Assembly (NCBI GenBank): GCA_001789205.1
Contig: MFYT01000064.1
Coordinates: forward strand, 65,401-129,400
Source: Candidatus Raymondbacteria bacterium RIFOXYA2_FULL_49_16
GTDB lineage: Bacteria; Fibrobacterota; OXYB2-FULL-49-7; XYB2-FULL-49-35
Direction of reading: 5' to 3'
DNA length: 64,000 nucleotides
Below, piece by piece: positions 1 through 64,000 of this stretch. The position numbers and the translations under genes were made by a program. Every line of letters begins with the position of its first letter. Positions within the stretch are counted from its first letter, which is position 1. The notes under the pieces are model-generated. The model had not been told where the DNA came from. It saw nothing but the letters and a program-made list of their open reading frames with translations, and did not search any database.

Positions 1-294
1 GATAACGACAAGGACGGCATACCTGACGACAAGGACAAATGCCCCAACGACGCTGAAGACCGCGACGGCTTTGAAGACGCTGACGGCTGTCCCGACCTCG
101 ACAACGACAAGGACGGCATATTGGACGCGCAGGACAAATGCCCCAGCGATCCCGAGGACGTTGACGGGTTTGAGGACACGGACGGCTGTCCCGATATTGA
201 CAACGACCAGGACGGCATACCCGACGACAAGGACAAGTGCCCCACCCAGAAGGAAAACATCAACGACTTCCAGGACACTGATGGATGCCCCGAT
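1..294 (+). repeat. 99-bp tandem coding repeats (thrombospondin type 3 units)
   Basis: Near-identical units begin at 1, 100 and 199, each encoding 33 residues that start DNDxDGI. DNA identity between units is high, so the repeat number could change by recombination. More units probably lie upstream of base 1. Confidence 0.85.
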
Positions 295-660
295 GTCAAG
301 GCAAAGGCCATTGAGTCGAAAGTGACCCTCTCTGGCGTCAACTTCATGACCGGCAGCGCTGAACTCACCTACGAATCGGGCTCCATTCTCGACGAGGTGG
401 TCACCTCGCTCAACGCCTATCCGGATGTCTGCATCGAGATCCGCGGTCATACGGACAACGTGGGCTCGCGTGTAAAAAACAAGGATCTCTCACTCAACCG
501 CGCAAACTCGGTAAAGGCCTATCTCGTAAGCAAAGGTGTCGCCCCCACCCGGGTCAAAACCGACGGTTTTGGTCCCAAGCAGCCCATTGCCTCAAATACC
601 ACTGAAGACGGCAAGGCGAAGAACCGCCGCATCGAGATGTACCGGATAAACTGCAAATAG
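1..660 (+). CDS. OmpA-family outer-membrane protein, C-terminal part (5' end outside the window)
   Basis: The frame is open from base 1, so the gene begins upstream. The first ~98 residues are three acidic thrombospondin type 3 repeats of 33 residues (pattern DNDKDGIPDDKDKCP...DGCPD), which in this family bind calcium and form a stiff linker. Residues from about 105 to 219 are an OmpA/MotB-type peptidoglycan-binding domain with the diagnostic stretch EIRGHTDNVGS...NLSLNRANSVKAYL-like order and a C-terminal RRIEM motif. The missing part is presumably an outer-membrane beta barrel with signal peptide. Role: anchoring of the outer membrane to the cell wall. A strong stem-loop with a T run follows 38 bases after the stop. 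Confidence 0.93.
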   Translation, partial: DNDKDGIPDDKDKCPNDAEDRDGFEDADGCPDLDNDKDGILDAQDKCPSDPEDVDGFEDTDGCPDIDNDQDGIPDDKDKCPTQKENINDFQDTDGCPDVKAKAIESKVTLSGVNFMTGSAELTYESGSILDEVVTSLNAYPDVCIEIRGHTDNVGSRVKNKDLSLNRANSVKAYLVSKGVAPTRVKTDGFGPKQPIASNTTEDGKAKNRRIEMYRINCK

Positions 661-666
661 CGACGC

Positions 667-2427
667 ATGGCCGATAAAAAAACTGTTTCGATATTCCGGC
701 CGGGTTTTCATAACCCGGCCTTTTTTTTAGCCCTGCTTTTTTGCATGGCCTTGGCTTCGGGCCAGGTCGTTTCAAAACGGGCTGAGCGGGCGCTTGCCGC
801 CATGCCCACAGCCAAAGTCTGGGTCTTTTTCAAGTCCGGGGTGAATCCCGATAGCATGGACACCCTGTTGCGCGGATACGGCTTCAGGAAACGGCTGACA
901 AGCAGATGGCTGAATGGCACAAGCGGTAGTGCCGCTGCCGGCGCACTCGACCGCATCGCCGGCCTGCCCCAGGTCGCGTCAATTGACATTGTAGAGCGCT
1001 ACGCAAAAAAAAGGCCTGCGCCTCTGCGTAAAGAAACAAATGTCCGGATAACACGCGACCCCTACTACGGCTACTCTTTCGATGAGCTTGCGGCCATGGC
1101 GGTGCCCGAAGCGCTCTCTTATAGCGGCATAGACAGCGCGGGAAAAGGCATTGTCATTGCGGTACTCGACGCCGGCTTTAATCTGGACCACGAAGCGTTC
1201 GCCCATTTTACGCCAACAACAATAGTCGCTGCGCGCGACTATGTGGCGGGTATACTGGATACGGCAATTATGTTTGACACGGTAGTGGCGAACGAACCCG
1301 GCGACACATCAGACCAGGAAGACCACGGTACATCCGTATTGTCGATTATTGCGGCCTGCAAACCCGGAGTCATGATGGGCGTGGCGCCCTTTGCCCGTTT
1401 CATACTCGCCAAAACCGAACTCAACGACACTGTCGACGACAGCGGGAGGTGGCACGAGGCTGAAGTGGTTGGAGAAGAAGACGCCTGGATAGCAGCGGTT
1501 GAATGGGCCGTGGATACTCTGCACGCGGACATTGTCACGTCGTCTCTGGGATATCGGTATGGCTTTACCGATGGCAGGATCGACTATACACTCAATGAAC
1601 TTAACGGTGATTCTCTTCGCATAACCCGCGTTGCCGACAGTGCCGCATCCAGGGGAACTCTTGTCTTTGAAGCGGTTGGTAACGAAGGAAACCAATATCC
1701 CAGCACCCTTTCAGCACCCGCGGACGGTCACAATGTCATCGCCGTGGGCGCGGTTGACGCAAACGGCATAGTCGCCTATTATTCCTCAGTTGGTCCAACA
1801 AGCGACGGAAGGCAAAAACCCGATGTCTGCGCACCCGGTCACATGAGCACCATTGCCGAAACCGGCGGCGGTTACCGCTATGATGCCACGGGAACTTCAT
1901 TCGCAACACCCATGGCCGCAGGCGTGGCCGCGCTTTTTCTGCAATATGCACGAAAAACCGGACTTTCACTTTCCACAACAGCAATAAACGACCGCATCAG
2001 GACCACTGCGGCAAAACTCTACGGAGAACCCGTAGCAGGTGGCAGCGGCATGATAAACGCCTTCAATCTTCTCACCGGCTCCCCGGGTTTGCCTCCCGTG
2101 AAACCGGAACCAAACGCTGTCCTGTTTGCCGCCTTTCCCCAGCCGGTCAAAGGCGGAGAACTCTCGTTCACTCTTACCACCGACAACCAGACGCCTGCCG
2201 ATATGCGGACCGGCCTGCTGTCGATCAGGATCTATTCTCTCCATGGGGAACTGATTTCAGCCCTGGATAAAAAGGAGGCTGAAGTAGGCGCCAATACCCG
2301 CATTGTCTGGAATGCGACCACTAGGTCGGGCGCGCGCGTGCGGCCGGGCATTTATTGCGTACGCGCAACGTTCGATGGCAATGATGGTATTGAATATTGG
2401 GGAAAAAAAATCGCCATTGTCCGGTAG
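667..2427 (+). CDS. Subtilisin-like secreted serine protease (S8 family) with C-terminal sorting-like domain
   Basis: The catalytic triad is visible: Asp168 in AVLDAG, His220 in DHGTS, Ser411 in GTSFATPMAAG, with oxyanion Asn339 in AVGNE. An N-terminal hydrophobic stretch (PAFFLALLFCMALASG, residues 17-32) is a signal peptide, followed by a propeptide-like region of ~100 residues. The last ~85 residues form an Ig-like FlgD/type IX sorting-type module (IRIYSLHGE...VWNATTRSG...RPGIY). The start at 667 is chosen because a start at the next Met (745) would lose the signal peptide. It begins 6 bases after the OmpA stop. Oddly, the DNA for residues 11-20 is a perfect intrinsic-terminator hairpin (698-728). 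Extracellular protein degradation is the likely role; substrate unknown. Confidence 0.92.
   Translation: MADKKTVSIFRPGFHNPAFFLALLFCMALASGQVVSKRAERALAAMPTAKVWVFFKSGVNPDSMDTLLRGYGFRKRLTSRWLNGTSGSAAAGALDRIAGLPQVASIDIVERYAKKRPAPLRKETNVRITRDPYYGYSFDELAAMAVPEALSYSGIDSAGKGIVIAVLDAGFNLDHEAFAHFTPTTIVAARDYVAGILDTAIMFDTVVANEPGDTSDQEDHGTSVLSIIAACKPGVMMGVAPFARFILAKTELNDTVDDSGRWHEAEVVGEEDAWIAAVEWAVDTLHADIVTSSLGYRYGFTDGRIDYTLNELNGDSLRITRVADSAASRGTLVFEAVGNEGNQYPSTLSAPADGHNVIAVGAVDANGIVAYYSSVGPTSDGRQKPDVCAPGHMSTIAETGGGYRYDATGTSFATPMAAGVAALFLQYARKTGLSLSTTAINDRIRTTAAKLYGEPVAGGSGMINAFNLLTGSPGLPPVKPEPNAVLFAAFPQPVKGGELSFTLTTDNQTPADMRTGLLSIRIYSLHGELISALDKKEAEVGANTRIVWNATTRSGARVRPGIYCVRATFDGNDGIEYWGKKIAIVR
698..728 (+). 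terminator. Intrinsic terminator of the OmpA-like gene, inside the protease 5' coding region
   Basis: Nine-base perfect stem GGCCGGGTT (698-706) and AACCCGGCC (712-720), five-base loop, then eight T residues (721-728). It lies 38 bases after the OmpA stop codon but within the signal-peptide codons of the following protease gene. Confidence 0.85.
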
Positions 2428-2449
2428 GGGCGTCATTCTGCAATGAGGG

Positions 2450-2512
2450 ACGCTGCCTGAGCGAAGCCGAAGGCAGCGTATCCCGTACCCTTCGACTGCG
2501 CTCAGGGTACGG
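2450..2512. repeat. REP-like double stem-loop between convergent genes
   Basis: Two neighbouring inverted repeats: ACGCTGCCT (2450-2458) with AGGCAGCGT (2471-2479), and CCGTACCCT (2483-2491) with AGGGTACGG (2504-2512). The loops contain TGAGCGAAGCCGA and TCGACTGCGCTC, resembling the dispersed CTTCGACTGCGCTCAG type of extragenic palindrome seen in many bacterial genomes. It sits between two convergent genes and may also end transcription of both. Confidence 0.7.
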
Positions 2513-2517
2513 CATCG

Positions 2518-3558
2518 TTAATGGCCAAAAATCCCGTTAAAATCCCACGCCAGCGACATGCGGTGGCAGTTGTTTAGGTCAGCATGGCTTTGAAACGAGT
2601 AGTCCACAAATAGCTTGTTTATACGCACGCCTGCGCCAGCGGTGAACTGGTAGACGCTGTTTGTACCCAGCCTGAAGAAAAGCTTTTCCTTCACCACATA
2701 CTCCAACCCGAGATTACCTCCTAGCACGGTCTGCACAGGGTTTGAAATCAGTCCGGTCTCTTGGGGCAAAGGATCGCCAATATCAAACCATCCCCCCATG
2801 GGCCCGCCTGAAACGCCATTGACGCCCAGAAGTCCCGCTGTCTGACAGAGGAATTGGAGCGTTCCGTAAAGATAGTCAAGATCAAGTTTATACGACCATC
2901 CCAGATAAGCCTCGGGAAGAGCCATTTCATAACCACCTGGTTCGTAGCGATTCGCGGTCGTTGAGGCGTCCTTGATAATAAGTCCCACCGTAGCATGTTT
3001 GAACAGATACTGACCGCCCAGGTCAACACCCGCGCCCAGAATGCTTTTGTCCGCCAGCTGTCTGCGTATAAACTTGAATGTGGCGCCATACCTGAATACC
3101 TGGTACGCTAGGGCCGCGTATGAAAAGCCAAGCGCCCAATCTGTGTTTTCGGTGAAAGAAAGAGCGCCGCTGCTGAATTGCGGCCGTCCATTTACCAGTG
3201 GAAAATTTCGCGTGTCCCAAATACCTTCAATGGCCGAACGGACAAAGTAGAGTGAGAGCGCGTGGCCTTTGTCCACGGGGTAAATAAAGGAACCAAGGTC
3301 GTAAGTGACAAGCCCATTGAAGAGCGAGGCATGGGACGCCAGAATGGATGGTTTCATAATGCCGAGTATGCCCGAAGGATTGTACAGTCCTGCGGTACGG
3401 TCTCCCCTGTCCGCGGCCATGGCTTCGCCCATGGCCACTGCACGCGGACTGGCCCCATTGTCCAAAAAGGCATTGGAATACCGCACGGTCTCAAAATGAT
3501 ATTGTGCGGAGGCCGACAGGACGCACAATGCCACCGCATAACAAATATATCGCATCAT
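2518..3558 (-). CDS. PorV/PorQ (UPF0164)-type outer-membrane barrel protein
   Basis: About 346 residues from the double ATG at 3558/3555; a longer in-frame start at 3603 would put 15 extra residues before the signal peptide (RYICYAVALCVLSASAQ) and is less likely. The early segment SPRAVAMGEAMAADRGD...LYNPSGI is the conserved beginning of PorV/PorQ and UPF0164 proteins, where the N-terminus is followed by a FadL-like barrel. The rest alternates aromatic beta strands and ends in DFNGIFGH. In type IX secretion PorV carries cargo to the sortase at the outer membrane, and sorting-domain cargo is abundant in this window; whether this copy serves that machine is inference. Divergent from the flavoprotein at 3652, so the 94 bases between hold both promoters. 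Confidence 0.75.
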   Translation of the reverse strand: MMRYICYAVALCVLSASAQYHFETVRYSNAFLDNGASPRAVAMGEAMAADRGDRTAGLYNPSGILGIMKPSILASHASLFNGLVTYDLGSFIYPVDKGHALSLYFVRSAIEGIWDTRNFPLVNGRPQFSSGALSFTENTDWALGFSYAALAYQVFRYGATFKFIRRQLADKSILGAGVDLGGQYLFKHATVGLIIKDASTTANRYEPGGYEMALPEAYLGWSYKLDLDYLYGTLQFLCQTAGLLGVNGVSGGPMGGWFDIGDPLPQETGLISNPVQTVLGGNLGLEYVVKEKLFFRLGTNSVYQFTAGAGVRINKLFVDYSFQSHADLNNCHRMSLAWDFNGIFGH

Positions 3559-3651
3559 AATTATATTGTTCAAAAAATAGTAAGAAACTGCGCGTCCTTT
3601 CAATACTTGCAGAGTCTCGGGTCAATAGAGTATTTATCAGTATCTCTTGTC

Positions 3652-4794
3652 ATGAACAACCACTTTAACGTCATTGTCATTGGCGCAGGCCCCGCAGGCG
3701 CTGCCGCCGCTTGGCGCCTGGTAAAAAATAATCTCTCTGTATGCGTGCTGGAAAAAGAATCCCTGCCGCGCGGTAAACCCTGCGGCGGCGGCATCACCGG
3801 CAGGGCCATGCGGGCAATGCCCTGCGATATGGTCCAATGCGCGGGAAAAGCCTTTACATCTGTATCTATGAACGACATGAGCGCGGGCCTGCGGTTTACC
3901 GTTTCGCGAGCCAAGCCCGTCATTACCACAGTATTGCGGCCAATGTTTGACCATGAACTGGTGCGTCAGGCCATGGATGCGGGCGCTGAACTGCGCGATA
4001 AAACCTTGGTAACAGGACTGCGGTATGGAAACGGTTGTATCGAAGTCCTTTCAGGAGACCAGCGCTTCAGCGCATCATGGGTCATTGGCGCTGACGGTGC
4101 ATTTGGCAAAACCTCCCAATGGGCAGGATGGAAAAAAAGGCCGCGCCTGGCGCCAGCGATCAACGCTGAGATCATGACCCCCGACGCAATACCATTGCAT
4201 CTCGAACAATCGCCCAGGTTTGATTTCGGTGTCATTGACCATGGCTATGCATGGTTCTTTCCAAAACAAGACGGCTGTTCCCTGGGTCTCGTATCACTTG
4301 GTAAGAAAGGCGCCAATCTTTCCGGGAAGTTAAAAACATACATACAAACTCTTGGCTTTGGCAGCGCTGCAAAACCAGTCGTGTCTGGCGCCGCAATCCC
4401 CATTGGCCCGATCCCAGGGGGATTTGTGAAAAAAAGGATTATTCTCACTGGAGACGCAGCAGGATTGGCAGACCCCCTCACCTGTGAAGGCATCTCAAAT
4501 GCCCTGAAAAGCGGAACGCATGCAGCAGAGGCGATTATAGAGGGAAAAGAAAACCAAAGAGTGGTCGAGAAAGCATACCTTACCATGCTTAACGACAGTA
4601 TTATCAGCGATTTGAAGGCAAGTTCGATACTGGCTTTGATTATTTATTTTCACCCGAGGATAAGACAATTTCTCTTTGCGCGGCATGGCCAGCATTTATG
4701 CGAGGCGGTCACCGACATTCTTGCGGGAAACCGTTCATACTCGCGCGAACTGTATTCGTTTTCCAACCTTTTTAGACTTCTAACCAACAGATAA
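3652..4794 (+). CDS. Geranylgeranyl-reductase-family FAD-dependent oxidoreductase
   Basis: 380 residues. The N-terminus has the Rossmann FAD motif VIGAGPAG (Gly11, 13, 16) followed by the E/R-type KPCGGGITG loop typical of geranylgeranyl reductase-like enzymes, and a second FAD contact GDAAGLADPLTCEG near residue 270 that is diagnostic for this family. The family reduces double bonds of isoprenoid chains (chlorophyll side chain, archaeal lipids, menaquinone) or epoxidises related substrates; the substrate here cannot be told. The reading frame is open back to 3262, but similarity begins only at 3652 and the upstream part overlaps the divergent barrel gene, so 3652 is the start. A weak hairpin (CGGG/CCCG) follows the stop. 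Confidence 0.88.
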   Translation: MNNHFNVIVIGAGPAGAAAAWRLVKNNLSVCVLEKESLPRGKPCGGGITGRAMRAMPCDMVQCAGKAFTSVSMNDMSAGLRFTVSRAKPVITTVLRPMFDHELVRQAMDAGAELRDKTLVTGLRYGNGCIEVLSGDQRFSASWVIGADGAFGKTSQWAGWKKRPRLAPAINAEIMTPDAIPLHLEQSPRFDFGVIDHGYAWFFPKQDGCSLGLVSLGKKGANLSGKLKTYIQTLGFGSAAKPVVSGAAIPIGPIPGGFVKKRIILTGDAAGLADPLTCEGISNALKSGTHAAEAIIEGKENQRVVEKAYLTMLNDSIISDLKASSILALIIYFHPRIRQFLFARHGQHLCEAVTDILAGNRSYSRELYSFSNLFRLLTNR

Positions 4795-4901
4795 TTAACG
4801 GGTTATGCCCGGTAATTGCCTCGCAAATGTTAACTTTTCGCTTTCAGTATACGCGTGTATTTAATTATATTTTATTGCTCAATTTTTCACAGGGGAAGAA
4901 A

Positions 4902-7487
4902 ATGGTAAAAGGCAAAGACGAACTCTCCATTGCTCTGTTCCAAAGCAGGACCAACCTGTCCAAAGGCAAAGATCCATTCCTGAACCTCAAGGAAAAAGAG
5001 ATCAAAGGCCTTCAGGAGCGGTACAGCATCTTTAAAGATATGGAAGACGCTAATGGGTTTGTTGTCCAGAGCACCCATTATATTCACAACCCCCTGACTC
5101 CCCGGCCCTATTTTCATGCACTCAACAACTTTACGTTTAATGGCGCCGCCTATGGTTCAATCTGGGACCAGACCGGACGCGGATATTCCTATCTTAACAC
5201 AGTCATCGGCGGTGAAATAACCAGTAACACTAGTTCAACGTACAAACCCTTTTTAGCGGATAAACATGACCGTCGTATCATCTATTTACGCGAGGAAACC
5301 CCATCCGGCGCCTATACAGCTCCTGATGGGAAAAAGGTCGATATCTGGCCACTGTTCCCTGTCTGTTCCAATACTGCCCGCGAATATTCGGAGTTTTCCA
5401 GTACTCAGAACCCGACTAATTTAGAAGTATGCGCAACGCGGAACCAGGTGACCGGGCGGCTCACGGTAACCATACCAAGAGGAGCTTCATGCGAGATCAT
5501 GCAGCTGACGCTAAAAAATGAAAGCGCCAAAAAACGCGTATTCAGCCTTTTCTTCAGAATCGACTGGGACCTCAAAGCATACCCTTCCCCGCGCCTTAAG
5601 CGCTGTGAACTCTTTGATATGCAAATTGATAGAAAACTCGACGCTATCATGGCAAAAAACATCGATTGGACCAACAAGAATCCCCGCACCGGTTTCTGCG
5701 CCTGCGACCAAAAGATGGCGGGATTCGAGCTTTCTGGAGAACGGTTCGAGGGGACGCACACCTTCAACTGCATACCGGTTTCGGTCCTTGCGGGTTCGCT
5801 GCAGTCCGGGACATGCGTACCAGTAGCCTCAAGCGTTATTGCAGGCATTCACTGCGAAATCACCCTCCCTCCCAAAAGCGCAAAGACGCTCTACTTCACC
5901 GTGGGCGCGGTCCAGGGCGACTACACGGACGCGAAAAAAACCGTTGAAAAAATCAAACGCCAATACATGACAGACAAGGCCTTTGCCGCAACCGTGAAGA
6001 ATAATGAAGAGGAATGGCTGAAATTCTCGACCGGATTTCTGGTCAATACTCCAGACGCTGAATTCAACCGCTTCTTTAACGTCTGGACCACCTCCCAGCT
6101 GGTAAACACCGCACTCTTCCTCTCGGGCGCTTCAAAATTCGAATTCAGGGAGAAAATGCAGGTACTCAAGGCCCTGGTGCCCTACTGCCCCGAAGTTGTC
6201 AAGAAAGAGCTCAAGGCCACCATCTGCTACCAGCTGCGCGATGGACGCGCCATCAGCCGTTATTCAAAATTCAAGGACCATGCGCCCGATGAGGAAGTGA
6301 CCATGGACAACACCATGTGGATGGTGGACGCCGTGTGCCGGTATGTGAACGATACCGGAGATTTCAGTTTCCTCGAGGAATCAATCGGTTTTTTCGACCC
6401 CAAGATGCAGGTGGTTGACAACACGAAGAACGCCAAAGTGTACGACCATGTGATCCTGGCGGTCAAGTGCCTATTCGATTACCGCGGCCGTTTCGGGTTG
6501 TGCAAGGTAGGCTCTGGCGATATGAACACCGCACTTACCCATATTACCAAACTGGGGGGCGTCAGCGCCGGTCTTTCCATGGTCCTCGTCTATATAGCCA
6601 AGCTCCTCTTCCCCTATGCACGCGAACGGACCATCAAACGTGACATCGGCTACCTGAACACCATTCTTGAAAATATGTACAGCAATCTGGGCAACTATTC
6701 ATGGAACGGCGAATCCTATTCATACGCATACGATGACAATGGCAATACTATTGGCGCAAAGGGCGACAAGGATGGGGCCATCCATCTCTTCACCAACCTC
6801 TGGGCCATCATCTGCGGCGCGGTTGAAGCGTCCGGCAACCTGAAGGCCGTGCTCACGCTTCTCGACCGCATGGACACCCCGTTCGGCTTCAGGTCAATAC
6901 ACCCGCCGTACAGCATTGGATTCTCCGGCAAGGGAGGCATTCCCGATATTCTGCCCGGGACCTTTGAAAACGGCTCAATTGACGCTTACGGTAAGGCGTT
7001 CTCCGCCTTTGCTCTCGCGGAAATCGGGCAGGGACAAAGGGCGTTCAAAGCCATTAAAAAGGCCTTTCCCTCTTGCACGCTTCCCGATATTTCCACGGCA
7101 AATCCTAATCAGGTTTCAGAATTCACCATTGGGCCCGGCCACTGCGATTTCGGGAAAAATGTGTTCGATATCTTCACCCCCGCGATCAGCTGGATAAAAA
7201 TTGCCATGGAACGGATCATCGGCGTTGTGCCAACGTATGAAGGTCTGCTTCTTTCGCCCAGTATTCCTCCGGAATGGAAAGAGTTCAGCGTGGTCCGGAC
7301 CTACCGGGAAAAAGTTTTATCCATCAAGTTCCATAATCCCCACGGCAAAGAAACAGGCGTGGCAAAGGCGACGGTGAACGGCAAGGAGCTGCAGAAGTCG
7401 GCAGACGGCCGGTTCATCATCGACAGCGCCCGGCTCGCCGCGGCAGGTAAGAATAATCCAATTGTCGTCGACGTGTTGATGGGCTAA
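4902..7487 (+). CDS. GH94-like (cellobiose/chitobiose phosphorylase fold) protein with altered catalytic motifs
   Basis: 861 residues from the ATG preceded by AGGGGAAG (4891-4898); a longer open frame from 4827 lacks a ribosome site. Architecture matches GH94: N-terminal beta sandwich (about 1-280), linker helices, (alpha/alpha)6 barrel (about 370-770) and a C-terminal beta sheet. The region around VGSGDMNTALTHI (residues 536-548) aligns with the GSGDWNDGMN block of cellobiose phosphorylases, but the Trp and the general-acid Asp are Met and Thr. The SDDHLW donor-site block reads MDNTMW (Asp469, Asn470) and the phosphate-site TGSAAW block reads TPAISW. So the fold is clear but ordinary phosphorolysis is doubtful. 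Neighbour genes convergent (2 bases to the next stop). Confidence 0.8.
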   Translation: MVKGKDELSIALFQSRTNLSKGKDPFLNLKEKEIKGLQERYSIFKDMEDANGFVVQSTHYIHNPLTPRPYFHALNNFTFNGAAYGSIWDQTGRGYSYLNTVIGGEITSNTSSTYKPFLADKHDRRIIYLREETPSGAYTAPDGKKVDIWPLFPVCSNTAREYSEFSSTQNPTNLEVCATRNQVTGRLTVTIPRGASCEIMQLTLKNESAKKRVFSLFFRIDWDLKAYPSPRLKRCELFDMQIDRKLDAIMAKNIDWTNKNPRTGFCACDQKMAGFELSGERFEGTHTFNCIPVSVLAGSLQSGTCVPVASSVIAGIHCEITLPPKSAKTLYFTVGAVQGDYTDAKKTVEKIKRQYMTDKAFAATVKNNEEEWLKFSTGFLVNTPDAEFNRFFNVWTTSQLVNTALFLSGASKFEFREKMQVLKALVPYCPEVVKKELKATICYQLRDGRAISRYSKFKDHAPDEEVTMDNTMWMVDAVCRYVNDTGDFSFLEESIGFFDPKMQVVDNTKNAKVYDHVILAVKCLFDYRGRFGLCKVGSGDMNTALTHITKLGGVSAGLSMVLVYIAKLLFPYARERTIKRDIGYLNTILENMYSNLGNYSWNGESYSYAYDDNGNTIGAKGDKDGAIHLFTNLWAIICGAVEASGNLKAVLTLLDRMDTPFGFRSIHPPYSIGFSGKGGIPDILPGTFENGSIDAYGKAFSAFALAEIGQGQRAFKAIKKAFPSCTLPDISTANPNQVSEFTIGPGHCDFGKNVFDIFTPAISWIKIAMERIIGVVPTYEGLLLSPSIPPEWKEFSVVRTYREKVLSIKFHNPHGKETGVAKATVNGKELQKSADGRFIIDSARLAAAGKNNPIVVDVLMG

Positions 7488-7489
7488 GC

Positions 7490-8122
7490 CTAGCCGGCCG
7501 CAAGGCGATCGGCCATATCGGTCAGTCTATTAATTTCAGTTTCAAGTTCCGGCTCCGAACCCTTCCGGTAGTCAAAGGGTTTTCCCATGACTATCACAAT
7601 CCTGGAAAAAAACAGCGGTATCTGGAACCGGTCCCAGCTGTGCAGGGTTATTTTCCGCGAATACCCGCAGCCAAAAGGGACAATGAGGGCGTTGGTGGAG
7701 GCCGCGATGCGCACCAGGCCTGAATTGACCTTGTGATAGGGGCCGCGCGGGCCATCGGGCGCTATGCCGATGTACGCACCCTGTTTCAGAAGAGTAAGGG
7801 AGGCGCGCGCCACGGCGACCCATCCACGCGACGTGGAGCCCCTGATATGGTTGAATCCCCATTTTGAAAGGACTCGCGCAAGAAATTCGCCGTCCTTGCT
7901 CTGGCTCACGACAGCGTACACTCCCAGGCCGCGGAAGCAGAAGGTACTGAACAGAAGTCTGCCGTGCCAAAAGGCGTAGAGCCGGCCGCGGCCATCTTTC
8001 GGTCCCGCAGGCAGCACCTGGTCCGTACCTTCGCAAAAGATGCGTTTTCTGCAGGTAAGGGAAATTGCCCGCGTGAGAAAGTCTATGATAAGAGGGACTA
8101 TGATACGCGAGAGCTTCCGCAT
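7490..8122 (-). CDS. DUF374-type lysophospholipid acyltransferase family protein
   Basis: 210 residues. The DUF374 signature blocks are present in order: FWHGRLL (acyltransferase HX-type motif), VSQSKDGE, RGSTSRGW and IAPDGPRGPYHKVNSG. The N-terminal 25 residues are hydrophobic and probably membrane-associated. This group is related to lauroyl/myristoyl acyltransferases of lipid A and is thought to acylate lipid A precursors or phospholipids at the inner membrane. The usual RGSSSRGG block has Trp in place of the final Gly. It is transcribed convergently to the GH94-like gene and divergently from the SIMPL lipoprotein. Confidence 0.85.
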   Translation of the reverse strand: MRKLSRIIVPLIIDFLTRAISLTCRKRIFCEGTDQVLPAGPKDGRGRLYAFWHGRLLFSTFCFRGLGVYAVVSQSKDGEFLARVLSKWGFNHIRGSTSRGWVAVARASLTLLKQGAYIGIAPDGPRGPYHKVNSGLVRIAASTNALIVPFGCGYSRKITLHSWDRFQIPLFFSRIVIVMGKPFDYRKGSEPELETEINRLTDMADRLAAG

Positions 8123-8140
8123 TTAAAGGAAAAATAGTCT

Positions 8141-8169
8141 TTGACACCAGCCTGCGAGAATAATTTATT
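8141..8169 (+). promoter_or_regulatory. Putative sigma-70 promoter of the SIMPL lipoprotein
   Basis: Perfect -35 hexamer TTGACA (8141-8146), 17-base spacer, -10-like TTTATT (8164-8169; 4 of 6 matches). It ends 27 bases before the start codon, and GGAGG (8186-8190) follows as ribosome site. Confidence 0.5.
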
Positions 8170-8196
8170 TAATGGAAACTATTCCGGAGGTCATGT

Positions 8197-8889
8197 ATGA
8201 AAATTCTCCTGGCACTCTGTCTTCCTGTCCTGTTTCTCTCCTGCACTGAAAAGAGTGAACGTACCGTATCGGTCATAGGGACCGCTTCAACAACCGTGAC
8301 CCCTGATATCGCGCTGGTCACCATTGGCGCCTCGTTCCTCGACGTCACTGCGGAAGGGGCCGCGGCAAAGGCCGGAAAGGAGATGACGGACCTTTCAGCG
8401 ATCTGCAAGTCCCTGGGCATTAAAAGCGACGACATTCTTTCCCTGGGCCTGGCCATAGACCAGGAATACCGCTGGGAAAACAATACGGAGCGGGTCGCGG
8501 GCATACGCGCCACAGACAATCTTCGGATCACCGTGCGCAACATAGGCACGCTCAAAACCCTGCTCGACGAGGCATTGCGGACAAAAATCAATCGCCTGGG
8601 GGGCATAGCATTCACTCACAGTAAAATCGACAGCCTGCGCAAGACAACATGCCTGCGCGCACTCGACGACGCGCGCCAAAGCGCACTGACCATGTGTTCA
8701 CAAATGGGCGTTTCATTGGGCAAGGTCATGTCCCTTTCCAACACCCCGGAAAATACAAGGCAGTCCCCTGCACCTGCATGGCCCACGACAACGATGGAAC
8801 ATGCTGTGGCAGCGCGCCCAGCCGCAACCGTCATGCCAGGAAAAATGGAGTTGAGTAACTCTGTGTTCGCGGTTTTTGAGATCAAATAA
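8197..8889 (+). CDS. SIMPL (DUF541) domain lipoprotein
   Basis: 230 residues with a lipoprotein signal (MKILLALCLPVLFLSC, Cys16). The mature part begins VSVIGTASTTVTPDIALVTIGAS, the hallmark of SIMPL/DUF541 proteins: short domain-swapping BON-related folds found in periplasmic and outer-membrane proteins of mostly unknown function, some linked to oxidative stress. Repeated later blocks (ATDNLRITVRNI, LDEALRTKINRLGGIAFT, ARQSALTMCSQMGVSLGKV) fit the full domain. Ribosome site GGAGG 6 bases before ATG. Confidence 0.88.
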   Translation: MKILLALCLPVLFLSCTEKSERTVSVIGTASTTVTPDIALVTIGASFLDVTAEGAAAKAGKEMTDLSAICKSLGIKSDDILSLGLAIDQEYRWENNTERVAGIRATDNLRITVRNIGTLKTLLDEALRTKINRLGGIAFTHSKIDSLRKTTCLRALDDARQSALTMCSQMGVSLGKVMSLSNTPENTRQSPAPAWPTTTMEHAVAARPAATVMPGKMELSNSVFAVFEIK

Positions 8890-8996
8890 CGTACATTGTA
8901 CCATACCGTACATCTGCTCCGTACAAATACGTACGTTTTTTATCCGTGTTAGCGAAAAAAACCCTGTAACTTATTGTTTTTATGCAGCCAATAAAA

Positions 8997-9012
8997 GGGC
9001 GCGCCATTTGCT
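8997..9012 (+). promoter_or_regulatory. Possible sigma-54 (-24/-12) promoter
   Basis: GGGCGCGCCATTTGCT compared with the sigma-54 consensus TGGCACGNNNNTTGCW: the essential GG (8998-8999) and GC (9010-9011) are 10 bases apart as required, and TTGCT is exact. It lies 29 bases before the start of the coiled-coil gene, itself preceded by GGAG (9031-9034). A cluster of five GTAC tetramers (8891-8934) lies upstream. An NtrC-type activator is encoded 5 kb downstream. Confidence 0.4.
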
Positions 9013-9040
9013 ATGATCTCTATGAAAAAAGGAGTTTCAA

Positions 9041-10657
9041 ATGAAAACAAATAAAATACTGCTGCTCACAGTACTGGTTCTTGCGCTTTTCCATTTTAGC
9101 ACAAGCGCTGAAACAAGCCGTTCTTCCCAGTCCACTTTGGGCGACCCCATTAAAAACCGGGAAGAGATAACCAGACTTCAGGACGAAGTGACGCGCATTG
9201 AGGCCCTGCTCAACAGGGTGCGTGAAAAAAACAGCGCCTGTCAGCTGCAATATTTTTCCGACCGTCTCAGCCGCATCACCGCGGACATCAACAGGCTCGA
9301 TCCCGCACGCATGGAATTACGCGACATTGCCGCGATAGCGCTGAGGGTCAATGAGCTAAAAACCGAGATGGACAAGGCGTTCAGGGCCGCGGTAAAACTC
9401 GAATCGAGCATGCGGCGCATTGAAAAAAGGATTGAGGAAATAAAACAGGCCATGCAAGACCTGGACGGCAGCGAACTGGAAAAGGCGGAAAACGTGATGC
9501 AGCGCGTTTCCGCGCTGTATGGCAAGGCCCGTGAAAAAATGAATACCTGTGAAGTACCAGCGGCCGCGCGTATTATCCGTGAGATAGAAGCCATTGGCAA
9601 GCGGGTAAATGCTGAAATGAAGCGCGCCACAGGCGATACCCGGCGTGTCGAACAATATATCAAACGCAATGGCGTCATTCTCGACAAAGCGCATGCCATG
9701 GCCGGCAACGACGCCGATGGACTTCTCGCTGTCGCCGATGCGCTGCACCAGCGGGCGCAAGACGCCTTGGCTGCGAAAAATATTGAGCAGGCCAACCGGC
9801 TTGCGGTCAGCTGCCGCGAAAAACTCATTGACCTGGCTGGCGGTCTTCTCTCTGATAATGAAAAATCATCGCTCCGCAAACGGGCGCTCAATTTCATCGC
9901 TGATACTCGCGACCTCCTGGCCAAGGCAAGCGTTGCGGTGGCCCAGGCCGGTAAACCTGAACTCACACGGCTTGTTGACAAAGCCAAGGCCGACTTTGAA
10001 ACAGCTCTGAAGCTGCACGAAGCGGGCAAAGACGCGCGAGCCATGGAACTCATGCGTTCGGCGCACCGCATTGCCCAAAAGATCGCCGCAACAGCGGCGC
10101 CGGAAAACACCATGAGTGCGGCACTTGACCGTCTGAAGAAAAAACTCGACGCGATTTCAGAAATCGCCAAAAAAACCACAGACCCCGAAGCGCGGGCAGC
10201 ATATGACCGCGCCCAGGCAGCCTACGAGGCCGCACGCAAGGCAGTCGAAGCAGGAGACAATGAACAAGCGCTCGCAGAGGCGCGCAACGCAGTGCGGTTA
10301 TTAGGCAAAGCCGTGCACCTCTGCATGCAGAACGATCCCGCTGCCCGGCAAGAGGTGCGAGCTGAAATTGATCGGGTCAAGACAAAAGTCGAAGCGGCTG
10401 TTACCGCAGCGCACGCGTCCAGAGTAGAAGTTGCCCAGGAAAAGGCGCGTCAGGCCCTTCAGTATCTGTCAAAAGCCAAGGCTGCCGCCAACCAGGAAAA
10501 ATTCAAACAAGCCCTAGCCTACCTTTTCAAGGCAGCGGGATTAAGCGACCGGGCCGAGGCCATTGCCCAGGGCTTCGACAATCCTGATCTTGACGAGGAC
10601 GACAGCGACGAGTTCCCGGACGCTGGAGATACGGACCAAGGTCCTGACCGCCCATAA
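9041..10657 (+). CDS. Exported helical/coiled-coil repeat protein, unknown function
   Basis: 538 residues: signal peptide (KILLLTVLVLALFHFSTSA), then almost entirely charged, Ala-rich amphipathic helices with heptad character and TPR-like units such as AYDRAQAAYEAARKAVEAG and ARQALQYLSKAKAAANQ, and an acidic tail (PDLDEDDSDEFPDAGDTD). No enzyme motif is visible. It is expected in the periplasm as a structural or scaffolding protein. Well isolated transcriptionally: possible sigma-54 promoter upstream, strong terminator downstream. I do not recognise the family. Confidence 0.8.
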   Translation: MKTNKILLLTVLVLALFHFSTSAETSRSSQSTLGDPIKNREEITRLQDEVTRIEALLNRVREKNSACQLQYFSDRLSRITADINRLDPARMELRDIAAIALRVNELKTEMDKAFRAAVKLESSMRRIEKRIEEIKQAMQDLDGSELEKAENVMQRVSALYGKAREKMNTCEVPAAARIIREIEAIGKRVNAEMKRATGDTRRVEQYIKRNGVILDKAHAMAGNDADGLLAVADALHQRAQDALAAKNIEQANRLAVSCREKLIDLAGGLLSDNEKSSLRKRALNFIADTRDLLAKASVAVAQAGKPELTRLVDKAKADFETALKLHEAGKDARAMELMRSAHRIAQKIAATAAPENTMSAALDRLKKKLDAISEIAKKTTDPEARAAYDRAQAAYEAARKAVEAGDNEQALAEARNAVRLLGKAVHLCMQNDPAARQEVRAEIDRVKTKVEAAVTAAHASRVEVAQEKARQALQYLSKAKAAANQEKFKQALAYLFKAAGLSDRAEAIAQGFDNPDLDEDDSDEFPDAGDTDQGPDRP

Positions 10658-10679
10658 TGTTGACATGACGACTTCCATG

Positions 10680-10713
10680 CAAGGCGGCCCCTGCGGGGGC
10701 TGCCTTGTTCTTT
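10680..10713 (+). terminator. Intrinsic terminator after the coiled-coil gene
   Basis: Twelve-base stem CAAGGCGGCCCC (10680-10691) and GGGGCTGCCTTG (10696-10707), one G-T wobble, tetraloop TGCG, then TTCTTT. It lies 22 bases after the stop codon. Confidence 0.85.
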
Positions 10714-10752
10714 CCTGTTTCAATGATATATTTTAAAAATACGAGGAGCGCC

Positions 10753-11367
10753 ATGGTTCTATCTATCGTTGTCCTGTGCGCGGCGCTCTGCGCAAACGCC
10801 ATGGACCGCGATCTGGTACGCGCGGGCATCGGCAAGGTGTTTGACAGGGAATTCGAGGAAGCGCGCGTCTATATTGAAAAAGGGCTGGAAGACCGGAACG
10901 AGATCCGCGGCTTCATGAAAACCTGGATACTGCTTATGGAAAACCTCGACAAAAAGAACCCCGTCTTCGAAAAGCAATGTTCCAACAGTTGCGGCGCCTA
11001 TGAAAAAGCGTCGCAAGGGTCAAATGCCGACTCCCTGCTCCTGGGCGGCATGTGGCAGGGACTCATGGCCCTCTACCTTACGGGGATCAACGAAACGCTC
11101 GCCGCCTACAGGTACGGCGCCCGAGCCTGCGAAATGCTCAAGAAATCGCTCATGGTGGACCCGGAAAAATACGACGCTTATTACGGCCTGGGCATCTACT
11201 ATAAAATGCGCTTTGAACTGGGCCAGACCCTCTGGTTTGTTCCTTCGTCAAAAAACGACCGGGAGCGTGCGAAAACATATCTTGAAAGAGCGTGGGCAAA
11301 GGGCGAATTCACTCGGGAGCTTTCCGCGCACCAGCTTATCGATATTTCCGCTGTAGGGATGCAATGA
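10753..11367 (+). CDS. Exported TPR-like protein, unknown function
   Basis: 204 residues from the ATG at 10753, chosen because GAGGAG (10743-10748) precedes it and the product then starts with a clean signal peptide (MVLSIVVLCAALCANA); the frame is open to 10705. The mature part is helical with TPR-like blocks (ARVYIEKGLEDRNE, AYRYGARACEMLKKSL, YDAYYGLGIYYKM, RERAKTYLERAWAKGEF). It starts the run 10.7-16.2 kb and overlaps the next gene by four bases (ATGA), so the two are translationally coupled. Confidence 0.75.
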   Translation: MVLSIVVLCAALCANAMDRDLVRAGIGKVFDREFEEARVYIEKGLEDRNEIRGFMKTWILLMENLDKKNPVFEKQCSNSCGAYEKASQGSNADSLLLGGMWQGLMALYLTGINETLAAYRYGARACEMLKKSLMVDPEKYDAYYGLGIYYKMRFELGQTLWFVPSSKNDRERAKTYLERAWAKGEFTRELSAHQLIDISAVGMQ

Positions 11368-12977
11368 AAACCAGGGCAATGCTCTTGGTTGCGGCAGCAG
11401 TTTTTGCCGCTGACGACCCTCTCTGTACCATTTACCTGGAGACGCGAACCGAATTCCTCGCTGCCCGCTCAGACACGGGCCTGGCGGCTGCCGTGGCTTC
11501 GGCCGACTCCCTTCAGACGCTGGGACAATGCATGGACGCCGTGGACCTGCTCTACGAATGGGAAGCAGCCCATACCGCCGATATGTCAGGGACTATGGAC
11601 CCTGCGTTGAACAATGACAATGACATTGACATCGGCCTGGACGCGGTAACGCTATCCCTGCCGGTAAAAAAAAGCGGTCGTACCGTCACCCATACCTTTG
11701 TGGCGCGTACTGATTATTACTCCTCGGCAAGTGACGCGGGCGCGGAGGATTCAGCTTATGCCTACATGGTCCTCGATACGCTTATGTACGACACCATACC
11801 GGGCTATCCGGGTTTTGACAGCAATCCATGGAATTTCGGCGCTGAATACCGGTTTTCCACCCGGAACAACAAATCCGCCTTCAGGATGTTTGCAAACAGG
11901 CTTGCGTTGTACAGGGACTATATGTACGATCAGGCGCGTACGACTTTTAAAAAAGACCTTTTCAATGACGCGGCCGCACTGTCGCTGGGTGGAGAGTTTA
12001 CCCTCAACAAAAGCAACGCCAATGATTCAACCAGCTATGCGGACCTGATCGTCTCCCCCGGTGTTGCATTGAGACCTCTTTCATGGTTCTCCGCGGGAAT
12101 CACCGCAACGGTCAACCGGCGGCAATATCAAAACGAACGCGAAGGATATGAAAACCGGCTTGCGCGCATGGCCGGGCTATCAGTCGCGGCGCAGAAAGAA
12201 CTCTTTTCCTTCTCAGCGGGAATCGAAGCCTGGAACAAACGCTATTCAGTGCTGCTGTGGCCTGAAAAAAACAACAAAGACAATCTGTTCACCGTCAATG
12301 CTGATTTCTTTCCCATGGACCGTTTGACAGTCTCCCTGGGTCTCATGCGCGACGCAATCACCTACTACGACAAACCGGAAGGACCCGACAACGAGGTGTC
12401 TAGCGCCCTTGAGGCCGCAATCGCGCTTGCGGAGATCGGCCCGTTTGATTTCTCCCTGAATGGGTTTCGCGAAAGCGTGCGCTATGGCCAGTATGATTCC
12501 CTCTCTTATTTCGATCTCTCTTCAGGCCACGTCATCGACACTGCGGTTTTTACCAGATACCAGACAATAAAAAACAGCCTCTCGCCTGAAATCGAAGTAA
12601 CGCTGGTTTCATGGCTTTCGGCCACTGGAACATTTACGGTTGAGAATCTCAAGGTCTCTCTGCCCAACGGGACCGACACCGGCCTGGTTGTGCCCAACGA
12701 AGACGATTACTTCCTTATTGCATGGTCAGCGGAAATTGAAACCTTCCGCAGCGCCTTTTCCGCGGGATTGGGCACGACGTTCGAAAACATCATGTACCAG
12801 CCGCGCGGCGAACAGGAGTACCGGGTCCGATCTTTGAGGCTGAATGGCAATGCGAATTATTATTTTAGTAAGAAGCTCTTTGCTTCGCTGGTTTTTGACG
12901 TTCCCATGCCCTGGTTTACCGGCGAAAACAACGTAGCGGACAATTCGTTCACGGTTGAATTGGAATACACTCTGTAA
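11364..12977 (+). CDS. Predicted outer-membrane beta-barrel protein, unknown function
   Basis: 537 residues starting at the ATGA overlap with the TPR-like gene (an open frame continues to 11292, but that part overlaps the preceding gene). Signal peptide MKTRAMLLVAAAVFAA. From about residue 100 the sequence alternates amphipathic strands rich in Tyr, Phe, Asn and Asp separated by polar turns, and it ends in SFTVELEYTL, i.e. a strand with an aromatic-free C-terminus typical of barrel ends in this group. No domain recognised. Co-transcribed with the histidine kinase that follows 15 bases later, which hints that the pair senses or builds the same envelope structure. Confidence 0.7.
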   Translation: MKTRAMLLVAAAVFAADDPLCTIYLETRTEFLAARSDTGLAAAVASADSLQTLGQCMDAVDLLYEWEAAHTADMSGTMDPALNNDNDIDIGLDAVTLSLPVKKSGRTVTHTFVARTDYYSSASDAGAEDSAYAYMVLDTLMYDTIPGYPGFDSNPWNFGAEYRFSTRNNKSAFRMFANRLALYRDYMYDQARTTFKKDLFNDAAALSLGGEFTLNKSNANDSTSYADLIVSPGVALRPLSWFSAGITATVNRRQYQNEREGYENRLARMAGLSVAAQKELFSFSAGIEAWNKRYSVLLWPEKNNKDNLFTVNADFFPMDRLTVSLGLMRDAITYYDKPEGPDNEVSSALEAAIALAEIGPFDFSLNGFRESVRYGQYDSLSYFDLSSGHVIDTAVFTRYQTIKNSLSPEIEVTLVSWLSATGTFTVENLKVSLPNGTDTGLVVPNEDDYFLIAWSAEIETFRSAFSAGLGTTFENIMYQPRGEQEYRVRSLRLNGNANYYFSKKLFASLVFDVPMPWFTGENNVADNSFTVELEYTL

Positions 12978-12992
12978 CCGAAAGACGCGCGC

Positions 12993-14237
12993 ATGCGCAC
13001 TACCATGATTTTCATACCCGCGATGTTCCTCTATATCGCCATGAGCCTTCTTATTTATTCTTTTTACCGTACCGCTAGTAACGCCCTTGACACAGAACTC
13101 GACGCCCGTTTCTTACTCATGGGCGAATCAGCGGCGCGCCTCTTTGCGTTGGACCGTATTGGCGCACAGCCCTTTGAACCGGGCAACGAGGCGACAACCG
13201 AATTCCTCTTGCACATGGAAGACTCCTTTGGCCTTGAACAAGCAGCACTGGTCGACCTGGTCGGCACTGTGGTAAACAGCACCAACCCCCTGTTCTCCGA
13301 TGGGTTTCCGGGCTGGGAAGTGACCGGTCGGGAAAGGCGGGCCATGGAACGCCAGGACAAGGCCATCATACGCCCCGCGCGCACCATCGCGGGAATCCCC
13401 TTCAAAACTATCGTGGCGCCGGTGCAGGCAAACGGCGAAAAGGGCCTGCTTGTCATGGACGTCAACATGCACTATCTCAAACCCCTTGCCACAGCGAAAA
13501 AACGCTTTCTTTTTGCCGCAGTGGTCACCACGCTGCTTTTTGCCGCGTTCGCGTCCGCGGTCTTTCTGCTCTCGCGCAGGCTCAAGACCGCTCTGGCTGA
13601 AAAAAATCGTCAGGAAAAACTGGCGCTTGTGGGCAAAATGACCGCCTCGGTGGCGCACGAAATAAAAAATCCTCTGGGCATCATTAAAAACACGGCGGAA
13701 CTGATCAATAAAAAATACGGTAAACCGGGTGACGAGCTTTTTTCTTATATTGATGAGGAAATACGCCGCCTTGACAGTACTATCAACGATTTTCTCACTT
13801 TTTCACGCGACTTCCAGGTCCATCCTGAGCCCGTGGACATCGACCGTCTTGTGGAAAAGATCATCGCTCCCCTGACGGATGTGACATTTACCCCTGGCGG
13901 CATTGGCGTGCACCAGTACGATCCCTTCAGATTTACGCAGCTCATCAGGAACCTCGCGCTCAACGGCCAGACCCACGGCCGCGGAAAAGTGGAAATTGTC
14001 ACTATACGGCGCGGATCGGGTGATGCGCTTGAAGTACTCGACCGCGGGCCGGGTTTTCCTCTTTTCCGCGAAGACACGGTCTTTGAGCCCTTTTACACAA
14101 CCTCCTCATCGGGTACAGGCCTTGGCCTGGCAATCTGCAAGGCCATTGTGGAAAAACACAGGGGCGCTATTCGCGCGGCAAACAGGGACGGCGGCGGCGC
14201 GCGCATAATTATTACCTTTTTAAGGGACAATGCATGA
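12993..14237 (+). CDS. Membrane sensor histidine kinase
   Basis: 414 residues: transmembrane helix 5-24, extracytoplasmic sensor of about 145 residues, second transmembrane helix about 171-193, then HisKA with phospho-acceptor His222 ([13 protein letters not shown]) and a HATPase_c domain with N box ([11 protein letters not shown]), G1 (DRGPGFP) and G2 ([13 protein letters not shown]). It autophosphorylates and should pass phosphate to the NtrC-type regulator encoded next, whose start codon overlaps its stop (ATGA). The N box has Gly-Gln where kinases usually have Asn-Ala, a mild deviation. Signal unknown. Confidence 0.93.
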
Positions 14238-15577
14238 AAATACTCACGGTAGACGACGAAGTCAAATATACGCGGCTGATCAAAACCGCCCTTGAAATGG
14301 AGGGTCACGAAGTGGTCACAGCCACCACCGGTCGCGAAGCCCTGGAGTGCATTGACCGGGAACAGCCAGCCCTGGTATGCGCGGACATCTCCATGCCAGG
14401 CATGGACGGACTCGCTCTGCTTGACAAAATCGGCAAAATGCCCTCCCCCAAGCCCGATGTAATCATGATCTCCGCGCTTTCGGACACCAAGACCGCTGTG
14501 CAGGCCATGAAACTGGGCGCCTTCGAATATGTGACCAAGCCCTTTGAAATGGACGAATTGTCGCTCCTGGTGCAGAAGGTGGCGGAAAAACGCGACCTGG
14601 TGCGCACCAATGCGGAATTGAAAAAGATACTTTCCAACACCTTTTCCTTTGGCGCAATCGTAGGCGCTTCCCCGGCCATGAAAAGTCTCTTTACCATGCT
14701 CGAGAAGGTGAAAGATCTTGAAACCCTGGTACTCATCCGCGGCAGCAGCGGCACAGGGAAGGAACTGGTGGCCAAAGCCCTCCATTTCCAATCCCTGCGC
14801 AGGGAGCGCCCCTTTGTGGCCATCAACTGCAGCGCAGTGCCGGAAACACTGCTCGAGAGCGAACTTTTCGGCCACAAGAAAGGCGCTTTTACCGGAGCTG
14901 ACCGCGACCGCGAAGGCACCATTGCCGCGGCAGGTTCAGGCACGCTTTTTCTCGATGAAATCGGCGACATTGCCCCTGAAATCCAGGTAAAACTCCTCAG
15001 GGTCATCCAGGAACGGGAATATATCCCCGTGGGCGCGGCAAAAGCGGAAAGCGCTAAAGCGCGCATTATTGCCGCCACCAACAGAGACCTTGAAGAGGCC
15101 GTTGCCGCGGGTGATTTCAGGGAAGACCTCTATCACCGGCTCAATGTCTTTCCCGTGTTCTTACCGTCCCTTTCCGAGCGCAGAGACGACATTCCCGCGC
15201 TTGTAGGCCATTTTCTGAAAAAATGCAAGTATACAGGTCCGGTGCCGGATGGTGCGACCATGGCCGTGCTCATGGACCACACGTGGCCCGGTAATGTACG
15301 CGAACTGGAGAACTGCATTGAGCGGGCCGTCATTCTCGCGGGCAGTGAACCCCTGAGGCCCGGCCATTTCCTGTTGCGCGACTACCGGCCGGGAAAGGAT
15401 ACCGGAACCAGCGGGTTCACCATACCCGACGAAGGTGTTTCCCTGGACCACATTGAAAAGCATTACCTGCTCGAAGCGCTGAAAAAAGCGGGGGGCAACA
15501 AGACAAAGGCCGCTGACTTGCTCTCCATTTCACGCAGGGCGATTTACTCAAAAATGAAGACCCATGGCATTGCGTAA
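14234..15577 (+). CDS. NtrC-family sigma-54-dependent response regulator
   Basis: 447 residues: receiver domain with phospho-acceptor Asp51 ([11 protein letters not shown]) and Lys102 region (TKPFEM); AAA+ domain with Walker A GSSGTGKE (170-177; the second residue is usually Glu), the sigma-54 contact loop GAFTGA (217-222), Walker B LFLDEIGD, and R-finger region; C-terminal Fis-type helix-turn-helix ([20 protein letters not shown]). It activates sigma-54 promoters; the best candidate seen here is at 8997-9012. Coupled to the histidine kinase by a four-base overlap and to the next lipoprotein gene by a 14-base overlap. Confidence 0.95.
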
Positions 15578-15896
15578 TACCGCGGCTCTGGCAGCCCTCA
15601 TCTCCCTGGCAGCGTTCGGCGCCTCCTGTTCAGGCGCCAAGGACCACCCCATTTCAATTAACCAGTACGCACGCTTTTACGCCCGATATGCGCTTATCAG
15701 CGATACATACAAGGACAACCGGGACAGCCTCCAGGCATGTATCAACGGACTCTACGCTTCCGAAGAACTCACACCGGAACAGATACACCTATTTGTGAGA
15801 AGTCACGAAGAAAACCCGGAAGAATATTCGAAAATTCAAGAAGCGATCGTGGAGGAACTGGAAAGACTCAACCCCCGGAAAGCGCAGGACCGCTAA
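15564..15896 (+). CDS. Small lipoprotein, unknown function
   Basis: 110 residues. Lipoprotein signal with Cys22 (ISLAAFGASCSG), then a helical acidic domain (YARFYARYALISDTYKDN, EELTPEQIHLFVRSHEENPEEY). It resembles short lipoproteins encoded beside envelope genes, but I do not recognise the family. The start overlaps the 3' end of the regulator gene by 14 bases, so expression should be coupled to the two-component system. Confidence 0.7.
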   Translation: MALRNTAALAALISLAAFGASCSGAKDHPISINQYARFYARYALISDTYKDNRDSLQACINGLYASEELTPEQIHLFVRSHEENPEEYSKIQEAIVEELERLNPRKAQDR

Positions 15897-15931
15897 AGCG
15901 TGCTTGATACGCGGACCGGGAAAATTGTATC

Positions 15932-16162
15932 TTGAATATTCTTATGAATACCATTTTAAGCAAACGGAACTTAGCGATCCTCGCTGCCGGCGTCGTGACC
16001 ATCCTTGCGGGATATCTCTGTCTGGCAAGCGGCACCGCCGACGGCGTGCTTTCGCTTTCGGTCGCGCCGGTCTTGCTGGTACTGGGGTACTGCGTCATCA
16101 TCCCCGCGGCTTTCCTAGTCAAAAACAAGGACTACGGCGGCAACGGCGAAAACAAGTCCTGA
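15932..16162 (+). CDS. Small two-helix membrane protein, DUF3098-like
   Basis: 76 residues (72 if the second ATG at 15944 is used; neither has a clear ribosome site). Basic KRN then two hydrophobic helices, LAILAAGVVTILAGYLCLAS and SVAPVLLVLGYCVIIPAAFLV, with the spacing and the APVLLVLGY block of DUF3098 proteins, small inner-membrane proteins of unknown function that are common in the FCB group. It ends in a short polar tail and precedes the EF-P gene by 105 bases. Confidence 0.65.
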   Translation: MNILMNTILSKRNLAILAAGVVTILAGYLCLASGTADGVLSLSVAPVLLVLGYCVIIPAAFLVKNKDYGGNGENKS

Positions 16163-16267
16163 AGAAACGGCGGGCGCCGCTTTCGCTCCCTTCTTTTATG
16201 GCCTTTGTCCCATTGCACCGGCAGGTGAAATCTATTTATTTTTTATTTGTTTAATCAAGGAGACAGC

Positions 16268-16831
16268 ATGGCACTGGTAACGCCAAACAACCTTCGCAAA
16301 AAAAACATGATCCGCTATAACGGCGAGCCCTGCTATGTGCTCGACTGCGTGGTGCGCACACCGCCGAACAACCGCTCCTATGTGCAGATGCAGGTCCGGG
16401 CTATCACAACCAACAGGGTCTACGATGTGCGCTGCGCCAGCAGCGAACAGTTCGAAGTTCTTGAAAACCGGTATCGGAAACTTGAACTTTCATACGAAAA
16501 CCAGGGCGTCTATTACTTCATAGATCCCGTCACCTTTGATCAATTCGAAATAAATGAAGGCCTCATCGAAGACGTGAAGGGATTTCTCGCCGCGGGCCAG
16601 ATCTACGAAGTCATGTTCATCGATGAAAACCCGGTCCTCATCGACCTTCCCTCCACGGTAGTCATGAAGGTCGTCGAAGCGCCCGACGCGGTCAAAGGCA
16701 ATACCGCGAGCAATGTGACAAAAGGCGCCACAATGGAGACTGGTCTCGTTGTGCAAGTACCGCTCTTTATTAAGGTCGGCGAATCCATCAAAGTAAAGAC
16801 GGAGGACAAAAGCTACGTTGGCAGGGCCTGA
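16268..16831 (+). CDS. efp: Elongation factor P with non-canonical tip loop
   Basis: 187 residues from the ATG preceded by AAGGAGA (16257-16263). Three OB-like domains as in EF-P: KOW-like N domain, middle domain (YYFIDPVTFDQFEI), C domain ending in the GLVVQVPLFIKVGESIKVKTEDKSYVGR block. EF-P enters the ribosomal E site and relieves stalling at polyproline. The position of the modified lysine (Lys34 in E. coli) is Asn34: the loop is RTPPNNRSY instead of KPGKGQAF. Such loops occur in EF-P variants that need no lysyl or rhamnosyl modification; which group this belongs to is not decided by the sequence alone. Confidence 0.92.
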   Translation: MALVTPNNLRKKNMIRYNGEPCYVLDCVVRTPPNNRSYVQMQVRAITTNRVYDVRCASSEQFEVLENRYRKLELSYENQGVYYFIDPVTFDQFEINEGLIEDVKGFLAAGQIYEVMFIDENPVLIDLPSTVVMKVVEAPDAVKGNTASNVTKGATMETGLVVQVPLFIKVGESIKVKTEDKSYVGRA

Positions 16832-16859
16832 CCAAGTCCGGACACAGGGGGAACACACC

Positions 16860-18047
16860 ATGAAAAAGAATCCGCAGTACGGCATTTCAACAAACGCGGT
16901 GCACGCTGGCGAGATCCGGTACAACGAATACGGGTCCATCACCACCCCCATTGTCCAGACATCAACATTCATATTTAAAAACACGACCGAGATTCGTCAG
17001 CTCGCCCAAGGCGCCAAAAACCGTTTTGAATACGGCCGCTACGGCCATCCCACTCAGGGAGCGGCCGAACGGAAGCTTGCCGCGCTCGAGGGTGCGGAGG
17101 ACGCGGTGCTCTTTTCCTCCGGAATGAGCGCCCTCACCACCGCGCTCTTCGCCCTGCTCAACGCGGGCGACCACATCATTCTTACCGACGACGCCTATCG
17201 ACGCACGCTCGATTTCTGCAAAACTCGCCTTCCCAAATTTAACATCACCTGTTCCATCGTGAAAATGGGCGACTATGCGGCCATAAAAAAGGCCATACGG
17301 AAAAACACGCGCATTTTTCTTTCCGAGTCGCCGACCAATCCCTACCTGAATATCATGGATCTCGAACGGCTGCGGGCCATATTCAAGGGAACGGACATCA
17401 TTGTCATTTCAGACAGCACCTTTGCCACGCCATTCAACCAGCGGCCCCTGGAGTGGGGCGTCCATCTGGTTGTCCACAGCGCCACAAAATACCTTGGCGG
17501 CCACAACGATCTTCTGGCCGGCGTTGTCCTGGGAAACAAGAAACTCACCGACCCCATCAGGGATTATCTAAAAACCACGGGCGGCGTCATCGACCCGCAT
17601 TCATCCTATCTTCTGATACGGGGCCTCAAAACCTTTGAACTCAGGATGCTGCGCCACAATGAAAACGGCCTTGCCGTGGCGCGCTTTCTCGAATCGCACC
17701 CCGCGGTCAGGCGCGCCTACTATCCCGGCCTCGCCAGCCACCCGCATCACGCCATCGCAAGTGCCCAGATGAACGGCTTCGGCGGCGTAGTCACCTTCGA
17801 GGTAAAAGACGACATCCGGTATGTCCATGCCTTTCTCAGCAAGCTCAAAATAATCAACATCGGCCCAAGTCTGGGCGGCGCGGAATCGCTCATCACCCAT
17901 CCCGCGTCCATAAGCTACTACGACCATTCACGGGCCGAACGAAAAAAACTGGGCATCAAGGACGGTCTCATCCGGCTCGCTGCGGGCATTGAAAACGCGG
18001 ACGATATCATCGCTGACCTGCAGAATGCGTTTCCATCAACACGCTGA
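16860..18047 (+). CDS. Cys/Met metabolism PLP-dependent enzyme (cystathionine gamma-synthase/lyase family)
   Basis: 395 residues from the ATG after a GGGGGA ribosome site; an in-frame ATG at 16818 lies inside efp and is rejected. Family marks: FEYGRYGHPTQGAAERKLAALEG, SSGMSA PLP-phosphate loop, SDSTFATPFNQRPLEWG, PLP lysine in HSATKYLGGHNDLLAG, and the GGAESLITHPAS block. It forms or cleaves cystathionine, or uses O-acyl-homoserine; the exact activity (MetB, MetC, MetY) is not resolved. No transsulfuration or methionine genes are next to it. Confidence 0.92.
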   Translation: MKKNPQYGISTNAVHAGEIRYNEYGSITTPIVQTSTFIFKNTTEIRQLAQGAKNRFEYGRYGHPTQGAAERKLAALEGAEDAVLFSSGMSALTTALFALLNAGDHIILTDDAYRRTLDFCKTRLPKFNITCSIVKMGDYAAIKKAIRKNTRIFLSESPTNPYLNIMDLERLRAIFKGTDIIVISDSTFATPFNQRPLEWGVHLVVHSATKYLGGHNDLLAGVVLGNKKLTDPIRDYLKTTGGVIDPHSSYLLIRGLKTFELRMLRHNENGLAVARFLESHPAVRRAYYPGLASHPHHAIASAQMNGFGGVVTFEVKDDIRYVHAFLSKLKIINIGPSLGGAESLITHPASISYYDHSRAERKKLGIKDGLIRLAAGIENADDIIADLQNAFPSTR

Positions 18048-18146
18048 TCTGTCACTCTAGCTGGAAAAACAATTTCCCTTCTTCCTGAAAAAAGTTATTT
18101 TATGCTTCACAAGAATTGGGCAGGCGCTGTTCAGGAGGAGGCTATT

Positions 18147-18725
18147 GTGTCGGAACTGATAACCGCGAAAGATTTCATCCCTAAAAAAGTCTTTTTCACC
18201 AAAGGCGTTGGCCTGCACAAAAGCAGGCTTGGCAGTTTTGAGCTGGCGCTCCGTGCGGCAAAAATCGCCCAATTCAACCTCGTGCGTGTTTCCAGCATCT
18301 TTCCGCCCTTCTGCAAAGTGGTGAATCGCGAGGAAGGCCTTTCCCACCTGAATCCCGGGCAAATAGTCTTCTGCGTTCTCAGTGAAGTTTCCACCAACGA
18401 ACCCGAGCGCCGCATTGCCTCCTCCATCGGCGCGGCGCGGCCGGTCGACAAACTGCGGTATGGCTACCTTTCAGAGCATCATTCCTTTGGCGAAACCGCG
18501 CGCCAGGCCGGCGATTTCGCCGAAGACCTTGCCGCGGAAATGCTCGGGTCCACAATGGGTCTCGACATAAACGTGGACAAGGCGTGGGACGCGCGGCGCA
18601 GTATCTACCGTTTTCCACGGAATATCATCAAGGCGCGGAACATGACCGCCACGGCAACGGGCAACCGCGATGGCCTGTGGACCACCTGCATGACCGCCGC
18701 AATCTTCATCCTTGACGACGACTGA
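18147..18725 (+). CDS. Pyruvoyl-dependent arginine decarboxylase
   Basis: 192 residues from a GTG start preceded by AGGAGG (18133-18138, 8 bases away); the frame is open from an ATG at 18102 without ribosome site. The proenzyme cleavage site is present as VRVSSIFPP (Ser49/Ser50), where self-cleavage creates the pyruvoyl group, and the family block PKKVFFTKGVGLHKSRLGSF starts the protein. The enzyme makes agmatine from arginine, the first step of arginine-based polyamine synthesis. No agmatine-using gene is adjacent. Length agrees with the archaeal/chlamydial/FCB type. Confidence 0.93.
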   Translation: MSELITAKDFIPKKVFFTKGVGLHKSRLGSFELALRAAKIAQFNLVRVSSIFPPFCKVVNREEGLSHLNPGQIVFCVLSEVSTNEPERRIASSIGAARPVDKLRYGYLSEHHSFGETARQAGDFAEDLAAEMLGSTMGLDINVDKAWDARRSIYRFPRNIIKARNMTATATGNRDGLWTTCMTAAIFILDDD

Positions 18726-18752
18726 TACCATGGCATCATCCAGCATCTTTTT

Positions 18753-19610
18753 ATGAAAAAGTTCTCCTTCCTCGTGGTGCCCCACAAAGGCGGACCGGTC
18801 AAGGAATTCCGGCTTTCACCGCTTGCCATGGTCCTCCTTATCCTTGTCTTTCTCTTCGGTCTTTTCTCGATTTACCTGGCCTTCAAGGGCATGAGACTCT
18901 ACCGCAAGGAAAAAAACGCGCTGGTCAACCTGTATGCTGAAAACAAAAAGCTTGGGGACCAACTTACCGGCATACGAAGCAAAGTGGCCGTATTAAAAAA
19001 CAAAATAAGCATCCTTTCGAGCAAGGAAATGGAGATCCGCGACCTTGCCGATATCACAAACGACTCTGATCTTATAGGCTACGAGGCGGCCAAGTCCCAA
19101 AATCCGGATCAGGAAGCAGGAACGGAAGGTATTGATTCCAGCCTTGCCGCGCTTGCCACGCTCTCCCAGTTCTATGACAGCCTCGTGGCCCAGTTCGGGA
19201 TCAATCGGATTGCCATCGATTTTACGCCTACCATCAGGCCCATTGCCGCGGACGCCTACATATCAGCGAAATTCGGGCTTAAGAAAGACCCATTTTCCGG
19301 TGAAGTCAAGCCTCATCTGGGGGTCGATTTCTCAAAGGAAACCGGCGCCCCGGTGCTTGCGGCCGCCTCGGGCATTGTCTCTTTCGCGGGAAAGGAGAAG
19401 GGGTTTGGCAGCGTGGTCCGCATTATTCACGGCCAGGACTTTGAGACCATGTACGCCCATCTGAATACCATAGGCGTGGTGCGCGGCCAGGCAGTGCGCA
19501 AAGGCCAGCAGATCGCCACGCTGGGCAATACCGGCCGTTCCATTGGCCCCCATCTCCACTATGAGGTCATTAAAGACGGCAAGCATGTCGATCCTGAACA
19601 ATACTTCTGA
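18753..19610 (+). CDS. M23 peptidoglycan DD-metallopeptidase, membrane-anchored
   Basis: 285 residues: short cytoplasmic N-terminus, one transmembrane helix (AMVLLILVFLFGLFSIYLAF, about 26-45), a coiled-coil stretch (50-90) and a C-terminal LytM/M23 domain (about 165-285) with zinc ligands in PHLGVDF (His, Asp), MYAHL (His) and HLHYEV (His). Such proteins cut peptide cross-links in the cell wall or, when inactive, activate amidases; here all ligands are present. Its 3' end overlaps mfd by 26 bases. Confidence 0.92.
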   Translation: MKKFSFLVVPHKGGPVKEFRLSPLAMVLLILVFLFGLFSIYLAFKGMRLYRKEKNALVNLYAENKKLGDQLTGIRSKVAVLKNKISILSSKEMEIRDLADITNDSDLIGYEAAKSQNPDQEAGTEGIDSSLAALATLSQFYDSLVAQFGINRIAIDFTPTIRPIAADAYISAKFGLKKDPFSGEVKPHLGVDFSKETGAPVLAAASGIVSFAGKEKGFGSVVRIIHGQDFETMYAHLNTIGVVRGQAVRKGQQIATLGNTGRSIGPHLHYEVIKDGKHVDPEQYF

Positions 19611-22600
19611 CGCGGGCCGCGCTGCGCCGTCCCTCCGCGCCTTTGTCGAATCGCTCCCTTCCCCGAATATTGACACATTGCTCATCCGTATGCGCGAGGG
19701 GCACCCCCTGTCGCTTTCAGGCCTTGCCGGGTCGCTCAAGGCCGTTATCGCGGCACGCATCTTCCTTGCGGCGCCGTCGCAGCTGCTTTTCGTCTGTCCG
19801 CAAACCGCCAGTGCAGAAAAAACCGAGGCTGATCTTGCCGCCATTCTGGGCGAAGAAACGGTCTGTTCCTTTCCCGACTACGATACCCTGCCGGGTGGAA
19901 AAGACCCTCCTCACAACCGGATAGTTGAGGACCGTCTACGCGCATACGGCCGTCTGGCATCAGCCGTTCCCTGCGTAGTGGTGACCACCACCCGTTCCCT
20001 TGTACAAAAAACCATCACGCCCGCCCTGTTCGAACGACGCGCCCTCGATATTGCCCAGCAAGAGGCCATGGGCCTCGATTCCCTGGTCGAATGGCTTTTG
20101 GGCAAGGGATTCGAACGGCGGCCCATTATCGAAGACATCGGCCAGTTCAGCGTACGCGGGGGTATTGTCGACATTTTCCCCTTCCTGGCGGACAATCCCC
20201 TGCGCATCGAATTCTGGGGAGATACCATTGAATCTATCCGCGCTTTTGACGTCTTCAGCCAGCGTTCAGTGGAAAAACTGGAAAAGGCGCGCATTGTGCC
20301 CATGACCGAAATTCCGGGCGATGACGAAGCCTCGGTAAGCATCCTTGCGCACCTGAAACCCGGAGCGTGCGTGCTGTTCGATGAAACCGGCCCTCCTGAG
20401 GCGCTCTGCGCAACAGTGGTAACCGCGCTCAAGGAAGCATGGGCCGGGGAGGGCTGCGCCCCCCGCGAAGAGCTGCTCTGCACCGCCGCCGGGATCCAAT
20501 CCCTGCTTGCAGGCCGCCAGCTGATCAACATACACGCATTTGCGCAGGACAACGATTTTTCCTTTAACGCAAAACCCGCGCACGCGGCCCAAGGCGGCAC
20601 GGCCTTTTTCACGGATTTCAGACTGCTGATACAAAACGGGTACACCGTCACTGTCCTGTGCGAAAACAGCGGCCAGCAAAGCAGGTTCAAAGAGCTTGCG
20701 ACCGAAGCGGACGTGAGCGTTGCCACTGTGATCGGCAATGTGGACGAAGGTTTTATTCTACCCAATGATAAGATCGCGGTTTTCACGGAAAACCGGCTCT
20801 TCAACCGATACATGCACCGCCTTAAATTCAGGAAATGGAAAGGCGGGACCACTATCCATCATGTGTCCGCGCTGAAAAAAGGCGACATTGTCGTCCACAT
20901 GGAACACGGCATCGGCCGTTTTATGGGCCTCGAACGGGTGCGGGTGGGCTCGCTCGAAAAGGACTGCGTCAACATCGAATATCAGGATCGCGCCTCTGTT
21001 TCCGTGCCCATCGAAGACCTGAAGAAGGTGCAGAAATACTCCACGGCCGATGACGCGGTTGCGCCGGAACTAAGCACGCTGGGCGGCAAGACATGGGAGC
21101 GGACCAAATCCAAGACCAAGGCCGAACTCAACCGGATTATCCAGGAACTTGTCGAACTCTATGCGACACGCAAGGAAGCAAGCAGACCGGCCTATCCCGC
21201 AGACACGGTCTGGCAAAAAGAGTTTGAGGAGTCGTTTATTTACGAGGACACGCCCGACCAGCAAAAATGTTCGGCGGACATCAAAACCGACCTCCAGCGC
21301 TCCCACCCCATGGAGCGGCTTTTGTGCGGCGACGTGGGCTTCGGCAAGACCGAAGTGGCCATACGCGCGGCCTTCAAAGTTGTCGAAACAGGCAAGCAGG
21401 TGGCGGTGTTGACACCCACTACCATCCTCGCGTTCCAGCACTTCTCCTCGTTCTCGGAGCGGTTCCGCGATTACCCGGTGCGCGTGGGCATGGTAAGCAG
21501 GTTCGTGGGCAGCGAAGAGACGCGAAACACTCTTAAAAAATGCGCTGAGGGAGAAATTGACATCATCATCGGCACCCATCGCCTCCTTTCCAAAGACCTT
21601 GCATACAAGGACCTGGGGCTGCTGATTATTGACGAAGAGCACCGGTTCGGGGTAAAACAGAAAGAAAAAATCAAGGGCCTGCGCACTCAGGTTGACGTGC
21701 TTTCGATGACCGCGACCCCCATACCCCGCACCCTGCAGATGTCGCTCATGGGCATCCGCGATCTGTCGCTCATCACCACCCCGCCTCTCAACCGGCTGCC
21801 AATACATACCCGGGTGATAGAGGCTGATAAAAAAACAATACGCGAGGCCATTATGCGGGAAAAGGCCCGCAACGGCCAGGTCTTTTACGTGCACAACAGA
21901 GTGAATTCCATTGAGCTGGTGGAGCAGTCGCTGCGCGAACTGGTGCCCCATCTCACCATTGCCGTGGCCCATGGCCAGCAGCCCGAAAACGAGCTCTCAG
22001 CGGCCATGCGCTCCTTTATCGAGGGTAAAAGCGACATCCTCGTCTGTTCCGCCATCATCGAATCAGGGCTCGACATTCCCAACGTGAACACGATCATCGT
22101 CGACCGCGCGGACCATTTCGGCCTTTCACAGCTCTACCAGCTCCGCGGCAGGGTTGGCCGTTCCTCTGTCCAGGCCTATGCCTACCTTATGGTCAACGAC
22201 TTCAACCGTATCACTCCCGAAGCGAAACAGCGGCTCAAGGCCCTGGAACAATTCACGGAACTGGGGTCAGGATACCAGATAGCCATGCGCGATTTGGAAA
22301 TCAGGGGTGCAGGCAACCTCCTGGGAACACGGCAGCACGGACTCATCTCCCTGGTCGGTTTCGAGATGTATAATACGCTGCTTAACGAGTCCATTCAGGA
22401 GGTCCGCGAAAAGAAAAAGATCGTGCATTCGGACCCGGTACTGCGCATTGAAGCGCGCGCGTTTATTCCCGATGAATATATTTTGGAGACGGCCCAGCGC
22501 CTTGAAATTTACCACCGGCTGTCGCGCGCCGCATCGGTTGCGGAGATCGAATCCATGGCGCCTGAACTCGAGGACCGTTTCGGACCGCTGCCAGCGACCG

Positions 22601-22866
22601 TGCAAACACTGCTTAACGTCATAGCGGTAAAATTCTGCGCCGCCGCAGTACATGCGGCCGCGGTCTCGGTCACTGCTCGCGAACTCAAACTCGATTTTTC
22701 CCTTTCCGGCGAAACCCAGAAAAGCGCCGCCGAGATCGGCGCGCTTATAAAAAAGTTTCCTGACCAAGCTAGGGTCTGCTATGGCGATCCCCTCTCTATT
22801 GCCCTGCCGCTTGCCGGCGAAGACCCTGTTGCCCAGGCAAAAAATGTCTTGATTCAAATTCTATAA
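19585..22866 (+). CDS. mfd: Transcription-repair coupling factor Mfd
   Basis: 1093 residues from the ATG at 19585 (an in-frame ATG at 19543 would lengthen the overlap with the peptidase). Domain order as in Mfd: UvrB-like D1/D2 (FPDYDTLPG, RGGIVDIFPF), RNA polymerase-interacting CarD-like domain (KKGDIVVHMEHGIGRFMGL), SF2 translocase with Walker A GDVGFGKTE, DEEH box (IDEEHRFGVKQKE), motif III SMTATPIPRTL, motif VI QLRGRVGRS, the TRG motif (GSGYQIAMRDLEIRGAGNLLG) and the C-terminal D7 domain. It removes stalled RNA polymerase and recruits UvrA to template-strand damage. Confidence 0.97.
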   Translation: MSILNNTSDAGRAAPSLRAFVESLPSPNIDTLLIRMREGHPLSLSGLAGSLKAVIAARIFLAAPSQLLFVCPQTASAEKTEADLAAILGEETVCSFPDYDTLPGGKDPPHNRIVEDRLRAYGRLASAVPCVVVTTTRSLVQKTITPALFERRALDIAQQEAMGLDSLVEWLLGKGFERRPIIEDIGQFSVRGGIVDIFPFLADNPLRIEFWGDTIESIRAFDVFSQRSVEKLEKARIVPMTEIPGDDEASVSILAHLKPGACVLFDETGPPEALCATVVTALKEAWAGEGCAPREELLCTAAGIQSLLAGRQLINIHAFAQDNDFSFNAKPAHAAQGGTAFFTDFRLLIQNGYTVTVLCENSGQQSRFKELATEADVSVATVIGNVDEGFILPNDKIAVFTENRLFNRYMHRLKFRKWKGGTTIHHVSALKKGDIVVHMEHGIGRFMGLERVRVGSLEKDCVNIEYQDRASVSVPIEDLKKVQKYSTADDAVAPELSTLGGKTWERTKSKTKAELNRIIQELVELYATRKEASRPAYPADTVWQKEFEESFIYEDTPDQQKCSADIKTDLQRSHPMERLLCGDVGFGKTEVAIRAAFKVVETGKQVAVLTPTTILAFQHFSSFSERFRDYPVRVGMVSRFVGSEETRNTLKKCAEGEIDIIIGTHRLLSKDLAYKDLGLLIIDEEHRFGVKQKEKIKGLRTQVDVLSMTATPIPRTLQMSLMGIRDLSLITTPPLNRLPIHTRVIEADKKTIREAIMREKARNGQVFYVHNRVNSIELVEQSLRELVPHLTIAVAHGQQPENELSAAMRSFIEGKSDILVCSAIIESGLDIPNVNTIIVDRADHFGLSQLYQLRGRVGRSSVQAYAYLMVNDFNRITPEAKQRLKALEQFTELGSGYQIAMRDLEIRGAGNLLGTRQHGLISLVGFEMYNTLLNESIQEVREKKKIVHSDPVLRIEARAFIPDEYILETAQRLEIYHRLSRAASVAEIESMAPELEDRFGPLPATVQTLLNVIAVKFCAAAVHAAAVSVTARELKLDFSLSGETQKSAAEIGALIKKFPDQARVCYGDPLSIALPLAGEDPVAQAKNVLIQIL

Positions 22867-22896
22867 TTTGCTATCTTAACTTTTACTAAATTTTAT

Positions 22897-23802
22897 ATGT
22901 TAAAAAAGATCATCATCGTCATTGTTGCCCTCGTTCTGCTCGCGGCAGGATCATTTCTGGTGTATGTTGTTAAATTCAAGCCAATTACCCAGCCTGTTCA
23001 GCCGGGAAAATTCGTCGCACGTGTGGGAAACTCAACACTCACAGTTGAGGACATCAACAACCGCATCCCCCCGGAATATTCAGATTTCATCTCCTACGAG
23101 CAGAACGTGGATTATGTCAAACGGTGGATCGATAACGAAATTTTATATCAGGCTGCCGTAAATCGTGAAATCGATAAAGAGCCTGAAATACGCGAACGGC
23201 TCAAGAAAATGCAGAAAGACCTGCTAGTTTCTGAGATGATCAGTCGCCTCTGCACAAAAACGCCCAATGTTTCCGACGAAGCCATTGAAAAATTCTACCG
23301 CGAACATCTCGCCGAATTTACCCGCAACGAGACCGAAATCAAGTATATCCACATGTGCCTGAAAACCCTGGGCGAGGCGTGGAACATACGGCGCCAGGTT
23401 ACCCCGGACAATTTTATCACACTGGCGCGCCAGTATTCCATCGATTCCATAGAAGACATCAACACCCTGCAGTACGTCACCAGCCGTGAAGTCATGCCCG
23501 AACTCACTTCAGTCATCTTTGATATTAAAATCGGCGGCACCACGCCTCCCATCAACACACCGCTGGGGTTTTTCATCGTAAAAATCATGGACAAGCAGAC
23601 GCCGGGCACGGTACGCGAACTAAGGGACGTACGCGATGAAGTCATCAACCGCCTCTCGTCGCAGACCCAGCGGGTACGTCTCGAGGAAATCATCTCCGAC
23701 CTGCGTAAAAAAATGATTGTCGAATACAACGTGAGCCTCATTCCCGGAAAAGTCGAACCGCGCGGTCCGGCTGGCGACATGCAGACCCCGGCCGGCAAAT
23801 AA
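22897..23802 (+). CDS. Parvulin-type peptidyl-prolyl isomerase, membrane-anchored (PpiD/PrsA/SurA-like)
   Basis: 301 residues with an N-terminal transmembrane anchor (KKIIIVIVALVLLAAGSFLVYVV), a SurA-N-like chaperone region (VARVGNSTLTVEDINNRIP...WIDNEILYQAAVNREID) and a divergent parvulin domain (EIKYIHMCLKTLGEAW, AREYSIDS-like, TPPINTPLGFFIVKIMDKQ). The canonical GGDLG block is missing, so isomerase activity is uncertain and a chaperone role for exported proteins is more likely. It follows mfd by 30 bases and precedes a second SurA-like gene. Confidence 0.82.
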   Translation: MLKKIIIVIVALVLLAAGSFLVYVVKFKPITQPVQPGKFVARVGNSTLTVEDINNRIPPEYSDFISYEQNVDYVKRWIDNEILYQAAVNREIDKEPEIRERLKKMQKDLLVSEMISRLCTKTPNVSDEAIEKFYREHLAEFTRNETEIKYIHMCLKTLGEAWNIRRQVTPDNFITLARQYSIDSIEDINTLQYVTSREVMPELTSVIFDIKIGGTTPPINTPLGFFIVKIMDKQTPGTVRELRDVRDEVINRLSSQTQRVRLEEIISDLRKKMIVEYNVSLIPGKVEPRGPAGDMQTPAGK

Positions 23803-23840
23803 ACGACCATGCCCTTCCTTTTTTCACCAAACGGTGCCCT

Positions 23841-25172
23841 ATGAAAACCCTGTACCTTCTCCTGTGCGCTTGTACGCTCGCTTTTGCCGGGCAGACCATT
23901 CCACTCGACCGCGTGGTGGCCGTGGTCGGCGACGACATCATCCTTGAATCAGAGCTGAACGAAGCGCTTATGGGTTTCCTCCAAAATGCGGGCCGGGCCA
24001 TTCCCACGGGAGATGAATTCAAAGCCATGCAGATGAAAGTCCTCGAGAGCATGATCAACGACAAGCTGCTGGTAAAGGAAGCCGAAGTGGAAAGTCTTAC
24101 GGTGACCGACGAGGAGGTATTTACCGCGCGCGACCAACGCATTGAGGCCCTGGTTGGTCAGGTGGGTTCGCGCGAGGCGCTTGAGCGGGAGCTCATGGAC
24201 GGCTACGGCCTTACGGTCACCAAGCTGAAGAAGAACCTCTACCGCCAGATCAAGGAACAGATGCTCTCGGGCAGGCTCACCCAGCAGCTGCGCGATAAAA
24301 ACATCCCCACGCGCAAGGAAATCGAGGAATTTTATACCGAATACCGCGACAGTCTTCCCCTGGAAAAGGAGAGCATCCATCTTGCGCACATCATGCGGAA
24401 AATAGAGCCGTCGGACAGCGTCGTACGGGCCGCGGAACAGCGCATCCGCCGTATCGAGGACGAACTGGCATCGGGAAAACCTTTCGAGGAACTCGCGAAA
24501 AAATATTCAGATGATCCCGCAAGCTCGCAGACCGGCGGTGACTTGGGCTTTTTTCAGAAAGGGCTGCTCGATCCCGCGTTCGAACGAGTCGCGTTCGGGC
24601 TCAATACCGGTGAAATAAGCCCGCCCACACGGTCGCGCTACGGTTTTCACCTGATCAAACTCGAGGAACGGAAAGATAAGTCCATCAGAGTACGCCACAT
24701 CCTTGTGCTGGTACGGCCAGACAAAAACGACTCTCTCCGCGTCATACACCAACTCGACTCCCTGGCGAACGCCGCCACAACCGACTCTCTCTTTGAACAA
24801 TGCGCCCGTGCTGTTTCCGATGACAAACAGACAAAGGACAAGGGAGGAGACCTGGGCTGGGTCTCGTCGGAAAACCTCTCCCCTGCTTTTAAACAAGCCA
24901 TTGCCGGCCTGCAGGCGGGCAAAAACAGCGCGCCGGTCCTCATTGACGACGCATACCACGTCTTCCGCATGCTGGGACGCAAGGACTCACGCGACCTCAC
25001 GCTCGCAAACGACTTCGACGTTATCAAGCAGCTGGCCGCGAACTACCGGCTGCGCAAGGAGATACAAAGCATCTGCAACCGGGTAAAACGCCGGGTGTAC
25101 ATTGAAAACCGATTGGCGGAGGCGGCGGGCGACACAGCCGTGCCGGACCAGAACCTTGATTCAATTTACTAA
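23841..25172 (+). CDS. surA: SurA-like periplasmic chaperone with two parvulin domains
   Basis: 443 residues: signal peptide (KTLYLLLCACTLAFAG), SurA-N chaperone domain (LDRVVAVVGDDIILESELNEAL, about 20-170), first parvulin domain with the intact core YSDDPASSQTGGDLGFFQKG (about 180-275) and second parvulin domain with DKGGDLGWVSSENLSPAF (about 280-385), then a C-terminal helix. That is the E. coli SurA arrangement and nearly its length (428). It assists folding of outer-membrane barrels, several of which are encoded in this window. The last 17 bases overlap the TTG start proposed for the ATPase gene. Confidence 0.88.
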   Translation: MKTLYLLLCACTLAFAGQTIPLDRVVAVVGDDIILESELNEALMGFLQNAGRAIPTGDEFKAMQMKVLESMINDKLLVKEAEVESLTVTDEEVFTARDQRIEALVGQVGSREALERELMDGYGLTVTKLKKNLYRQIKEQMLSGRLTQQLRDKNIPTRKEIEEFYTEYRDSLPLEKESIHLAHIMRKIEPSDSVVRAAEQRIRRIEDELASGKPFEELAKKYSDDPASSQTGGDLGFFQKGLLDPAFERVAFGLNTGEISPPTRSRYGFHLIKLEERKDKSIRVRHILVLVRPDKNDSLRVIHQLDSLANAATTDSLFEQCARAVSDDKQTKDKGGDLGWVSSENLSPAFKQAIAGLQAGKNSAPVLIDDAYHVFRMLGRKDSRDLTLANDFDVIKQLAANYRLRKEIQSICNRVKRRVYIENRLAEAAGDTAVPDQNLDSIY

Positions 25173-25824
25173 CGTCACCAAACATTTTAAAAAAAACTGG
25201 GCGGTCTTGGAAAACATCACCTTTTCCATAGACCGCGGCGAATTTGTTTTTGTAACCGGTAAGAGCGGAGCGGGCAAATCGACGCTTCTCAACCACATGT
25301 ACATGAAATTGCTGCCCACTTCGGGAGAAGTGGTGGTCGACTCCTTCAGTTCGTGCCTTGCGCGGAAAAAAGAAATCGCCCTGCTACGGCGCAAAGTGGG
25401 CATGATCTTCCAGGAGTTTCTGTTGCTCAACGACCGCAATGTGTACGAGAACATCGCCCTGCCGCTACGCCTTGCGGGCCTGTCCGAGGACGAAATTAGG
25501 AAACGGACCCTGAAGATCCTCTCCTACACCAGCCTTTCGCACAAAATGCAGGAACAGGTCACCTATCTTTCGAGCGGCGAAAAGCAGCGCATCTGCATTG
25601 CCCGCGCCCTGGTCAACGATCCCCTGCTCATTCTGGCGGACGAACCCACGGGCAACCTCGATAAGGAAAACAGCGACGAAATTATCTCGCTGCTCCAAAA
25701 CATACATGGACAGGGGACCGCAATAGTCATGGCCACCCACAATACGGATCTGGTCGCTTCCCGGCCCTTCCGCCGCATTCACTTGGAAAACGGCCGTATG
25801 CCGGATACCGTGGCCGAACACTGA
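25156..25824 (+). CDS. FtsE-like ABC transporter ATP-binding protein
   Basis: 222 residues from a TTG start (25156), chosen because similarity begins there (IQFTNVTKHF); an ATG at 25102 would add 18 unrelated residues inside surA. Walker A GKSGAGKST (35-43), Q loop MIFQEF, signature LSSGEKQRICIARAL, Walker B LILADEPTG and H loop MATHN are all intact. Sequence and size resemble FtsE, the ATPase that with FtsX activates septal wall hydrolases. Oddly, no permease gene follows; the next gene is a STAS protein. It could also belong to a LolD/MacB-type exporter, less likely from the LRLAG and ALPLR context. Confidence 0.83.
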   Translation: MIQFTNVTKHFKKNWAVLENITFSIDRGEFVFVTGKSGAGKSTLLNHMYMKLLPTSGEVVVDSFSSCLARKKEIALLRRKVGMIFQEFLLLNDRNVYENIALPLRLAGLSEDEIRKRTLKILSYTSLSHKMQEQVTYLSSGEKQRICIARALVNDPLLILADEPTGNLDKENSDEIISLLQNIHGQGTAIVMATHNTDLVASRPFRRIHLENGRMPDTVAEH

Positions 25825-25841
25825 ACCAAGGAGTTGTCACA

Positions 25842-26210
25842 ATGTGTTTCACCATCAGGGATGAGCGCGATTATTCAGCGCTTATAGTCAAGGACGCGGT
25901 CTTCATCCGTCACCAGGCGCAGGCCTTCAAAAACTTGGTCCGGGAGTTAGCTGAAAAGGGAAAAAACAACATTATTCTCGACATGTCGGGATGCGAATAC
26001 ATATCGAGTGAAGGCCTAGGCGCGGTCGCCGAAACCTGGCACGGATCACGTGAGAGAGGCGGACTATTCTGCGTTGTATGCCAGAACAAGGCGGAAAACG
26101 AGATTCGTTACCTCTTCGATATCATTGGCTTCTCGGTACTGCTCCAGGGTTTTATCTTCGACACACTTGACGACGCCATTGCCCGCGTCACGAACCGCCC
26201 GCCAGCCTAG
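25842..26210 (+). CDS. STAS-domain anti-sigma-factor antagonist
   Basis: 122 residues with AAGGAG 10 bases before the ATG. Single STAS domain: AKGKNNIILDMSGCEYISSEGLGAVAETW contains the conserved DxSxxxxIxSxGL core; the Ser in ISSEGLG is the usual phosphorylation site. Such proteins bind anti-sigma kinases and switch sigma factors or phosphatases. No kinase or phosphatase is adjacent, so the partner lies elsewhere. Its 3' end overlaps the convergent glycosyltransferase gene by 23 bases. Confidence 0.87.
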   Translation: MCFTIRDERDYSALIVKDAVFIRHQAQAFKNLVRELAEKGKNNIILDMSGCEYISSEGLGAVAETWHGSRERGGLFCVVCQNKAENEIRYLFDIIGFSVLLQGFIFDTLDDAIARVTNRPPA

Positions 26211-27819
26211 TCCTGAAAATTCTGATATCGGGCCCATTTTCGAACGGGCCCCGTTTAAACTCGGCCACCAGGTCGCACTCTCTTTCTACTGTTTCGTATA
26301 ACGTCCGGAACGATGCCGCTGTCTCGGGATAGTATTTTTTTGTGAGCGCGTTCGTATGAAAACCGGTCATAAAGGAATTGAGAACAACATAACGGCCACC
26401 GTTTTCCAAAAACCAGGAAAAGGGTTTGGCCCGGTCGTGCGCTGGATGAAACTGGTCGAATTCGAGAGGGATTTTCCTGTGCGGAAAATCCATAATCGGG
26501 TTTGACCAGAAATGGCCGGTGAAATAAACGATGGCGCTGTCTGCGGCGTGTTCGCGTAAAAACTTCCCCGCTTCAATGCGCGTATCAGACCCCGTACGCG
26601 ACAGGAATTCCCTGGCTGTCAGGTTCATGGAAAAAAGCAGAACACTGGTCACTGCTAGTGCGGCAATAAAAGGCCGTGTGCGTACAATAAACGCCTCGCA
26701 TGCCAGTACAGCAAGAAGTATCATGAACGGATATGCCGGTAAAGCATAGCGTACAATCTGGGACACACCTGCAAAATAGACGGTTACAGCGATAAAAAGT
26801 ACCGCCGGAATCCAGAAGACCCGGCTCTTGCGCAGTGCAATGACACAACCGGCAAAGGCCAGCAGCAGCATGGGCAACGAAAGCGATTTTGAAAGCGACC
26901 GGTACCCATAGACCTCGTGCACAATCCGCTTGCTGCCAAAAATAAAATCCCAGGACGTTCCTTCACACCCCAGGCTTGGTCCGTATGCGTGGGTCCCTGC
27001 GACGCTGATAGCATTGGCTCCGAATTTTATAAGCGCGCTGAAGAATCCCGGGAATATACTGGTAATAGCCAACAACGAAGCAAGAAAAACTACGATACCC
27101 TGTTTTATTTTTACCTTAACACCAGCGCCCGGATACAAACACAGCAACAAAAAAAGAAAACCATAGAGCGGCAGCGCCAATTTGACGGAAATAGCTGCTC
27201 CGGCAACCAGACCCGCAAAAAGCAGACGTTGCATTGAATCGGGATTCTGTAAGGCCCTAAGAAACGCATAGACCGCTGCAACCATGCCAAGCGCGTTCAT
27301 GGTCTCAGGAACAGCGTATGTTGCGTATTGGAATGGTAAAAAAGAGACCGCGTAGAAAAGCGAGGCCAGCAAGGCAATGCGCCTTCCCATGCCTGCTACC
27401 ATTGCCAGAAGAAAAATGAAATAGACGGTGAGCAGATCGCAGGCAAGGGATACAGCCCTGGCCGCATAGTGGTGCCATGCGCGCGGGAATTCGGGCATAT
27501 GCGGGTGGGTGCGATGGTAATACAACGCCTCGGGCGCATACAGTATCGAAAGTACCCGTTGATACGCCGGAGGATAATCTCCGGAAAAATAATACGCTGG
27601 ATCAGTGAAAACTTTGAGAGCTGCGCTTATATGAAAATCGTCGTCAGGCCCTGCGACCTGCGGTGGTGCGCCCCAGAAAAGACAGGGAAAACGGAGGCAA
27701 AAAGCAAAAACAAGGATAAGGAGAACCGGCCGCTCTTCAAGGATCCGTTTCGCGTACTGCATAGCTGTAGATAATATAGTATAAAACTCATATTTCCTGC
27801 AGGATAATAGGTCATACAT
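26188..27819 (-). CDS. GT39/ArnT-like membrane glycosyltransferase
   Basis: 543 residues (524 if the ATG at 27762 is used; AAGAAGAG upstream slightly favours 27819). About ten hydrophobic segments, an acidic motif in the first luminal loop (GPDDDFHISAALKV, Asp59-61) where GT39/GT83 enzymes bind the lipid-phosphate sugar donor, a YYFSGDYPPAYQ block, and a soluble C-terminal domain of ~130 residues. It would transfer a sugar from a polyprenyl carrier to protein or lipid at the periplasmic face. It lies 21 bases after the secreted-protein genes and may be the last gene of that operon, so glycosylation of secreted cargo is an attractive inference. Confidence 0.8.
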   Translation of the reverse strand: MYDLLSCRKYEFYTILSTAMQYAKRILEERPVLLILVFAFCLRFPCLFWGAPPQVAGPDDDFHISAALKVFTDPAYYFSGDYPPAYQRVLSILYAPEALYYHRTHPHMPEFPRAWHHYAARAVSLACDLLTVYFIFLLAMVAGMGRRIALLASLFYAVSFLPFQYATYAVPETMNALGMVAAVYAFLRALQNPDSMQRLLFAGLVAGAAISVKLALPLYGFLFLLLCLYPGAGVKVKIKQGIVVFLASLLAITSIFPGFFSALIKFGANAISVAGTHAYGPSLGCEGTSWDFIFGSKRIVHEVYGYRSLSKSLSLPMLLLAFAGCVIALRKSRVFWIPAVLFIAVTVYFAGVSQIVRYALPAYPFMILLAVLACEAFIVRTRPFIAALAVTSVLLFSMNLTAREFLSRTGSDTRIEAGKFLREHAADSAIVYFTGHFWSNPIMDFPHRKIPLEFDQFHPAHDRAKPFSWFLENGGRYVVLNSFMTGFHTNALTKKYYPETAASFRTLYETVERECDLVAEFKRGPFENGPDIRIFRTRLAGGS

Positions 27820-27840
27820 GACTCTTCTTTTGTCGTTTTT

Positions 27841-28962
27841 TCATCTCAATAATACCGCTTTCCGGGAGATGGTGTTGCGTCCAACGGTCAAACAGATATG
27901 GTAAATACCGCTTGCCATAGTATCCGCATCCCATATCAACGAGCCCATGCCATGAACCTTGGCAGAATACACAAGAGATCCTGAATGGGAAAAAACATCC
28001 AGCGAACCATGGTTTGAATGATTTCCCGCAGCATAAAATATCACTGTGTTTCCATTAAACGGGTTTGGTGCGTTGCTGCATGATAATTTTAAATTGCCGG
28101 AAGCGCCATCACGTCTTTCGGCCTTGTCTGTTCTAGCAATGTCCCCATAAAGGACCAGATGAACGGTGTTGCCGTCGCTGGTCCACGGGGAATCAGAGCC
28201 GTTTATACACGCTCCTCCGCATGGCTGGTATTGCCAGGAACATGTCTCATCACCGTAGAGGCATGCCATGCCATAATTATTGGCACCAACCTTGACCAGA
28301 AAGACTATACCGAAATTTCCCCGATTCGAAAGGATATACCGTACCTGGTTTGTGACTTCTATTCTCCGGAACCTCTTGTCGAGTACAGATGGCAAAGGAT
28401 AACCCTGCAACCGTCCATTTTGTCCAAAAATGGTATCAAGCGTTGTTGTCCCGTTTATAAGGCATGGGGAATCATAATACAGACCATCAGCCGACATATT
28501 GATCCAGAGTGCGTTTTCGGGGATATTTTCCGCGCCACGGTATCGTCGAATCCCCCCGGAAACATCCGCCACGCCGATCTGCATGGCGATCTGGCCCGCC
28601 GTATTCCACGCGTTGCCCGCCATCCATCCGTCGGTCACTTCACCGCAGAGAAACGCCGAATCAACAGAGCCATTCAAAGTGGAATCATCAAGGTTTATGG
28701 ACCAAAATCCAGCGCTGAATCCATGCCAGGCGCCAGGCCCGCCGCCGACCATGAAACCCGCGTCGTTGTACTGCACTGATTCCGAATGAAAACTGGTGAC
28801 TATTTTCCCTTCGTGGACAATTGTGCCTTGAGGAAGTGAGGGCCCTGGATTGGAGGTGAGATCATACCCGTTTGTGAGAGCTTTATACCAAAAGACATGA
28901 ACGCCCTGAACTGCACAACAATAAGAGAAAACGCAAAATATCGCGGCGGTTATTTTTATCAT
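27841..28962 (-). CDS. Secreted protein with C-terminal type IX-style sorting domain (paralogue A)
   Basis: 373 residues: signal peptide (KITAAIFCVFSYCCAVQG), a ~270-residue domain of unknown function starting HVFWYKALTNGYDL and containing GPGAWHGFSAGFWSINLDDSTLNG, and a C-terminal module APNPFNGNTVIFY...SGIYHICLTVG..RKAVLLR. The last ~80 residues match the Ig-like sorting domain used by type IX secretion cargo. About 40-45% of positions by eye are shared with the gene just upstream (29001-30137), a tandem duplicate. No catalytic motif; the repeated aromatic beta pattern could be a carbohydrate-binding jelly roll. Confidence 0.75.
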   Translation of the reverse strand: MIKITAAIFCVFSYCCAVQGVHVFWYKALTNGYDLTSNPGPSLPQGTIVHEGKIVTSFHSESVQYNDAGFMVGGGPGAWHGFSAGFWSINLDDSTLNGSVDSAFLCGEVTDGWMAGNAWNTAGQIAMQIGVADVSGGIRRYRGAENIPENALWINMSADGLYYDSPCLINGTTTLDTIFGQNGRLQGYPLPSVLDKRFRRIEVTNQVRYILSNRGNFGIVFLVKVGANNYGMACLYGDETCSWQYQPCGGACINGSDSPWTSDGNTVHLVLYGDIARTDKAERRDGASGNLKLSCSNAPNPFNGNTVIFYAAGNHSNHGSLDVFSHSGSLVYSAKVHGMGSLIWDADTMASGIYHICLTVGRNTISRKAVLLR

Positions 28963-29000
28963 GTCATCCCCAATATTTTGAATAGTGTTTAGCTGCTATT

Positions 29001-30137
29001 TTATTTTTGAAGGAAGACTCTCTTTGACAACGTTTTATTCCCAACATGCGTACAAATCACATATACTCCGCCCGGCAGGTTTGCAGCTTTCCATAGAAAG
29101 CCATCCGCAACTTTTGAAAGAGGCGTGTCAAATGCGTGGACGCACATCCCTTTGATGTCATAAATCCTGAATATGACATTCCTGATGTTCCCACCCTTTC
29201 GCACGTTTTCCAAGGAAATAGTCGTCGATGGATTGAATGGATTTGGTGCGATATTGAGATGTATGTCCTCGTTCGCTCCAGGGACCTTTTTCTGAACAGC
29301 AACTCCGTTGGTAAGGTCTCCATACGCCACCACATGCACCGTATTGCCGTCCTCGGTCCATGGATTATCGGAGCCGTTAACGTTAATCAATGTTTTTTCA
29401 TAGGTAAAATTGCGGTCTTCGTCAGCATAAAGGTTGAATTTTCCCGTGCTTCCCTGGTTCGAAGGAACAAGGAATACTATTGCAAATTCACCACTGTTCG
29501 CCAGGATATAATTTACCTGTTTCGTAATAGTGAGCCTAAGAAACTGCCCGTCAAGCGATGATGGCATATTGACGGAAAGTCTTCCATTCAGACCATCAAC
29601 GGACAACATCGTATCGGTCCCCGGAATAGTAGGAAGAGTGTAATTCAAAGTACCAAAACTTATATCTTTCCATTCCGTATTTTCAGGAATTTCATTGCGG
29701 CCCCACATAGATATCCCAAAGGAAACATCAACAACGCCGCATTTGATATGTATCGGACCTGTATTATTATAGCTGTCCTCTGTCCATCCGTCCCGCACTT
29801 CACCAACAGCAAACGCCGAATCAACCCTTCCGGTCATTGCGGAGTCATTGAGGTCTTTTGACCATATGGCGGCACTCCATGCCTGCCAGTCGCCCGTGGC
29901 CGACCCAACGACAAAATGCGGCAAATCATAGCCATGGCCATTGGAATACGTTGCCGACACGATCATGCCCTCGTGCACGATTGCGTCTGAAGGAATACCG
30001 GGTCCAGGGTTGTTTTCAGCCAGCGCATATCCACTCAACAGCGCCTTGTACCAAAAAACATGGGGTTCCTGCGCTTCTGATACTATGGCGATGAACGCCG
30101 CCACGCTAAAAATGACGATTACGTGTTTTTTTAACAT
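29001..30137 (-). CDS. Secreted protein with C-terminal type IX-style sorting domain (paralogue B)
   Basis: 378 residues: signal peptide (KKHVIVIFSVAAFIAIVSEA), the same unknown domain as the downstream neighbour (PHVFWYKALLSGYAL, TGDWQAWSAAIWSKDLNDS, GSDNPWTEDGNTVHVVAYGD), and the sorting module APNPFNPSTTISL...IYDIKGMCV...PGGVYVICTHVG..LSKRVFLQK. A ribosome site AAAGGAG-like sequence precedes the ATG. The gene pair arose by tandem duplication; this copy keeps the standard NPFNPSTTI motif, while the other has NPFNGNTVI. Function unknown; extracellular. Confidence 0.77.
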   Translation of the reverse strand: MLKKHVIVIFSVAAFIAIVSEAQEPHVFWYKALLSGYALAENNPGPGIPSDAIVHEGMIVSATYSNGHGYDLPHFVVGSATGDWQAWSAAIWSKDLNDSAMTGRVDSAFAVGEVRDGWTEDSYNNTGPIHIKCGVVDVSFGISMWGRNEIPENTEWKDISFGTLNYTLPTIPGTDTMLSVDGLNGRLSVNMPSSLDGQFLRLTITKQVNYILANSGEFAIVFLVPSNQGSTGKFNLYADEDRNFTYEKTLINVNGSDNPWTEDGNTVHVVAYGDLTNGVAVQKKVPGANEDIHLNIAPNPFNPSTTISLENVRKGGNIRNVIFRIYDIKGMCVHAFDTPLSKVADGFLWKAANLPGGVYVICTHVGNKTLSKRVFLQK

Positions 30138-30193
30138 CCTTTTTTCTCCTTTTTATACTTTTATAGTAAGTCCCATATCTTAAAACCGGTCGC

Positions 30194-31720
30194 TCACTTA
30201 ATCAGCAGCAGACTTTTCTCATATATTACTTTTTGCTCCTTGACACGCAACAGATATAATCCGCTCGCAAGGTCTCGTGCGTTCCAGACAAAGCCAGCGG
30301 TGCGCTGGGAGAAACCAGCGATAAATTGCTGGATCAATTTGCCGCGAGTGTTATATACGCCAAGCTCTATGTCAGGGTCGTTAACGTCTAATCCTTGTAT
30401 TTTTATCACAGTTAACGGATTAAACGGGTTTGGAAAAGCGGTAATAGAAATGCTACGCGTATTATTATCATTCCTTTTCTCGCTCAATGCTGGATCCATG
30501 ATGCTAAACACATGTACGATCGGTTTTTTATTGTCCCAACCGTCATTGCTTTTTCCTTCCAAAATATATACCAGTCCGCGTTCACGGTCATACGAACCGC
30601 CGTCAATGGGGCTTTGGAAACATATAGCATCGGGATTTGTGAACAAAAAATCCCGTACATCCCATATCGCGTAAGGAGCCAGATTAGGCGCTTTCTCCTT
30701 TTTTGCCACAGATGCGAGATCCTCAGGACTGTAAAAGAGGATCTCGGTCTTGCACCTCCTGCCCTGCGGACCTTGGGTGCGACCACATTCCGGATCTGTT
30801 CCATACCATGTTGAATCACAATTACCTCCGGCTATTATGACCGCTGTTTTATGGCCCGCCGTAAGCCACTCGGCCATGGACCAGCCTGCTGATATGCCGG
30901 AATAACTTGGCCATGCATTGGATTCTGGATAGTGAAGCAGTTCCACCGCCGGCACATCAGCGTCGAACGAGGGGGGATTTCCCCATGCCCATGGCGCACA
31001 TGCGTATAAATTTGGACCGCGCGAGTCGCTTCCTTGTCCCCACCGATAACGTCCTGTGGCAAGGTTCATTCCCTGTACATTGCTATCAGCCCAGTCTGAC
31101 GGGATTTCGCACATATAGCCCGCGGTCCTCGTGTTTGGAAAATTGGCGATGTTCCACAAGGACGTTGGAGCAGGGTTCGAAAGATCAAGGTCAAACCATC
31201 CGTGCGAAGGTCCATCATTATACTCCCAGTATTTCGGCCAGGTAATGTGCATTTTAGCCTTGTTCTGTGAACCCTGCGCTGGAAGATAGCAGACATCACC
31301 AACACGTTCCTGGTCCGTTGGCGTATATCCCGGGGGTAAGATATTAACTGGAAGCGCAGTAACGCTTGCCACAGGAAGAGAGTCAAAACATTTAGTGGCG
31401 GAAATAACAGGCGCTGGGATACTTACTTCGCCAACCGCATACTGTTGATAGAGGTATAAAGATCCCGGATACCCATCGTTAGGGCCGTTTGAGTCTCCTT
31501 TGGGACAATACCCAACAGCGCCGATTCGCAATGCTGCCCATAAACGCGGCATCCGGAAAGCGCCTTTATATACTAGGTCTCTTGGATACAATAGTTCAGC
31601 ATGAATGGAAACAACGCCAATGGTCATGCAAAGAAACCATGGTAAAACAAAACAAACAAGCAGTATTTTGTGCAGAGGCGTCTTTTTTTCAGGACAATCC
31701 AACGTATAATACAACCGCAT
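30194..31720 (-). CDS. Large secreted protein with C-terminal type IX-style sorting domain, unknown function
   Basis: 508 residues from the ATG preceded by GGAGGAGG (complement of 31727-31734); an upstream in-frame ATG at 31771 lacks a site. Hydrophobic signal (KILLVCFVLPWFLCMTIGVV, about 19-38). The mature body has aromatic-rich motifs (DLVYKGAFRMPRLW, DGYPGSLYLYQQYAVGEVSIP, IIAGGNCDSTWYG, GGSYDRERGLVYILEG) suggesting a beta propeller or jelly roll, and ends with AFPNPFNPLTVIKI...VYNTRGKLI...ASGLYLLRVKEQ. No enzyme motif recognised. Middle gene of the secretion island. Confidence 0.75.
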   Translation of the reverse strand: MRLYYTLDCPEKKTPLHKILLVCFVLPWFLCMTIGVVSIHAELLYPRDLVYKGAFRMPRLWAALRIGAVGYCPKGDSNGPNDGYPGSLYLYQQYAVGEVSIPAPVISATKCFDSLPVASVTALPVNILPPGYTPTDQERVGDVCYLPAQGSQNKAKMHITWPKYWEYNDGPSHGWFDLDLSNPAPTSLWNIANFPNTRTAGYMCEIPSDWADSNVQGMNLATGRYRWGQGSDSRGPNLYACAPWAWGNPPSFDADVPAVELLHYPESNAWPSYSGISAGWSMAEWLTAGHKTAVIIAGGNCDSTWYGTDPECGRTQGPQGRRCKTEILFYSPEDLASVAKKEKAPNLAPYAIWDVRDFLFTNPDAICFQSPIDGGSYDRERGLVYILEGKSNDGWDNKKPIVHVFSIMDPALSEKRNDNNTRSISITAFPNPFNPLTVIKIQGLDVNDPDIELGVYNTRGKLIQQFIAGFSQRTAGFVWNARDLASGLYLLRVKEQKVIYEKSLLLIK

Positions 31721-31784
31721 AAGACGCCTCCTCCATGAATAATACCATATATAGAAATCCCTTGAGACCATTATTCTGGAACGC

Positions 31785-33035
31785 TCATTTTAAAAACAAC
31801 ATCTTTCCCGTCATTCTTTTCACATTATCATCAATGGTATACATATATATTCCGCCTGCAACGGAATTCCCCGCTTTATCCGCGCCATTCCATAACGCTT
31901 TTGAATTATTGGCCTTTAATGTCTTAATGACATTTCCTCTAACATCATAGATGGAAATATCAGCGTTTCTTTTCAGGCCAGAATAACAAATGGTTGTTGC
32001 CGGATTAAATGGGTTGGGCTGCACAATAGCCGAAAAGGGCGACGGTTCATCGGTCCTTATGTCATCAGTGGAGATTGGCGATTCCATGAGCTTGAATGAA
32101 GGGTAAAAATATGACTCCGTGGAATGGTAATGATCCGTTTCCGCGAATCCATAATAATCTTTATGCCACCTGCAATCCGGAGACTCGGCCGTACTCGCAT
32201 ATGCGCCTTGCTGCCATAAGGTGCTGCTTCTGATATCTCTGTCCGTGGTAATCGTTCCCATGCCGAAAACCGCTCCGCTGTTGAAAGCATGGGGGCATGC
32301 ACCCGAACGCATCGCATCATTAAAAAAAGCAAAGGGTACGAACACCTCCAGGCCAAATTCTTTTTTACTCGTATCCATCGCGGTAATCGCGAACGCAATA
32401 TTATCGATTGACCTCGAACCGCTCGGATAGCTTTCCACACATGACTCGGGGCCGCCGCCGATAAAACCACTTACTTTAAAAACACACGCCTTAAATTTCT
32501 CCGGGCAGAAATTCAGCATTATTTTATAGACAAATCCCCCATTGTACGGGTTCTTTTCAAGGTTGCATGGGTCGAAACAGAATTCAATGCCTTCGTAGCC
32601 CCAAAAATTCTCCCATGCGGTGCATGCCTTGATGGTATAATATGAATCGTCATACCGTTTCGCCGCAATGTAGAGGCCCCGGCCTGTTTTCCAAAGCATG
32701 GCAACATCGGCCTGCTGGTCATTTGTGCCGGTATAATTATATGTACCCCCATTCTCTATGATGTTTGACGGATCTGTAATGTCCCATTTACAGAAATCAA
32801 ACCACGTTACACCCTTGTTCAAAGGATTAAACACGGAAACCCACGACGGCTCATTCAATATGCCATCAACGACAATATCTTCATTGGGTTGAAAGACTTC
32901 ATATGCCCTAAAATCTGGACTTGCCGTATCCCATCTGGCCCGCCATTCTTCAATGTATTCTACCGGAGGGCATACAAAACCAAATGACGCGCAATAAAAA
33001 ATAAATTTGAACAGTATGGCGAATAGCGGTCTCAT
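31785..33035 (-). CDS. Secreted CBM9/DOMON-like carbohydrate-binding protein with sorting domain
   Basis: 416 residues with ribosome site AAAAAGGAAG before the ATG. After the signal peptide, residues about 45-260 match the CBM9-1 pattern: an N-terminal DGILNEPSW block, AMLWKTGRGLYIAAKRYDDSY, EGIEFCFDPCN, and FGLEVFVPFAFFN. CBM9 binds reducing ends of glucans and xylans; DOMON-like relatives also bind heme or sugars. The C-terminus has QPNPFNPATTICY...IYDVRGNVIKTL...AGGIYMYTIDD. Expected at the cell surface, perhaps as a glycan-binding protein of this cluster. Confidence 0.8.
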   Translation of the reverse strand: MRPLFAILFKFIFYCASFGFVCPPVEYIEEWRARWDTASPDFRAYEVFQPNEDIVVDGILNEPSWVSVFNPLNKGVTWFDFCKWDITDPSNIIENGGTYNYTGTNDQQADVAMLWKTGRGLYIAAKRYDDSYYTIKACTAWENFWGYEGIEFCFDPCNLEKNPYNGGFVYKIMLNFCPEKFKACVFKVSGFIGGGPESCVESYPSGSRSIDNIAFAITAMDTSKKEFGLEVFVPFAFFNDAMRSGACPHAFNSGAVFGMGTITTDRDIRSSTLWQQGAYASTAESPDCRWHKDYYGFAETDHYHSTESYFYPSFKLMESPISTDDIRTDEPSPFSAIVQPNPFNPATTICYSGLKRNADISIYDVRGNVIKTLKANNSKALWNGADKAGNSVAGGIYMYTIDDNVKRMTGKMLFLK

Positions 33036-33086
33036 AACAACTTCCTTTTTAAATCATGACCCGCATTGACAGAAACAACAGCGCTA

Positions 33087-33248
33087 TTACCATACTTCGG
33101 CTACGATTTCGTGTGAAAGGTCGCGCAGGACCTTTCCATGAGCGCCGGCTGTTACTGTTATCGAGAAGGTCTGTCCGTTGACTGCCACAACAAAGGTAAA
33201 AATGCACGCAATTGTTGTTCCAATCAAAAAATTGAATGGTTTTTCCAT
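33087..33248 (-). pseudogene. Short secreted reading frame, probable remnant of a larger gene
   Basis: 53 codons from the ATG at 33248 (GGGGA ribosome site) encode a convincing signal peptide (FLIGTTIACIFTFVVAVNG) and then FSITVTAGAHGKV, which resembles the start of bacterial Ig-like/InlB-type repeats, before a stop at 33087. In another frame immediately after, GNSAVVSVNAGHD continues the typical VSVNAG pattern of such repeats, suggesting a frameshift. It lies 101 bases downstream of a two-copy operator-like array and ends 51 bases before the CBM9 gene. Could instead be a true short leader protein. Confidence 0.4.
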
Positions 33249-33348
33249 TGTAGTCCCCATTTCTCCCATATTTTAAAAATAATTGGAAAAAGAAGCGCAT
33301 CAATCCCATTTCGGATTTATATATATCACCAATCAGGAAATAACACCC

Positions 33349-33381
33349 GCATTTCTGGAAACTGCTGGCATTTCTGGAAAA
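33349..33381 (-). promoter_or_regulatory. Operator-like direct repeats, array 1
   Basis: Two exact copies of GCATTTCTGGAAA at 33349-33361 and 33369-33381 (+ strand reading), spaced 20 bases start to start. That is about two helix turns, the usual arrangement for AraC-family activators. The array lies ~100 bases upstream of the first start codon of the 33.2-27.8 kb transcription unit. Confidence 0.6.
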
Positions 33382-33454
33382 TGCATCAAAATAAGATGGT
33401 TTTACTCAAAATTTCCGGTGAACATAGTATCATTGATCTAGCAAAAACATGATA

Positions 33455-35611
33455 CTACTTAACCAATGAGGCGTATTTAATGATTTTCCCATTTCTATTT
33501 CTGGCGACAATGACATAAATACCGCTTGCATATTTCGATGCATTCCAATCATATTCCGTAAAATCGTGTGCGATTGTTCTTGTTGCTTCCAGTTTTTCAA
33601 CGAGATTCCCTTTAATATCATGTATTTGCACCGTGCCATAGTGCTGATTGATGAATTCGTTTGCCGGGCAGCGGTCCGAACCTCGGCTTTTAATAGTTAT
33701 TACAGTATGAGGATTGAACGGATTTGGATTAATGTCCATGTCAAACATTTCTATTATAGCGCCTCGTTTTTGGGTTTTAATTATCCCTGAATCAGTGACA
33801 ATGATTCCCAGTTCATTGCCCTGGGGTGATACGCTGAACCCCTCTATTGTAAAAAGACCATCTTCATCGGCTTCCACCGTGCCTGATTGGATAGGGATGG
33901 CTTCTCCAATGGCCGTGTTTTTCCAATAAAATTGCGTGTGTGGAAAATGCAAAAGGCGCTGCAACCGTCTTGGAGTAATGTCCACCGTAACTGTTTGAGG
34001 CCCTGCATAATCGGGAATATCGCTTCGAGAACCAGTGTCGAGTTTCAAGGTTGTGCTCAATAAAAGCGCGCTGTCCACTGGGGCGCTCACAACAGGATTT
34101 TCCATCGTTGACCATAGTATGCGGGCGTTGCATTGCCCCGTATCATGGCACAGCGCATTTATACATGCGGCGGAAAGCGTATCGTCGCTTGCGGCGTTTT
34201 TTAAGGCGAGGACAAAATGATTTCTGCCTACTTTTCCGCACGGATTGTGCCCCATATACACCGGTTCGTGCCCATTGTCGGACCAGCCGCCGGCATAGGG
34301 CATGCCATATCGGGCAAAGCTATTGCTCCCGTGATCGGACCAAATGGGGGCGCCTTGTTCTGTCCAACTCACAATGCCGTCCTGCGTCCCATTGGAAAAA
34401 TGATAAAAAGGTACTGTGTCGTTTTTAAATATCCGGGGGATAATACTGTCCCTGACATTGGCCCATGAGTTCGAACGAAGGTCCACTGCTTTATTGCCAA
34501 TAAGCCTGCTATTGTCTATTAGATCTCTGCATTCCAGGCTTTGATCGATCCCCCACATGATGCCATCGGAATTCATTATTGATTGATTGCCGTTTGTCAC
34601 ACTGGCAACCGCTTCGATGTATGCGAAAATATCCGGATGGTGCGCTGCGAAGGTAAATGACCCGCTGCCTCCCATGGAACCTCCTTTGAGACACACCCAG
34701 TTGTCATCGGCGATCCAAGGGGCATTCCCTGAACATAACCATCTGATTGCGCACCAATTGCGGTATTCGGTGTAATTGAACACGATGCTATGCGAACCAG
34801 GCCTTCTTCTGTTTGTGAGCGAATCGGCATATCCAAAATGCCAACTGAGATAAGGGTCGTCAAAATAGATCCGCAGATTGCTTTTTTTGACTTCTTCTGA
34901 TCCAATGGCGTCGGAGTTCTTTATGCTAGCTGCCGCACCGTCTATCCAGGCGCTGAAATAATCACCTCTGCCGTGCAGATCGCAGAACAGCCTTTTTTTT
35001 ACGCCTTTCCATTCCTTTTTTGCGGCAATGTATATAGGATACGCGTATCCTTCCAGTTGTTTGTTCCATTTATCAAACGGCATCCAGAACATGAATACAT
35101 GGCCGGAGCTGTCTTCGGAACACGCCTGTTCCACCGGACTGACCATCAGGCATTCTTGTTCGCTGACCGGGCCAACGGTATTCATGGTGTTCAGTATGGT
35201 ATCTTCGCGGCCGTCCGTGACCGCGGTTATTGCGTAATAAAAATCCCCGCCGCCACTGTCCTGGCATGTCCAAACGAGCAGTTCTTGTTCCCGTGCAAGG
35301 GGAACGCCCAGATATTGAATCCTGAAAAAACCGGTTCCAAGCGCCGCTTTTAGCTTACCGTTGTTCAAATCAGCGAAATGTTTTATATACGTGGAACCTG
35401 AGTCTATCTGCGCTATTCTTTTTGCTTCAATAAGGTCTGAAGTGGTGACAGGGGTAAATGAACGGTAGATGCGATATTGCGACGCGGACGCAATGTCATT
35501 CCATGTTAAAAAAGTCTGCCCGTTTTTATGTTCGGCTTCTACATCTGCGTGTGCAGTGCCATAAAGAACAATCATATATGCTAACATGCAAAAGACCACT
35601 ATCTTTCTCAT
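33455..35611 (-). CDS. Secreted alpha/beta-hydrolase (esterase/peptidase-like) with sorting domain
   Basis: 718 residues from the second ATG (35611), which is 6 bases after AAAGGA; the first ATG (35617) is too close to it. Signal peptide, an FN3-like N-terminal domain (AEHKNGQTFLTWNDIASASQYRIYRSF), then a hydrolase domain with the nucleophile elbow GGSMGGSGS (about 310-318; Ser nucleophile), a preceding DLHGRGDYFS oxyanion-type block, and a candidate His in NGTQDGIVSW...GHEPVY. C-terminal sorting module INPNPFNPHTVITI...IHDIKGNLVEKL...ASGIYVIVA. Likely an extracellular esterase acting on polysaccharide or an ester-linked polymer. Array 2 lies 75-127 bases upstream. Confidence 0.8.
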   Translation of the reverse strand: MRKIVVFCMLAYMIVLYGTAHADVEAEHKNGQTFLTWNDIASASQYRIYRSFTPVTTSDLIEAKRIAQIDSGSTYIKHFADLNNGKLKAALGTGFFRIQYLGVPLAREQELLVWTCQDSGGGDFYYAITAVTDGREDTILNTMNTVGPVSEQECLMVSPVEQACSEDSSGHVFMFWMPFDKWNKQLEGYAYPIYIAAKKEWKGVKKRLFCDLHGRGDYFSAWIDGAAASIKNSDAIGSEEVKKSNLRIYFDDPYLSWHFGYADSLTNRRRPGSHSIVFNYTEYRNWCAIRWLCSGNAPWIADDNWVCLKGGSMGGSGSFTFAAHHPDIFAYIEAVASVTNGNQSIMNSDGIMWGIDQSLECRDLIDNSRLIGNKAVDLRSNSWANVRDSIIPRIFKNDTVPFYHFSNGTQDGIVSWTEQGAPIWSDHGSNSFARYGMPYAGGWSDNGHEPVYMGHNPCGKVGRNHFVLALKNAASDDTLSAACINALCHDTGQCNARILWSTMENPVVSAPVDSALLLSTTLKLDTGSRSDIPDYAGPQTVTVDITPRRLQRLLHFPHTQFYWKNTAIGEAIPIQSGTVEADEDGLFTIEGFSVSPQGNELGIIVTDSGIIKTQKRGAIIEMFDMDINPNPFNPHTVITIKSRGSDRCPANEFINQHYGTVQIHDIKGNLVEKLEATRTIAHDFTEYDWNASKYASGIYVIVARNRNGKIIKYASLVK

Positions 35612-35685
35612 ATGCATCCTTTCTTTATTAATGAATATAGTCCCAAACTACGCAATAACAATTGCATAAAAAACGATAAATAGGC

Positions 35686-35738
35686 GCTTTTTTGGAAAAA
35701 ACACCGGCATTTCTGGAAATCAACAGCATTTTTAGAAA
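35686..35738 (-). promoter_or_regulatory. Operator-like direct repeats, array 2
   Basis: Three related boxes on the + strand: GCTTTTTTGGAAA (from 35686), GCATTTCTGGAAA (35707-35719, identical to array 1) and GCATTTTTAGAAA (from 35726), start-to-start spacing 21 and 19 bases. The array sits between the AraC-type regulator gene and the hydrolase gene it probably controls. Confidence 0.55.
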
Positions 35739-35798
35739 AATAGTACTAGAGAAGGATCAGAACCGGCTGCTGAGCGTTGTATCGTCTGCCGGATGGGT

Positions 35799-37766
35799 TT
35801 AGGGCCTATGTTCCTTGCGATATTCGCCAGGGGTTATACCGGTCGCTTTTTTAAATACTCGATGGAAATTATTGAATCCATCAATGCCGACGGCATACGC
35901 TATTTCATTTACGCTTTTTGACGTGCTTTTTAGCAGTTCCATGGCTTTTTGAAGGCGTATATTATGCAGATGCTGTATCGGCGACAGACCGTTGACAGCC
36001 TGATATATCGAATAGAGCCTTCGTTCGCTCATATAGGCTTGTTCCGCGATTTTGTACCGGTCAAGATCCTGTTCCGCGTAATGGTCAAACAGGTATTGTT
36101 CAATCGTTTCCGCGATCTTCTTCCATTGTTCCGGAATCTTTTCCATTAAGGGCCGGCGCATAACGCGTTGCCGTATCAATAGCGCCCCCAGTGCGGCGAT
36201 GATAGCGCAAAGGACGGCCGCGTACAAAAGGCCTCGTTTTTTTTGCAGGAAAAAGAAAAGGGTCGGCAAGGCATATATTTTGCCTTTTGTATCATTGACT
36301 ATATACCCATTTACGATCCACAAGCCCTGTTCCAAATAGCCGGGCAGCCTGAATGCAAACCGCGCTTTTCCGGTCCGGGTGTTGAATGCATATTGGTCGA
36401 TAACGATAAAATCGTTGGGGTATTCGCGTGACTGGCCGTTGGGCGGGACGAGTTTCCATTCCTTTGTCGCTTCGAGACCGCTATAATATACCGAAGATCC
36501 TGAAGACAGACTGAAAATGTGGTTCATGGACCTTTTTGCGGTCCCAAAGCGGTCTGAACGTAAAAGAGGGTGTCTGGCGAATTGCACGTTTAAATCAACA
36601 TAGGTGGTTGAGTCCGATGCGATGCCGGATATTTCTATAATAACCGTATCGCCGTAAAAATAGTGGTTGGTCACCCTTTCCGAAGAAAAAGCCATGGTGG
36701 CGCCAATTGAGTTTTCTTCTATTGAATCCGTCCGTTTTGGGCTTATCATGAAAGTTCTTTGCTCCGACCATAGGGAATCGCCGGGAATTTTAACCATGTA
36801 CGAGTACATACCTCCCGGTGAAAAATCCTTGCCAAACCGCAATGTCTGGCCTGGCATGAAAACGCTGTCGCGGACTAGACGCAAAGCGGAATCGATGCGT
36901 ACGCGAACCGATGTCGTATTATCACGGCCATGGACAGTGAATGCCGGCGCCGCCGGAAACACATATTCATACTGAGCGGGAGAGAACGGTTCGACATGCG
37001 TGTCAGCGGATCCCGCTCTTTTATTTCCAATGCAAATATCATCCATGTCGCAGGATAGGAATGGCGCGTTGTTCTTATGGGTAAAACCAAAGCTTATGTT
37101 ATGATAGAAACCCAAAGTGTGCACGAGAGCGCGGCTTTTCGCTCCGGCAAGCGTACCATCGATAAAAAGCGAGTCAGTCAGTATACCGTCTCTGATCCTG
37201 AGAAAAATGCATACAGTGCACCATGTATTAAATGCAAGATGCTGCGAAAGGATCTGAAGAGGGATGTCTTCGATTGAGGACCGTATCAGAAGCTTAAGCT
37301 GTACCCGTCCGCTGTCATCGTAGGCGGCAATAAGGGCTGGATTGCAGTAATAGCCGGCTGCCGGGGGTTTCATGATCATTTCCAGAATACTGCAATACCC
37401 AGACTGAAAAGGTGTCCGCTGTTCGGACCGGTTGTTCAGCCTGATTGAGAACTGGATATAAAGCCCTCCCGCTACACTCTTTTCTTCGAGAGGCCATCGA
37501 ACAGAGCGTTGGATAAACGCCTCATTTGTATCAGCGTACAGCCGCAACCCGTTCTTTCCCCTGTGGGCCGCTTCAGGGGTAATGGAAACATTGGATTTGG
37601 AAAGGCCCCACATTTTAAGTGAAGCGGTATCTTCAAAATCATTCTTCAGAATACATTCGGGAAAGACCGGGACGGAGAACAATAAAATCACGAACAATTG
37701 GCTGATCCAGCGAGGGTTTTTCAGTATACAAAGCATAGCAAACCTAATTGAAGAGAAAATAATCAT
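35799..37766 (-). CDS. Transmembrane AraC-family transcriptional regulator with LamG-like sensor
   Basis: 655 residues: N-terminal hydrophobic signal (about 20-36), LamG/concanavalin-like extracytoplasmic domain (about 38-250; NDFEDTASLKMWG, GLRLYADTNEAFIQRS, DMDDICIGN), an Ig-like region (255-500), one transmembrane helix (GLLYAAVLCAIIAALGALLI, 512-531) and a C-terminal cytoplasmic AraC/XylS double helix-turn-helix (553-653; SVNEIAYAVGIDGFNNFHRVFKKATGITPGEYR). One-component membrane regulators of this kind sense glycans outside and bind DNA inside. Start codon uncertain (37766 or 37736). Flanked by the sulfatase upstream and the secreted hydrolase downstream. Confidence 0.88.
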   Translation of the reverse strand: MIIFSSIRFAMLCILKNPRWISQLFVILLFSVPVFPECILKNDFEDTASLKMWGLSKSNVSITPEAAHRGKNGLRLYADTNEAFIQRSVRWPLEEKSVAGGLYIQFSIRLNNRSEQRTPFQSGYCSILEMIMKPPAAGYYCNPALIAAYDDSGRVQLKLLIRSSIEDIPLQILSQHLAFNTWCTVCIFLRIRDGILTDSLFIDGTLAGAKSRALVHTLGFYHNISFGFTHKNNAPFLSCDMDDICIGNKRAGSADTHVEPFSPAQYEYVFPAAPAFTVHGRDNTTSVRVRIDSALRLVRDSVFMPGQTLRFGKDFSPGGMYSYMVKIPGDSLWSEQRTFMISPKRTDSIEENSIGATMAFSSERVTNHYFYGDTVIIEISGIASDSTTYVDLNVQFARHPLLRSDRFGTAKRSMNHIFSLSSGSSVYYSGLEATKEWKLVPPNGQSREYPNDFIVIDQYAFNTRTGKARFAFRLPGYLEQGLWIVNGYIVNDTKGKIYALPTLFFFLQKKRGLLYAAVLCAIIAALGALLIRQRVMRRPLMEKIPEQWKKIAETIEQYLFDHYAEQDLDRYKIAEQAYMSERRLYSIYQAVNGLSPIQHLHNIRLQKAMELLKSTSKSVNEIAYAVGIDGFNNFHRVFKKATGITPGEYRKEHRP

Positions 37767-37823
37767 TACTGTCTGGAAAAAGAAATCAGTATGGCGGACT
37801 CAGAAAATCTTGAAAATAAAACG

Positions 37824-39299
37824 CTATTCATCAACCCCTTTTTCATACCCTTTAATCCCCGTATATCTTTTTCTCATTTTTTCAGCTATCTCCTGTCTAT
37901 TGATAGACTGATAATATATTATATATTCCGGCAGATTTCCTCGTGTATGAAAGGGACCGCCTTCCTCAATCACTTTCCGCATAGGATCCTCGTGTTCCTT
38001 TGACGAAGCAAGCTGCTCCCGCTCCCAATCATTTAAAATTGAACGTCCTTTATCAATAAATTCCGGTTTTTGATCGACCAGATTATTTAGTTCATGCGGA
38101 TCTTTCTTCCAGTTGAAAAGCATATACTCGGGAAGCTCTTTCAATCCGTCCATATAGGTTCTAATAAGGATATGATCACCAAAGAGAACCGATCGTTGAC
38201 AGCTCCAGGGAGCATGGCTTAAGATGAGGAACTCTCTTCCATTTTCTGAGGATCTGAGAAAAGCATCTTTAAAACTTTTTCCGTCCCATTTGCCTGGAAC
38301 AACTAAGCCTGCAAGCCCGAGAATTGTTGCGGAAATATCAAATTGATAATGAAAAGCTGAATTTCTTCCAGGTTCAACTCCGGGCCATTTTATAATCATG
38401 GGGACACGGTTTGTGATAAGATCAGCTGTATGGTGATCGCCGTATATATTCAGTTCTCCCTGATTTTCTCCATGATCAGATGTAATAATTATTGCGGTTT
38501 CTTCATAAATCCCCAGATCTTTTAATTTTTGGACCATTTTCCCGACATGAGCATCCGCATAGCGAATACCAACATCATATCCATCAATCCATGTTTTATA
38601 ATCATCCAGGTTTTTGATCTCTTTCACTTCCCGGTGGGTTGGTTTATCCAACCATGGGGCGTCAAGCGGTGCATTGGCTGAATGAGGGCCAAAGCTCTGC
38701 TGATGTTTATCTATCATCTCCTGTGTCACCCAGGTAGCAATCGGTTCATCTTTAAAGGGATTCTCAACATACTTCGGTGTTCTATAGGGTCTATGCGGGT
38801 CCCAGATATTATAGTGCAGGAACCAGTTTTCTTTTTTATTACTATTGTCTAGCATTTCTAAAGCTTTGGGTGTGACTTCATCAGCTGTTTCGTGTCCATC
38901 CTTTCCGCAATTATATATTTCATTGAATCCGGCATAGAACCACCAAGCCGAATGCCTGTCCGCAAAGGAAGTGACACTGGCCGTATAGTAGCCATTTCTA
39001 CGCAGAACCTCTACAAACTGCCGGTTCTCTTCAGAGGTATGAAATTTCCTGGTTATGCCCTCTTTATACTTGTCCGCGTAGGCGCCGCCATGATTGATGG
39101 CCCCATTATGAAAACCAAACCGCCCGGAATGGAATGCGGCACGGGAAGGCAGACAGGGCGTATCGGAAGCAAAACACTGCGTGAACCGTACACTGTCTTT
39201 ACAGATACTGTCGATATGAGAGGATGTGTTTCTATGGTATCCATAACACCCCAGATGATCGGGACGCAGTGTATCAATATCGATGAGAAGGATTTTCAT
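37824..39299 (-). CDS. Type I sulfatase (arylsulfatase family)
   Basis: 491 residues without signal peptide. Metal ligands Asp7/Asp9 (LLIDIDTLRPDHLG), formylglycine site Cys49-Leu-Pro-Ser-Arg (CLPSR in SDTPCLPSRAAFHSGR), HDPHRPYRTP-like substrate block, and ITSDHGENQGE metal-binding block. A separate maturase must convert Cys49 to formylglycine; none is encoded here. Cytoplasmic location suggests desulfation of small imported sugars. Base composition is AT-rich compared with the flanks, and it pairs with an IclR regulator 23 bases upstream, so it was probably acquired as a unit. Activity on sulfated glycans is inference. Confidence 0.92.
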   Translation of the reverse strand: MKILLIDIDTLRPDHLGCYGYHRNTSSHIDSICKDSVRFTQCFASDTPCLPSRAAFHSGRFGFHNGAINHGGAYADKYKEGITRKFHTSEENRQFVEVLRRNGYYTASVTSFADRHSAWWFYAGFNEIYNCGKDGHETADEVTPKALEMLDNSNKKENWFLHYNIWDPHRPYRTPKYVENPFKDEPIATWVTQEMIDKHQQSFGPHSANAPLDAPWLDKPTHREVKEIKNLDDYKTWIDGYDVGIRYADAHVGKMVQKLKDLGIYEETAIIITSDHGENQGELNIYGDHHTADLITNRVPMIIKWPGVEPGRNSAFHYQFDISATILGLAGLVVPGKWDGKSFKDAFLRSSENGREFLILSHAPWSCQRSVLFGDHILIRTYMDGLKELPEYMLFNWKKDPHELNNLVDQKPEFIDKGRSILNDWEREQLASSKEHEDPMRKVIEEGGPFHTRGNLPEYIIYYQSINRQEIAEKMRKRYTGIKGYEKGVDE

Positions 39300-39322
39300 A
39301 TCACGTTCCTTTTATTCAGACC

Positions 39323-40066
39323 TTATTTTAAGATATTTTGCAGCATCCGCTGCATTGATGAGATTATTTTTTTAGCATCATCAGTTTCTATTGGAGAGAT
39401 GGATTTAGCCAAAACAAAAATCCCTTTAAGCTGGCTTCTCTCTCGCACAGGAAAAGCAATCCGTTTAACACCATTAATATTGTAATAAAGATCCTGTGCA
39501 TACCCGTTTGTTTTAATTTCCTGTATTGCGGAATGTATTTGAGCGGTTGAATGGTTTTTTCGTCTGGTCTGTGCATCGTACTGCCATATCTTCAGCGGAA
39601 TTTGTTGATCCCCAAATGCATACCCCACCCCGGAAACAGCCTCCAGTTCATCATCCCACTTCCTGATGAATCCGATCTGTGCCAGCACTTTCACTTCCTT
39701 ATCGGAAGGGTCTTTCCGGTCCACGAGTATTGGCCCCATCTTGGAAGGGATATACCATTCAGCGGTATATCCGGTCTTCTCTGCGGCCTGCAAAAGTAAC
39801 TGATTAATTTTTTCTTTAAATTGATCAGCTGCTGGAATAGCAGGTATCAGTTTCTGTAGTGCATAATAATGACCGGTTCTCTCATTTCTGGAGACAATAT
39901 CTAAAGAAATCATTTCGTCTAGAATCCGTAACAATGAAGATTTTGGGATCTTTAATACATTTGTCATCTCGTGAAGAGAACTATTATCGTTTTTAGATAA
40001 AAACTGAAGGATTTGGATTCCTCGTGTTAAAGCTGGAGCTGCAGATTTACAAATAATAGATTCCAT
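39323..40066 (-). CDS. IclR-family transcriptional regulator
   Basis: 247 residues from the ATG at 40066; the frame is open to 40210 but the IclR winged helix starts at LTRGIQILQFLSK. HTH: SLHEMTNVLKIPKSSLLRILDEMISLDIV; effector domain from about 80 with GIRRIAFPVRE-like and IFVLAKSISP blocks. It probably controls itself and the sulfatase gene that follows. A 24-bp perfect palindrome overlaps its start codon. AT-rich like the sulfatase. Confidence 0.88.
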   Translation of the reverse strand: MESIICKSAAPALTRGIQILQFLSKNDNSSLHEMTNVLKIPKSSLLRILDEMISLDIVSRNERTGHYYALQKLIPAIPAADQFKEKINQLLLQAAEKTGYTAEWYIPSKMGPILVDRKDPSDKEVKVLAQIGFIRKWDDELEAVSGVGYAFGDQQIPLKIWQYDAQTRRKNHSTAQIHSAIQEIKTNGYAQDLYYNINGVKRIAFPVRERSQLKGIFVLAKSISPIETDDAKKIISSMQRMLQNILK

Positions 40067-40088
40067 ATTTAGAATATATTCTAAATAT
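40065..40088. promoter_or_regulatory. 24-bp perfect palindrome, probable IclR operator
   Basis: Half-sites ATATTTAGAATA (40065-40076) and TATTCTAAATAT (40077-40088). It covers the start codon of the IclR-type gene (40064-40066), fitting autorepression. Confidence 0.55.
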
Positions 40089-40284
40089 AGTATCACCGTA
40101 TCTATAAACTCAACTCTTATTTTCACACATAGTGTCGAACACACTTTAAGTTCCACCAAAGGTGGGTGGTCTCTGGAAGGACCCGCTTCGCTCTCATGAA
40201 AACAAGGCAAAGCGGGTATTCGAACAAGAAGGGGAATAGGAAAAGGTTGCGTCAGCCGAGGAACAGAATTTTCAACGGAAGCTA

Positions 40285-41673
40285 CTAACTAATTCCCTGT
40301 TTTTCCAACACATCACGAATAATGCGCTCCAAAGCGTGCAGGGAAAAGTTCTCTCTCGCAATGGCATAATTTTTTTCCACAACCTGGGTCCGCCTTTTAC
40401 CGTCCCGCAACAAAGCGATAACTTCACCGGCGGCCCGGCGTACAATGGACGGCTCCACGGTAACCAAGTTTCGCTTGTCTGTTCCAGAAACTTGATTTCC
40501 AAGGGACACCACGTCAAAACCGCATTGGGCCAAATCACTGGTCCAAACAGGGTATTCAAATAAACAAACCGGCAATTTGGTAAAGACCGCTTCAATGAAT
40601 TGATTGCCCCACCCCTCCCAAACAGAGGGATAAGTCACAAAATCAGCATGCGCATAACTGTCCCAAAGCGAGTAGATTTTTCTTCCTTCTTCCGCGCCCC
40701 GGCTATGTTTGACAATAGTGGCGCACCAAACCACCTCAACGCCCATTTCAGCGGCTTTGGTTTTGAGCGCCTCTGGATAAGTTCCCGTCAATCCAATGCC
40801 CTCCACATAGCCTGCGCAAACCAGTACAATGCGATCACGCTTTCCAAAACTTCGGCCATGATACAATGGCCCGGCCTCCAAACGAACGCGGTTTTCCGGC
40901 TTTTGCAATTCAGCAATCAGATCAATGGCCAATTCCACGCCTTTGCGGTCCAAAATACGCGTCGCTTGCAGAAAAACAAGATCCGTTTCACGGACACCAA
41001 TGGCGTTACGAAAATCGGCGTTGTACGCATCAAGGGTCCATGCGGGACGATCAAAATCAAAAACATTGGGAACAACGCGGGCCTCTTGCCCTGTTCGCCG
41101 CTTCAGTTCAGCTTGGGCAATGCGGTTGATGACCATATGATGGATATACGGGCGGATAGGCGGGGCGTATTTTCGATAATGCGCCGCCACTTCAGCGCAT
41201 GTTGGTTCCACTTCGCCCGAATCTTCCCACCAAAAATCATGGTTGTGACACGTAACACGCAACCCCCGTTCCGCATGCAACTCGTCCACTGCCTCCACAA
41301 GGGCCTGCATACCAGGCAGGTTGTAGCCCACGGAAACCAGGTTGTTTGGGAAAAGTAATTCAACCTTGAGATCACGCAGATGCTTTAGGAACTGTGGTTT
41401 GATGCGAGCAGCCTGCGCCTCCACCTCAGCCATTAGTTCCAAGGAAGAGTTGTAATCAGAGAGCTTCCGGGTGCCATTTTTGATCACCTTTTGCGTTATA
41501 GGATGAAACGGGTAGAGTTCGGGTATGCAATGCCCACCCGGGACATCCTCGTTACCTGAAATATAATGGACCGTATGGCCCATACGCTCAAGAATAACCC
41601 TCCATTTATCCACTTCCAAAGACACGCCGTCAGTGCGTCCCAAACGATGTTGTGTGAATGCGATGACCGCCAT
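40285..41673 (-). CDS. GT4-family glycosyltransferase
   Basis: 462 residues from the ATG preceded by AAAGGAAA; an ATG 18 bases earlier contains that ribosome site and is rejected. GT-B fold: N-terminal acceptor domain (FTQHRLGRTDGVSLEVDKW, GTD-type Gly loop), C-terminal donor domain with FLQATRILDRKGVELAIDLI and the EX7E motif EGWGNQFIE that binds the nucleotide sugar. Retaining transfer of a hexose is expected; product unknown, possibly a compatible solute or surface glycan. No glycan cluster adjoins it. Confidence 0.88.
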   Translation of the reverse strand: MAVIAFTQHRLGRTDGVSLEVDKWRVILERMGHTVHYISGNEDVPGGHCIPELYPFHPITQKVIKNGTRKLSDYNSSLELMAEVEAQAARIKPQFLKHLRDLKVELLFPNNLVSVGYNLPGMQALVEAVDELHAERGLRVTCHNHDFWWEDSGEVEPTCAEVAAHYRKYAPPIRPYIHHMVINRIAQAELKRRTGQEARVVPNVFDFDRPAWTLDAYNADFRNAIGVRETDLVFLQATRILDRKGVELAIDLIAELQKPENRVRLEAGPLYHGRSFGKRDRIVLVCAGYVEGIGLTGTYPEALKTKAAEMGVEVVWCATIVKHSRGAEEGRKIYSLWDSYAHADFVTYPSVWEGWGNQFIEAVFTKLPVCLFEYPVWTSDLAQCGFDVVSLGNQVSGTDKRNLVTVEPSIVRRAAGEVIALLRDGKRRTQVVEKNYAIARENFSLHALERIIRDVLEKQGIS

Positions 41674-41719
41674 AATATTTCCTTTATTCAACTACCCGAA
41701 CCATACCCGGAGAACATAT

Positions 41720-43021
41720 TCAGACACTAAATACCGCATACAACGGCAACGATGTGAAACGCGCCTCCTCCCTGTACGGCGCAGCGCAAAAACGGACACC
41801 TCGCACGGTGAGCGCATATTTTTCAAGGAACAGGTGCATACTTTTCATGCGTCCGGGCGCGCCCGATTTCACCTCGATCGGGAGCGCTTTTCCCTCTTTC
41901 TGTACGATATAATCAATTTCCGCTCTGCTGTTGTATTCTTCACGTCCCCAGTAGAATAGCTCTGGCTGCCTGAAGGGAGTTGCATACGCCACAAGTTCCT
42001 GGCCAACAAACTGTTCAGCGGCCACTCCATTCCACGCGGAAAGCAGGTCTGAAGAGCGTAACACCTCTCCCCCGATGCCGATCTGCGTGGTCATAAGTCC
42101 AATATCAAGAGCAAGCACTTTGAAATGATTTTCCTTCATGCCAGCGGCAAGGGGCAGTTGCCCTACGGAGGTCCGGAACACCTGACGCACTACTCCCGCC
42201 CGGACCAGAAGCCCTAGCGCAGCTTTGAGTTCCCGGGCATTGCTCTCAGGCTCAACGCGCTTGTACTGAAATTTGTTGCCCGCAAGCCTGGGCGCAGCGC
42301 TGAAAACTGTTTCAAGATGCCTATGGCTTGAGAGTCGCGCGTATTTCCCGAAATCATCTCGAAATGTCTGAATAATTGTCTCGTGCACACGGGCCACGCG
42401 AGCTAAATCGCCGGTTTCCGTATATGTCTGCACCGCTTCCGGCATTCCGCCTACCACAAAATAGCTGCGCACAAGCCTGTTGAGCTCCTCGTGCACAGCC
42501 GGTTGCCCAGACCGGAATGCTGAATTTTCTACATGGTCAGCCAGGGAATCTTTCCCCAATGCGCGTAAAAATTCCAGGAATGACATTGGATGCAGAAAAA
42601 GGGATTCCACCCGTCCAACAGGAAAAGAGAAATTCTGGGCCTCAAGCGCGAATTCAAGAAGCGAACCTGCGGCAATGACATGAAGCTCGGGAAACTGTTC
42701 ATAGAAATAACGGAGCGCCATAATGGCCTTGGGGCTCTTTTGTATTTCATCGATGAAGAGAAGAGTTTTACCCGGTTCCAATGGCTGGTTGTAGAGCAGG
42801 CCTAATTGGCTGATAATTTGTTTTGGATCAAGAGAATTGAAAGCAGCTGAAATTTCCGGTTTCTGCTCAAGATCAACAGTGACAATAGAACTAAAATTTT
42901 TCTTTGCGAAATCCTGGACCACGTATGATTTGCCAACCTGTCGGGCACCACGGATTAATAGCGGCTTTCTTCTTACATCATTCTTCCATGAGTTGAGATA
43001 ATTTAAAACGTATCTTTTCAT
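41720..43021 (-). CDS. AAA_14 ATPase with DUF4143 domain
   Basis: 433 residues: Walker A GARQVGKS (25-32), Walker B LLFIDEIQKSPKAI, sensor region VIAAGSLLEFAL, and a C-terminal DUF4143 nuclease-like domain (YWGREEYNSRAEIDYIV...LPIEVKSG). These proteins are scattered by horizontal transfer and often duplicated; roles remain unclear (possible toxin or DNA processing). Its promoter region (43022-43102) is AT-rich with a TATAAT-like stretch near the start. Confidence 0.9.
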   Translation of the reverse strand: MKRYVLNYLNSWKNDVRRKPLLIRGARQVGKSYVVQDFAKKNFSSIVTVDLEQKPEISAAFNSLDPKQIISQLGLLYNQPLEPGKTLLFIDEIQKSPKAIMALRYFYEQFPELHVIAAGSLLEFALEAQNFSFPVGRVESLFLHPMSFLEFLRALGKDSLADHVENSAFRSGQPAVHEELNRLVRSYFVVGGMPEAVQTYTETGDLARVARVHETIIQTFRDDFGKYARLSSHRHLETVFSAAPRLAGNKFQYKRVEPESNARELKAALGLLVRAGVVRQVFRTSVGQLPLAAGMKENHFKVLALDIGLMTTQIGIGGEVLRSSDLLSAWNGVAAEQFVGQELVAYATPFRQPELFYWGREEYNSRAEIDYIVQKEGKALPIEVKSGAPGRMKSMHLFLEKYALTVRGVRFCAAPYREEARFTSLPLYAVFSV

Positions 43022-43102
43022 ACCATATAATATACATATACTGCATATTAAACACAGCTGTTTTATGCAATAGTTGTGATCAAAGCATCAAATTCGCAAC
43101 TA

Positions 43103-43588
43103 TCACCGCAATCCGGGAAAACGTTTTCTGTTTTTTACCAGCAGCAGATAGACCATTCCAAAGACAATAACCGCAGCAAGGGCTCCCACAACAAAGGAAC
43201 CTGCGAATAGTGGGGCAACCAAGTGAAGCGTGGCCCAGGAAAATGAATCGAGATTCAGGTTGCGAAGATGCTGGATCAGTTCAGTCACACCAGGCTGTTC
43301 ACCTTGCCGGGCCAAAAGATGGAATCCCACCCAGTAATTAAATCCGTAGATTGGAATAAACGTGGCAGGATTCAGCACAAGGGAAAAGAGCAGGGCAGAC
43401 GCCTTGTTCATGTGCAAAAGCGCGGCCAGAGCGACAATAAGAAAGGTCTGCACACCCATGATAGGCAGAAAACTCACAAAAATACCCAGAGCAGCGCCCC
43501 CGGCAAGGCGCGGAACAGTGAAATCCGCTTTCATTGCCTCGATAACAAGATGAGCTATCTTCTGCTTTACAGTCTCGTGGCTGGCCAT
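43103..43588 (-). CDS. DUF2062 membrane protein
   Basis: 161 residues with the DUF2062 pattern: GGAALGIFVSFLPIMGVQTFL, LALLLHMNKASALLFSLVLNPATF, then a C-terminal hydrophobic helix (FAGSFVVGALAAVIVFGMVYLL). Inner-membrane protein of unknown function, sometimes fused to glycosyltransferases. Divergent from the radical SAM gene. Confidence 0.88.
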   Translation of the reverse strand: MASHETVKQKIAHLVIEAMKADFTVPRLAGGAALGIFVSFLPIMGVQTFLIVALAALLHMNKASALLFSLVLNPATFIPIYGFNYWVGFHLLARQGEQPGVTELIQHLRNLNLDSFSWATLHLVAPLFAGSFVVGALAAVIVFGMVYLLLVKNRKRFPGLR

Positions 43589-43669
43589 TTTTCATCCATG
43601 CTTGTGTGAAGGGAAAAAAACCGGGGAAAAACATACCCCCGGGTGCTGTGTAGAAAATATTTTCTCTCC

Positions 43670-44575
43670 GTGGCCCCCTACAACAAATACAGTGACTTCC
43701 TCAAAAAAAGATTCGGCGTGCCTGTACGCAAAATAATGGTTGATGCTGGTTTCACCTGCCCCAACAGGGACGATACCGCAGGCACTGGCGGGTGCGTCTT
43801 CTGCAACAACGAGTCCTTCTCTCCTGCTGTTGGACGAAGCATACTCCCGGTTCGCGAACAGGTGCTGCGGGCAATTGCATGCAGGCAAAAAAAGGAAACC
43901 AGTGAGAAATACATCGTGTATTTCCAGCCCTATTCCAACACCTACAAACCCACTCAGGAATTGGACCGCCTGTATCGGGAAGCGCTCTGCCATCCGGACA
44001 TAGCGGGTATTGCCGTAGGAACACGGCCCGACTGCGTCGACAGGGACAAAATCAGCGTACTTGCGGCCTTGGCACGCGAAACGTATGTTTCGATAGAGTA
44101 CGGGGTCCAGACCATTCACGACACTACCCTGCATGCTATAAACAGGGGCCACGACTTTGCCAGCCTTTTACAGGCTATGAAGATTACCCGCAACCAAGGG
44201 CTGGATATCTGTTTTCATGTGATTCTGGGACTGCCTGGCGAAACGCGTGAGCAGATGCGCCAAACTGCCACGACCCTGGGAACCCTAGGATATAACTCGC
44301 TCAAGATCCATAACCTGCACGTGGTAAAAAACACCTCGCTCGAAGCGGAGTTTAAAAAAGGCACCCTTGTATTGCCCACCCTGGAAGAGCACGCAAGTCT
44401 GGCCGTTGACTTTTTAGAACGAACACCGCGATCAGTGGTGATACAGCGGTTGTGCGGCGATGCTCCACGCGATTTTTTTATCGCACCCTTATGGTGTCTT
44501 GAAAAACAAGCCCTGGTAAAAGAGGTTGAAATGGAATTCAAAAAGCGTCAGACCGAACAGGGCAGTCTCAGTTAA
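43670..44575 (+). CDS. TIGR01212-family radical SAM protein (YhcC-like)
   Basis: 301 residues from a GTG at 43670, where similarity begins (PYNKYSDFLKKRFG); another GTG at 43643 in frame is possible and neither has a good ribosome site. Cys30, Cys42 and Cys45 (TCPNRD...GGCVFC) form the family's radical SAM cluster site. Later blocks YFQPYSNTYKP, GTRPDCVD, YVSIEYGVQTIHD and HVILGLPGETREQM fit the family throughout. Reaction unknown; possibly tRNA or metabolite modification. Confidence 0.92.
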   Translation: MAPYNKYSDFLKKRFGVPVRKIMVDAGFTCPNRDDTAGTGGCVFCNNESFSPAVGRSILPVREQVLRAIACRQKKETSEKYIVYFQPYSNTYKPTQELDRLYREALCHPDIAGIAVGTRPDCVDRDKISVLAALARETYVSIEYGVQTIHDTTLHAINRGHDFASLLQAMKITRNQGLDICFHVILGLPGETREQMRQTATTLGTLGYNSLKIHNLHVVKNTSLEAEFKKGTLVLPTLEEHASLAVDFLERTPRSVVIQRLCGDAPRDFFIAPLWCLEKQALVKEVEMEFKKRQTEQGSLS

Positions 44576-44680
44576 CATTTTCAACATGCTGATTAAACGC
44601 TATTTAATCGATTAAAACATTAAAACTATTGAGATAAAATGAAATAAGCCAATTTTTATTTAAAATATGTCAGATTTTTC

Positions 44681-44709
44681 TTGCCTTTTCTTAAATAAAC
44701 GCGTATATT
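44681..44709 (+). promoter_or_regulatory. Sigma-70-type promoter of the putative small RNA
   Basis: -35 TTGCCT (44681-44686), 17-base spacer, -10 TATATT (44704-44709). Predicted start about 44716. No reading frame follows before the terminator. Confidence 0.55.
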
Positions 44710-44715
44710 ATTAAC

Positions 44716-44778
44716 CCCAAGAGGCTTCACAGCCTCACCCCCCCAACACAGAGGCGAAACGCAAGTTTCGCCTTTTTT
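44716..44778 (+). ncRNA. Putative small RNA with C-rich linker and terminator hairpin
   Basis: Two hairpins: GAGGCT (44721-44726)/AGCCTC (44731-44736) with a TCAC loop, and GGCGAAAC (44753-44760)/GTTTCGCC (44765-44772) with a GCAA loop and six T residues (44773-44778). Between them a single-stranded run of seven C (44738-44744) could pair with G-rich ribosome-binding sites. Own promoter, own terminator, no coding capacity, ~63 nt. Alternatively it is only the terminator of the radical SAM gene with a leader. Confidence 0.5.
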
Positions 44779-44784
44779 ATTTGG

Positions 44785-45849
44785 TTATTTCTTCTCGCGG
44801 ATGCAGGCAACAAGCTGTTTTATATCACCAAGCCGGTCGCCGCTGATAACAAGCACCATGTCGTCCTGTTTGACCACAACCATATTTGACAGGCCGCAGG
44901 TAGCTACAAGACCGCTATCGCATACTGCCATGGTATTGCGCGAGCCAAGGTCTACGCACGGGCCCTTGAAGACATTTTTATTGGAATCCTTCTGCAGCAG
45001 ATCGTAAAAAGCGTCCCACGACCCCACGTCGTTCCAGTAAATATGCGTTTTAACAACAGCGATCTCCCTGGATTTTTCCCATACGCCATAATCGATGGAT
45101 TCCTTGCGCACCTTATGGTAAAAGGTTTCTATCGCCTTTTCAAACTGTTTTTCCGAAGAGGCCTTGAGTGCTGACGCCAGCAGCGCATACAAGTCGGGCA
45201 TGTGTTTTTTGAAAGCAGCGAGAATGGCGCCTGCGCCAAAGGCAAAAATACCGCAATTCCAGAGATACTGCCTGCTCTCCACAAAAGCCGTGGCTGCCGC
45301 AAGTCCGGGTTTTTCAACAAAACGGCGCACATGAAAGGCGCCAATAACCCGCGCGCCAGCAGGTTGCCCCAATTCAATATATCCCAGGCCCGTATGGGGA
45401 CGATTGGGTACAACGCCAAAAAGGACCAGTTTACCCTCTTCGGCAAGGGCAAGGCCCTTCTTCAGCGTCTTGATGAATGCCGGAAGCGGCTTTATGATAT
45501 GGTCAGCTGGAAAGACCAGAAGCAGACCCTTGCTGTTTTTTCGGTACACTGCCGCGGCAGCGGCTGCGATTGCAGGCGCGGTATTCTTGCCCACTGGTTC
45601 GCCGATAACACGGACTCCCCTCCGGCCTTTGAGCACCTTCCGGGTAGCGGCCGTATAAGCGCTGTTAGTAACAATGATAAGGTTCTCGTCAGCCACAAAA
45701 CCTTTCAGCCGCTTTACCGTGGTAAGGAGCATGGGCTCACCGGTAAAAAGCGCAGAAAACTGCTTGGGATGTTCAGTGCGTGACACTGGCCAGAACCGTT
45801 CGCCAACGCCGCCGGCCATCACTACGGCATAAATATTTTTCTTGTCCAT
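44785..45849 (-). CDS. manC: Mannose-1-phosphate guanylyltransferase
   Basis: 354 residues from the ATG at 45849 where similarity starts (the frame is open to 45879). Nucleotidyltransferase signature VVMAGGVGERFWPVSR (Lys/Arg for phosphate), VFPADHII block, RFVEKPG, NCGIFAFGAGAI and YGVWEKS. It makes GDP-mannose from mannose-1-phosphate and GTP, feeding GDP-fucose or mannosyl polymers. The C-terminal isomerase domain of bifunctional ManC/AlgA is absent. A small-RNA candidate ends 7 bases after its stop on the other strand. Confidence 0.92.
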   Translation of the reverse strand: MDKKNIYAVVMAGGVGERFWPVSRTEHPKQFSALFTGEPMLLTTVKRLKGFVADENLIIVTNSAYTAATRKVLKGRRGVRVIGEPVGKNTAPAIAAAAAAVYRKNSKGLLLVFPADHIIKPLPAFIKTLKKGLALAEEGKLVLFGVVPNRPHTGLGYIELGQPAGARVIGAFHVRRFVEKPGLAAATAFVESRQYLWNCGIFAFGAGAILAAFKKHMPDLYALLASALKASSEKQFEKAIETFYHKVRKESIDYGVWEKSREIAVVKTHIYWNDVGSWDAFYDLLQKDSNKNVFKGPCVDLGSRNTMAVCDSGLVATCGLSNMVVVKQDDMVLVISGDRLGDIKQLVACIREKK

Positions 45850-45936
45850 AGAAAGAATATATAATTTTTCCCATCCCAATATTCAGTAGCAAGTTTATAT
45901 TTGCAATAGTTTTCTGAAGTTGGATATTTTTACACT

Positions 45937-48438
45937 ATGCACGCCGCCCTACCGCTCGAAGAGATGATCATCGGCACTTGCCTGCTGCTGCTCTTCGCGT
46001 CGATATTACTCACGCTTGCCAACAAAATACACATACCCTTTACCATTCTGCTGGTGCTCTTTGGCGTTGGCCTCTCATGGCTGGGCACCAGATTTCCTGA
46101 CATACTCGGGCCAGTGCACCAACTGCGCATTTCGCCGGACATCATCCTCTTCCTCTTGTTGCCAACACTCATCTTTGAATCAGCCTACAGTCTCAATGGC
46201 CGCCTCCTGGCCAAAAACCTAGGGCCTGTACTCATGCTCGCCATTCCAGGAGTGCTTGTCTCCACCTTCATCATCGGCGCCATCCTTACCCTGGCCACGC
46301 CATTGCCCATTGTGCCGGCACTGCTCCTGGGCGCCATCCTGAGCGCCACAGACCCGGTCTCGGTCATTGCCCTGTTCAAACAGCTGGGCGCGCCAGCCCG
46401 CCTTACCATGCTGGTCGAAGGCGAGAGTTTGCTCAACGACGCTTCGTCCATTGTGGTGGCCCGCATCCTCATGGGGCTCATAGTGGCGGGCAGTATCACG
46501 TTCCAGAGCGTGGGCAAAGGCGCGGTTGATTTGGTTGTCATCTTTGCCGCGGGATTTGCCGCGGGCTGGGTGCTGGGCATGTGCGTTGCCTGGGTCTTTG
46601 GAAAAACAAAACTCGACTCCTTTGTCCAGATAACTATCACCACCATCCTTGCCTACGGCTCCTACATCTTTGCGGAAAAAGTGCTGCACGCAAGCGGTAT
46701 TATGGCCACCATGGCGGCCGGTCTGGCAATGGGCGGATGGGGAAAGGAAAAAGTGACCCCGTCCATACAGGAATACCTCGAGCACTTCTGGGGCTATATG
46801 GCGTTTGTCGCAAACGCCCTTCTTTTCCTCCTGGTGGGCATGCGCGTAAACCTTGGTGAATTGAGCGGCGCAGTGGGGTCGCTGGTCTGGGTGTATATAG
46901 CCATGCTGGTTTCACGCGCTTTGGTGGTATACGGCCTGATACCTCTGGTTTCGCGCAAAGAAAAAGTCGACCTGCGCTACCAGACAATTATATTCTGGGG
47001 CGGTTTGCGCGGCGGCATTGCCATTGCCCTTGCGCTGAGCCTTCCGGCCTTTGAACATACGGAGAATTTCCTCGCCCTGGTCATGGGCGCGGTGCTCTGC
47101 ACACTCGTGTTTCATGGTCTGACTATTGAACCGCTTCTCAAGTTCTTCAAACTTGATGTGCCACCCCTTGCCGACCGTTTTACCGGCATCCAGGGCAGGC
47201 TGAGCGCGTTAAAACACGCCGCCCGTCATATGACCGACTTGGTGAGCGGCGGCCTCTTCTCGGGCTCCCTTACCGAAAAGATGCGGAAAGAATCGGAAAC
47301 TGAAATCGCGCGGCTGCACCTGGACCTGACCAGTCTCAGAAAGACCGAAATAGGTCCGGGCGATGAATGCTCCATGCTCTTCCTGGCGGCCTTTGCCGAG
47401 GAAAAGGCCCTGTTCATCGACATGCTCCACAAAGGCCATATTACTGAACCAACATTCCGGGAGCATTCGCAGCTTCTTACCTTGAACACTGACGCGGTGC
47501 GTTACAACAGGGAATTGGAAGGAAACGCCCAGGTTACGTTCCAGAAAAAAAGACGGGGCAGACTGGCGCGCATTGTAGTGAAAGTCCCTCTCCTTTCACG
47601 CTATGCTGAACAGATGCGCATGCAGGGTATTTCAACCGACTATGAAAAGACCTGGGCGCGATACAAAAGTACCAGCCAGGTACTAGGTCACCTCGACCAC
47701 CTGGCTGATCTCAACGCCATTTCAGACAATGTGGTTGAGAACGTGCGCCACCGCTACCTGCAATGGAACGAGGCGGCGAAAAAAGAACTTGACGAGGTTG
47801 CCGGCCTTTTTCCCGAATTTGTAGTCGATATGCAGGAACGGTTCGGCCGCAGACTGCTCCTTATCGCCGAGGCCGAATCCATTGAACAGCAACAGGTGCA
47901 GGGACTCATGCCCAAGGGTATTGCGGAAAAAATAAAGGAAAGCATTGAGCACCGTCTCGATTCGCTTAAAGGACAATCGGTCCAAAAGCTGGTCATAGAT
48001 CCTTCCGAGCTTCTACGAAAAGTGCCTTTTTTCAGAGATATCCCGCAAGCGGAATTCACGGCGATCAGCGCGCACATGCGCCCCTATTCCGCGCCTGAAA
48101 ACGAGACGATCATTCGCCAGGGCGCCCCGGGAGATTCGCTCTTCCTTATTGCCCGGGGCGTTGTCCGTATTTCACACAAAGACAAGGACGGCGAACGCGA
48201 TATCGCCTCGCTGGTCGCTGGCGATTTCTTTGGCGAAATGGCGCTTTTGCTCCATGAACCGCGCAATGCCACGGCCCGAGCCATTACCCCCAGCGCCTTG
48301 TACGAACTGAAACGCGCTGACCTCGACACTGTGTGCGCGGCCTATCCGGTAATCCATGAAGCGCTCAAGACCGTAAGCGACCGCCGGAAAATAGAAATAG
48401 ACAAGGCCCAGGCCGCCAGTGATGGGGAAACACGATGA
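45937..48438 (+). CDS. Na+/H+ (CPA1-type) antiporter fused to a cyclic-nucleotide-binding domain
   Basis: 833 residues: about 12 transmembrane helices (to ~400) with the TDPVSVIALF and GESLLNDASS ion-binding blocks, a long cytosolic linker (420-690) rich in helices, and a cNMP-binding domain (about 690-820; QGAPGDSLFLIARGVVRI, FFGEMALLLHEPRNATARA with phosphate-binding Arg). Cyclic nucleotide probably gates exchange. A promoter-like TTGCAA-18-TATTTT lies so close to the ATG that the transcript may be leaderless; an alternative start is Met10 (45964). Confidence 0.9.
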   Translation: MHAALPLEEMIIGTCLLLLFASILLTLANKIHIPFTILLVLFGVGLSWLGTRFPDILGPVHQLRISPDIILFLLLPTLIFESAYSLNGRLLAKNLGPVLMLAIPGVLVSTFIIGAILTLATPLPIVPALLLGAILSATDPVSVIALFKQLGAPARLTMLVEGESLLNDASSIVVARILMGLIVAGSITFQSVGKGAVDLVVIFAAGFAAGWVLGMCVAWVFGKTKLDSFVQITITTILAYGSYIFAEKVLHASGIMATMAAGLAMGGWGKEKVTPSIQEYLEHFWGYMAFVANALLFLLVGMRVNLGELSGAVGSLVWVYIAMLVSRALVVYGLIPLVSRKEKVDLRYQTIIFWGGLRGGIAIALALSLPAFEHTENFLALVMGAVLCTLVFHGLTIEPLLKFFKLDVPPLADRFTGIQGRLSALKHAARHMTDLVSGGLFSGSLTEKMRKESETEIARLHLDLTSLRKTEIGPGDECSMLFLAAFAEEKALFIDMLHKGHITEPTFREHSQLLTLNTDAVRYNRELEGNAQVTFQKKRRGRLARIVVKVPLLSRYAEQMRMQGISTDYEKTWARYKSTSQVLGHLDHLADLNAISDNVVENVRHRYLQWNEAAKKELDEVAGLFPEFVVDMQERFGRRLLLIAEAESIEQQQVQGLMPKGIAEKIKESIEHRLDSLKGQSVQKLVIDPSELLRKVPFFRDIPQAEFTAISAHMRPYSAPENETIIRQGAPGDSLFLIARGVVRISHKDKDGERDIASLVAGDFFGEMALLLHEPRNATARAITPSALYELKRADLDTVCAAYPVIHEALKTVSDRRKIEIDKAQAASDGETR

Positions 48439-49025
48439 ACGGACAATCAATCGTTGTGGAACTTCTGAACAGCGTTCTTGCCATGGACCTCCCGGGTTTC
48501 ATTGCGTCGCGGCCTGCTGACCAGTGCGGTTCCCTGGAAAAGATGGCCGCCCTGGCCCGCCTGAACAGCGGCAACACGCATTTTCATGAGAACTTCAGGA
48601 ATGCTTCAAGGACCCTTGCCGATGCCGCGTCCCATCTCCTGAAGAACCAGTCTGGCCTTGACACCGAATATCTATCCCTGGTCCATAAATTGCTTTCCGT
48701 CTACTCCGCGCTTCTTCAGGGAGACACGGGGAAAATGGATGAAGCGGGCGTGCTGGCGCAAAAAATAAAGCTCTTTCACGACCTTCTGGACGGTAAAATT
48801 CATTCACTCCAGACAAACCCGCCCAAGACAAAATTCCTCGGCGAATACCTGGTTGAGCTCAGCTTTGTAACACGGGAGCAGCTGGACAACGCCCTGCAGG
48901 CGCAAAGATCGGGAAACTATCCGGGAAAGCGGGTGGGAGATATTCTTCAGGACACGGGTATAATCACGCGCGCCCAACTGGATCAGGCCATTGAACTGCA
49001 AATGCTTGACAACTACGCTGAATGA
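48435..49025 (+). CDS. MshEN/GspE-N-like domain protein, unknown function
   Basis: 196 residues, start overlapping the antiporter stop (ATGA). Residues 1-125 are helical without recognisable domain; 133-190 (FLGEYLVELSFVTREQLDNALQAQR...RVGDILQDTGIITRAQLDQAIE) match the repeated MshEN/T2SSE-N fold, which in known cases binds cyclic di-GMP. Possible regulator of the antiporter or of a secretion ATPase encoded elsewhere; inference. Confidence 0.75.
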   Translation: MNGQSIVVELLNSVLAMDLPGFIASRPADQCGSLEKMAALARLNSGNTHFHENFRNASRTLADAASHLLKNQSGLDTEYLSLVHKLLSVYSALLQGDTGKMDEAGVLAQKIKLFHDLLDGKIHSLQTNPPKTKFLGEYLVELSFVTREQLDNALQAQRSGNYPGKRVGDILQDTGIITRAQLDQAIELQMLDNYAE

Positions 49026-49030
49026 CCACG

Positions 49031-50548
49031 CTATTTTACCGCCTTCTTTAACACCGGCCGTTTCCCCGCACTGATCCAGACCGAATCAAGAGTAATAGTG
49101 CCAAAACTCCAGTCTGCAGTCACATCGCCAATTGAATAGTACATCTGGTCAAAATACCAGTCGTAGAAATACCGGTCGCCGGTATTGAACGATCCGCCGA
49201 TATCCTCGTCGTTCCACAGGTACATATAGTACATGTCATTGACACCATCATACGGAAGGCCGTCAAACGTGGCAAGGTCTTGAAGCGACGGGAAATTGGG
49301 AATAGAAACAGCGCCCGACTTGAAACAATAATAATATCCCAGGAAAATAATGGGCTCTGCCGCGCTGTAGTTGTACCAATAGAGCTCCACGATGTTCTCA
49401 CTCGAAACGCCGCCAGTCATGGTGCCAGACACGGTATGGCCATTGGGAAACATTTCCGGGTTGAAATGCAGTTGCAGCACTAAAGATGTTCTATTGCTAT
49501 CAAGACTCCAGGAGCCATATCCCCGTTTGAACGCTGTTCCCCAATTATCCATATAATCGAGATTACAATTTGCATACACCCAGTAGACCCCGGAATCGAG
49601 AAGACCGAAGTCAAAGATATCGTTTGGAGTCACGGTATCGCCAAAAGTGATGGTATTGAGGGCCGGACCCGCGGGCGGGACAGAGGGAATGCTCCCTGCA
49701 CCCGCATGATACAGTTTAACGCTTGTCATACCAGGGACATGACCGTACAACCAGCCGCTGAAATGAAATTTGGACACTTGGCCGTTGCACGGTTGGAGAC
49801 CCGTGGGCTGGAACTCCTCATAATCAGAATATGGGCCATAAACATAGTCTGGTCCATTATAATCATAATACATTCTCAGATAAACCCTGTAAAGAGTATC
49901 GGGACTTAGGGTTGAATCGCTAATAACACACTCATATTCACCAGTTTCCGTATTGTAGGTAACAAGGTCCTCATCAGCATAGATATCATAATATTCGTGC
50001 GAATACCAATTATTCAATGACGAGTCAAAATATTCAACCTGAAAATACCAGTTGTCCGCAAGGCCGCAAGAAGGCCAGGACACTTTGTACTTGGTATCAC
50101 ACAGCATGTTCACCGATAAAACAGGTTGCTGGGGCGCCTCTGGTTTCATGTCGATTACCGGAGAGACGGTTTCATCGCCCGCAACCTCAACTGTTCCCGA
50201 ACCTGAAAAAAGTGGAATACCTTCGATATCGTGGACCGAAACGCTGACCAATGCCATGCCCTGGGCCACATCGTTGACCACGCACCGGTGTTCGGAAAAC
50301 CCGGCATACTCTTCAAGCACACTGCCGTCAGCGTCGGTCACCACAACTCTGACATGGTTGGCCAAAAAAGCGACTTCAGCCGGAAAATCAAATGATCCGG
50401 CCATGTTTTTCGCTGTTTTAAATAGAAGTTTTGGAGAAATAGAAGCCTTTGGCTTTTGTACATCAGCCGGATTCTCCAGCGAACAGCTTGAAAAGATTGC
50501 CAGGCACGCGGCAAGAGCGGCTGGAATAATCGCGTTTCTGGTCACCAT
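49031..50548 (-). CDS. Secreted lipoprotein with FN3-like domain
   Basis: 505 residues from the ATG with GGAGGTGAC just upstream; the frame extends to 50656 but overlaps the preceding gene. Lipobox AIFSSC (Cys22). A cohesin/FN3-like region near 150-240 (YKVSWPSCGLADNWYFQVEY, LSPDTLYRVYLRMYYD) and a C-terminal part with repeated aspartate/aromatic strands (GDRYFYDWYFDQMYYSIGD). No catalytic site. Outer-membrane anchored, function unknown; expressed with the CsgG-like gene, whose end it overlaps by 7 bases. Confidence 0.75.
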   Translation of the reverse strand: MVTRNAIIPAALAACLAIFSSCSLENPADVQKPKASISPKLLFKTAKNMAGSFDFPAEVAFLANHVRVVVTDADGSVLEEYAGFSEHRCVVNDVAQGMALVSVSVHDIEGIPLFSGSGTVEVAGDETVSPVIDMKPEAPQQPVLSVNMLCDTKYKVSWPSCGLADNWYFQVEYFDSSLNNWYSHEYYDIYADEDLVTYNTETGEYECVISDSTLSPDTLYRVYLRMYYDYNGPDYVYGPYSDYEEFQPTGLQPCNGQVSKFHFSGWLYGHVPGMTSVKLYHAGAGSIPSVPPAGPALNTITFGDTVTPNDIFDFGLLDSGVYWVYANCNLDYMDNWGTAFKRGYGSWSLDSNRTSLVLQLHFNPEMFPNGHTVSGTMTGGVSSENIVELYWYNYSAAEPIIFLGYYYCFKSGAVSIPNFPSLQDLATFDGLPYDGVNDMYYMYLWNDEDIGGSFNTGDRYFYDWYFDQMYYSIGDVTADWSFGTITLDSVWISAGKRPVLKKAVK

Positions 50549-51252
50549 GTCACCTCCACGGTCCCCGGGATTTCCTCGTCCTGCGCGGGTTTTGCAACAA
50601 GAAAATAGTAGGCCGCAACACCAGCGCCCGCAAGCACCACGCCGCCAACGATCCACGGTATGGCTGAACCGCCGCTCTTTTTCTCTTTTACCACCTCGGG
50701 CGCTTTTTCCTGCACGGGTTTGGGTTGCGGTTGAGACGCAGGCTGCTGGACCACGGCCTGGTTGAGCGACGCGGACTGGGACCCGCCCTCACGTGCGAAC
50801 TCATCGGCAACTGTGGGGATTATTTGAGTGAGCAATCCGTCTATCTCACCTTTGTAGAATTTGTTGACCGTGCGATTGATTTCACCCGTGCGTATGCTGA
50901 TCATGCGCACATTGACCGAGTAGGTGCCGCCCACCTTGCCAATGCTGCCGGTGATCATATATTCGACGCCGAGCAGTTGGCCCATTTCAACAAGGCACGC
51001 CTGGTCCGTACAGGCGCCCGACGACTGGAAACCCTGTTCCTTGAGCACCTCGTCCATTTTGCCCCGTTCCATGACCCTGAAGGAGCCGGTGTTGATGAGG
51101 TAACTGCGCAGCGCATCGGTAAGCGTGCCCGCTTCCCCGGCGCCAAGCCCCCTGCCCTCTAGTTCGCTGACAGCCACGGGAAGCTTCGCCGTCTGTCCAA
51201 ACAGGGCCACAGCCAGGGCAAGCATGCAGAAAAACGAATATAATGTTCTCAT
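50542..51252 (-). CDS. CsgG-like outer-membrane protein
   Basis: 236 residues from the ATG at 51252 (longer frame to 51294). Signal peptide (TLYSFFCMLALAVALFGQ), then the CsgG/FlgT-type core (LPVAVSELEGRGLGAGEAGTLTDALRSYLINTGSFRVMERGKMDEVL) and GVEYMITGSIGKVG, and a C-terminal single transmembrane-like helix (AIPWIVGGVVLAGAGVAAYYFLV). Curli-type CsgG forms the secretion channel; relatives include penicillin-binding activators. Which it is here is unclear. Confidence 0.8.
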   Translation of the reverse strand: MRTLYSFFCMLALAVALFGQTAKLPVAVSELEGRGLGAGEAGTLTDALRSYLINTGSFRVMERGKMDEVLKEQGFQSSGACTDQACLVEMGQLLGVEYMITGSIGKVGGTYSVNVRMISIRTGEINRTVNKFYKGEIDGLLTQIIPTVADEFAREGGSQSASLNQAVVQQPASQPQPKPVQEKAPEVVKEKKSGGSAIPWIVGGVVLAGAGVAAYYFLVAKPAQDEEIPGTVEVTW

Positions 51253-51297
51253 AATAGTTCTAATATAAATAAATTTTATGAAAAAGAGGAACAATAT

Positions 51298-52554
51298 CTA
51301 GGCGAGCGAAACCCGGGGATGCGGTTCGTACTCGATGCGCGCCTCTTTGCCGCTGTTTAGGATAGAAAGCCGCCCTGCTTCCATGACCAGTTCGTTGTAC
51401 GCGCTGTTTTTCGGTGTGGCCAGAATGCCCTCCTGGTCTATGGCGAAGAGCAGCTCCCTGCGCTTGTCCAGCGCTTCTGCGCTGCTGCAGCCGGCTGTGG
51501 CGCTGTTGATCCTGTGTATTGCATGAAGGATCTGCTCAATAGAGCGATACCCATAGCCTGTTGGCCGCATGGCGCCCCCGCTTGCAGGAACATACTGGAA
51601 AAAATCCGGATTGACTTCGTTGTAGACCTTGGCGCTTCCCGCGGCCAGACCGTGTTTTACTCCTCTGAATGAATCGATATGTTCCAGATACCCGCCGTCC
51701 TTGCCGCCGTTCATAAACATCATGAGTCCTTGGGAATTGCCGCCCGGCGCTGTATCAGGATACCCAAAGCCGTTTTGCACATTGAGGCATGCGCCATTGT
51801 TCCAAACCACCCTGCCGTCGGTCCATAAGAAACCCTTTTTGCCATTGGGCCATGGCTCTTCAATCCCATATACTGAAACCGCGACTGGCAGAAGTCCGGT
51901 GATAAAATGGACCAAATCAATATAATGGCACCCCACGTACGAAAAGGCGTCTGAATTCTCTGATGTGCACCAGTTTTGAAAGTTCGAATGCCGGTAATAA
52001 TATGGTTCAATAAGGCGCGCCTGTCCCAGCCTGAAGTCGCCAAACTGGCCCGCCCGGTACTTTGCGCGGGCAATGAGCGAACGGTCGTCAAAGCGTTTGT
52101 GGTATTCAACGGCAACGAGCAGCCCTTTCTCTCTCGCGATATTGCCGATTTCAACGGCCTGGTCGTGTTTGAGCACAAGGGGTTTGACGCACAATACATG
52201 ATGGCCGCGCGCAAGCGCCTCTTTTACCGCGCCATAGTGGAGCTGGTCGGGCAGGGCCACAATGACCGCGCTTTGCGGAGGTAAAGAGGAGAGCGCTTCT
52301 TTGAACAGGTCAGGAAAACATTTTTCCGTGCCGTGTTTCTTATAATCAGGATATGGGGTAAAAACAGACTCGGGAAAGGCCGCGGTAATGCTCTGGCTCT
52401 CGGCCAGGGCCTTGAGCGGGCCGCCATTGAGCGCTGATACGCCCACCTGGTTGACAATGCCCATGCGCTGAAGCTGATACACGGCCGGTAAAATAAGATC
52501 GTTGGTGATCATGCCACCGCCGACGATGAGAACATTAATACTGGAATGAGTCAT
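51298..52554 (-). CDS. Gfo/Idh/MocA-family oxidoreductase (operon gene 9)
   Basis: 418 residues: Rossmann fold with LIVGGGMITNDLILPAV, the dinucleotide-binding acidic loop, and a C-terminal beta-sheet domain. The common EKP substrate motif reads CVKPL (Val for Glu), and VGCHYIDLVHFITG has the expected active-site His. NAD(P)-dependent sugar or inositol oxidation or reduction is expected. It is the last gene of the catabolic operon, 131 bases after the aminotransferase. Confidence 0.88.
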   Translation of the reverse strand: MTHSSINVLIVGGGMITNDLILPAVYQLQRMGIVNQVGVSALNGGPLKALAESQSITAAFPESVFTPYPDYKKHGTEKCFPDLFKEALSSLPPQSAVIVALPDQLHYGAVKEALARGHHVLCVKPLVLKHDQAVEIGNIAREKGLLVAVEYHKRFDDRSLIARAKYRAGQFGDFRLGQARLIEPYYYRHSNFQNWCTSENSDAFSYVGCHYIDLVHFITGLLPVAVSVYGIEEPWPNGKKGFLWTDGRVVWNNGACLNVQNGFGYPDTAPGGNSQGLMMFMNGGKDGGYLEHIDSFRGVKHGLAAGSAKVYNEVNPDFFQYVPASGGAMRPTGYGYRSIEQILHAIHRINSATAGCSSAEALDKRRELLFAIDQEGILATPKNSAYNELVMEAGRLSILNSGKEARIEYEPHPRVSLA

Positions 52555-52580
52555 AAAAACCTCGTTGGAGATATAATGTC

Positions 52581-52674
52581 AGGATCGAGGAACGAGGCAT
52601 GAGACCAGAGGCCATTTGATGGCTGAAAGCCCAGTAAGACCTTTTACCAGTCTCGTTCCTCGCGCCTCGATCCT
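52581..52674. repeat. Imperfect inverted repeat element between operon genes
   Basis: Left arm starting AGGATCGAGGAACGAGG (52581-52597) pairs with a right arm ending CCTCGATCCT (52665-52674), with GTCTCGTTCCTCG before it. Together about 94 bp with a ~45 base centre, lying in the 131-base gap after the Gfo/Idh start. Confidence 0.65.
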
Positions 52675-52685
52675 CGTTCCTTTTT

Positions 52686-54065
52686 TTATTTCTTCCCGCA
52701 AACCTTATCAAACCCTTCTTCCAGAACACCAAGCCCCTCTTCGAGCTGCTCGCGCGTGATGCAGAGAGGCGGACAGATCTTCACTGTGCCGCCACCATTG
52801 CCCACAGGCCCAAAAAGCATGAGCCCGTGTTCAACGCAGTATTTGACAATGGCAAAAGCCGTGTCGTGGTCAGGGATGGTGGTTCCCGGCGCAGTGACCA
52901 TTTGGAGCGCGCCAACAAGGCCCACGCTCTCGCCCCATCCAATGCGGTCTGGATATTTTTTCCAGAGTTTTTTCACTGTTTTTGCAAGGACAATTCCCTG
53001 CTTTGCCGAATTCTGCACCAACTTCTTGGATTTGATTACCTTTAGGTTGGCGAGCGCGGCAGCGCAAATAATGGGATTACCTGTGTGCGTTGAGGTCATT
53101 GATCCAGGAGGAAAAATATTCATCCAATCCGACTTGCCAATAACAGTGGACAACGGCAGGCCAGAGGTAATGCCCTTGCCGCAGCAGATAAGGTCAGCAC
53201 GCACGCCATAGTGTTCAAAAGTGAACATTTTGCCACTACGGCCAATACATGCCTGCACTTCGTCAAAAATAAGGAGCGCTTTGTGTTTGTCAAGAAAGGT
53301 TCTGAGTTTTTTCATGTATTCAACAGGCAGGCGTATTGCACTGCCGCCCTGAAAACTCTCCATAATGACACCGGCAATATTCTTGGGATCAATGTTCTTT
53401 TCCCTGAGCGTGCGCAGGAAAAGATTAAAACTCTGGTCCTTGCCCCTGAACCCGTCCGGACACGGCACATTGATCATGTTGGGGTCGTGGTTAACGATCC
53501 AGTCTTTGAGCGCAGGGCTACCGCCTGCCATCTGCGACCCCATGGTGCGGCCGTGAAAATCAGATTCAAAGGAGATAATAACGTCCTTTTTCCTGCCATT
53601 GTTTTTATGACCATAGGCCCTGCAGATTTTAAGCGCGCATTCCACTGCCTCAGAACCCGTGGTAAGCAGAAAAACCTTGTCGAGATATTTGGGCGCAATC
53701 TGCTTGACTATGAATTCGACCAAGGCCGCGCGTTCGGCATTGGGAAAACAGTAGCTGTGATGCATGGGTTTTTTCGCGGTCGCCACTATGGCCTTCTCAA
53801 TCTCGGGCGCTGCATGGCCGGCATTGGTCACCAGTACGCCTGAGCTGAAATCGAGCCACTTGTTGCCCCATCTGTCGAACACGTGCACCCCGCGCGCCCT
53901 ATCCCAGATGATCAGGGGCTGGCCAGCCATTGAGATTGGCTCGTACTTGCGCAGCATTTCAACAATAGGCTTGGACGCAGGCACTGGTATGGGTGTTTTT
54001 ATCACCCGGTTCTTTGTCTTGATTGATTTTACTTTGACTGGTTCGAACAGAAATTCTTTTCCCAT
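52686..54065 (-). CDS. Class III PLP-dependent aminotransferase (operon gene 8)
   Basis: 459 residues: SFESDFHGRTMGSQ, the FDEVQACIGRSGKMFTFE Asp block and the PLP lysine in CCGKGITSGLPLS. Relatives include acetylornithine, GABA and succinylornithine aminotransferases. In this operon it could remove or add an amino group on a sugar-derived acid. Substrate unknown. Confidence 0.9.
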   Translation of the reverse strand: MGKEFLFEPVKVKSIKTKNRVIKTPIPVPASKPIVEMLRKYEPISMAGQPLIIWDRARGVHVFDRWGNKWLDFSSGVLVTNAGHAAPEIEKAIVATAKKPMHHSYCFPNAERAALVEFIVKQIAPKYLDKVFLLTTGSEAVECALKICRAYGHKNNGRKKDVIISFESDFHGRTMGSQMAGGSPALKDWIVNHDPNMINVPCPDGFRGKDQSFNLFLRTLREKNIDPKNIAGVIMESFQGGSAIRLPVEYMKKLRTFLDKHKALLIFDEVQACIGRSGKMFTFEHYGVRADLICCGKGITSGLPLSTVIGKSDWMNIFPPGSMTSTHTGNPIICAAALANLKVIKSKKLVQNSAKQGIVLAKTVKKLWKKYPDRIGWGESVGLVGALQMVTAPGTTIPDHDTAFAIVKYCVEHGLMLFGPVGNGGGTVKICPPLCITREQLEEGLGVLEEGFDKVCGKK

Positions 54066-54102
54066 TAGTTTCTCCTCAACTCTTTTGTTTCTTCTGAACT
54101 CT

Positions 54103-54161
54103 CCCCCTCCCTTCGAAAAGGGAGGGGGCAGGGCCCGCCTCGACTCGCTCAGCGAGGCGGG
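54103..54161. repeat. Two-hairpin repeat element between operon genes
   Basis: Hairpin 1: CCCCCTCCCTT (54103-54113) with AAGGGAGGGGG (54118-54128), loop CGAA. Hairpin 2: CCCGCCTCG (54134-54142) with CGAGGCGGG (54153-54161), loop ACTCGCTCAG. It fills the 103-base gap between the aminotransferase start and the kinase stop. Confidence 0.75.
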
Positions 54162-54168
54162 GGTGGGA

Positions 54169-55269
54169 TCACCTCTCCACTCTGGCGCCGCCGCCTTTCA
54201 TTGCTTTTTCAACATCCTTTACATTGACCGTTGTGGTGTCGCCGGGCGTGGTCATGGCAAGAGCGCCATGCGCCGCGCCGTAGTTCACCGCTTCTTCCGG
54301 GGTTTTGCCTTCCATGATACCATAGATGAGGCCCGAGGCGAACGAGTCGCCACCGCCAACGCGGTCGTAGATCTCGAGATTGGGACGCTGTATGGCATCG
54401 TAGAACTGGCCATTAGCGTACAAGATGGCGCCCCAATCGTTGACTGACGCTGTTTTTGCATTTCGCAGCGTTGTCGCGACACATTTAAAATTCGGGAATG
54501 TCTTAACAGCCTCGCTGATCATTTTCTTGAAATTCGTGGCATCTAGCTTTGAAATGTTCTTATCAAGTCCCTCAACCTTGAAACCAAACGCGGCTGTAAA
54601 ATCCTCCTCATTGCCTATCATGACATCAACATATTTAGCAATCTCGCGGTTCACCTCCTGGGCCTTTGCCTCGCCGCCAATGTCTTTCCAGAGCGACGGT
54701 CTGAAATTCAGGTCGTAGGAAATGATGGTCCCGTGCTTTTTTGCGGCAATGCAGGCTTCGATAATGACATCGCGCGTTGTTTCTGACAGGCCCGCGAAAA
54801 TACCGCCCGTATGCATCCAGCGCACGCCGTCTTTGCCGAAGATTTTTTCCCAGTCAATGTCGCCCTTTTTCAGCTGCGAGGCAGCGCTGTGGCCGCGGTC
54901 TGAACAGCCCACTGCACCGCGCATGCCAAAACCGCGTTCAGTGAAATTGAGGCCAACGCGCACCTTGCGGCCAATGCCGTCGTAGGGCATCCATTTGACA
55001 TAATCGAGCGCTACGCCGCCCTGCAGAAGAAGGTCTTCGAGCAAACGGCCCACAGGATTGTCGGCAATAGCGGTGACGACCGCTGCTGATTTGCCAAAAC
55101 AACGGCGCAGGCCGCGCGCTACATTGTATTCGCCACCGCCTTCCCACACCTGAAAGGTACGGGTGGTATGTATCCGGTTGTTGCCCGGATCGAGTCTGAG
55201 CATGATCTCGCCCAGACTGAGTATGTCCCACTTGCACTGGTCTTTTGATTTTACATTGAGGATCGCCAT
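54169..55269 (-). CDS. kdgK: PfkB-family 2-keto-3-deoxygluconate kinase (operon gene 7)
   Basis: 366 residues with the ribokinase fold: N-terminal MLRLDPGNNRIHTTRTFQVWEGGGEYNVARGL block, phosphate/substrate loops, and the GGGDSFASG motif containing the catalytic Asp. Its neighbour is KDPG aldolase, so phosphorylation of 2-keto-3-deoxy sugar acid is the best call. Length is somewhat above the ~310 usual for bacterial KDG kinases. Confidence 0.85.
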   Translation of the reverse strand: MAILNVKSKDQCKWDILSLGEIMLRLDPGNNRIHTTRTFQVWEGGGEYNVARGLRRCFGKSAAVVTAIADNPVGRLLEDLLLQGGVALDYVKWMPYDGIGRKVRVGLNFTERGFGMRGAVGCSDRGHSAASQLKKGDIDWEKIFGKDGVRWMHTGGIFAGLSETTRDVIIEACIAAKKHGTIISYDLNFRPSLWKDIGGEAKAQEVNREIAKYVDVMIGNEEDFTAAFGFKVEGLDKNISKLDATNFKKMISEAVKTFPNFKCVATTLRNAKTASVNDWGAILYANGQFYDAIQRPNLEIYDRVGGGDSFASGLIYGIMEGKTPEEAVNYGAAHGALAMTTPGDTTTVNVKDVEKAMKGGGARVER

Positions 55270-55296
55270 TGGTATCTCTCCTTACGTGAGGTCGGG

Positions 55297-55977
55297 TTAC
55301 TTTTTATTCGCTTTTGCTTCTTTTACCAGGGCAAGGGTGTTGCGCACATTTTCCTCTATGCCCTTCCAATCCTTTTTCGAGAGCAATTCCTTGGTCACCA
55401 GTTCGGAACCCATGCCCATGGCAGCCACGCCCGCATTGATCCATTCGCCTATGGATTCCTTTGTGGATTTGACCCCGCCTGTGGGCATGATCTTTGTCCA
55501 CGGCATGGGGCCAATGACTGCTTTCACAAACTTGGGGCCCCCGACCTGTTCGCCGGGAAAGACCTTGCAGATTTCCACGCCCAGTTCCTGCGCGTTTGCG
55601 ATCTCGGTCGCGCTGCCGCATCCGGGAGAATACGGCACCATGCGTCGGTTGCAGATCTTCGCCACTTCGGCGTTGAGCATGGGGCCCACGATGAAATTCG
55701 CGCCGCAATTGAGGAACATGGCCGCCGTGTAGGGATCGCTGATTGAACCGGCACCCAGAATCATGGAGGGGTCTTCCTTTGCCATAATGCGTTCGAGCTC
55801 TGAAAAGACCTCGTACCCATGGTCGCCCCTGTTCACAAATTCAAGCAGCTTGCAGCCACCGCGCGAAACCGCGCACGCCACATTCTTTGCCACATCAATA
55901 TCAGGGCTGAAAAAAACCGGTACCAGACTGATGTCGTACATGGCGCCAAGCACCTGCATGCGTGAAAACCGTGCCAT
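55297..55977 (-). CDS. eda: KDPG/KHG aldolase (operon gene 6)
   Basis: 226 residues: class I aldolase with Schiff-base Lys138 (ICKVFPGE), Glu46 (LLEFVNRGDHG) and the GCGSATEIANAQELG and MPTGGV phosphate-binding loops. It splits 2-keto-3-deoxy-6-phosphogluconate into pyruvate and glyceraldehyde-3-phosphate. Directly after the kinase (27 bases), fixing the last two steps of the operon's route. Confidence 0.9.
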   Translation of the reverse strand: MARFSRMQVLGAMYDISLVPVFFSPDIDVAKNVACAVSRGGCKLLEFVNRGDHGYEVFSELERIMAKEDPSMILGAGSISDPYTAAMFLNCGANFIVGPMLNAEVAKICNRRMVPYSPGCGSATEIANAQELGVEICKVFPGEQVGGPKFVKAVIGPMPWTKIMPTGGVKSTKESIGEWINAGVAAMGMGSELVTKELLSKKDWKGIEENVRNTLALVKEAKANKK

Positions 55978-56005
55978 TGTGTCTCTTCCTTTCTTTTGGA
56001 GTATG

Positions 56006-56977
56006 TTATTTGGTTAAAACCTCTTTATTGACCACGCTTTTTGGCATTTTTCCCTGAAGCACATCAACGACCGCCTGCGCCGCTTTTGTCTGCAGTTCAA
56101 TCTGGGATTCCTCAGAATACCAGCCTGCATGATCCGATAAAATAACATTATCCAACTGAAAAAGTGAATAGTCCTTTGGCACTGGCTCCTGCTCGTGAAC
56201 ATCGAGTCCGGCGCAGTTTATCACCTTGTTTTTCAATGCGTTGAACAGCGCGGCCGTATCAACCAGGCCGCCGCGCGACGTATTGATGAATATGGCTGTT
56301 TTCTTCATTTTGGCAAAGGCCTGGGCGTTGAAAAGATGGCGCGTTTTGTCGTTGAGCGGCACATGGCACGAGATGAAATCCGATTCTTTTACCAGTGTGT
56401 CAAAATCCACTGGCTCAGCCCCTGTCTGTTTCACTGCGTCAACGGGTACAAAGGGATCGAAAACAAGGACCCGGCCAAGGTTAAACCCCTTGAGTTTTCG
56501 ATGGAGCGTCCTGGGGATGTTGCCGTATCCAGCAAGACCGAATGTTTTGCCTTTTATCCGGTACATTGGATCTTGGCGGCCAATGTTCCACATGCCCGCG
56601 CGTACCTGCCTGTCGCGCAAAGCGACCTTGCGCACGCAGCCCATGAAAAGCGCGAATGCCTGGTCTGACACATCTTCCATGCAATAGTCGGGTACATTGA
56701 CCAGTCTGATGCCTTTTTTGGTGCAGGCAGCGGCATCCACGCTGTCAAATCCCACGCCATAGCGGGCAATGACTTTGCACTTGTCCAATCCCTGGATGAT
56801 CTCGGCTGTCAGGGGAGCTAAATTGACGGTAATGCCGTCAGCGTCTTTGCACAGCTTGAGTATTTCCTCCTTGCCGGAGACGCCGCCCGCTTCAACCACT
56901 TCCGCGTCCAGCTTTGCAAACACGCTCTTTTCCGGATCATGATTCGCGTACCTGTCTTCGAGAATGACTACTTTCAT
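56006..56977 (-). CDS. D-2-hydroxyacid dehydrogenase (operon gene 5)
   Basis: 323 residues: NAD-binding domain with AGYGNIPRTLHRKL (the third Gly of GxGxxG is Pro), RGGLVDTAAL (Arg), DVHEQEP (Glu) and SDHAGWYSEES (His) of the catalytic triad. Relatives include phosphoglycerate dehydrogenase and glyoxylate reductase. Substrate unknown; the order of the operon suggests a 2-hydroxy- or 2-keto-acid intermediate. Confidence 0.88.
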   Translation of the reverse strand: MKVVILEDRYANHDPEKSVFAKLDAEVVEAGGVSGKEEILKLCKDADGITVNLAPLTAEIIQGLDKCKVIARYGVGFDSVDAAACTKKGIRLVNVPDYCMEDVSDQAFALFMGCVRKVALRDRQVRAGMWNIGRQDPMYRIKGKTFGLAGYGNIPRTLHRKLKGFNLGRVLVFDPFVPVDAVKQTGAEPVDFDTLVKESDFISCHVPLNDKTRHLFNAQAFAKMKKTAIFINTSRGGLVDTAALFNALKNKVINCAGLDVHEQEPVPKDYSLFQLDNVILSDHAGWYSEESQIELQTKAAQAVVDVLQGKMPKSVVNKEVLTK

Positions 56978-56988
56978 ACGTTGACTCC

Positions 56989-59640
56989 TTAAATAGGTTT
57001 CTCCGATGTCTTCACCATTTCAATGTTCTGATTGGGACAGCGCCACACGCACATGCCGCAGGCAACACAGTCGTCCTCGCGCAGGGAAACGCGCGTACCT
57101 TCAATGTCCCAGGCGAATTTTTTACAGATGTCAAAGCAAATCTGGCAGCCCACGCCGCAACCGCACCGGTAGCACCGCTGCGCCTCTGCCATTGCCTGCT
57201 TTTGGGTCAGTACTGGCGCATAGGGTTTGAAGTCCTTTGACCGCTTGGACGCTGCAACAAGGTCCAGGGGCACGCGCCACACACGGCCATCGGCCCCCTT
57301 GCGCTTAAGCACGGATTCAATATCGATTTTGGCGGTCTTTTCAAGCGGTTTTAGCAGAGACGATGCGCCATTAGACAATTTCTGATCAATGGCCCAGGCA
57401 GCCTGCTTTGCCGTGGCAACAGCTTCAATGACGCTGCTTGCACCCAATACCGCGTCACCGCCCGCAAACACTTTGTCAGACCCGGTGAATCCATTGGCAT
57501 CCGCGGCTATGGTCCCCCACTTTGACGTTTTGACGCGTTCGGCAGTGGGAAGCTCCACTGCCTGGCCCACTGCGTAGATGACCGTATCAACAGGCAGGGT
57601 GAATTCAGCCGGCACAACAGGTTCGGGCCTGCGGCGGTTGGATTTGTCCGCTTCGCCAAGCACGCAATTTGTCATGGTAATGCCCGACACCCGCTTCTTT
57701 TTTGAAACAATCTCCTTTGGGGTGACCAGGTACATTACTTTGACGCCCTCTTCCTCTGCCTCGCGCACTTCTTCGACAGTCGCGGGCATCTCGTCCTTTG
57801 TGCGGCGATAGAGAATGTACACCTCCTTAGCGCCAAGACGCACTGCGGCGCGCGCTGAATCGACCGCGGTAAAACCGCCGCCAATAACAGCGACCTTTTT
57901 GCCCATGCCGGTCTTTTTACCCAATGAAACATTTTTCAGGAAATCGAGCGCCGTAATAACGCCCTGCGCTTTTTCACCCTTGATCATTGAAGTCTGGCCC
58001 TTTTGTGCACCAATGGCAAGATAGATTGCGTCGTATTCTTTCTTCAATTCTTCAAGTTTGATCTCCTTGCCCAATGCCTTGCCATAGACGAATTTCACAC
58101 CCATGCTCTCGATCATCTCGATTTCATCGTTCAGCACCTGTTCAGGCAGCCTGAAGAGCGGAATGGCGTAGCGCAGCATGCCGCCGGCCTTTTCCTCTTT
58201 CTCAAAGAGCGTGACGCCATACCCAGCTCCTGCCAGCAGATGCGCAGCCGTAAGCCCGGATGGACCAGATCCAATAACAGCGACCTTTTTTCCATTTGAT
58301 TTGAAATTCGTAATTCGTAATTTGTAATTTCTCTTTTTCCCTGTCTCAAGCACAAACCGTTTCAATTCCTTGATCTGGATTGCCTCGTCCTTTTCACTGC
58401 GCGTGCATTCTTTTTCGCATGGATGGTTGCAAATATACCCGCAGATGGACTGGAGCGGCGCGGCTGAAGTAATGATCTGAAAAGCCTCTTCGATTTCACC
58501 GTCAGCGATTTTACTGATATACGCCTGGGCCGGAACATGGGCAGGGCATGCGTCCACGCACGGCGCGGAAAGACACTGGTTTTTGAGCCGCGCATTACCC
58601 GCGTAGATCGTCACATTGCTGGCCGCAGTGATATGCGGGGGAATCACATTGCGCAGATCAGCGGTTGAGGAATACCCCTTCTCTTTGAGCCACTTTTTTA
58701 GGTCCACAACCGCGCCCGTCACCCAGCCAAAACCGGAAATGAGGGTCTCAGCACAAACGCACAAAAGATTCGCCCCGCATAAAAGCGCCTGCGCACCGCT
58801 CTTCCAGTCGCGGATGCCGCCCGCACCAGTGATTATCACGCCTTCGCCGTTGAGTTTGCGGATTTCGTAGATGTCCCGAAGGCCCAATGGATGGACCCAT
58901 TCGCTGCACATGCACTGCATGGAGATTTCGTCCTGCAGGGCAATGGGCGATCTGATTGGATTGTCCAGGTCTACATGGTGGATAGCAAGCCGGTTCGCAG
59001 TGCCGCCCACTGCGTCAGCGCCGGCTTCATAGCACGCCTTTGCCACCTGGGCAATGCCGCCCCCTTCGGGCGTAAGTTTTACAAAAAGCGGGATTTTGGT
59101 CGCTTTCCTGATCTCGCTCACAATGCCCGTGAGCATGTTTGCGTTCTTGCCCATGCTGGCGCCGGTTTTTGGCCCGCCGGTATCGCCATCGGAAACTTCC
59201 ACGTTGTACGACATATTGGGACAGCACATGTTCAGTTCATTGGCGTGCGCACCCGCTTCCTCGAACTTTTTGGCCATGTTCACCCAGCCCTCAACACCCG
59301 CTTCGCCCGAATAGGTAATATTGGAAAAAAGGATAATGTCTTTTGTCTCCTTGCGTCCCTTTTCCATGAGGCGCAATCCTTCGTCAAGAGTCAACCGACG
59401 CTCAGTAGTAAAAGAGAGTATCCCGTTTTCGGGCCAATAGCCGTAGCGCGGATAGCGGTTGATATAGGGCGGCGGATCAATGGTGAGTTTGAGCGACGCT
59501 CCCCCCCATCCGGTTTCCTCGATCTTTTTCAGCTGTTCAATGGTCATGGTCGTGGGACCAGAGCCCACGTAAAAGGGATTGCGGAACTTGAGTCCTGCCA
59601 CTTCAACAGGAAGCAGGATGTCGGATTCTGTATGTTTCAT
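56989..59640 (-). CDS. Fused PreA/DHODH-like barrel, GltD/PreT-like flavoprotein and ferredoxins (operon gene 4)
   Basis: 883 residues: residues 1-330, FMN TIM barrel like PreA/dihydropyrimidine dehydrogenase (PFYVGSGPT, NELNMCCPNMS, FVKLTPEGGG, TGAGGIRDWKSG); 356-415, eight-cysteine GltD-type N-terminal cluster (C356, C361, C365, C400, C404, C408, C412); 450-760, FAD- and NADPH-binding Rossmann pair (VIGSGPSG; VIGGGFTAV); 800-870, two-[4Fe-4S] ferredoxin (CGCGVGCQICFDIC, CVACGMCVWRC). Electron flow NADPH to FAD to FeS to FMN is expected. The loop Cys of dihydropyrimidine dehydrogenase appears replaced (ASMGK at 161-165), so the substrate is probably not a pyrimidine. A repeat is inserted in frame at residues 438-446. 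Confidence 0.88.
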   Translation of the reverse strand: MKHTESDILLPVEVAGLKFRNPFYVGSGPTTMTIEQLKKIEETGWGGASLKLTIDPPPYINRYPRYGYWPENGILSFTTERRLTLDEGLRLMEKGRKETKDIILFSNITYSGEAGVEGWVNMAKKFEEAGAHANELNMCCPNMSYNVEVSDGDTGGPKTGASMGKNANMLTGIVSEIRKATKIPLFVKLTPEGGGIAQVAKACYEAGADAVGGTANRLAIHHVDLDNPIRSPIALQDEISMQCMCSEWVHPLGLRDIYEIRKLNGEGVIITGAGGIRDWKSGAQALLCGANLLCVCAETLISGFGWVTGAVVDLKKWLKEKGYSSTADLRNVIPPHITAASNVTIYAGNARLKNQCLSAPCVDACPAHVPAQAYISKIADGEIEEAFQIITSAAPLQSICGYICNHPCEKECTRSEKDEAIQIKELKRFVLETGKKRNYKLRITNFKSNGKKVAVIGSGPSGLTAAHLLAGAGYGVTLFEKEEKAGGMLRYAIPLFRLPEQVLNDEIEMIESMGVKFVYGKALGKEIKLEELKKEYDAIYLAIGAQKGQTSMIKGEKAQGVITALDFLKNVSLGKKTGMGKKVAVIGGGFTAVDSARAAVRLGAKEVYILYRRTKDEMPATVEEVREAEEEGVKVMYLVTPKEIVSKKKRVSGITMTNCVLGEADKSNRRRPEPVVPAEFTLPVDTVIYAVGQAVELPTAERVKTSKWGTIAADANGFTGSDKVFAGGDAVLGASSVIEAVATAKQAAWAIDQKLSNGASSLLKPLEKTAKIDIESVLKRKGADGRVWRVPLDLVAASKRSKDFKPYAPVLTQKQAMAEAQRCYRCGCGVGCQICFDICKKFAWDIEGTRVSLREDDCVACGMCVWRCPNQNIEMVKTSEKPI
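58303..58330 (-). repeat. Short AT-rich repeat inserted in frame
   Basis: GAAATTCGTAATTCGTAATT type 8-9 base units (ATTCGTA three times, last one ATTTGTA) encode NYKLRITNF at residues 438-446 of the fusion, exactly between the cluster domain and the FAD domain. The product of such repeats in either direction reads YELRITN/NYELRIT. Confidence 0.75.
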
Positions 59641-59667
59641 GGAATTCTCCTAATGTGTATAGTTAAT

Positions 59668-59755
59668 GAAAGCTCAGGAGCAAAAAAGCTGAGAAGCAAA
59701 GAAGTCAGATAATGTCTGCCTTCTTTGCTTTTTCGCTCCTGAGCTTCTTCGCTCC
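59668..59755. repeat. Imperfect inverted repeat element between operon genes
   Basis: Left arm has AAGCTCAGGAGC and GCAAAGAAGTCAGA (59670-59709); right arm has TCTGCCTTCTTTGC and GCTCCTGAGCTTC (59715-59748). The arms pair almost completely over about 40 bases with a short loop, in the 115-base gap before the fusion gene. Confidence 0.75.
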
Positions 59756-61051
59756 TCATCCTTTCTCCGGCCCGGTAATGCCCCAGAACTTACCCTGCAA
59801 GACGTTTCTCTCATATTCGAGAAACGCGATTGTCTCTGAATAATTCATGACCGACTTGTACATGGTCTCGCTGAACTCTTTGACGCGCGGGTTTTTTCTG
59901 TCCAGTTTTTCCTTTGCAGCAAAATCAGTGATGAGTTCCTCTGCGCGCTTGTAATCAGCCACCTGATACATGCGCGTAAAATCGCGCACGCAATTGATCT
60001 GCGGAATAATCTTGTGGCCTGTTGGTTTTTTCACCTGGTCAAAGACGCCCTTCACATATTCGCCCGGATCGGCAAATTTGCTCTCGGGCGTGTCGATAAA
60101 CGCGTCTACAAAACCCGCCTTTGCAATTGTCTGGGAAGCTGCGATAAGCAGATTGCGGGCACTATCGTCAGTATCGGCGATAAACGGGCCAACAAAGGGA
60201 CGGATGCGTCCGGGTCGCGTGAGCACATAGCCCTGTATTTCGCCATTGTCGTTTCTGCATACAAACGCCTCGCCCTTTGCATCGGCAAACAAGCCGCGCA
60301 TAATCTCCTCGCGCTCAATAAAACACGAGGCATCGTATCTGATAACCTCATCGAGGTCTTTCTTTTCCATGCGCGTGACATGGTTTGCGTCAAAACGCTC
60401 GTTTGCAAACTGACCCACCGGATAAACCGAGCGCCAGATCCGGTAGGAATCAATATAGCCCACAGCGCCGTACACCGTGTTTCCCATGGGCGTTGCATCG
60501 AGGCCATTGATCACCTTGCCGCTGTCTATGGCGTATTTTACCCCTGCCTGCATCATGGCGTTTGCAATGCCCTGGCGCCGCAGTTCAGGATGCACAAGGA
60601 TCATGCCTATCCAGGTGTTGTTTTTTCCCAGGGGCGCAACGGTCGATGTGCCAATGGGAATGGAGTATCCTTTGCCTTTGAGCTTTGCGACAAAATTGCC
60701 CTTTTCATCAAAATCAATGATACGGTTTATATCGCGCTCGTTCTGGTTCCAACCCGCGCGCATGGTAAGAAGCATCATGGAGTCGCGGTTGTCGCGTATG
60801 GGTTCGAGCTTGAAAAGATCGGTGTTGACTACCTTGGTGTTTGCAGGCAGGTCAATGCGCATGCTCTCGGGAACAATGATCGTGTTCTTTTTCCCGCTTC
60901 GGGTCACAATCTCAACCTCGTGTTCGGTCTTGAACGCATCGCCTTTGGGGTTATTGAACCTGAAGCAGCCGTACAGGTTGTCGACGTATTTATCTTTGCC
61001 CAGTTCAATCTTTTCTGTCTTGCGAGGATCCGCTTTTTTGATAAGTTTCAT
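59756..61051 (-). CDS. GNAT-family N-acetyltransferase with extra domains (operon gene 3)
   Basis: 431 residues: N-terminal beta region (1-80), acetyl-CoA-binding GNAT core (IGMILVHPELRRQGIANAMMQAGVKYA; R-R-Q-G-I-A pyrophosphate loop, about 150-175) and a C-terminal second acyltransferase-like half (about 240-380). Arrangement resembles YitI/Eis-like two-lobed acetyltransferases. It may acetylate an amino sugar of the pathway. Assigned from sequence pattern only. Confidence 0.82.
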   Translation of the reverse strand: MKLIKKADPRKTEKIELGKDKYVDNLYGCFRFNNPKGDAFKTEHEVEIVTRSGKKNTIIVPESMRIDLPANTKVVNTDLFKLEPIRDNRDSMMLLTMRAGWNQNERDINRIIDFDEKGNFVAKLKGKGYSIPIGTSTVAPLGKNNTWIGMILVHPELRRQGIANAMMQAGVKYAIDSGKVINGLDATPMGNTVYGAVGYIDSYRIWRSVYPVGQFANERFDANHVTRMEKKDLDEVIRYDASCFIEREEIMRGLFADAKGEAFVCRNDNGEIQGYVLTRPGRIRPFVGPFIADTDDSARNLLIAASQTIAKAGFVDAFIDTPESKFADPGEYVKGVFDQVKKPTGHKIIPQINCVRDFTRMYQVADYKRAEELITDFAAKEKLDRKNPRVKEFSETMYKSVMNYSETIAFLEYERNVLQGKFWGITGPEKG

Positions 61052-61060
61052 GTTTTTCTC

Positions 61061-62119
61061 CTACATCCATGTCCCAGTCAATGTCTTGCTCGCTTTGTTC
61101 GACTCATAAAACGCCTCGACCAGCTCGATGCAGGCAAGACCTGCCTGACCGCTGACCCCGTAAAAAGGCTCAAGATCTTTGCGCACGCAATCCACGAAAT
61201 ATGCCAGTTCGGGCACATAGCCGAGGTTGTAAAACTCGTCCACAGCAGGCTTGGTCCAGCCATTGGTAAAGTCTGTTTTTTCAATAACGTATGACACGCC
61301 TTTGCGCGAGTAACAATCAACAGGCGAACCAAAGGTAAGGTCAATTTTGAGCACGCCATCTGTGCCGTAGATTTCCACCTTGTCGTCCATGCCGCCAACC
61401 GTGATGTAGTTGCCTTCGACCAGAGCGAATTCGCCATTTTTAAAACGCATGATGCCCACGCCAAAATCCTCGCCCCCATTGCCCTTGTGCACAAAATTCT
61501 TGTCCCCCCCTTCGTTCATGCGGCCAGTGACCTCAACAACAGGGTTGTTGCCTTTTGCCAGAAGGTGCAGCAGATAGCCGATTGGATGGATGGCAAGATG
61601 GATAAAGCTGCCGCCGCCGCAGGACTTTTTGTCTTTGGCAAAGGGTGAATGCGTGCCAAAATGGGTTTCCTTGGCTTTTACATAAAGCACCTTGCCAATG
61701 GCCCCTTCGTCTATGATCTGCTCTATGCGGCGCAGTGCGGGCGCAAAGCACCAGTCCTCGGCATACATGAGCTTCACCTTGTTCTTTTTGCACACGTCGA
61801 TCATTTCGCGCGCGTCCTTTGCTGATGTGGCAAGGGGCTTTTCGCAGATAACGTGCTTGCCAGCCTCAGCAGCCGCAATGACCACGTCGTGGTGGAGAAA
61901 ATTGGGCACGCACACGGAAATGAGCTGGATGTCGGGCCGCTTGAGCATGTCGCGGTAGTCAGGATAGGTGTCGGGTATGTTCCACTTCTTTGAAATGGCC
62001 TCAAGATTATCTATGGCGCCCACCGCGGCTATTTCCACGTGCTCGTTTCTGCTGTATGAATCGCAGTGAAAATCCGCCGCGAATTTTGATCCCACAATGC
62101 CTACGCGTACCTTGTCCAT
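61061..62119 (-). CDS. Gfo/Idh/MocA-family oxidoreductase (operon gene 2)
   Basis: 352 residues: Rossmann motif VGIVGSKFAADFH, EKP motif intact (VICEKPLAT), active-site His in SFIHLAIHPIGYLLH and conserved GGxFIH block. NAD(P)-dependent oxidation of a sugar or sugar acid is expected. Start overlaps nothing; it follows the regulator by 13 bases. Confidence 0.9.
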   Translation of the reverse strand: MDKVRVGIVGSKFAADFHCDSYSRNEHVEIAAVGAIDNLEAISKKWNIPDTYPDYRDMLKRPDIQLISVCVPNFLHHDVVIAAAEAGKHVICEKPLATSAKDAREMIDVCKKNKVKLMYAEDWCFAPALRRIEQIIDEGAIGKVLYVKAKETHFGTHSPFAKDKKSCGGGSFIHLAIHPIGYLLHLLAKGNNPVVEVTGRMNEGGDKNFVHKGNGGEDFGVGIMRFKNGEFALVEGNYITVGGMDDKVEIYGTDGVLKIDLTFGSPVDCYSRKGVSYVIEKTDFTNGWTKPAVDEFYNLGYVPELAYFVDCVRKDLEPFYGVSGQAGLACIELVEAFYESNKASKTLTGTWM

Positions 62120-62132
62120 GAATGCCTCCTCG

Positions 62133-63200
62133 TTATGCGATGAACGGTTGAACTACTATATGCTTGTGATCGACTTCTTGTCCGCTGTGCAGGGCCTCGA
62201 GCAGGGCAAAGGCCTTGTCGCCAATGTCGTACAGGGGCTTGCGCACGTTGTATTGCACCAAATGGTCGTCCCTGTCGCAGTAGTTGACACAAATGGCTGA
62301 TGCTGGGTCTATATTCATTTCCTTGAACGCGGCAAGCGCGCCCCGGGCAATGACATCTGCCTGGAAAAAATACCCGTCAAACCTTACGCCTTTTGACAAT
62401 AGTTCAAGCGCCTTTGCCTTTGCGTTCTCAATGCTGTATTCGCAGGGAACAAGCTCAATTGAAAGTCCATGGTTATGGGATTCGTTTGCAAAGGCGTCGG
62501 CAAGTTCACGTGCATAGGGTGTTATGCCCTGCCGTTCCCACGAGACCGGGCCAATAAAAGCCGCGATGCGAGTGGCATTGTGCTCGCAAAAGAGCTGGGT
62601 TGCCAGGGTTGCGGCATGGGCATTGTCGAGCGATACCTGCGGGATATTCAAATGATATCGGGCGGTTGCCGCGACAAAAGGAAGGCGCAGGGACCCAAAC
62701 CATTCAATATCGCCCACGTCGAGCGGTGAAACAATAATAAGGCCCTGGTACCGGTTTTCAGCAATCGCGTCGCGCACCACGCTGTTCTCCTCCTGCTGGA
62801 CTGACATGCCGTTGATATAGTGCACGTGAAGGCCAGTGCCCATGCGCGAGGTCTGGGTGTTCATGGCTTCCATGAGAGGGACCATGGAGTTGTCTGAGGC
62901 GGAAAAGACGTTGAAGGCAATGACCGCAACGCTGGTCAATTTGCCGCCTTGGGGAGTAATGACCTTTTCCGGGTTAATAAAAGTGCCTTTGCCCTGTTTT
63001 GGGTAGAGGTAGCCTTCCTCTGCCAGGATTTTAAAAGCTTCGTGGACTGTTGATTTACTTATGCCATAGTGTTCGGCCAGGGTCCCAAATGAGGGAAGCG
63101 GTGTATTGGGCTTGTAACGGCCCTTTTCAATGTCCTTTTTAAAGCGTTCGCAGAGTTGGTCTGATATTAATTGATTGGATTTGATGATTGATTGTACCAT
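62133..63200 (-). CDS. GntR-type winged-helix regulator with LacI-like sensor (operon gene 1)
   Basis: 355 residues from the ATG preceded by AGGAG (an ATG at 63227 lies in the tandem repeat). Winged helix 10-75 (LPSFGTLAEHYGISKSTVHEAFKILAEEGYLYPKQGKGTFI) and periplasmic-binding-protein-like effector domain (about 90-350; VAVIAFNVFS, IVSPLDVGDIEW, SLDNAHAATLATQLF, GYFFQADVIARGALAAF). Such hybrids repress sugar-utilisation operons until an intermediate binds; it should control the whole operon from its own promoter. Confidence 0.9.
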   Translation of the reverse strand: MVQSIIKSNQLISDQLCERFKKDIEKGRYKPNTPLPSFGTLAEHYGISKSTVHEAFKILAEEGYLYPKQGKGTFINPEKVITPQGGKLTSVAVIAFNVFSASDNSMVPLMEAMNTQTSRMGTGLHVHYINGMSVQQEENSVVRDAIAENRYQGLIIVSPLDVGDIEWFGSLRLPFVAATARYHLNIPQVSLDNAHAATLATQLFCEHNATRIAAFIGPVSWERQGITPYARELADAFANESHNHGLSIELVPCEYSIENAKAKALELLSKGVRFDGYFFQADVIARGALAAFKEMNIDPASAICVNYCDRDDHLVQYNVRKPLYDIGDKAFALLEALHSGQEVDHKHIVVQPFIA

Positions 63201-63209
63201 ACTGCTCCT

Positions 63210-63237
63210 GAACAATCGAACTATCAAACTATCGAAC
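63210..63237. promoter_or_regulatory. 8-bp tandem repeats at the regulator promoter, possible operator
   Basis: GAAC-AATCGAAC-TATCAAAC-TATCGAAC (+ strand), i.e. 3.5 units of 8 bases. It sits between the -10 box and the start codon of the regulator gene, so a bound repressor would block transcription. Confidence 0.5.
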
Positions 63238-63243
63238 AGTTAT

Positions 63244-63272
63244 AATATAATGAATTTAATAGGGAAAGTCAA
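63244..63272 (-). promoter_or_regulatory. Promoter of the catabolic operon
   Basis: On the minus strand, TTGACT (complement of 63267-63272), 17-base spacer, TATATT (complement of 63244-63249). Transcription would start near 63237, 36 bases before the regulator's ATG. Confidence 0.65.
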
Positions 63273-63386
63273 TATTTTATTATGAGTTTATAAGGGGTTA
63301 TGAATCAATAAATTACGTGAAAAAAGGGGGTTTTATTGCTGGTGCTAAAGGCATTTTGGTACCCTTTTTGAACCCTGGGATCTTTA

Positions 63387-63543
63387 GTTTCAGGCACCTT
63401 TTTGGTACCTGGCACCGTTTTCGTCCCTGGTACCATTGGTGCCAGGGACCATTGGTGCCAGGTACAAGATACAGACTGGTCCTCTCACGCCCTAACATTT
63501 AGTCAAAAAAACGTCCCTGGTACCATTTTGGTGCCAGGTACCT
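63387..63543. repeat. GGTACC/GGTGCC palindromic repeat cluster
   Basis: Units such as TTTTTGGTACCTGGCACC (63400-63417), GTCCCTGGTACC/GGTGCCAGGGAC (63423-63449) and CCCTGGTACCATTTTGGTGCCAGG (63514-63537) repeat GGTACC and GGTGCC with C/T variation and short spacers. Each unit forms a hairpin. No coding region overlaps. Confidence 0.75.
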
Positions 63544-63705
63544 CCAAAGATATCCGAAAAGCTTTTTTCCTTGATTCGCATTCATGTTAATGGATATATA
63601 TCCACTAGTCCATTTAGTCCGTGGCACGTTAGAAAGCTACGTGGTAGCTGATTTCGATGCGCAGGCACGGGCGCGTTGAGGTTTTAATGTAATTTAAGGA
63701 AGGCC

Positions 63706-63849
63706 ATGAACCATCGCAGTGTATTCTATAACAACAGCAAACACGCCATGTATTCACATTCCAAAGGGATGGTGTTTATTATATTGTCAACGTTTTTATG
63801 CAAATACAAGTCAAAGGAATGTTCCATCAACAAAGGGGACATGAGATGA
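63706..63849 (+). CDS. Possible small protein of 47 residues
   Basis: ATG at 63706 is preceded by AAGGAAGG (63696-63703), and the frame has 47 codons with a hydrophobic middle (GMVFIILSTFLCK). AT-rich surroundings, no homologue known to me; it could be chance. The stretch 63550-64000 otherwise holds only small palindromes (GGATATATATCC at 63592-63603). Confidence 0.3.
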   Translation: MNHRSVFYNNSKHAMYSHSKGMVFIILSTFLCKYKSKECSINKGDMR

Positions 63850-64000
63850 AAAACTGTCTCCTGACTTAACTTTTTCTGCTTTCGAATGGTTGTCCGAACA
63901 ATACATATTCTAAGCCGGCATAGCCGGAACCAAGATTAATGAATTTATGAAAGAATAGCGTTCACTTTCCGATAAAGGGGTTATCACAGACCCAAAACGG

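Follow-up and report, generated by a model that had tools for sequence, protein, structure and literature searches.

The AraC protein of Escherichia coli is a soluble arabinose-binding regulator that acts at araI through direct-repeat half-sites approximately 21 bp apart. The locus described here, within a 64,000-nucleotide stretch of a Candidatus Raymondbacteria genome (the window), shares with AraC the HTH type and the direct-repeat spacing but differs in the sequence, orientation, and number of the half-sites. MtlR of Pseudomonas fluorescens, an AraC/XylS-type activator, has similar 15-bp blocks at -72 to -58 and -50 to -36 of the mannitol promoter PmtlE (a step of 22), and this promoter turned constitutive when the proximal block was made like the distal one (PMC4514859). 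The two MtlR blocks sit where box 3 and a tentative box 4 of the present arrays do (boxes are numbered from distal to proximal). However, MtlR is treated in that study as an ordinary AraC/XylS-type protein with a two-block site, whereas the regulator at this locus is a membrane protein, and an extra distal pair of boxes is present.

The hybrid two-component systems (HTCS) of Bacteroides, of which there are many paralogs per genome, are membrane proteins that join a periplasmic sugar-sensing domain to a C-terminal AraC-type DNA-binding domain (PMC3878776). The operators predicted for them, direct repeats whose step averages 21 bp, lie in front of neighboring carbohydrate genes, and the similarity of their motifs follows the HTH tree (PMC3878776). 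The present locus likewise combines a predicted sensor, a transmembrane segment, an AraC HTH, and candidate direct-repeat operators of ~21 bp at adjacent genes. In contrast to HTCS, its regulator has no histidine kinase or receiver in the chain, its ectodomain consists of one concanavalin-type fold and a beta-rich part rather than an HTCS sensor family, its arrays comprise three to four boxes, and its cargo genes carry T9SS tails. The system thus works like HTCS but is not a member, because the defining kinase and receiver are lacking. SusR of Bacteroides is a membrane protein with a periplasmic sensor, a cytoplasmic DNA-binding domain, no kinase, and direct-repeat operators, and its DNA-binding domain has been described as having no significant similarity to known ones (PMC3878776). 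The regulator at this locus resembles SusR in being a kinase-free membrane sensor associated with direct repeats but differs in its clear AraC HTH. A search of the literature found nothing close to membrane AraC regulators with lectin domains.

The regulator and the genes behind the arrays

By its HTH, the regulator is a member of the AraC/XylS family, in an unusual one-component membrane form. The double HTH (residues 573-651) matches PF12833 with 77.1 bits (cut-off 33.6) and PF00165 with 52 bits (cut-off 26.6), and the C-terminal domain has fold matches to the DNA-binding domains of AraC, AdpA, and YesN. Preceding it are an N-terminal hydrophobic segment, an ectodomain (~37-247), a beta-rich region, and a transmembrane segment (~512-535), which the HTH follows almost at once. 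The ectodomain has concanavalin-A-like fold matches that include calreticulin, legume lectins, and the alginate lyase vAL-1, a likeness consisting of fold matches only, at ~9-15% identity. In a profile search, no kinase or receiver domain is found, and only HTH families match at E 0.01. The AlphaFold model has a mean pLDDT of 79.5 and a pTM of 0.44, with an uncertain domain arrangement. Overall, the prediction is an ectodomain of concanavalin fold joined by a single transmembrane helix to an AraC DNA-binding domain.

The gene directly behind array 1 encodes a secreted esterase-like protein (Table 1). Directly behind array 2 is a 53-aa ORF, probably a truncated secreted-protein gene heading the downstream operon, and the first long gene past this array starts at 33035. 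The 416-, 525-, and 373-aa proteins score above the NCBIfam cut-off for TIGR04183, marking a T9SS C-terminal sorting domain, and the 720- and 378-aa proteins score under it. PF18962 matches all five proteins encoded behind the arrays with E values of 1e-5 to 3e-4, below its cut-off. Genome-wide, at least 150 PF18962 (T9SS-tail) matches are scored out of 431 first-look candidates; as predicted from these matches, the T9SS secretome of the genome is very large.

At 33425-33457, shortly upstream of array 2, a perfect inverted repeat (TAGTATCAT...ATGATACTA) overlaps the 720-aa gene at its end; it is possibly a transcription end without a T run.

Table 1. Features of the locus, with positions in the window and sequences in the sense of transcription
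Feature	Position	Strand	Basis
Regulator, 655 aa, directly upstream of array 1, same strand	35799-37766	-	Profile searches, AlphaFold model
Array 1 box 1, distal, degenerate, TTTCTAAAAATGC	35726-35738	-	2 mismatches; de novo triple repeat
Array 1 box 2, exact, TTTCCAGAAATGC	35707-35719	-	Motif scan; spacing 19 to box 1
Array 1 box 3, proximal, degenerate, TTTCCAAAAAAGC	35686-35698	-	Motif scan; spacing 21 to box 2
Putative -10 hexamer TATATT, promoter of 720-aa gene	35634-35639	-	59 nt past start of box 3
Secreted esterase-like protein, 720 aa, T9SS tail, behind array 1	33455-35617	-	PF00756 22.5 bits (cut-off 22); PF18962 E 2e-5, below cut-off
Array 2 box 1, distal, exact, TTTCCAGAAATGC	33368-33380	-	Motif scan
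Array 2 box 2, exact, TTTCCAGAAATGC	33349-33361	-	Motif scan; spacing 19
Array 2 box 3, proximal, degenerate, TTTCCTGATTGGT	33328-33340	-	19,21 triple repeat
Array 2 possible degenerate box 4, tentative, AAATCCGAAATGGGAT	33303-33318	-	22 nt past box 3, beside -35 position; third-best of 65 positions
Putative -10 hexamer TATTTT, promoter 2	33276-33281	-	Distance from box 3
ORF, 53 aa, signal-peptide-like start, abrupt end, directly behind array 2	33087-33248	-	Start codon 93 nt past start of array 2 box 3
T9SS-tail protein, 416 aa, first long gene behind array 2	31785-33035	-	TIGR04183 24.3 bits (cut-off 23)
T9SS-tail protein, 525 aa, same presumed operon as 416-aa gene	30194-31771	-	TIGR04183 26.5 bits
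Protein with weak T9SS-tail match, 378 aa, presumed operon behind array 2	29001-30137	-	TIGR04183 below cut-off
T9SS-tail protein, 373 aa, presumed operon behind array 2	27841-28962	-	TIGR04183 23.8 bits

Boxes in the window and in the genome sequence

An earlier note on this DNA had placed exact copies of GCATTTCTGGAAA at 33349, 33369, and 35707, with two degenerate boxes flanking the last. In a motif scan of the window, the exact + strand copies lie at 33349-33361, 33368-33380, and 35707-35719, such that the first and last positions stand and the second copy begins at 33368 (a step of 19). The flanking boxes are present, at 35686-35698 (step of 21) and 35726-35738 (step of 19), with two mismatches each. 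Since transcription runs along the minus strand, the box in the transcription sense is TTTCCAGAAATGC. The spacing of 19-21 bases holds as well, with steps of 19 and 21 in both arrays. All the boxes named earlier exist, but each array has three, the third box of array 2 having been overlooked; a motif-blind repeat finder returns three boxes with these two steps in each window array, and the triple repeat of array 2 (19,21) has a z of 5.1 and a p of 0.0025. The proposed distance of 75-130 bases to a start codon is about right, with 81 nt (array 1) and 93 nt (array 2) between the ATG and the start of box 3, although the start codon of array 2 is that of the 53-aa ORF. No weight can be given to the partial copies claimed at 31774 and 37772, which are at background level; the window has 8 occurrences of TTCTGGAA and 7 of TCTGGAAA, complements included.

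Sites with at most three mismatches number 45 in the window as compared with 27.65 +/- 5.5 in shuffles, and 0 of 100 shuffles reach 45. The genome-wide search that the earlier note had called for does not show the motif to be frequent outside promoters, the finding that was to count against the proposal. The box has five exact copies in the genome (5.43 Mb, 112 contigs), three of which are the window copies, while the other two are single and within coding frames (C9:13063 and C39:164423). Paired boxes with the window box sequence occur nowhere else in the 5.43 Mb genome. A two-box TTTC-N3-AAA pattern with steps of 18-22 is found at about eleven distinct places genome-wide. Five of these correspond to arrays 1 and 2, the esterase promoter in C79, and the promoters downstream of AraC genes in C102 and at C39:92018; the remaining places are within reading frames (four) or intergenic (two).

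Elsewhere in the window, GGTGCC/GGTACC-type repeats with an 18-bp step (63228-63460; z 7.0) lie upstream of an ORF at 62133-63227 and are unlike the AraC arrays.

Paralogous regulators and their arrays

The genome encodes ~24 membrane-anchored AraC-type paralogs, most of which adjoin T9SS-tail genes, and the esterase-like protein has 22 matches, some being pieces of one gene. In approximately ten clusters, which represent the subfamily nearest the window regulator, the adjacent secreted-gene promoter has its own direct-repeat array. Common to these clusters are steps of ~19/21 bp, a -10-like hexamer 57-62 bp downstream, and often a degenerate fourth box. The box sequence varies by paralog (e.g., TTTCAGCAAAAAAGCCGAA / TTTCAGCAGAAAAGCCGAAAC in C90 and TTTCAGTAAAAAAGACGAA / TTTCCACAAAAAAGACGAAGC in C102), while the array geometry is shared.

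Of 10 arrays, 8 have a TANWWT hexamer 57-62 nt past box 3, a count reached in 0 of 3000 shuffles; with a stricter anchor that omits the post hoc re-anchoring of C9a, 7 have it (2 of 3000 shuffles). If this hexamer is taken as the -10 element, box 3 spans about -71 to -55. The best further match to an array's own box is found at +20 to +22 in C90, C102, and C23, and the match there is second best in C9b and third best in array 2, suggesting a tentative weak fourth box at about -50. Judged by sequence, the arrays are direct repeats at approximately two-turn spacing near the target promoter, as in AraC/XylS operators.

The promoter statistics cover the window and 40 stretches, which were selected for a regulator or an esterase paralog or, in some cases, as comparison loci. 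When 187 promoter regions are ranked with a matrix trained on the window boxes alone, the window promoter is followed by C39:92k, C102, C79, and C23, all in clusters with close AraC paralogs. The matrix scores of AraC-downstream regions (the window's excluded) differ from those of 170 others with a p of 3.5e-4, these controls being drawn from the selected stretches and not a random genome sample. The motif-blind repeat finder ranks AraC-downstream promoters at the top, mostly with steps of 19 and 21, and z reaches 4 or more in 7 of the 19 regions linked to an AraC gene, as compared with 1 of the 170 that are unlinked. The earlier proposal that the arrays are the operators of the adjacent AraC-type regulator gains support from the paralogous regulators with arrays of the same geometry, because this motif-blind test separates AraC-linked promoters from the 170 controls (Mann-Whitney p = 7e-6).

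The arrays are not uniform across clusters. That of C43 is only faint, and the alignment of boxes in the weak arrays (C9a and C43) is partly by eye. With the repeat finder, no array is detected at C38, C69, and C29, whose AraC paralogs are mostly distant ones. The C79 array precedes the esterase gene and is not directly behind the regulator, and cluster C2 has one box set common to two promoters, as in the window. Among AraC genes with a scorable upstream region, none has a high-ranking array upstream of itself; the gap upstream of the window AraC gene, 57 nt, is too short for scoring. An AraC-type regulator match at C109:14071-14565 (L044) contains one in-frame TAA and is apparently a decayed paralog.

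Box similarity tracks HTH similarity (Mantel p 0.009), with C90, C102, and C9b being alike, and tracks ectodomain similarity equally (p 0.008). Because of the latter correlation, box similarity follows the regulator phylogeny and is by itself no proof of specificity. The two correlations thus show joint divergence of regulator and operator, at the level of whole domains and boxes rather than of single residues and bases.

A search of 166 other genomes from the same phylum yields no protein with the full regulator architecture at E 1e-40; at 1e-12, the matches, in 18 of the 166, cover the HTH end only. Therefore, the expansion is private to this lineage among the genomes examined, and with no regulator ortholog in those 166, a cross-species footprint is unobtainable. 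A relaxed two-box pattern searched in 167 genomes lies mostly within frames at the few places inspected, and the regular arrays seen in G050 and G048 do not adjoin such regulators. The latter are TTTCGATAAA and TTTCAACAAA arrays with a 21-bp step, at L204 3831-3903 and L205 9016-9068 (G050) and L206 8638-8710 (G048). Both G050 copies precede near-identical small ORFs (MGGSTSSRWGKNYERRP) rather than AraC regulators.

Proposed mechanism and alternative explanations

The boxes are very probably landing sites for the neighboring membrane-anchored activator. We consider it likely, with good confidence, that the window holds two operator arrays for the membrane AraC-type activator (35799-37766), which would coactivate both promoters. 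The lectin-like ectodomain is proposed to bind an extracytoplasmic sugar ligand, and the single transmembrane helix would relay this signal to the cytoplasmic AraC domains. These domains would sit on the direct repeats along a single face of the DNA, at intervals of two helical turns. Boxes 1 and 2 may serve as strong distal sites, while box 3 (about -71 to -55) and the weak box 4 near -50 would adjoin the -35 region and recruit RNA polymerase. The assignment of strong distal and weak proximal boxes is an inference by analogy, from positional agreement with the MtlR blocks. The 720-aa esterase-like gene (array 1) and the T9SS-tail gene run from 33248 to 27841 (array 2) would thereby be switched on jointly, and sibling regulators would use the same geometry with their own box sequences. 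Observed directly are the boxes with their spacing, the arrays of the paralogs, and the constant distance to a -10-like hexamer; binding, activation rather than repression, the ligand class, and the topology are the inferred parts of this model.

The core TTTCC-R-GAAA is close to a palindrome, so a different dimeric regulator could occupy it, with one dimer per box, making the AraC gene a mere neighbor. In keeping with this, TTTCTGGAAA and TTTCCGGAAA are (nearly) palindromic, and the same pair pattern recurs at C64:30807-30836, in front of a T9SS gene, where the 20 kb around the site contain no AraC gene. However, the palindrome is lost in the C90, C102, C9b, and C23 arrays, which keep the direct-repeat geometry and the place beside an AraC paralog, and one shared regulator would not yield a separate box for each cluster; we regard this possibility as quite unlikely. 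The C64 site itself (TTTCGGAAAATTCCCTGCTTTTCAGGAAA; L213), on the same contig and outside the window, is located between two divergent T9SS-tail genes and could be an unlinked regulon member, the site of another regulator, or a chance occurrence.

It is very improbable that the window arrays are alike through promoter copying, with repeats that are ancestral and without a role, or that they are chance repeats in A+T-rich DNA. A block of 46 nt is 78% identical between 33336-33381 and 35694-35739, which is what promoter duplication would leave, but within each array the boxes are alike while the spacers differ, and unrelated paralogous clusters share both the step and the distance to a -10-like hexamer. 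The AraC-type protein might also act as a repressor or loop arrays 1 and 2, which are 2.36 kb apart, until a ligand releases it. Three to four boxes spanning about -111 to about -35 would fit such a role, as would one gene flanked by two arrays, an arrangement known from looping operators. Against this reading, a single array is usual in the paralogous clusters, the boxes lie upstream of the core promoter and not over it, and AraC-family members with such sites usually activate, as in MtlR (PMC4514859). Repression or looping is therefore judged unlikely, and activation by the neighboring regulator remains the preferred reading.

Our confidence is evenly divided on the broader proposal, namely, that the genome carries duplicated one-component, kinase-less, lectin-sensor AraC activators, each with a private array (steps of 19, 21, and 22 bp; fixed -10 phase) before its own T9SS cluster, as parallel pairs that are convergent with HTCS without a phosphorelay and are absent from the other phylum genomes examined. 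If this is true, the bacterium, whose T9SS-tail proteins number at least 150, splits part of its secretome into separately inducible modules, each controlled by a membrane-anchored sensor and its private operator array, and direct signaling from ectodomain to AraC domain without a kinase is in large-scale use outside Bacteroides. The approximately ten pairs with the same geometry and different boxes constitute a natural data set for AraC regulator-operator change after duplication, and the sensor-array pairs are a possible source of mutually independent inducible promoters.

Several esterase paralogs (L091 2557-4224; L098 6758-8470; L103 9083-10840 and 5640-6689; L102 10086-11141) adjoin other types of regulator. 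These are AraC-HTH proteins of ~555-585 aa without a transmembrane segment and a family of ~350-aa proteins, which suggests regulator exchange at similar secreted-gene clusters.

Follow-up and report, generated by a model that had tools for sequence, protein, structure and literature searches.

A KDG kinase and KDPG aldolase pair (FlKin/FlAld) from Flavobacterium has been characterised (PMC5334617). In the levoglucosan pathway lgdA-B1-B2-C, oxidation by a Gfo/Idh enzyme is followed by elimination and then by redox steps (PMC7676230). The cluster analysed here lies in a window of 64,000 nucleotides, the whole stretch of DNA studied, from Candidatus Raymondbacteria bacterium RIFOXYA2_FULL_49_16 of the phylum Fibrobacterota. 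The first-pass annotation had described it as a catabolic operon of nine co-directional genes and was aware of no published counterpart. All nine open reading frames were found on the minus strand between positions 51298 and 63200, and all nine gene families that it had named were matched by domain profiles (Table 1). The search of the open-access literature agreed with it as well, as no pathway matching the gene set was found. The lower half of the cluster is an ordinary sugar-acid breakdown route, and the upper half is a partly conserved, uncharacterised redox enzyme set.

Table 1. Genes and intergenic gaps of the cluster, listed from the regulator to OxC.
Feature	Position	Strand	Evidence
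GntR-HTH + LacI-type sensor regulator (AraR-like chimera)	62133..63200	-	PF00392, PF13377; probable start ATG 63200, AGGAG upstream
OxA, Gfo/Idh oxidoreductase	61061..62119	-	PF01408, PF02894; orthologues in L009, L051
Double-GNAT acetyltransferase, N-terminal extension	59756..61051	-	PF00583 + PF18014
GNAT/flavoprotein intergenic gap, hairpin	59641..59755	-	fold z -6.0
PreAT flavoprotein	56989..59640	-	PF01180, PF14691, PF07992, PF00037; Cys motifs
HADH, D-2-hydroxyacid dehydrogenase	56006..56977	-	domain matches; L009 orthologue
KDPG/KHG aldolase (PRK07114 type)	55297..55977	-	NF005499, 8di1
KDG kinase (PfkB)	54169..55269	-	2afb, full length
Kinase/aminotransferase gap, two hairpins	54066..54168	-	fold z -3.2
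Class III aminotransferase, PLP lysine motif	52686..54065	-	PF00202, 290 bits
Aminotransferase/OxC gap, long hairpin	52555..52685	-	fold z -5.7
OxC, divergent Gfo/Idh protein	51298..52554	-	PF01408, 52.6 bits

The gaps from the regulator to OxC were 13, 9, 115, 11, 28, 27, 103 and 131 bp. The short gaps reported earlier were thus present at five of the eight junctions (9-28 bp) and absent at the other three (103-131 bp). Strong hairpins were found in all three long gaps, so one transcript for the nine genes is only a possibility. No Rfam RNA was found in the cluster DNA. Neither a sugar-acid dehydratase, nor a KduI/KduD-type entry enzyme, nor a transporter was found among the nine genes, and the absence of dehydratase and transporter is as previously stated. 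As the contig stops together with the window, 800 bp upstream of the regulator, a transporter may lie just beyond this edge. Glycosyltransferase-type genes were observed 10-25 kb from the cluster.

The kinase matched 2afb, the KDG kinase of Thermotoga and its closest solved relative, over the full length (residues 16-366, E 9e-62). The aldolase scored 323 bits on NF005499 (PRK07114 type), for which the cut-off is 275. Comparison with the structure 8di1 revealed the LEF and ICKVFPG motifs, which hold the catalytic Glu and the Schiff-base Lys of a class I enzyme. These results are in accordance with the path end proposed earlier, and the KDG-to-pyruvate end of the path, predicted from homology, is well supported. 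The aldolase is the sole PF01081 protein in the genome. An aldolase of the PRK07114 type also adjoins a PfkB sugar kinase on a Bacteroidota plasmid. Orthologues of the kinase (67-71% identity) occur in several families of the phylum, without the upper genes and beside a different aldolase. The Streptomyces loci of the nearest aminotransferase and kinase were considered as parallels and rejected, their neighbourhoods being different pathways.

OxA is composed of a Rossmann domain and a Gfo/Idh C-terminal domain, and the lysine of the EKP motif is kept (ICEKPLA). The usual catalytic Asp is replaced by His174 (HLxIH) in the window and in both orthologues, which are 81% (L009) and 57% (L051) identical; within the D-x3-H motif, the replaced position corresponds to Asp172 in IolG. 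The domains place OxA in the family, and its reaction may differ with this Asp replaced. In HADH the third Gly of GxGxxG is Pro, both in the window and in the L009 orthologue (66% identity). As OxA lacks the usual Asp and the dinucleotide motif of HADH is altered, the reactions of both enzymes may be atypical.

PreAT begins with a DHOD/PreA FMN domain (residues 1-345), followed by the PreT-like Fer4_20 and FAD/NAD parts and C-terminal Fe-S motifs. With dihydropyrimidine dehydrogenase (DPD) and PreT-PreA it shares the DHOD-like FMN domain with the active-site CP motif and the Fer4_20, FAD/NAD and Fe-S modules of a single predicted electron path. Of the solved structures, pig DPD comes closest to the PreA domain, and C140 (CCPNMS) is equivalent to the active-site Cys671 of DPD. 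The halves are reversed compared with DPD, PreA being first in PreAT, and an insertion follows the active-site Cys. The Asn736-Thr737 pair, which we take to be the pyrimidine-contact residues of DPD, is replaced by Ala/Gly-Asn and then Arg in all four PreAT-clade members, with Asn216-Arg217 in PreAT itself, whereas ordinary PreA-type sequences have the pair with one exception (22 of 23). The PreA domain of PreAT formed a separate clade in the tree (support 99/99) with the signatures T[AG]NRLAI, CCPNMS, which extends to ELNMCCPNMS, and KLTPEGG, and PreAT scored 172.5 bits on the NCBIfam PreA model NF006183, below the cut-off of 335 bits. Judged by its sequence, PreAT is related to, yet distinct from, the uracil-degrading enzyme. 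Orthologues at 52% identity were found in L051, where the protein has its full length, and in L058, where it is truncated by the contig end; the next nearest PreA proteins (L027, L052) lie in a cluster that by eye is aldehyde-ferredoxin-oxidoreductase/UbiD-like and not of the sugar type.

The GNAT orthologue of L009 is 76% identical, and no other close relative was found in 391 genomes. The AlphaFold model of GNAT, made from a two-row alignment, had a mean pLDDT of 31.5 and was unusable. The next nearest relative (L014) is fused to what by eye is a creatininase domain and has a different context. No close relative of the aminotransferase or OxC was found in 167 genomes of the phylum, OxC having no match there at E 1e-15. 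The plasmids searched held no close relatives of OxA, PreA, GNAT, the aminotransferase or OxC, and a profile search of viral contigs revealed no relatives of PreA.

The order OxA-GNAT-PreA-HADH is kept in a second Fibrobacterota MAG (L009), and in a genome of another phylum (L051) OxA adjoins the same PreA-PreT fusion, the rest of the module being missing. The pairing of OxA with PreA(T) was therefore seen in three lineages of two phyla. In both relatives the kinase and aldolase are not beside the module and the aminotransferase is also missing, and the remaining five cluster genes do not accompany the four-gene core. The nine-gene pathway thus survived in these parts, while its full order was found in no relative; scattering of the genes, which the first-pass annotation had itself named as evidence against the pathway, was found in part. 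As the core is kept and the other genes are scattered, the cluster is, on its gene order, a mosaic and not a conserved nine-gene operon. The second sample of relatives, around the genome G221, contained largely the same genomes as the first.

In two other Fibrobacterota loci (L090, L094) the genes seen in this analysis were a fusion of Old Yellow Enzyme (OYE) with PreT, FAD_binding_2, KDPG aldolase and KDG kinase, the OYE-PreT fusion adjoining the aldolase-kinase pair. Like the cluster, these loci have an aldolase, an orthologous kinase (68-70%) and an FMN reductase joined to PreT, but the reductase is OYE and not of the DHOD/PreA fold, the aldolase is of another type (25-26%) and relatives of OxA, GNAT and HADH are missing. 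OYE-PreT beside an orthologous kinase is a circumstantial parallel to the cluster.

The best model, put forward tentatively, leads from OxA oxidation through elimination and enone reduction by PreAT to 2-keto-3-deoxygluconate (KDG), the kinase and the aldolase. The sugar-sensing GntR/LacI regulator would control the catabolic cluster. OxA would oxidise a secondary hydroxyl of a sugar or sugar acid with NAD, elimination would expel a leaving group next to the new ketone, and PreAT would reduce the unsaturated ketone with NAD(P)H electrons passed via FAD, Fe-S and FMN. HADH would adjust the keto/hydroxy acid, and the KDG or close analogue so formed would be phosphorylated by the kinase and then split by the aldolase, yielding pyruvate and a C3 phosphate. 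Jointly, OxA and PreAT would replace the missing dehydratase in a redox-neutral manner. An amino or N-acetyl group would be dealt with by GNAT and the aminotransferase, unless these two are accessory. A dedicated lyase for the elimination was not found in the cluster. The predicted regulator type, kinase, aldolase and OxA-PreA pairing are well supported; the step order, the elimination and KDG as the upper-half product are what we infer. As L009 and L051 have no adjoining kinase and aldolase, a single genome carries the link between the module and KDG.

It is a credible possibility that the locus comprises neighbouring units, the OxA-GNAT-PreAT-HADH module beside a general kinase/aldolase pair serving all cellular KDG, with the aminotransferase and OxC as a third. 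The module without kinase and aldolase in L009, the OxA-PreAT pair of L051, the kinase orthologues elsewhere in the phylum and the hairpins within the 103 and 131 bp gaps are consistent with it, and since the genome has no second PF01081 protein, the aldolase must serve any KDPG route. The aldolase and kinase genes, however, each have a ribosome-binding site and come after HADH with gaps of 28 and 27 bp, which fits one transcript, and the kinase sits with a flavin reductase-PreT fusion in some relatives too. Catabolism of an amino sugar or aminocyclitol, in which GNAT protects or activates the amine, the aminotransferase removes it and the Gfo/Idh enzymes act on the ring before the KDG exit, is rather unlikely. 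GNAT in the core common to L009, the class III aminotransferase and 6jw6, the nearest solved relative of OxA and presumably an aminoglycoside enzyme, point to it, as do remote haloarchaeal double-GNATs near Gfo/Idh pairs, PIG-L deacetylases, Rid-family proteins and aminotransferases; but GNAT shares only about 25-30% identity with such relatives, whose neighbourhoods vary, the aminotransferase stands behind a hairpin gap and is missing from L009 and L051, and no deacetylase is among the cluster genes. Sets of Gfo/Idh, GNAT and aminotransferase genes are common in sugar biosynthesis, and the glycosyltransferase-type genes nearby would also suit a biosynthetic cluster in which the aldolase runs in reverse and the product is a deoxy or amino sugar in modified form. 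This is improbable, as nucleotide-sugar enzymes are absent from the nine genes, the aminotransferase is class III and not DegT-type, and a GntR/LacI sensor regulator with KDG kinase is typical of catabolism. Pyrimidine reduction, with PreAT acting as a conventional NAD(P)H-dependent dihydropyrimidine dehydrogenase and the aminotransferase handling beta-alanine, would suit the pig structure and the class III enzyme but was rejected as highly improbable on the changed contact residues and the separate clade, the cluster having no dihydropyrimidinase or ureidopropionase and PreAT relatives adjoining a Gfo/Idh gene.

If the oxidation-elimination-reduction model is true, sugar catabolism is served by a family of flavoproteins otherwise associated with pyrimidine reduction, PreAT-like proteins should no longer be annotated as dihydropyrimidine or dihydroorotate dehydrogenases, and poorly cultured Fibrobacterota can enter the KDG branch without a dehydratase. 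The OxA-GNAT-PreA-HADH core is a small, testable enzyme set. It is doubtful that the OxA-PreAT pair constitutes a new route to 2-keto-3-deoxy sugar acids that needs no dehydratase, in which NAD-dependent oxidation and elimination precede enone reduction by a DPD-type flavoprotein with its electron-input half behind the FMN half, and that related Fibrobacterota evolved such logic separately with OYE-PreT.

Among the known systems, the Luteolibacter L-glucose/L-galactose pathway lguABCDEFGH (PMC12632266) likewise feeds sugar oxidations into KDG kinase and KDPG aldolase, but it uses D-altronate dehydratase, tagaturonate reductase and an epimerase, all missing from the cluster, and its main text makes no mention of flavin, Gfo or aminotransferase. 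Uronate/alginate routes and routes of the Entner-Doudoroff type end in a lower branch with, by homology, the same kinase and aldolase functions (such as FlKin/FlAld, PMC5334617), and the cluster has a flavoprotein module in place of their dehydratase, KduI or known-type reductase. The levoglucosan pathway (PMC7676230) differs in its product glucose, its dedicated lyase and hydratase and its lack of a KDG branch, but resembles the cluster model in that dehydrogenation opens an oxidise-eliminate-redox sequence.

The earlier interpretation of the nine-gene cluster is partly supported: its KDG end is of an ordinary kind, and next to this stands a redox module that is conserved in part and for which no description was found. 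All nine co-directional genes claimed in the first-pass annotation were present. The intergenic gaps, in gene order, were 13, 9, 115, 11, 28, 27, 103 and 131 bp; GGAG-like sites lie ahead of most gene starts, and strong hairpins lie in all three long gaps (115, 103 and 131 bp; fold z -6.0, -3.2 and -5.7). The next gene runs in the same direction and encodes an unrelated CsgG-like protein. The contig end at base 64000 limits the view upstream to 800 bp. Pattern search for the 15-mer found ahead of the regulator gave 6 matches there against 0.27 expected, and 0 elsewhere in the window.

Cluster genes and other features (positions in the window, or in the named locus of another genome)
Feature	Position	Strand
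Whole cluster	63200-51298	minus
Gene 1, GntR/LacI chimera regulator		minus
Gene 2, OxA (Gfo/Idh)		minus
Gene 3, double-GNAT protein		minus
Gene 4, PreAT flavoprotein, 883 residues		minus
Gene 5, HADH, D-2-hydroxyacid dehydrogenase		minus
Gene 6, KDPG/KHG aldolase		minus
Gene 7, PfkB kinase		minus
Gene 8, class III aminotransferase		minus
Gene 9, OxC, divergent Gfo/Idh		minus
Six TTGGTGCCAGGTACC-like 15-mers upstream of regulator, some as inverted pairs	63384-63542	
Lower-GC stretch; five proteins with sub-threshold Por_Secre_tail matches, AraC-type regulator	27841-41691	
Sulfatase inside the lower-GC stretch	37824-39299	
OYE-PreT, FAD_binding_2 protein, KDPG aldolase, KDG kinase	L090:9187-16747	
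OYE-PreT, FAD_binding_2 protein, KDPG aldolase, KDG kinase, SDR	L094:2837-10421	
Alpha-L-rhamnosidase-type gene, ~3 kb downstream of the module	L009:10477-13296	
GNAT relative behind fused creatininase-like domain (read by eye), other gene context	L014:721-2307	

The cluster kinase aligned over its full length with 2afb, the KDG kinase from Thermotoga. The aldolase scored above the NF005499 cut-off, matched 8di1 across 222 residues, keeps the Lys and Glu motifs and is the only PF01081 protein in the genome, which is rated 100% complete. A Bacteroidota plasmid also pairs a PRK07114-type aldolase with an adjoining PfkB kinase, and for a kinase/aldolase pair of Flavobacterium the functions KDG kinase and KDPG aldolase have been established (PMC5334617). 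On account of these homologies, the sole PF01081 protein and the two pairs, it is well supported that the lower half would break down KDG, or a closely related compound, to pyruvate and a C3 phosphate.

By homology the KDG end of the earlier reading holds; the upper redox module (OxA, GNAT, PreA or PreAT, HADH) is conserved in part only. The check for the same nine-gene order in other genomes recovered fragments of it. The locus L009, from a second Fibrobacterota MAG, holds in order OxA (81%), a further Gfo/Idh, GNAT (76%), a PreA that lacks the PreT part (49%) and HADH (66%), with none of the other five cluster genes adjoining. In G221, a genome of another phylum, PreAT (52% over full length) adjoins OxA (57%) and the rest of the set is absent beside them; in G391, of the same family, PreAT lies at a contig end. 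A survey of 167 genomes of the window's phylum, not including that of L009, gave no close relatives for OxA, GNAT, the aminotransferase or OxC at the search thresholds and none for PreA at E 1e-20, and the best HADH match was 41%. OxA keeps the EKP lysine and has His174 in place of the Asp seen in 6jw6 and other solved relatives, a change conserved in L009 and in L051, the OxA-PreAT locus of G221. In HADH the Arg, Glu and His motifs are intact, and the third Gly of its GxGxxG is Pro in the window and L009. These residue changes could alter the activity of both enzymes.

Residues 1-345 of PreAT form the DHOD/PreA domain, whose closest PDB structure is pig dihydropyrimidine dehydrogenase (DPD), and the PreT-like and Fe-S parts come after it; mammalian DPD has the reverse domain order. 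Judged by architecture, PreAT would work like a DPD-type reductase. The equivalents of DPD Asn668 and Cys671 are kept (N137 and C140), while the positions of Asn736-Thr737, which contact the pyrimidine, are Ala/Gly and Asn, then Arg, in the PreAT clade. An alignment of 28 sequences, including four clade members and 23 ordinary PreA-type sequences, revealed CCPNMS[YF]NV, T[AG]NRLAI and KLTPEGG in all four clade members; the ordinary sequences carry Asn-Thr (22/23) or Asn-Ser (1/23), and CPH or CPQ (23/23). The name dihydropyrimidine dehydrogenase was rejected because of the changed contact residues and the separate clade (support 99/99). The score against NCBIfam PreA was 172.5 bits, below the cut-off of 335.

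Three further families of the phylum have kinase orthologues (67-71%), and a fourth has a partial one (65%). In 11 of 12 orthologue loci the kinase adjoins a KDPG aldolase other than the window's, with which it shares 25-36% identity. In family f12 the kinase is accompanied by an SDR, a ~460-residue protein whose GH88 match is sub-threshold, an Old-Yellow-Enzyme (OYE)-type FMN oxidoreductase and an apparent XRE-cupin regulator. The ~460-residue protein (458-486 residues; GH88 match sub-threshold where tested), SDR, aldolase and kinase recur near the OYE-type gene in L085, L089, L092, L093 and L095. Also near that gene in L085, L089 and L092 is a protein of 484-506 residues, with no Pfam match for the L085 protein tested. 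In L090 and L094 the OYE-type enzyme carries a fused PreT-like module that shares 32-34% identity with the window's, and no description of this KDG-linked flavoprotein set was found. One phylum holds two FMN enzyme families, OYE and DHOD/PreA, each PreT-fused and beside orthologous KDG kinases, and this circumstantial parallel is the chief reason for proposing that PreAT feeds KDG.

Since a Gfo/Idh dehydrogenase is paired here with a flavin reductase that takes its electrons from NAD(P)H, a scheme of oxidation, elimination and reduction suggests itself. OxA would oxidise a hydroxyl, elimination would yield an unsaturated ketone, and PreAT, fed by NAD(P)H, would reduce it; the sum would be a net dehydration, OxA and PreAT replacing the dehydratase missing from the cluster. 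Levoglucosan breakdown likewise proceeds by dehydrogenation and then beta-elimination (PMC7676230). HADH, GNAT and aminotransferase are given no firm step. This model is tentative and of rather low probability; it is put first because it is more specific and testable, not because it is clearly likelier than its main rival, that the module and the KDG pair are separate units. Such separation is about as probable, or slightly more so, since the two are joined in no examined genome other than the window's. An amino-sugar substrate is less probable: remote haloarchaeal GNAT relatives have Gfo/Idh pairs, deacetylases and aminotransferases in their vicinity, but they are ~25-30% identical and their contexts vary.

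The earlier remark that no described pathway with this gene set was known to its author is in accordance with the search of open-access literature, where none was found; this is weak evidence, most subscription papers being outside the search. The nearest described systems are the alginate/uronate, L-glucose (PMC12632266) and levoglucosan routes, each with upper enzymes different from those of the cluster.
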